DNA of 20,283 bases, from positions 1 to 20,283 of the IMG/VR virus record IMGVR_UViG_3300002835_001399; one strand, given 5' to 3'. A model generated the notes under the pieces. The model ran no database searches and was not told where the DNA came from. It saw only the letters and a program-made list of their open reading frames with translations. Source of the stretch: a virus. Positions 1 through 20,283 of this stretch are shown piece after piece (position 1 is the stretch's first letter; each line of letters begins with the position of its first letter). Position numbers and translations under genes: made by a program.

Positions 1-171
1 TACGGGTGTTGCTGGTACCTCAGAAACCGCCGGTATTTCCGCCGCAGCGGGTGCTCCTACTGGTGTTTCGGGTATATCGAGTGTTGGGGCACCAGTTTCT
101 TGTTCTGTGATATAACGATTTATCTTGTGGTGTCTCTCAATTTCTTTGAGAATTTTCTTGTCAATACTCAT
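1..171 (-). CDS. Unknown phage protein, N-terminal 57 residues (runs off the window)
   Basis: An ATG at 171-169 opens a frame that stays open to the left edge, giving 57 residues; the C-terminus lies outside. The first 25 residues are charged and look helical (MSIDKKILKEIERHHKINRY...). They are followed by a low-complexity stretch rich in Pro, Ala, Thr and Val (GAPTLDIPETPVGAPAAAE...), which looks like a flexible linker. The start is 4 bases after the TAA of the small gene upstream, so it is almost certainly in the same transcript. No Shine-Dalgarno is visible, as for its neighbours. Its place after the hub gene makes a structural or baseplate-assembly role possible, but nothing in the visible part identifies a function. 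Confidence 0.75.
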   Translation of the reverse strand, partial: MSIDKKILKEIERHHKINRYITEQETGAPTLDIPETPVGAPAAAEIPAVSEVPATPV

Positions 172-175
172 CTTA

Positions 176-400
176 TTAACCGTTTAATAGTTGTTTAATT
201 CCTTGAGGAGTCTCAACACGTACCTTTCTATTTGCAGTGTGTTGATTTCCGGCTCTTTCGATAAGTCCGTCACGTTCTCTTACAACGTAACAATCCCCTG
301 TGTCTAAATCACAGACTTCTTTGGTACCATCAGCATTATCTCTTTGAGATATTCTGATTTGTTTACCTAAATATTGGTTTAACATATTATTTAAATCCAT
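176..400 (-). CDS. Small conserved-looking phage protein of unknown function
   Basis: I do not recognise this protein. I chose the ATG at 400 (74 residues, beginning MDLNNMLNQYLGKQIRIS) because it follows an A-rich leader (AAGAAAAACTATT) much like that of the sheath gene. A GTG at 430 gives 84 residues and overlaps the TGA of the hub gene by four bases (GTGA), so it is a real alternative. The protein is polar, with no signal peptide or membrane segment. It has two cysteines in a short turn (VCDLDTGDCYVV), then a basic, probably beta-rich half ending in PQGIKQLLNG. The TAA is 4 bases before the next ATG. Its location after the hub suggests a baseplate or assembly accessory, but this is context only. 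Confidence 0.72.
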   Translation of the reverse strand: MDLNNMLNQYLGKQIRISQRDNADGTKEVCDLDTGDCYVVRERDGLIERAGNQHTANRKVRVETPQGIKQLLNG

Positions 401-413
401 AATAGTTTTTCTT

Positions 414-421
414 AATAAATA
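414..421 (-). promoter_or_regulatory. TATTTATA-like upstream motif
   Basis: The minus strand reads TATTTATT 14 bases before the ATG at 400, one mismatch from the TATTTATA found before three other genes of the module. It lies at the end of the hub coding sequence. Its function is unknown; it could be a late promoter element or a chance AT-rich match. Confidence 0.25.
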
Positions 422-426
422 TACTA

Positions 427-3400
427 TCACAACGAATTAATCGGAATATAGTATGTAAAGGTATATGGTGTTGGTGTTTGTACCGTTACTTGGAATTGAA
501 CCGCAGTTTGTGGTGGTGTAACAATCTGAGGTAATGAAGCATTGTAACCAACCTGTGTTGAGGTGAATATTCCACCTGTAGGCCCTACTTGGAATTGAGC
601 CACCTGTATCGTTTGTGATCCATTCCTTATACTTACAATCGCCGGATATGTGTTTTGTAGAGAACCTGTCGTCACAATGAAGTTTCCTATTAAAGTCCCT
701 AAAGTACCATAACCTACGTTAAAGGTCGCACCGTTCGTTTGACTAGCAGTTAATAATAATTGTTTGTCAGGAGTATTTGCCGGTCCAATACCACTGTTAC
801 TTGGTGTAGGTGCTGGAGTGCCAGGTAAATTAGATTGACTAGATCCCGCAATAGTCCCACGAGTTGGGGTTGGGGTTGGTGTTAAGCACACAGGTGTTGC
901 GGGTATATTCCCTTGATTGTTTACAATTGGTGTCGCTGTTGGTTCAGGGGGAAATAAAGGTATAGAACTGATTATCTTTGGTGATATACCATCTAAACTA
1001 TTTTTAGCTCTTTTTACTCTATCGGTAGTTTGAATTGTCGTGGCTTGATTGTTACCTCTCTTGTATGGGTATAACTGAAGATAATATGTTGAAATGGATT
1101 TTTGTCTGATGTTGGGTAATGCCGGTGATAACTTATCCCTTAAGAATAACATGTAATTTTCAACGGTTGCAAAAGTCGCATAGGGTAAAGATATACTCGA
1201 ACTACTTTCGGTTTTACTTATTTGACAAGTAAAGAATCTTGCAAAGTATCTTGACAGTTCTCCATAATCATAAGTTAAAACTATTTGTCCATAGTTGTTA
1301 TTGTACGCAGTAAAATTGCCTTCTTTGAACGATGCAACATAACTGAAAATATACATCACATATTGTAGATCCGTATTAGATGTCACATTTCTAATGGCAT
1401 TGGCGAACTCTATTTCCGTCAACTTAGTCTGTACACCTGCGATTGATTCAAATCCAAGAGTCTCCGTAGAATACGGCTCAACAACTTTTGACACACAAGC
1501 ATTTTGTGCTGTAATACTTGTTGTACCCTGAGTAGTATTCGCATTTGCCCCTTGTGTGGTTGTAGATCTTCCGTCTTGTGTTGGATCATCTTTTCTCTGA
1601 GATACAACCTTAAGTATTTTTTGTAGTAAATTTCTATTGATACTCTGTAAATAAACATCAATGACAGGTAAGTTATAGACACTTTGACGAATACCTTTAA
1701 ACTTAGTTTGAAACTGTCCAGGTTGAATGGAATGGTCAACCTCGGTAATCATATATGACCCATTAAACATCGGAACGTGTCTTAGGTTGAAATACATTGT
1801 TGGTTGAATAAGTGCATTACCGAAACCCACAACTTCACACTGATAACTCATATTTTTGTATATGTTATACAAAGACACATTTTGAGTTGCAGTACTACGA
1901 CCACTCGCACTATCAGACATTAAGTTACTTTGTTGTATTGATTCGGAAGTCGCTTTACCCGCATCCTGACTAATATTAAACGAATAGAAAATATTTTGAC
2001 TTCTAATACCAATATCAACATTAAACCCAACAACTTTGTTACTCATAACTTTATCCACATCTTTGTCATCATATGACAAAGGATTCGATGGATCTCTTAA
2101 ATCAAAAGCATCACTTCTAAACAAATAGTTTTTGTTGTCCTTCATATCCAAATAACTCGAAGGTCTATCTGTGTAAAAACAAACAAGTTTTGGTCCGGCA
2201 TTTCGGTAATCTAAAGTCAAAAATGTACCCCACATGTTGTTAGCAAAATCAGTGACACTCTCTTCAGGACTTTTATTGTTAATGTTTTGTTGGTTATAAA
2301 AGTTGACATAAGCCGGCATCGGCATCACAGAAAAATGGTTTTGTGTCAAAATACCACTAACCAATAAAAAGACACTCATATTTTGATTCATAGTATCCGG
2401 ATCTATGATGGTCTGCATTTCAAAAATATCGATAATAACCTGATCACCTATGTTCTTTGACGCCCTATCCAAGAACATCATATCCTCAAACAACGTGGTT
2501 TGAGTGTTGTCATAACCCGCAATCCACTTGTCATTTAAAGCCTTAAACATTTCATAGATTTCAACTTTAGGTTGTTTACCATCTATCTGAGAGTTTATAA
2601 CACCTTCGGGTACTTGTGAAATATTCGGTAGGTTTCTTTGGAATATATTGATTGTACTATCTAAGGTAGTATTATAGAAACTTTCGTTATCATTCAGGTA
2701 CGCGGTGAGTTGTCCCGCAAAATCTTGAGCAGTGAGATTTGGATTAGATAACTTTTCAGTCGCATATTGTTTTACCAACTCACTGAGTTGAAACACATTT
2801 TGTTGGGTAAACTCAACATTACTATCAACAAAAAAGTCTGTAATGTATGAACCACCATTATTATAAACCAATTCGGGTATTGTTGAAAATCCAACATCTA
2901 AATCAAGTTCAGCCCAAGCTGCAGGATTTGCCAATCGTGATTGTTGTACCGTTAATGTTCCACCATTTGTCGGTAGGGTATTTGTTTTGTAGGACGCAAA
3001 CTCTATCGGATCAGCAACTTGTTGTTGACCTGTAACATAAGTAATATAGGAATCAACAACTCTTCTACGATATCCTGTAGGATTACCTACCCTTAAGGCA
3101 ACATCAAATTCTAAGAATCCTTGAAGTTGGGGAAGAACGTTAGAGTATTGAGTTTCAATAATCTTAGTAAAGAAATCTTCTTGATTGGCATAAACTGATG
3201 GAATAGGAACAGACATTAAACTTCTGAACATTCCTTGGAAGTTTCTATAAGTTTCATTCAAATCTTGTTGTTCTTGAGAAACTAACTCGTTCACTGACGC
3301 AACAATAAATGGATCTGTTTCCGTACCATTTGGTTTGTAGTTGTTCAACGCTTGTGCAAAGTTCAAAAATTCAGTTTCCATTTTATCAAAAACAGATCTT

Positions 3401-6400
3401 TCAAAAACGGTAAACATATCGTCAAACTTTGAGTAGTTACCAGTTTCCAACAGTCTGAAGGCATCGACCTTACCAACTGACGGTATTAAGTTCATATAAG
3501 CGTCAACGTCGGGTCTAACAATTATATCGTTATTAAAATATCCGTAGTTGGGAGCTTTCCAAAAAGTTCTTACAGTTCCATTATAAACTGAGTCATTGAA
3601 AGACAACTCTTGGGTTATCTGACCTGACCCATTAAAACAAGCTTCATTTACTTCATTGAAGTTGGAACCAAATGAAGGAAGCACAAAATAATTTACTCGA
3701 GGTGTTGTTGGTGCGTCATTACAAACTAACTTACCAGATTCAGAAGGTTCTATCGCTCTTGGGACCAAACAAGAATACGTTGTTATATCAATAGTTCTTG
3801 GTTGTCCCGCTGTACTTGAGGTACTTTTGAATATATTTGATTCACTTAAATTTTGTATTTTTAATCCCTTTGATATTGCTTGATTTATTTCACCATCGGT
3901 ATATTGAGTAAATAAATCATAACCATTCAAGAAAAAGTTGAAATCATTAATAGTTTTGGGGTAAAAACCAACATTAAGGTTAGTAATTTTTATACCATTA
4001 CTAACAAACTCATCCTGTAACTTGATACTACCTATACTAAGATTATAAACTTTTCCAACATTTGAAGTTGTTGGATCATAGTTAGTTGTGTAGTTGTAGT
4101 TAGTCCAAACAGGTGATAAAATATCGGTTTGAAGAGTCCCGCTTTGTATGTACGTTTTGTATCTGTGCCAAACAGATCCGTATTTTAATACCCAAGCATA
4201 AGGAACTTTGTGTACCGCACCAAACTTTTTGAATCCGGCAAAAATATAATCTAACTGACTTACCGCATTAACAGCATCAGGATTGAATGATTTGTATCTT
4301 TCTCTAAAAGTTGAAAGTGGAAGACTATTAACAAACAAATAGGCGGCTTCAACATAAGGATTCGAAGAACCCAACTTCTGTTTACCAACACCATGCTGTA
4401 TTGCATTTACAATATATGGTGTATTCAACATCGAAGTTGTTACTGTTTGAGGAAGTCTTGCACCATCAGTAGGGACAACACCCTCTGTTGGTAGAAATAC
4501 ATTCCTCTGACTATAAAAATTATTAAAACCTAAAGTTGGTGAGGGTGATTCAGGTTTTTTGTAGTCAAAACTAACTACAGGTCTTATTTGATTTCGATCA
4601 CTTGGATCTTCAAAGTTTGTTATTAAATTTTTTGCTTTATAAAATTTATACGTTTTAGTTGTATTAAATGTTTGTGGTAATGTTGGTGTTAAAATGTAGT
4701 TGTTAAGGTTGAGTGTATTCCATAATAGGTTAGTATATGGATATGTATCGGTTATTGTCGGTATATTAGTTGATGTTTCTAACAATAACTGTTGAACAAC
4801 ATCGGCGTTTGGTAAGTTTGTAAAGGTCGACCTATTAGTTGATGTTATGGTTTCAATCGGTAATATTGAAAAACTATCTTGTGTAAAGTTTCTAATGTAT
4901 GGTGTGACAAAAATATCTCTGACAAACTCTTGATAAGCAAGTCCCGTACCTTCATTAGAATATTGTCTTAAAATGGTTGGATAAGTTGTGGAATTTAGTG
5001 GTGAGTTTTTTAAGTTGTACGTGAGTTGTGGATTGCTGATACCTAATGATGATATGATATTGTTCGCCTCAGCATTGGCAATGGCTTCGATGATAGATGT
5101 TTTGACCGCCGAATTATTAATCCTCGAAAAGTTTGTATAAAATGAGTATAAAAATTGTCTTTCATATATTTCATAAAAAAACCTCAACTCTTCTTTATTG
5201 ACATACGATAGTCCAACCGCTGGAAATTGAATCGCGTTCAAGTTTAATCTTGTAGTAAGTGCAACCTCATTATCTTGACTAGGAGGCACAATCGGTGGTA
5301 AAAGTCTCTGAGCGGTTCCTTTGAAAAACTCTTCTACAAATTCAACTTCAGGCCATTTGTCATACAAGTAACCTTTAGTGAGATCGACTATAGCAGGATC
5401 ACCAGGGTATGCGAGTTCATATTTTCCTTTTTTTGGATCTTCGTTTTCAACAAAAATTTGTGGCCAAGGGTATATCGGAATTTCAGCATTTTCTAATGTG
5501 GTGTTAGAAACATTCGCAGCATATGGTACATAATCTTTACTATCACTATTCAAAATAGATGTATCAGTTCTTAGTACCGCACGTTTTCTTATTGGATCCT
5601 CTCTTACTTGCCACGCTTTGTAATGAACCTCATCAATCAACCTAATAAACCCTTCAGCAGACGCCATAATAACCGCCATGATATTCCTAACTGAAGGAAC
5701 AAAACCAAGACCTGTCGTTGGTGACGAGATTGTTTCTTTAAGTTTTTGAGTGATTTCACTTTCGATATCCGAAACTTTTTTATCAAGTTGACTTTCTAAT
5801 GAACTTAGTATGTTGTCAAATTTATTTTGACCCACAAAAACATAGAAGGGTTGTTTAATTTCTTTTAAACCCTCAGCTGTGACCTCGACAGTTATCGATA
5901 AGTTCTTTAATTCATTTGAAATAAACGTAGAAACTTCAACATCTGTAGGTTGCACAATGTTGAGTTGTGTTCTCATTGTTTGAACCCAATCTATTTGATC
6001 AAAAGTTACATCGGGAAGAACAAGTGTATTGTATGTTATCGGATTATCAATTTTTAAGTTTTTACCTCTGATCTCACCAAAGGTTCGGTTCTCATCAAGT
6101 CTTGTGTTATACTCAGAAATTATCGCCTTTAGTTTACTGACACCCTCATCTCTACCACCTTGGTCTAAATCTTTTTTGAACCCAAATATTAAGGATCCTG
6201 AATCTTTCAAAACATATGGTTTTGGGTTTAGGTACTGTATAAACCACGAGAGTTTATCTCCACGTACTTTTGAAAAGTATTGTCTCAAGTATTTTCTATA
6301 GGACTGAGCATCCGTTAAAGGTTGAAAATCTGCCTTCCCTTTATAAACATCTAAAATATCTTGTTCGAGTTTCTGAAGTTTGTAACCAAGTTGAGCAATC

Positions 6401-7404
6401 GTATATCGTGGAAAACCTTTAGGTATAAGACCTTTTGTCTCATATTCATCATACATTTCCTTAATCTTTTGATAACCACGAGAAGACACGATTTCTTGGG
6501 AAACCACACTGTCACTTATACTAGAGTCTCCGCCAGTTAAACCTTGATTTATAATTTGACTTTCGGTTTCACCACGACTTGTTTCAGTGCCTGTAAAACT
6601 AGAAGTCACATTATATGTTGTGGTATACATGTGAGGTAACGCAATCAAACTACCAAGTGATATCTCATTTAAGATATTGTACTTATACCCAAAAAACTGA
6701 CAGGTTATTTGATAGTTACCACTAAAAGAGTTAAAGTCAGCGGTGAACTTATGAAGATTTAACTGATATCTAATGGCTTGACCGTAATAACCTTTTAGGG
6801 TTAAATAAAATACGGGATACGGTAAATTAAAAAATGCTGCGTATGGTGACTGATCACCCTGTTCAAATAAAGACTTACCTTGAACATCTTCTAATCGTAT
6901 AACAACCTCAGGAACAAAAGACATATTTGTCTTCATTTCTATACTTGTCATACCAAGAAGACCAGGATCCACGGTCCTACCTCTTTCGTCTGATACGACA
7001 GATTGTTTGTAAAACTGTTTCCCGTCCGTAGTATCTACAATAGTTTCAAACTTTTGTAGTCTAGCGTTTTTTGCTGTTGCTCCAAGACCTGTCAAATCAT
7101 CGTAAAACCCAACGTTTAAAAACTCATCGTTGTTAGGTTTTAAAAAGTTAATTTTTGCTAAAGAAATTGTTCTGATATTATCTTGTGGGCTACCCCCAAT
7201 GGCAAGTTTTGTTCTTGGAAGTACTTCCGCCTCCAAGTTAGCGAACATAACCAAGTTTTCGTGATCTACGAGTCTTTCTTCAACAAACTGTCTCCCATTA
7301 CTTCCAATCCTAGTTGTCTTGTTAGGATCAACTAAAATGATGTTATTGTAAGCGGTTTCGACATATATGTTTCCCGAGTTGTCTGATAATGAATTACCTA
7401 CCAT
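427..7404 (-). CDS. Giant baseplate hub protein (gpD/gp27-like) with lysozyme-like region
   Basis: This 2325-residue protein is probably the central hub of the baseplate, which closes the tube and carries the spike. The N-terminal part (about 150-255) has a compact beta-rich block with FNLPYPVFYLTLKGYYGQA and FNSFSGNYQITCQFFGYKYN. I read this as a tube-like hub domain. Around 520-560 a charged helical stretch could form a coiled coil. Residues about 1790-1906 (GFGNALIQPTMYFNL, FNGSYMITEVDHSI, GQFQTKFKGIR) match the C-terminal pattern of gpD/VgrG/gp27-type hubs. Residues about 1990-2120 resemble a lysozyme or glucosaminidase fold. A Pro/Thr linker and a beta-rich C-terminal domain follow. P2 gpD is about 390 residues, so this is very enlarged. 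Its ATG overlaps the LysM gene by 11 bases, implying coupled translation. No intein signature was seen. The hub role is inferred from motif and gene order. Confidence 0.72.
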   Translation of the reverse strand: MVGNSLSDNSGNIYVETAYNNIILVDPNKTTRIGSNGRQFVEERLVDHENLVMFANLEAEVLPRTKLAIGGSPQDNIRTISLAKINFLKPNNDEFLNVGFYDDLTGLGATAKNARLQKFETIVDTTDGKQFYKQSVVSDERGRTVDPGLLGMTSIEMKTNMSFVPEVVIRLEDVQGKSLFEQGDQSPYAAFFNLPYPVFYLTLKGYYGQAIRYQLNLHKFTADFNSFSGNYQITCQFFGYKYNILNEISLGSLIALPHMYTTTYNVTSSFTGTETSRGETESQIINQGLTGGDSSISDSVVSQEIVSSRGYQKIKEMYDEYETKGLIPKGFPRYTIAQLGYKLQKLEQDILDVYKGKADFQPLTDAQSYRKYLRQYFSKVRGDKLSWFIQYLNPKPYVLKDSGSLIFGFKKDLDQGGRDEGVSKLKAIISEYNTRLDENRTFGEIRGKNLKIDNPITYNTLVLPDVTFDQIDWVQTMRTQLNIVQPTDVEVSTFISNELKNLSITVEVTAEGLKEIKQPFYVFVGQNKFDNILSSLESQLDKKVSDIESEITQKLKETISSPTTGLGFVPSVRNIMAVIMASAEGFIRLIDEVHYKAWQVREDPIRKRAVLRTDTSILNSDSKDYVPYAANVSNTTLENAEIPIYPWPQIFVENEDPKKGKYELAYPGDPAIVDLTKGYLYDKWPEVEFVEEFFKGTAQRLLPPIVPPSQDNEVALTTRLNLNAIQFPAVGLSYVNKEELRFFYEIYERQFLYSFYTNFSRINNSAVKTSIIEAIANAEANNIISSLGISNPQLTYNLKNSPLNSTTYPTILRQYSNEGTGLAYQEFVRDIFVTPYIRNFTQDSFSILPIETITSTNRSTFTNLPNADVVQQLLLETSTNIPTITDTYPYTNLLWNTLNLNNYILTPTLPQTFNTTKTYKFYKAKNLITNFEDPSDRNQIRPVVSFDYKKPESPSPTLGFNNFYSQRNVFLPTEGVVPTDGARLPQTVTTSMLNTPYIVNAIQHGVGKQKLGSSNPYVEAAYLFVNSLPLSTFRERYKSFNPDAVNAVSQLDYIFAGFKKFGAVHKVPYAWVLKYGSVWHRYKTYIQSGTLQTDILSPVWTNYNYTTNYDPTTSNVGKVYNLSIGSIKLQDEFVSNGIKITNLNVGFYPKTINDFNFFLNGYDLFTQYTDGEINQAISKGLKIQNLSESNIFKSTSSTAGQPRTIDITTYSCLVPRAIEPSESGKLVCNDAPTTPRVNYFVLPSFGSNFNEVNEACFNGSGQITQELSFNDSVYNGTVRTFWKAPNYGYFNNDIIVRPDVDAYMNLIPSVGKVDAFRLLETGNYSKFDDMFTVFERSVFDKMETEFLNFAQALNNYKPNGTETDPFIVASVNELVSQEQQDLNETYRNFQGMFRSLMSVPIPSVYANQEDFFTKIIETQYSNVLPQLQGFLEFDVALRVGNPTGYRRRVVDSYITYVTGQQQVADPIEFASYKTNTLPTNGGTLTVQQSRLANPAAWAELDLDVGFSTIPELVYNNGGSYITDFFVDSNVEFTQQNVFQLSELVKQYATEKLSNPNLTAQDFAGQLTAYLNDNESFYNTTLDSTINIFQRNLPNISQVPEGVINSQIDGKQPKVEIYEMFKALNDKWIAGYDNTQTTLFEDMMFLDRASKNIGDQVIIDIFEMQTIIDPDTMNQNMSVFLLVSGILTQNHFSVMPMPAYVNFYNQQNINNKSPEESVTDFANNMWGTFLTLDYRNAGPKLVCFYTDRPSSYLDMKDNKNYLFRSDAFDLRDPSNPLSYDDKDVDKVMSNKVVGFNVDIGIRSQNIFYSFNISQDAGKATSESIQQSNLMSDSASGRSTATQNVSLYNIYKNMSYQCEVVGFGNALIQPTMYFNLRHVPMFNGSYMITEVDHSIQPGQFQTKFKGIRQSVYNLPVIDVYLQSINRNLLQKILKVVSQRKDDPTQDGRSTTTQGANANTTQGTTSITAQNACVSKVVEPYSTETLGFESIAGVQTKLTEIEFANAIRNVTSNTDLQYVMYIFSYVASFKEGNFTAYNNNYGQIVLTYDYGELSRYFARFFTCQISKTESSSSISLPYATFATVENYMLFLRDKLSPALPNIRQKSISTYYLQLYPYKRGNNQATTIQTTDRVKRAKNSLDGISPKIISSIPLFPPEPTATPIVNNQGNIPATPVCLTPTPTPTRGTIAGSSQSNLPGTPAPTPSNSGIGPANTPDKQLLLTASQTNGATFNVGYGTLGTLIGNFIVTTGSLQNTYPAIVSIRNGSQTIQVAQFQVGPTGGIFTSTQVGYNASLPQIVTPPQTAVQFQVTVQTPTPYTFTYYIPINSL
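770..960 (-). other. Pro/Thr-rich linker in the hub protein
   Basis: Residues about 2149-2212 of the hub protein are low complexity: PPEPTATP, TPTPTPTR and TPAPTPSN separated by short Gly/Ser/Asn stretches. At DNA level there is a small GGTTGG-type tandem repeat at 862-882 on the plus strand. It separates the lysozyme-like region from a C-terminal domain of about 115 residues that looks all-beta. Such linkers commonly tether surface-exposed modules. Confidence 0.6.
1050..1430 (-). other. Possible lysozyme/glucosaminidase-like domain in the hub protein
   Basis: Residues about 1992-2119 of the hub protein contain SFKEGNFTAYNNNYG, followed about 35 residues later by YATFATVENYMLFLRDKL. This order (a Glu in the first helix, an N-N-x-G turn, then a Y-x-x-F-x-T/S-x-x-x helix) is like FlgJ-type glucosaminidases and other lysozyme-fold enzymes. 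The candidate catalytic residue is Glu2028. T4 carries its tail lysozyme on gp5 in the same complex, so the position makes sense. The match is by eye and weak; it could be a non-catalytic helical domain. Confidence 0.4.
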
Positions 7405-7717
7405 AATAAAAGAAGTGGTTCTCTACTGCCGTTTTATAATCTTGTAAAGAAGTTACTAAAGGATATGGAATACTCAACACTGCACCGTCATAAATATTAT
7501 TCTCCAATCCACCAAACTCAGGATTCGCTTGAAGAATCAACCACCCGAAAAACGGGGTTCCATAATATTCTTGAGATACCTTATCTAATCTACTTACCCC
7601 CACTTTATATACAGAAACCTTGTCAGAGGGTTTTCCGTTAAGGTTGACAAATGGAACAACGGTTTGTTGTCCATTTACTTGAAATAGAGTGTATCTGTTG
7701 TAGTATTGAAATGCCAT
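7394..7717 (-). CDS. LysM-like baseplate protein (P2 gpX / T4 gp53 type)
   Basis: This 107-residue protein carries one LysM-like domain at residues 41-86: LDKVSQEYYGTPFFGWLILQ, then N65-P66 and the closing DGAVLSIPYP. This fits the family pattern of Asp and small residue, YG, aromatic W, N-P, then G-x-x-L-x-I-P. In contractile tails, LysM proteins such as P2 gpX, T4 gp53 and Afp7/8-type proteins sit around the hub and bind it to the wedge or sheath ring, rather than acting on cell wall. Its position directly before the hub gene is the usual one. The ATG shares one base with the TAA of the preceding gene (TAATG) and the end overlaps the hub start by 11 bases, so these three genes are translationally linked. 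The short N-terminal beta segment (residues 1-40) has no assignment. Confidence 0.82.
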   Translation of the reverse strand: MAFQYYNRYTLFQVNGQQTVVPFVNLNGKPSDKVSVYKVGVSRLDKVSQEYYGTPFFGWLILQANPEFGGLENNIYDGAVLSIPYPLVTSLQDYKTAVENHFFYYGR

Positions 7718-10700
7718 TACAAGAGTTGTACTTTACTAGTTATCACGTTTCCATTTACGACACCCCACTTTGTGATATCGTTGTCGGAGTTGTTCTTAAG
7801 ACCCAAATTCTTGATTAGTTGAATTTGTGAGTTAGATGGGGATGGTGTTAATCTATAGGTTAATACTCTTTTCTTTTCAAGAGTAAATGGCGTGTAGACC
7901 AAGTAGGTTGGTAGTTTTTCCTTTTCAAAGGCATTCATAAACTGTTCAGACACTTGGTTTTCTTTGACAAAGATAGGTCTTATTTTTATTCTCCAATAAG
8001 CATCAAACTCAACGTCAATCGCGGTATTACCAGGGGTTAACAAGTTAGTACCAACGATGTTACTGATGATTGCGTTTTTGAAGGTCTCATATTGGTTGTC
8101 ATCTACAACATCCTTTGAAAGGATATAATATTCTCTTTTTACCGATTGATCGTTCCACGCAACTTCATTTGTTGTAAATGGATAAAAAACATCTGTTGCC
8201 AATCCATCTGCTTGATTCTGTGGTACCGCAAAATAACCTGAATATGTATCAGATCCACTGTTCAAATCAAATTTAGTAAATATTGTAGTGTAAAATACTT
8301 GTAAATCTTGTGCAACTTTCTGAATGTCCGTGTTAAGTTCATCCCATGTATTTGAAATACCTACCGATGCTGGTGAAACATCTGTGGTTCCCGATATTGA
8401 ATACAGAATTACATTACCATTTGTCTGTTGTAGACCATCAGTACCTTCACTCGGTGTTGTTATCTCATAGAAACTAACAGTATTTGCTCTCGCTAACTGT
8501 TGTATGTATTGTTGTTGAGTGTCCGAAATACCTTGTATAATGGTTGATAATCCACTGGCAAACTCGTTTTGTTTTTGTTTAACAAAAACGGTCATATTAT
8601 CTTTAACTTGTCTGATTACTTTCTTGTTGAAATTTTTACTTGGATCACTCAACCAAACAATAAATCCATCTGTGTCATTTTTGATATTATTCAAATAATC
8701 CGCAAAGACTTTATTGATAACGGTTTCAAACGATGAAGGTTTACCATAGAGACTGACATTGGACCCTGTTCCGTTTGCCAATACGGCACCATCAACATAT
8801 CTTCTTGTGATTGCAAAGGATTGTCTTACAGCATTGTTGTATTGTCGTAATACGTCTTTGTTTTTGGAAACTATGGTGTTATAGTAGGTTTGAGTCCCAC
8901 CAACAAGATTTACCATAAACGACTTATACTCAATAGTTCCTGTTGTGGTAGTTTGTTGAACATTTGTTGTTAAAATTCTACCAATGGTCTCCAAATTACC
9001 TTGTGGTTGATTGTTTTCCACTTGGTTAATCGTTGGAGGTGGTACTTCAATGTTGAGGGCTTGTAAAAACTCCTTGTCTAATATTTGATAACTTGTATCA
9101 GTAACATCCGCTCTGTCATCATACATTTCAGTGTTAGCATAGTAGTTGAAACTCAAAGCGTTCTGTAACTTATCAACTGACTCCTTAAGACCATGTCCAC
9201 CAATAAAGTTAAATGAGAACGAAATATTCGCAATCATCGGTTGGACACCAATACCCTCAGGATTCAGATCTAACTCTTCATAAGTAATTTGTAAGGATTC
9301 TGGTACGATTTTAGAATGCCAAAAGTCTCCAACTCTTAATACAAGAATTGGTGGTGTACCAAATGAGGTATTAACAGCATTGTTGAATTGTAAAGTCTGA
9401 TTACCTTGTTTGTCAACAGCTACTGTTGGGATAGTATCACCAGGTCTCATACACTGTTGTAGGAAAGTAAGTCTTGAGTTTAAACCCTCGGGTGTCATTG
9501 AGTGAAACGCTGGGTGAAAAAACTTTAACTTTTCTTTCAGGTTATCATAAACCATTGGGGTCTCTTGTTTTATAACCTCAAAGTAATCACACTCGGTTAA
9601 AAGATTTCTGAGAACTCTTTTAGTTATATTATCTCTCAAAACAGTTTCATCGGTAACGATTTGTTGTGTGACAGTTTTTCTGTCAACATTTGAGGTTACC
9701 TGTTCAACAACCCTTGGATCAGTTGGATCTATTCTTGAGGACTGTTTAACCGGTGAAGTATCTTTTAATACAATATCTTTAATTGCGGTTCTTCTACACG
9801 CCATAGCGTTTACAGAGTATACCTCAGCGTTTGATTGTGATAGAGTGTCCCCCACAATTCGTGAATCACATTGGAATGTATTGAACGAAGATGTTCTACT
9901 AATTGGGGTGACAGAGGCACTTTCACCAAGAGTTGAACCAGTCACTAATGTAAACCTTCCCGTTGCAATAAATTCTCCGAGTTTTTGAAACTCAGTAATA
10001 TACTCAACTACGGAAATCATCCTTCTTCGAGAAAGAGATACATTATAATTATTTGATGCCGGTGCAGAGGCGCTACTTTCTAAAACAAGTTCTACTTGAA
10101 GGTATTGATTATTCCTTAGATTATCATTGAGTTTTACAAGCATTTCATCCAACTCAGACTTATTATCTTCAATAACTTCATTGAAGAATAATGCCACCGA
10201 TTCGGGGTCATTAGCATTTTCTTTATATCTTTGTTTTGTCGTTGATGAAGTATAGGCGTTGTAGTAAATTTGATACGGGTCAACCGCGACATCCGGCTTT
10301 GGAATATCATTGTCGTAGTAATAAGCCATTGATATATATTTTTTGAAATCTTGGTCTACGGCAGTTTGCGAGGTGTTGGAACTTGTATTGATGTTACCCC
10401 CACCATTAGTACCTCCACCTGTTGTTGTGTCGGACCCCGTTTGAATAGTATTGGTAAGATATCTGATTTCCTCAGTGGTAATGTCTTTATATTGAATTTT
10501 CTTTTGAATTTCAAATAAATCATTTGGGTTAATGGTGTAATATCTCTGAGCTAACTCATATAAATCGTATTTTCTACAACCGGCAAAGAATGAATCTAAG
10601 ATACTATCAACACGACTTTTTGTTGTTTCATCAGACAAAACACGATTGACGATAAGGTTTAACACCGATGGGTGGTCTACCACGATTTTCCAAGCTAAGG

Positions 10701-12762
10701 ATCCCGTCCTTGACGTATTATTGTATGTAAACACGGGTTCAGGACGACCTATAAAATCTGTTGATTTGAATCCAGATCTGATGTTTTCACTAAAAGTTAA
10801 ACCATAGGGGGGAAACCACATGACTCTACCTCCATTAGGACCCCTCTCACAAACGGGAAGATCCGCCCAAGTAAATCCTGGTCTATTTGATGTTCTCCAA
10901 GCCAAGTTTTCGATTGAGAACATATATTTTTTTGCGTAACCGTCTATACCAGGAACCAAATTTGTTGAGGCTTGACCACCTTCCATTTTGTTGGGAGCAA
11001 TGTTAAGATTGTAAGTCTTGTCTAAGATAGAATATGCAAACTTTCTACCTTCGGTTGTCATACCGTCCGTTTTCTGAAGGTCATTATATTGAAGGTATGG
11101 TGTATCTTTAGTAAAAATACGACAGTATTCAGCACCTCGTTCTTGACCTATCTCTCCGACATATCTAATAACTTTTGATCCTTTGGTAATTTCTTTATAA
11201 CCATCATTAAAAACTTTAGACACTTGATCAATAGCATTCCCAACGTGTTGTAACCTCCTACCACCTCTTGGTTGTGAATCGATAAGACGTTGAGTGTCGT
11301 CCATAATGGATCCCTGCTTGAAGGTAAAGTTTGTTGATTCAGTGGGTTGGTATCCAGCAGGACCAAAATCAGGATCTTCGGTTACAGGATCACCACCCGG
11401 TCCTACGTATTTTCCAGCATTACCTTTAAATTTTGGTGATACCCACGTAAAACCTCCTTCAACACTTCCTTGACTTATAAGTGAACTTGCATTTGCACCT
11501 AATCGAAGAGCTTGACCAGGTCCCTCATAAAGTTGGGCGATTTCATTTGGTCCGTAAACAGGGGCTTTTACCTCTCTACCGAACTGATCTACAGGTAAAT
11601 CTCCCACAGGTGATAAAATGTTACTCGGTTCAGTTTTAACTGAACCAATGTAAAAATCACTATTCTGTTCACGAGCACCCCTGAGTACACCAGCAACCCT
11701 ATCAAATATGGTTCTATCGTAACCAGGTTTAAACTGATTAAACTGAAGATTTCTAAATAACAAAGACTTTTGACCGGTGCCCGTGTTTTCTAAGAATAAC
11801 TCAGAACCACTTTTTGTCGAACCTGCTAATCTAGCAAAAAATCTTCCGATACCTGAGAATAAATTGGCGCCAGCATATGCTCCCGCGAGTTGTTGTGTTG
11901 TAGAATCTAGTCTTGCTGGTGGTTGGAAATAATCACCAGGTATTGTTGAGAAGGGTGCATAGGTTCCTGATAGACGGTTTATCACCTGTGCCGCCCCTCC
12001 AACTAAACCAGGTGAAACCGTTATAGTATAGTTAGGTTCCAAGAGGGGTACTCTTCCTGTTATTAATGCATAGATATCTTCACCACCATTTACGTTCAAA
12101 AAATTTGCCCGACCAATAGTTTCTTGTTCTATCTGTCTTTGAATGTTTTTCTGTACTTGTAGTCTATAAAAACCTGACCCGATCTTTGCTAAAAATGAAT
12201 CACTTGAGAGTAGTCCATTTGATCCCAACGGGTCATTTTGTACCAAAAGGGATATTGCACTATATGACGAAGGATTAAAGTTCGGATATGGTTGAGCATT
12301 TGTACTTCTTCCGTTGTTTTGTTGTAATATTTCTAAACTAGTAAAGAACTCAGCAGAGTCTAATAACTGATCGGTTGATGCATACGCGTTTAAAGTTTTC
12401 CACGCCCCTTGAATACCAGGAAACCCTTGGAGTGCCGCTTGATATCCTTGCTCTAACTTGTCGGCATCTTCAAACCCATACTCACCCTCATTTGATCTTG
12501 TATTTTTAAGAGTATTAACATCTCTGACTTGGGTGTAACCACCCCATTGACCATATTGGTTTAAAGGGTATAAGTTGTTGGCAAACGTTGGAACATCAAT
12601 GAGTACATCTGGTGAATCTACAGGAGCAAGATCTCTTAGAATTGTTTCGTAATTCGTTGGTGGTGTTGCACCACTTGGTGATTTTTTATAAGGCACCAAG
12701 TTTCTAACAATAAGTTTTTTTCTAAAGACTTCTGAGTTTGGAAAATCTAACGGACTTGGCAT
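7717..12762 (-). CDS. Giant baseplate / tube-initiator-like protein with OmpA-like domain
   Basis: This 1681-residue protein is encoded between the tape measure and LysM genes, where P2 has gpU and T4-like systems have baseplate tube proteins gp48/gp54. Residues about 613-698 have a conserved-looking block: KYMFSIENLAWR, RVMWFPPYGLTFSEN, GRPEPVFTYNNTSRTGSL. A Gly/Thr/Asn-rich linker lies at about 775-800. An OmpA-like region follows at about 850-995. Residues about 1135-1220 (ILVLRVGDFWHSKIVPESLQ, then ITYEELDLNPEGIGVQPMIA and SFSFNFIGGHGL) resemble the tube-like fold of gp48/gp54/Afp7, which starts tube assembly on the hub. The C-terminal 460 residues are unassigned. There is no signal peptide or membrane segment. 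The preferred ATG at 12762 is 34 bases after the tape measure stop. The structural role is well supported by position; the exact function is inferred. Confidence 0.7.
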   Translation of the reverse strand: MPSPLDFPNSEVFRKKLIVRNLVPYKKSPSGATPPTNYETILRDLAPVDSPDVLIDVPTFANNLYPLNQYGQWGGYTQVRDVNTLKNTRSNEGEYGFEDADKLEQGYQAALQGFPGIQGAWKTLNAYASTDQLLDSAEFFTSLEILQQNNGRSTNAQPYPNFNPSSYSAISLLVQNDPLGSNGLLSSDSFLAKIGSGFYRLQVQKNIQRQIEQETIGRANFLNVNGGEDIYALITGRVPLLEPNYTITVSPGLVGGAAQVINRLSGTYAPFSTIPGDYFQPPARLDSTTQQLAGAYAGANLFSGIGRFFARLAGSTKSGSELFLENTGTGQKSLLFRNLQFNQFKPGYDRTIFDRVAGVLRGAREQNSDFYIGSVKTEPSNILSPVGDLPVDQFGREVKAPVYGPNEIAQLYEGPGQALRLGANASSLISQGSVEGGFTWVSPKFKGNAGKYVGPGGDPVTEDPDFGPAGYQPTESTNFTFKQGSIMDDTQRLIDSQPRGGRRLQHVGNAIDQVSKVFNDGYKEITKGSKVIRYVGEIGQERGAEYCRIFTKDTPYLQYNDLQKTDGMTTEGRKFAYSILDKTYNLNIAPNKMEGGQASTNLVPGIDGYAKKYMFSIENLAWRTSNRPGFTWADLPVCERGPNGGRVMWFPPYGLTFSENIRSGFKSTDFIGRPEPVFTYNNTSRTGSLAWKIVVDHPSVLNLIVNRVLSDETTKSRVDSILDSFFAGCRKYDLYELAQRYYTINPNDLFEIQKKIQYKDITTEEIRYLTNTIQTGSDTTTGGGTNGGGNINTSSNTSQTAVDQDFKKYISMAYYYDNDIPKPDVAVDPYQIYYNAYTSSTTKQRYKENANDPESVALFFNEVIEDNKSELDEMLVKLNDNLRNNQYLQVELVLESSASAPASNNYNVSLSRRRMISVVEYITEFQKLGEFIATGRFTLVTGSTLGESASVTPISRTSSFNTFQCDSRIVGDTLSQSNAEVYSVNAMACRRTAIKDIVLKDTSPVKQSSRIDPTDPRVVEQVTSNVDRKTVTQQIVTDETVLRDNITKRVLRNLLTECDYFEVIKQETPMVYDNLKEKLKFFHPAFHSMTPEGLNSRLTFLQQCMRPGDTIPTVAVDKQGNQTLQFNNAVNTSFGTPPILVLRVGDFWHSKIVPESLQITYEELDLNPEGIGVQPMIANISFSFNFIGGHGLKESVDKLQNALSFNYYANTEMYDDRADVTDTSYQILDKEFLQALNIEVPPPTINQVENNQPQGNLETIGRILTTNVQQTTTTGTIEYKSFMVNLVGGTQTYYNTIVSKNKDVLRQYNNAVRQSFAITRRYVDGAVLANGTGSNVSLYGKPSSFETVINKVFADYLNNIKNDTDGFIVWLSDPSKNFNKKVIRQVKDNMTVFVKQKQNEFASGLSTIIQGISDTQQQYIQQLARANTVSFYEITTPSEGTDGLQQTNGNVILYSISGTTDVSPASVGISNTWDELNTDIQKVAQDLQVFYTTIFTKFDLNSGSDTYSGYFAVPQNQADGLATDVFYPFTTNEVAWNDQSVKREYYILSKDVVDDNQYETFKNAIISNIVGTNLLTPGNTAIDVEFDAYWRIKIRPIFVKENQVSEQFMNAFEKEKLPTYLVYTPFTLEKKRVLTYRLTPSPSNSQIQLIKNLGLKNNSDNDITKWGVVNGNVITSKVQLL
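9778..10215 (-). other. OmpA-like (peptidoglycan-associated) fold in the baseplate protein
   Basis: Residues about 850-995 of the 1681-residue protein follow the OmpA_C pattern: an opening SVALFFNEV, a helix (ELDEMLVKLNDNLRNN), a strand (LQVELVLESSAS), then N-x-x-LSRRR at 907-914, and later GSTLGE and AMACRR (986-991). The Arg of the LS-x-x-R motif is present. The Asp of the usual G-H-T-D is not: the segment reads ESSAS. About 40 residues are inserted before the final Arg-Arg. The fold is likely; diaminopimelate binding is doubtful without the Asp. Confidence 0.6.
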
Positions 12763-12773
12763 GCCTTTTTGTT

Positions 12774-12781
12774 TATAAATA
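12774..12781 (-). promoter_or_regulatory. TATTTATA motif before the 1681-residue protein gene
   Basis: The minus strand reads CTATTTATAAAC 12 bases before the ATG, inside the 34-base gap after the tape measure gene. The octamer is the reverse complement of the T4 late promoter TATAAATA and recurs before other genes here. Its function is unknown. Confidence 0.35.
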
Positions 12782-12796
12782 GATTTTTTTTATTTT

Positions 12797-14518
12797 TTAC
12801 CGAATCGGACGGTTTTGTTTTTTCATTTCGTTTTGTATCACCAAAGTCATTTTTTGTTTGAACTCTTGAGTGTTGATATAATCAGACAACGCCTTGGTAT
12901 CTAACCCTTGTTGACCTTCTACTCTGATTGTAAAAGACCCACCAAAATTCACATTTTTGTTTTCAGTTACAGTTGAGGAAAGACCAGCGCTACCTGTTAA
13001 CCCTTTAAGTTTTTCCAAACCGCTCTGTAAAAATTTTTCTTCTTCAGATCTTGTTCCACCTTCAAAGTTAAGTCCATCTAAATATGTTTGCAGTCTTTCT
13101 TTAATTGCTTCAGGAATGTTTTGATCCATTAAACTGTCATAAGCCTTTTGTAACGCATCAGTACTTCCACTTCCAGCATCAATAATAATATCTTTAAGAG
13201 CATCACCGACGCCTTCAAATAGTTGTCTTGTTTCCCTACCTGATGGGAGAGCTCCTTCATCATAAGCACCACCAACCACAGTATCAAATAGTCTTCTTGA
13301 CGCTTCGGTCAATCTTATAATCCCTTGTTGTCCCGCTAAAGCATATGCCAACTGTAATGGTAATGCTTGAATATCTCTCCTCATTAATTCAGTAGTAGAA
13401 AGTTGAGATCTAGATATATCCTCAATAGTTTTGGGACGTGTTTCTTGTAATTCTCTAAGTTTTTCGAATTCAGTTTGGGTTAAGTCCGTAAGTTTCTTTT
13501 GTTCAAGAGTACCTCGTTGGTTTTGAATTTCGACAAAGTATTCGCCACCTTCACCCATTTTTGCCATGTTGGCAACCAACATTTTATCCTCTTCAGACGC
13601 ATCAATACTAAAGTCAATTTCCGAAAGTCTACGATCTAAGTCCGCAGCTGCTAACGCAGTTTGTGACATTTTTTCAAAGGAAACACCTGAAGCTTCTGCA
13701 AGTTCTTTCATCAAACGAATACCACCAGGATTTATTCTGAATGAGTTTGTTTTCTCATCAAAATATGTGAATTGTTTAGTCATTTGAATCAGAGAATCCT
13801 GTAAACCTGCAGGATCGTTGATAGACTTATCCATCAATACAAAAGGATCTACCAAATCACCCGCCATTACTCCTAATCTTTGGAACGCAGATGCCATTTG
13901 AATAGCACCTTCAGGATTCATAACTTTGTCGGCAAACTCAGCGGTAGTTCTCATATCAAACCTCAACATTGAAGCTTGTGCTGCCATTTTGGTAAACCCT
14001 ATAACCCCCCCCTCGAAATTGAATCGGTTCATTGTCTCCATATTACGGACAACTTCCGACATCACACTTTCGGTATTTAAACCGATACTTTGTACATACA
14101 ATATTGATTCTTCAATGTTTTCACCAATATCGGCAATCGCAATACCTACTCTTAAAAAACTTTCTGTTATATTTTCAATGTTGAAATCACCAAGGGCTTT
14201 GGATGCTGCGGTTAACTCAACAATAGTTTCTGTTGTTGCTACAATATTTCTTCTTGCACCTGCCGCAATGTCAATGATTGTTTGACTTATTTCATTGACC
14301 TCACCACCAACACGTATAACACCCGAAACACTATCACTAATAGCCGTAGAGAACTCCGTGGCTCTTAATCTACCTTCACCGAATGCTTTATTAACCGCAT
14401 TGATCTGATCATAAAGACTACTAACATTATTGACGAGATTTTCAACCGTTGGTAAAAGTTTTTTGTAATCATCGAATGCTCCTTTTAAGTCATCAATATC
14501 TCCGGGTTCTGTAGCCAT
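12797..14518 (-). CDS. Tail tape measure protein (T4 gp29-like in role)
   Basis: This 573-residue, mostly helical protein probably spans the tube lumen and fixes tail length. It opens with a coiled-coil-like stretch (residues about 8-60) and continues with amphipathic, Ala/Ile-rich helices. The middle (about 175-215) has GVIGFTKMAAQASMLRF and GAIQMASAFQRLG, the type of sequence seen in phage tape measure proteins. The C-terminus has a short beta segment (FGGSFTIRVEGQQG), then a helix ending QNEMKKQNRPIR, as in other T4-like tape measures. T4 gp29 is 590 residues; at roughly 1.5 angstrom per residue, 573 would give a tail of about 85-90 nm. The gene directly follows the putative chaperone pair, the standard position. 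A G8 run (minus strand, 14005-14012) encodes E-G-G-V and is in frame. Confidence 0.82.
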   Translation of the reverse strand: MATEPGDIDDLKGAFDDYKKLLPTVENLVNNVSSLYDQINAVNKAFGEGRLRATEFSTAISDSVSGVIRVGGEVNEISQTIIDIAAGARRNIVATTETIVELTAASKALGDFNIENITESFLRVGIAIADIGENIEESILYVQSIGLNTESVMSEVVRNMETMNRFNFEGGVIGFTKMAAQASMLRFDMRTTAEFADKVMNPEGAIQMASAFQRLGVMAGDLVDPFVLMDKSINDPAGLQDSLIQMTKQFTYFDEKTNSFRINPGGIRLMKELAEASGVSFEKMSQTALAAADLDRRLSEIDFSIDASEEDKMLVANMAKMGEGGEYFVEIQNQRGTLEQKKLTDLTQTEFEKLRELQETRPKTIEDISRSQLSTTELMRRDIQALPLQLAYALAGQQGIIRLTEASRRLFDTVVGGAYDEGALPSGRETRQLFEGVGDALKDIIIDAGSGSTDALQKAYDSLMDQNIPEAIKERLQTYLDGLNFEGGTRSEEEKFLQSGLEKLKGLTGSAGLSSTVTENKNVNFGGSFTIRVEGQQGLDTKALSDYINTQEFKQKMTLVIQNEMKKQNRPIR

Positions 14519-14533
14519 TTAAGATTATTTCTA

Positions 14534-14541
14534 TATAAATA
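14534..14541 (-). promoter_or_regulatory. TATTTATA motif before the tape measure gene
   Basis: The minus strand reads CTATTTATATAG 16 bases before the tape measure ATG, in the 31-base gap after the small chaperone-like gene. It is an exact copy of the octamer found before the tube and 1681-residue protein genes. Function unknown; promoter or leader element are both possible. Confidence 0.35.
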
Positions 14542-14549
14542 GATTTTTG

Positions 14550-14732
14550 TTAATTTTTTGGAGCATTCTCCTCCATCCACTTGTTTAAAAGATATTTTCT
14601 CATAAACACAGGCATACTCAGAAAATCTGAATATGTAATGTTTAAAAGTTTTGCTAAATAATAAAACTCGTCAATTTGCCCTTTTCTATACTCAGAAGAA
14701 AGGGCGAAAAAAGTCGACCCCAAAACCCACAT
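14550..14732 (-). CDS. Small tail-assembly protein (T-like / gp51-like), possible frameshift extension
   Basis: This 60-residue frame overlaps the end of the gp26-like gene by 41 bases, in the +1 (equivalently -2) frame. It ends in a helical core: IDEFYYLAKLLNITYSDFLS, then MPVFMRKYLLNKWMEE. The FYYLAKLL-x-Y-x-x-F-x-x-MP-x-x-x-R pattern is like short proteins placed at this point in other tailed phages (the T part of G/GT chaperones and small gp51-like proteins). It has its own ATG at 732-730, immediately after an in-frame TGA (TGAATG), but the best Shine-Dalgarno-like GGAG is about 15 bases away. It may thus be made by re-initiation, or joined to the gp26-like protein by frameshifting at the U6C run. 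It directly precedes the tape measure gene. That it is real is likely; its exact identity is inference. Confidence 0.65.
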   Translation of the reverse strand: MWVLGSTFFALSSEYRKGQIDEFYYLAKLLNITYSDFLSMPVFMRKYLLNKWMEENAPKN

Positions 14733-15435
14733 TCACTGTAAGTTTTTCTCCAGACGGGGCCATAACACTTCTTTTTAAATCTAATCTTGGTTCATTTTCG
14801 TTCATGAACTTCTTAATGAACTTAGAGTCGGCAATAGGCATTGTCTCAATAAATTTCGCAATCTCCCCTTTGTCTTCATTTCCGTTTAAAGAAATGATTT
14901 CTTTTTGCAGTCTCCATGTTCTTCTTGGGACAACTCTTCCTTGAGGGTATGATTCCGCCATTACCCCTATTTCTGCTACTTGTCCGTAGGTTAGGGGTCT
15001 CAACTTCACTGTAGTCTGTGTCATCGGAAGTTGGACAGTAAACGTTCCATCTTCCTCAGGATTTTGACCTTTAATAATTCCTAACTCATCTAATCTAACA
15101 TTTGCACTGAATGGTTTTCCCGTCACAGGGTCCGTTAGGTTTAGATTCATTTCAGGACCGAATGCAGTGTTTCTTAGAAAAATTAAGATTGCTTCAATGT
15201 CACCTTCAATGAGTTCCTCAGGACGAAGATCACTTTCGAAAATTTTGTTCCTTAGGAGATTGATAGTCATATCACTACCACCCGCCATTAGGATATTTTC
15301 ATCCGAGGCTGTCATATATCCCACTTTAAGTGTTTTCTTTTTATTTCTGTAAAAAACTCCTTGAGACGGAAGTGGTACCACATCGTGTGGTATTGAAAAT
15401 TCTTGCTGTGCGTACTGTTGTGTGTTCTGATCCAT
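14692..15435 (-). CDS. gp26/T4_baseplate-like tail assembly protein (probable tape measure chaperone, G-like)
   Basis: This 247-residue protein resembles the T4_baseplate family (gp26, 208 residues in T4). It begins with an extended region containing VVPLPSQGVFYRNKK. The core is LKVGYMTASDENILMAGGSD, then LRPEELIEGDIEAILIFLRN, then PLTYGQVAEIG. The pattern of strand, E-x-x-L, then E-G-D-x-x-x-x-L-x-x-L-R is what I associate with this family. In T4, gp26 is needed for hub assembly. Here the position just before a small overlapping ORF and the tape measure is that of the tail-assembly chaperone G in many phages. The ATG lies only two bases after the U-tract of a terminator, with no Shine-Dalgarno. 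There are no membrane or signal segments. Family assignment is fairly good; chaperone function is inferred from gene order. Confidence 0.72.
   Translation of the reverse strand: MDQNTQQYAQQEFSIPHDVVPLPSQGVFYRNKKKTLKVGYMTASDENILMAGGSDMTINLLRNKIFESDLRPEELIEGDIEAILIFLRNTAFGPEMNLNLTDPVTGKPFSANVRLDELGIIKGQNPEEDGTFTVQLPMTQTTVKLRPLTYGQVAEIGVMAESYPQGRVVPRRTWRLQKEIISLNGNEDKGEIAKFIETMPIADSKFIKKFMNENEPRLDLKRSVMAPSGEKLTVNVGFGVDFFRPFF
14706..14712 (-). other. Candidate ribosomal frameshift site UUUUUUC
   Basis: In the gp26-like frame the minus strand reads GAC TTT TTT CGC. A +1 slip of the Phe tRNA from UUU to UUC, or a -2 slip along U6, both enter the frame of the overlapping 60-residue ORF. A fusion of about 294-295 residues would result. 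The site lies inside the only window in which a shift is possible: after the in-frame TGA at 14735-14733 and before the gp26-like stop at 14694-14692. No downstream pseudoknot was verified. Confidence 0.4.
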
Positions 15436-15437
15436 AT

Positions 15438-15465
15438 AAAAAAACCGTAGAGTTTGGCTCTACGG
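15438..15465 (-). terminator. Rho-independent terminator after the tail tube gene
   Basis: Perfect 8-bp stem (CCGTAGAG / CTCTACGG) with a 5-base loop, followed on the minus strand by seven T. It lies about 36 bases after the tube stop, and the U-tract ends two bases before the ATG of the gp26-like gene. Either readthrough or a processed transcript must feed the downstream genes. Confidence 0.88.
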
Positions 15466-15501
15466 TTAAAAATATTTATGTTTAAAAATTTGTAAACACT
15501 A

Positions 15502-15990
15502 TTAGTAAATCAATACACAACGATCCATTCTTAAAGATGTTGAAATCGTTGCTAATCCGTCTTGGTTATACGCCAAGGTGTTGAAGTTAACGTCAGTTAA
15601 GAAAGTACCATAAAGTATCCATTTTTCAACAACAACACCAGTTGGGTCCAACATCTCAAGATCAATATCCTTTTTGTATCCCGCAGCATATCCCATACGA
15701 CCTGTAACAGATTCTGCGTGAAGACGGACCCATTCCATAAGAGCTTGGGCTGCCGAAGGTCCGATTGGATCACGGAATACAACAGGAATTGGTTCCCAGT
15801 TAAATCTACCGGCAACGTATGTTGACGTGTTCAAAAATGGAATTTCCGTAGAACCGATTCTTATGTGTGGACGTGCAGTTGATTCTACAAACCACTCGTT
15901 AATACCCAAATTTGAGGGAAATCTCAAAATGAACCTGTTTTGCCTTTTCGGTTCATAGGGTATGGGCATTTTCATCAATAAATCTGCCAT
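15502..15990 (-). CDS. gp19: Tail tube protein (T4 gp19-like)
   Basis: This 162-residue protein matches the T4 gp19 family in length (163 in T4) and pattern. It forms hexamer rings that stack into the inner tail tube through which DNA passes. Typical elements are the N-terminal KRQNRFILRFPSNLGINEWF, the ARPHIRIGSTEIPFLN segment, the NWEPIPVVFRDPIGPSA loop, and the C-terminal ILYGTFLTDVNFNTLAYNQD followed by a strand ending RCVLIY. No domain is missing. The ATG at 15990 follows an A-rich leader containing AAAGAAAG, and an exact TATTTATA lies 33 bases upstream. A strong terminator follows the stop, as expected for a very highly expressed gene. It is separated from the sheath gene by a HAD gene, which is unusual since 18 and 19 are usually adjacent. 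Confidence 0.95.
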   Translation of the reverse strand: MADLLMKMPIPYEPKRQNRFILRFPSNLGINEWFVESTARPHIRIGSTEIPFLNTSTYVAGRFNWEPIPVVFRDPIGPSAAQALMEWVRLHAESVTGRMGYAAGYKKDIDLEMLDPTGVVVEKWILYGTFLTDVNFNTLAYNQDGLATISTSLRMDRCVLIY

Positions 15991-16022
15991 AGTACTTTCT
16001 TTATTTTATTTTTTATGTTTAC

Positions 16023-16030
16023 TATAAATA
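16023..16030 (-). promoter_or_regulatory. TATTTATA motif before the tail tube gene
   Basis: The minus strand reads ACTATTTATAGT 33 bases before the ATG, a near-palindrome in the 108-base gap after the HAD gene. It is the third exact copy of the octamer. The gap also holds TATAAAAA on the minus strand near 16072-16080, one mismatch from the T4 late promoter and correctly oriented. Neither is proven to act. Confidence 0.35.
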
Positions 16031-16098
16031 GTGGGTTAGTGAAAAATTTTTCTCTTGACTTAATTCTCAAAATTTTTATATCTTCACTAGGCTCTTAT

Positions 16099-16923
16099 CT
16101 AGTATTCTTTTTTTATTCCTCCTTTAGTAGAGTATGTTTTAATTGGCTCATCTATTTTTTCAAAATGCCTTTTCATTACTTCTACATTCCTTTCATCATC
16201 ATCTGAAAAACCAATAGTAGGTAATTTAACTGGAGCAAACTTAAAAGCCATACCTTTCTTAAGAAAGGCTTTTTTTTGTAGTAATCCAGCCATTCCTTTT
16301 ACATATAAAACAAAATCTTCCATAGCCCTTACCTTGAGCTCTTCAGGTTTAGAAGCTCCTACATCGTCACCAAAACTTACAGGATGATATCTGTTCATCT
16401 CTAAATATGATTTGATAAGTTCGGTGTCATTCATCTCATCCTCTCCAGCAAACTCACGGTATTTTTTCAGATTTTTAATGAGTTGATCTTTACTAAGACC
16501 TTCATAGTTTCTGATGATCATGTTATAAATCGCATTTTTGATGGTGTCAGGGTGATGACCCCTCGCAGTGATTATCGCAAAAATAGATCCGTTGTTAATA
16601 GACTCAACAAAGTCACTCCAAGCGGGACCTGGTTTAGCCCTTAAAGAATCTATTAAAAACTGTTTGTCTCCTCTCACAGAAAAATCTCTAAAAGGATCCT
16701 CTGCAAACTCAACAATAATATCACCTTTATATGAAAAGGGTTCCTTTCCGATTCTTTCCCTTGTAACAGCAAAATCTTCAGTCGAAATACCAACCTCTTC
16801 ACCTTCATCAGAAAGTGTATAGATCTTAGTTGGCATATGAACTATGTTGTCATCCCAATCAAAAGCATAATACTTTAAATCAGGAGTTCCGTTGACAATC
16901 TTTTCTATGATTCTTTGTTTCAT
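16099..16923 (-). CDS. HAD-superfamily phosphatase-like protein
   Basis: This 274-residue protein has the HAD motifs in order. Motif I is FDWDDN, with nucleophile Asp22 and general acid/base Asp24. Motif II is the Thr in IITARG (Thr119). A late acidic motif, GFSDDDERN (Asp241-243), fits motif IV for Mg binding. A Lys for motif III must lie between; candidates are K184-region SKPEELK and the K-rich stretch near 220. HAD enzymes remove phosphate from small metabolites, nucleotides or nucleic-acid ends; the substrate cannot be told from sequence. The long insert between motifs I and II (residues 28-113) would be the cap. It sits between sheath and tube, following the sheath terminator, so it may have its own low-level expression. 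It has no signal peptide, so is cytoplasmic. A virion role is possible but not shown. Confidence 0.86.
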   Translation of the reverse strand: MKQRIIEKIVNGTPDLKYYAFDWDDNIVHMPTKIYTLSDEGEEVGISTEDFAVTRERIGKEPFSYKGDIIVEFAEDPFRDFSVRGDKQFLIDSLRAKPGPAWSDFVESINNGSIFAIITARGHHPDTIKNAIYNMIIRNYEGLSKDQLIKNLKKYREFAGEDEMNDTELIKSYLEMNRYHPVSFGDDVGASKPEELKVRAMEDFVLYVKGMAGLLQKKAFLKKGMAFKFAPVKLPTIGFSDDDERNVEVMKRHFEKIDEPIKTYSTKGGIKKEY

Positions 16924-16937
16924 TTTGTTTTTTGGCT

Positions 16938-16962
16938 AAAAAGGGGGATGTTCCCATCCCCC
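16938..16962 (-). terminator. Rho-independent terminator after the tail sheath gene
   Basis: Perfect 8-bp GC-rich stem (GGGGGATG / CATCCCCC) with a four-base loop GGAA, followed on the minus strand by TTTTT. It begins 8 bases after the sheath TAA, and its U-tract lies about 15 bases before the HAD start. It likely ends or weakens the sheath transcript and may also protect its 3' end. Confidence 0.9.
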
Positions 16963-16969
16963 AAATATA

Positions 16970-19900
16970 TTAAATGTTTTCGAAAGATGCCCCTGTAGGA
17001 GTGATCAAGAACTCAATATCAATGAATTCAAGTGCTTTCGTTGGTTTTAAATAGATCTTACCTGTTAAAGTGTTTCTATCCAAATCTTCAGGTGTTGATG
17101 CAACTGTGACACGGAAATCGTATAGACCTCTATCTCTTCTGATTGCGTCTAAGATTGGGTTAACTGAATCTAAGAATTGTTGTCTTACAATCTCATCATT
17201 TTGTTCAAACAATAATCTTACCGCAACTGCCGAAATAAGTTTTCTCGCCTGTAGTAGAAGTCTTCTAACGTTAAGACGATTTAGAGCTGTTTCTCTAACT
17301 TGAAGTGTCTTGTTACCCCAAATAACCGTACCAACATCAGAGAATGTCGCTATCGGGTTTAGTCTACCCTGATAAAGAGTGTCTCTATCTTCTTGTGTCA
17401 GTTTTTGTCTAGCTTTGACCGAATTTACAAGACCTCTTGTGTAACCCGCAGAAGCGAACCAAGGGAAGGAAATGTTGTCAGTTAATGCGAGGTTTCTACA
17501 AACTTGACCTGTCGCTGGAATATAAATCTGAGTGTTGTTTACCGTATCTCTTTCTAAAATCCAAGGATAGTAACTTGCAGTATATGAAGAATCGATTCCT
17601 GTTTGATCTAGATTATCAACCGCCTGTTGAGGGTAAATAATCTCAAACTGACTGCCAGCATCCGGAGTATACATGTTGTAATCAGGTGTTGTCACAATAT
17701 AAACGGAGTCTGCTCTTTCATTTTCAACCATACCGATAGCTAACTCAACTAAGTTACTGTTATTAACGTAATCAATACCACCAGTTGCAAAAACATTTAT
17801 GTTTGTTGATTCGGGATTATTGAATGAAAGAATACCTAACAAGTATGCGTAATAATCAGTATTAGCAAAATCTTGTGTATTATTACCGACAACAATACGT
17901 TTGAAAGTTCCATCACCCGATGCCGTTGGGTATCTTTGAGTTGCTGTGGAACCTTGTAGATATCCCGTAGCGCCTAAAGCAAATCTGTCTTGGTTGGTTC
18001 TAAATGTTCTGTAAGTGTCCCATCCATCAAAACCTCCTTGAAATACAAAAGAAAACTTACGTGAGTAAAGGAAGTAATAGGGATTAGTTTGACTTGTTGG
18101 TTCTGCGTTGAAATCTGCAACACCACAAATAAACGCTGGTGTGCCACTAGTTGCTTGTGTGTTACCGATAGCAATAACAGTTGCTCCTGAGTCCATGTGG
18201 AAACCTTGAGTTAGATAGTTCCAAGGTTCTGATGTGGTAGCCGTATTCCAATTAAGAACAGGATTTTGTTTACCCTTATATTGTAATAAATCTGAATCGA
18301 TACCAAACTGAGAAGAAATACCCAAGTAAGTTCTTCTAACAACATCACCATTAGATGTTACACTGTTAGCACCGAAAGGTGAACCAAATGGTGGATCTAA
18401 GATAACTTGACCAGGGAAAAAGTATTCATTTTTAATAATAGCAAAAGGGGAAGGGTTAGAAACACTACCATATATTCTGTTCTCCAATCCACGGAAACCA
18501 CAAGGTAACGCATCAATAGGTGCCTCATCAGACATTTCAACCATTACAAAAGTTGAGACTAATGGGTATTCACCATCAAACGATCCAATCTTTTTACCAA
18601 CAAAACTGTTAGAACCTGGATCGAGTGTACAGTTAGTGTATTTTTCATATACAACAGGATTAGCGTCAGTGTCAAAGAAATCTCGAACTAATACGTCAAA
18701 AGTTTGATTACCAAAGGAAATATTAGCAATAGATATTTTTACCTCGGTGTTTGCAGTGTTTCCATCAGAAATGGTTCTGAACCTAAATAGATTAAATACT
18801 TTGTTACCTCTGAGTTCAGAAACAACAAATGGTGTAATCGGTGTTTGATATTGATCAAGGTACCAAGCAATTGAAGTTGTGGAAGTTTTATCTCGTGCCT
18901 CAGGTAGTGAAACCAAGTCACAATTCAAACCCCTGATATAACTCCTATTGTAACCGAAGTTCAAAAGACCTGGAAATACTTCCTCCACAAACAAAGGAAC
19001 TTCGAATCTTGATTTACTAAAATTAGTAATACCCAACACTTTGGTTATATAATTTGAATCACCACCAGCCAACGAAACATCGAAACTAAAATCTTGACCA
19101 AGATATGTCACACCTGAAACTTGAAAAGTCGCATAAGGATTAGAGTTTACCGCTGAGTAAGGACCTGTACAGATCATTTCAACATCTGTAAGACCTGTTA
19201 CTTGATATTGAGGACCATGTTGTAATGCAGAATATTCAGAGATACCTCTTGATCTCATTGTTGCGACAACTAAATTGTTGTATTGTGTATACGGTGATGC
19301 ACTGTAAATAAAAATCTCACCTGACAGAGTGCCAGCAAAAGTATTTGACGCACCTGTGAAGTAATCCGTGATTTGAGCATTCATTGAGTAACCCGAATAA
19401 ACACTTGATGAACCTGTAAAGTCAAAGTTTGCATAGGTCCATGGATCGTTAATACCATCACAAAGTTCGTTGTTTTCAAGATTCAAATTATCTACACCAT
19501 ACACGTTGTCCAAGTTTGGATATGCAGCAAGCAATGCTAAAAAATTTGCACTTGGTAAAGAACCGTAGACCAAAGATGTATTACCTGAGATTGCCGTGTC
19601 ACCTGACACACTTCTTGTAAAGGAATATAAGTCAGCCGCAATGGTAGAAGTAGAACCATCATTTAATGTATAAGTGGTGCCGGAATTTATCTCCAAAAGA
19701 GTAGGCGCTGATGAAGTAAAAGCAAATGAAGAGGTACCACCCGTAGAACTACCGGAAAAATCTACACTATAAGAAATTGTCGCGATATTAGTATCAATAT
19801 CAATTGTTTCACAATCAGGATTTGCAGTTACACGAATAGACCATGATGGACCAGCGTCATAACCACTCAAACCAAGTATTCTCGTTACAAAAAGTTGATT

Positions 19901-20182
19901 AGATTGCTGTAGATATGCTTTAGCGATATAAGCAGCTTCGTATTTTGGGATTTGAGTACCAATAAATTTTTCTGGTACAGTTCCACCGAAATACGTTTGG
20001 AACTCCTCAAAGTTTGTTATAAAAATAGGTTCGAAAGCCGGACCTTTAAGAGTTTCGCCAACCATTCCTAAGGTGGTTACTCCGACACTTTGTGCTACAA
20101 AAGAAAGGTCAGTTTCAGAAGTATATACACCTGGTGATACGAATACCTTTTGGTTGACTTGATTTGTTACTTGAAAGAACAT
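16970..20182 (-). CDS. gp18: Tail sheath protein (T4 gp18-like, enlarged)
   Basis: This 1070-residue protein is the contractile sheath subunit. The N-terminus has the family opening (VSPGVYTSETDLSF, then TTLGMVGETLKGPAF and ITNFEEFQTYFGG). The C-terminal domain, about 920-1065, is diagnostic: QGRLNPIATFSDVGTVIWGN, NRLNVRRLLLQARKLIS, LFEQNDEIVRQQFLDSVNPI, ending in GKIYLKPTKALEFIDIEFLI. This domain interlocks with the tube and neighbouring subunits. The centre has LFRFRTISDGNTANTEVKIS, typical of T4-like sheaths. T4 gp18 is 659 residues, so about 400 are extra. Much of this is Ser/Thr/Gly-rich, beta-type sequence at about 130-430, which probably forms domains on the outer surface. The ATG at 20182 follows an A-rich leader (AAGAAAAAACTAAACT) with no Shine-Dalgarno. 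Confidence 0.97.
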   Translation of the reverse strand: MFFQVTNQVNQKVFVSPGVYTSETDLSFVAQSVGVTTLGMVGETLKGPAFEPIFITNFEEFQTYFGGTVPEKFIGTQIPKYEAAYIAKAYLQQSNQLFVTRILGLSGYDAGPSWSIRVTANPDCETIDIDTNIATISYSVDFSGSSTGGTSSFAFTSSAPTLLEINSGTTYTLNDGSTSTIAADLYSFTRSVSGDTAISGNTSLVYGSLPSANFLALLAAYPNLDNVYGVDNLNLENNELCDGINDPWTYANFDFTGSSSVYSGYSMNAQITDYFTGASNTFAGTLSGEIFIYSASPYTQYNNLVVATMRSRGISEYSALQHGPQYQVTGLTDVEMICTGPYSAVNSNPYATFQVSGVTYLGQDFSFDVSLAGGDSNYITKVLGITNFSKSRFEVPLFVEEVFPGLLNFGYNRSYIRGLNCDLVSLPEARDKTSTTSIAWYLDQYQTPITPFVVSELRGNKVFNLFRFRTISDGNTANTEVKISIANISFGNQTFDVLVRDFFDTDANPVVYEKYTNCTLDPGSNSFVGKKIGSFDGEYPLVSTFVMVEMSDEAPIDALPCGFRGLENRIYGSVSNPSPFAIIKNEYFFPGQVILDPPFGSPFGANSVTSNGDVVRRTYLGISSQFGIDSDLLQYKGKQNPVLNWNTATTSEPWNYLTQGFHMDSGATVIAIGNTQATSGTPAFICGVADFNAEPTSQTNPYYFLYSRKFSFVFQGGFDGWDTYRTFRTNQDRFALGATGYLQGSTATQRYPTASGDGTFKRIVVGNNTQDFANTDYYAYLLGILSFNNPESTNINVFATGGIDYVNNSNLVELAIGMVENERADSVYIVTTPDYNMYTPDAGSQFEIIYPQQAVDNLDQTGIDSSYTASYYPWILERDTVNNTQIYIPATGQVCRNLALTDNISFPWFASAGYTRGLVNSVKARQKLTQEDRDTLYQGRLNPIATFSDVGTVIWGNKTLQVRETALNRLNVRRLLLQARKLISAVAVRLLFEQNDEIVRQQFLDSVNPILDAIRRDRGLYDFRVTVASTPEDLDRNTLTGKIYLKPTKALEFIDIEFLITPTGASFENI

Positions 20183-20217
20183 AGTTTAGTTTTTTCTTAT
20201 TCAGATTTATTTTTATT

Positions 20218-20225
20218 GATAAATA
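20218..20225 (-). promoter_or_regulatory. TATTTATC motif before the tail sheath gene
   Basis: The minus strand reads AATATTTATCAAT 36 bases before the sheath ATG, one mismatch from TATTTATA. The 101-base segment from the sheath start to the right edge is very AT-rich and holds no gene that I can see. A promoter is expected here for such a highly expressed gene, but none can be assigned with confidence. Confidence 0.28.
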
Positions 20226-20283
20226 TTTGATTATCGCACAAAAAACTTTACTTCTAAATAAGTATTAATATATAGGCACCTTA

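Follow-up and report, generated by a model that had tools for sequence, protein, structure and literature searches.

A 20,283-base viral fragment, IMG/VR record IMGVR_UViG_3300002835_001399 (hereafter the window; its main genes lie on the minus strand), seems to carry a locus of a contractile-tailed phage that encodes a T4 gp26/gp51-family tail assembly chaperone. The gp26-like open reading frame (ORF) of this locus very probably contains a real, conserved +1 programmed frameshift. It ends in the codons GTC GAC TTT TTT CGC CCT TTC TTC TGA and is overlapped by a second ORF that lies +1 relative to it. In all 80 close relatives that we collected, gp26 is exactly 247 codons long and the +1 continuation is present. 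Within the T4 gp26 family, a forward slip of this kind in a large, uncultivated branch appears not to have been described.

The gp26-like locus and its neighbors

The window gp26 belongs to the T4 gp26 family by its matches to PF12322 (E 3.3e-7; 30.6 bits, above the curated gathering cut-off of 24.5) and, in a profile search, to phrog_150 (E 2.4e-11). The gene is located between the tube gene upstream and the tape-measure-like gene downstream, as in frameshifting tail chaperones (Table 1). An initial annotation made from the sequence had described an overlap of 41 bases containing GAC TTT TTT CGC, directly before the tape measure gene; the overlap (14692–14732) and its contents are exact, and the position holds. 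The second frame is also closed as described, by a TGA (14733–14735) immediately 5′ of its ATG. When gp26 is read with a single +1 step, the translation has 294 residues, the approximate size that had been anticipated for a fusion product. The predicted +1 junction peptide of the window is LTVNVGFGVDFFALSSEYR, to which a −2 slip would add a third phenylalanine, and the predicted short-form peptide at the junction is LTVNVGFGVDFFRPFF.

The 20 kb fragment contains one gp26-like locus, the extension of which is out of frame, and a separate in-frame long paralogue was not found there. Scans of the window for tRNAs and Rfam families gave no match, and Pfam gave none for the HAD-like ORF between the sheath and tube genes. 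Downstream of the tape-measure-like gene are two very long ORFs, at 427–7404 (2325 aa) and 7717–12762 (1681 aa); the 1681-residue product has weak family matches only, OmpA-like among them.

Table 1. Coordinates of features in the window
Feature	Position	Strand	Details
gp26-like tail assembly chaperone, short form (TAC-N, gpG-like)	14692–15435	−	247 aa, ATG start
Second-frame ORF	14550–14732	−	60 aa, ATG start
Predicted +1-frame C-terminal extension (TAC-C, "T" part) after slip	14550–14705	−	stop codon 14550–14552
Slip site TTT TTT CGC	14704–14712	−	two TTT at 14707–14712
P-site TTT	14707–14709	−	would slip +1 onto TTC
A-site CGC	14704–14706	−	sole CGC in the 6,332 codons of seven window genes
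GGG codon and G of next codon (GGGG)	14718–14721	−	8 nt upstream of P-site codon
TGA stop, unshifted frame, end of short form	14692–14694	−	
Second-frame ATG, rival start codon	14730–14732	−	absent from some relatives
Probable tape measure protein, expected client	12797–14518	−	573 aa; by position and weak Pfam TMP_3 match, E 0.026
Tail tube protein (gp19-like)	15502–15990	−	phrog_4542, E 4e-22
HAD-phosphatase-like ORF	16099–16923	−	274 aa, DWDDNI motif
Sheath	16970–20182	−	named from sequence and place

Conservation of the slip codons and the extension frame

To collect relatives, we scanned viral contigs and obtained 80 loci with 69–95% protein identity to the window gp26. Together with the window, these made 81 sequences, which collapsed at 95% nucleotide identity into 29 representatives (clade A). 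All 29 have the +1 continuation. The slip core is TTT TTT CGY in 27 and TTC TTT CGY in two, so that a P-site TTT and an A-site CGY are found in every representative; a conserved slippery site in the overlap is a feature of frameshifting chaperones. Among the TTC TTT members, L009–L011 read GAU UUC UUU CGY and retain the frame change. Thus, of the features that the initial annotation had proposed to follow in a homologue alignment, the overlap with its +1 relation is kept in 29/29; the full U6C run is not universal even in the close family, and TTT CGY is its invariant part.

We measured codon variation in alignment columns with at least 90% of one residue and a synonymous choice of codon. In clade A, five of 125 such columns lacked variation: GGA229, GGG239, TTT243, TTC246, and TTC247 (numbered from 1), of which TTT243 is the P-site codon. 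TTC246 and TTC247 fall within the stretch that codes in both frames, so second-frame coding can explain their invariance, and it accounts for some of the lack of codon variation 3′ of the slip. The invariance of TTT243 and GGG239 cannot be explained in this way. The zero-variation columns numbered three of 71 in clade B, where they are TTT TTT and the CCT after TGG, and two of 73 in the cyanophage clade (clade D), where they are TTT TTC.

The A-site codon is rare as counted in the phage's own genes: CGC accounts for one of the 263 Arg codons of the window, and CGY for 6% of Arg codons elsewhere in gp26. In-frame TTT CGY occurs once in seven window genes, at the slip site. GGG239 is present in all 29 representatives, against a share of 10% for GGG among Gly codons elsewhere. 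The GGGG of which it is part is a possible stimulator and might act as an anti-Shine-Dalgarno contact; its spacing to the P-site exceeds that in prfB. RNA structure downstream of the slip showed a weak tendency (mean z −0.8 in clade A, −1.0 in clade B, and −1.3 in clade D; controls +0.2 to −0.6), and we claim no structural stimulator in the three clades.

Beyond the gp26 stop, pN/pS of the extension is 0.16 in the +1 frame, compared to 0.89 and 1.85 in the other two frames, and it is similarly low in clade B and the cyanophage clade (0.15 in each). The second frame is coding and under strong purifying selection. The window's clade thus has a conserved shifted-frame extension that overlaps the end of the short ORF, as do frameshifting chaperones.

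The +1 relation extends to more distant members of the family. Clade B, consisting of Microcystis phage Mel-JY01 and its relatives (62 representatives), carries TTT TTT TGG CCT, and all loci with a complete junction are +1, two of them also having a longer chance frame. Clade C (near LR756508) carries TTY TTT TGG and is +1 in eight of ten, the exceptions being L105 and L110. The same direction was found in Bacillus phage SP-15 (TTT TTT CAC), in Streptococcus phage GXN1 (TTC TTT CGT), and in contigs binned to WOR-3, Alphaproteobacteria, and Flavobacteriales (TTT TTT TGG). Clade D, which is cyanophage-like, is −1 in 74 of 75 representatives, the remaining one being without a scored extension, and its invariant TTT TTC lies inside U_UUU_UUC. 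This −1 arrangement is shared by S-PM2, P-TIM68, Aeh1, Moby, X1, ACP17, and Methylophilales phage Melnitz; in Melnitz, no more than 7 nt of open −1 frame precede the stop, and the frame lacks a start codon as far as +56.

Other members depart from both arrangements. Vibrio phage D509 and Pseudomonas phage Cygsa01 have a TAATG stop-start overlap. In six loci (L284–L288 and L290), which are Bacteroidetes contigs apart from one of Gastranaerophilales, no extension was scored at the gp26 stop, and most lack the FF slip motif. In two of these (L286 and L290), a long tape-measure-like ORF directly follows the gp26-like gene. The extension frame of Salmonella phage SP1 (L293, Ackermannviridae) opens at TAATT, where related phages have TAATG, and contains no standard start before +32; an AUU start or an unusual −1 shift is possible. 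Synechococcus phage S-SCSM1 (L088) is an exception among the cyanophages in that TTT TTC is kept and the extension is +1 with ATGs of its own. This may reflect a small indel or a change of strategy.

Slip direction and rival readings

The only part common to the variant sites of the CGY and UGG types is UUU followed by C or U. As clade B members with CTT TTT TGG keep the +1 frame, the slip appears to need only the second UUU. By sequence, the window site (TTT CGC, its A-site holding a rare CGN codon) falls into the UUU_CGN class of +1 sites, of which influenza A PA-X is the type. In PA-X, UCC_UUU_CGU is a proven +1 site, with UUU_C and the rare CGU in the A-site, and its authors predicted a wider UUU_C class (PMC3498833). 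In both systems, UUU in the P-site would give way to UUC before a rare CGY. The two differ in that PA-X is made on eukaryotic ribosomes, encodes unrelated proteins, and has UCC in the E-site, where the gp26 family has UUU or UUC; clades B and C, with UGG in the A-site, are also unlike PA-X in this respect.

From these features, we infer that ribosomes slip at this site in vivo, that a minority of them do so, and that the products act as chaperones on the tape measure protein. Most ribosomes would read gp26 to the TGA and release the 247-residue short form. The minority would stall with peptidyl-tRNA-Phe on the second UUU and the A-site waiting on CGC, the phage's rarest Arg codon. A one-base forward move of the tRNA-Phe could then exchange UUU for UUC, a better partner for its GAA anticodon, and reading in the +1 frame (GCC CTT TCT TCT GAG ...) would produce the 294-residue long form, which carries an extra C-terminal domain. 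If lambda G/GT is a guide, the tape measure protein may be coated by many short and few long forms, which would also recruit tube subunits and then leave. The arrangement shares with lambda gpG/gpGT the overlapping ORFs between the tube and tape measure genes and a second frame reached through a rare frameshift (Xu, Hendrix and Duda, 2004). It differs in that lambda shifts −1 and the window +1, and in that gp26 looks like a tandem-duplicated chaperone fold.

The initial annotation had left open whether the slip is +1 or −2, and the second frame is formally the same for both. In phage Mu, the tail chaperone uses a −2 slip at C GGG GGG CGA, a homopolymer followed by C that C UUU UUU CGC of the window formally resembles. 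Re-pairing after a −2 slip on the U6C run would be perfect in the window, and the product would gain one residue (FFFA instead of FFA). However, a −2 slip would mispair in L009–L011 and in the clade B members L166, L174, and L178 (CUU UUU UGG), all of which still have the frame change, as well as in the UUC UUU UGG of clade C and the GAA UUC UUU CGU of phage GXN1. Since relatives with TTC TTT or CTT TTT lack the run that −2 re-pairing needs and yet retain the frame change, +1 is favoured on this comparison, and the −2 half of the proposal is improbable. A conserved homopolymer of the Mu type is likewise excluded by these variants, and the −1 poly-U class (U_UUU_UUY with an open −1 frame) does not describe the window, where the continuation is +1. 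The same TTC TTT members, whose longest run is 3–4 T, bear on slippage during transcription rather than translation: although runs of 6–7 T are present in most members, the frame change persists in those that lack them, and a T6 run is short for transcriptional slippage. We consider this mechanism highly improbable. A sequencing error or pseudogene has a practically negligible chance of accounting for the locus, as the architecture recurs across many separate metagenome assemblies, in 80 loci, and purifying selection acts on the extension frame.

Re-initiation at TGAATG, which the initial annotation had offered as an alternative, or independent initiation would instead yield a free protein of 60 residues. 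The window has a second-frame ATG, as have 22 of 29 representatives (TTG in the other seven), so that most members retain a small chance of making a separate small protein. In the distant loci L105, L110, Vibrio phage D509, and Pseudomonas phage Cygsa01 an ATG lies at or just past the gp26 stop. In the window, however, the ATG precedes the gp26 stop by 38 nt, and in L003–L006 the second-frame ATG is directly followed by TAG. L042 and L046 carry a TAG directly upstream of ACT TTT TTC and lack a start ahead of the conserved core, and their second frame has no start codon up to +15 past the gp26 stop; over the same range it is startless in 19 clade B, five clade C, and 21 clade D representatives. 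Re-initiation also leaves the invariant TTT and CGY codons unexplained, and the clade C loci with a true downstream ATG, L105 and L110 (ATG just 3′ of the stop), have lost the FF slip motif. Because some relatives are without a start codon in the second frame, re-initiation is disfavoured for the window's clade, and we regard it as quite improbable.

With the +1 shift as the preferred reading, the proposal that this gene pair is of the G/GT type is well supported by the conserved frame relation, the slip codons, selection on the extension, the startless homologues, the gene position, and a chaperone-like predicted fold.

Predicted fold, T4 gp26/gp51, and a probable change of slip direction

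We modeled the window gp26 alone with AlphaFold2 (pLDDT 86, pTM 0.81). Foldseek by itself returned nothing for this model at E values up to 0.001, and a sequence search of solved structures gave no useful match for gp26 or T4 gp51. The 992 best candidates from Foldseek were then aligned to the model a second time, and Z 5 was reached by just two structures: 2ob9, the HK97 tail assembly chaperone (Z 6.0 over 79 residues, 3.2 Å), and 3klu, YqbN of B. subtilis, which we take to be a phage-type tail chaperone of the XkdN family (Z 5.8). The next scored 2.7. For a cyanophage gp26 model (pLDDT 84), the top four were 2ob9 (Z 7.8), 3fgx (7.4), 3klu (7.3), and 5ir0 (4.8). These scores are moderate, all being below 8. 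The predicted fold of the window gp26 matches the tail assembly chaperone type, a resemblance that by itself shows no function.

The chaperone match falls in the C-terminal half of the window model and in the N-terminal half of the cyanophage model. Aligning profiles of the two halves of the gp26 family with hhalign gave a match in register that spans 97 columns (E 1.1e-9). A zinc-knuckle-like CPxC hairpin closes both halves in several members. As the halves align in register with these hairpins and either half matches chaperones, gp26 appears to have arisen from the chaperone fold by tandem duplication.

PF12322 matches both T4 proteins, gp26 (E 9e-64) and gp51 (E 4e-52). For the gp51 C terminus (residues 211–244), the extension profile of the cyanophages gave a further match, with E 5e-4 when the search size was set nominally to 1,000 sequences and E 7.5e-5 by hhalign; judged by these matches, T4 gp51 is the long form. 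Direct homology between the window extension and the gp51 C terminus was not significant. The link passes via clades B and D: extension profiles are related between clades A and B (E 2e-7) and B and C (E 3e-26), and weakly between B and D (E 1e-4). The short and long chaperone genes of T4 are reportedly 26 and 51, with which both the family matches and the gp51 C-terminal match agree.

According to a 2016 review (Atkins et al.; PMC5009743), conservation of G-T frameshifting extends to long-tailed phages "except T4". This gap was, by the account of citing papers, largely closed by Vladimirov, Gautam and Davidson (2022; via PMC12846349 and PMC10885494), who described poly-T −1 signals in T4-like tail chaperones and separate short and long genes in some T4-like phages. 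The initial annotation was therefore right to connect gp26/gp51 with the chaperones of other phages, and the general G/GT reading of these proteins, having been published in 2022 according to the same papers, was already known. As far as those papers convey the T4-like TAC-N/TAC-NC system, the window shares with it the protein family (PF12322, phrog_150), the place in the tail module, the short/long logic, and a slip at the same Phe-Phe motif. It differs in direction, being +1 at UUU_CGY where that class is −1 at U_UUU_UUC. The tail chaperone of Bacillus phage 0305phi8-36 is encoded by two genes (PMC2147016); there the short/long problem is solved by paralogues, as in T4, but with different proteins and no frameshift.

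The literature consulted, in which Vladimirov et al. (2022) is represented by papers that cite it, did not mention the +1 branch. What appears to be new is the +1 mode (UUU_CGY or UUU_UGG) in a separate lineage, the split between −1 and +1 in the tree, and the evidence for an internal tandem duplication of gp26. The +1 branch adds a further solution to the same chaperone family, with the phage's rarest Arg codon in the A-site, and makes the rules of +1 slippage on bacterial ribosomes testable.

In a tree of 35 sequences from which Aeh1 was left out, the +1 lineages were all on one side of a split with 100/100 support, and the −1 phages and T4 on the other. The gp26 and gp51 proteins of the sampled Straboviridae clustered (99/95), consistent with duplication. 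We consider it likely, with less assurance than we attach to the frameshift itself, that a large, mostly uncultivated T4-like branch uses a +1, PA-X-like slip at Phe-Phe (UUU_CGY or UUU_UGG); that the cyanophage/T4 branch uses −1 slippage, two genes, or a stop-start overlap; that evolution altered the direction but left the product unchanged; and that the chaperone arose by tandem duplication of an ancestral fold. Slip direction would then have changed at a conserved protein position.

This protein is split into two genes in many deposited genomes. According to Sullivan et al. (2010), the first 200 residues of gp51 are missing in cyanophages and marine vibriophages, and gp51 itself is missing in Aeh1 (PMC3037559). 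Both the short "gp51" proteins and the "missing" one are explicable as shifted-frame extensions of gp26. Aeromonas phage Aeh1 (L292) belongs to the Straboviridae, whose sampled relatives have a separate gp51 gene; in Aeh1, a −1 extension at GAT TTT TTC GAC TGA supplies the gp51 reported missing.
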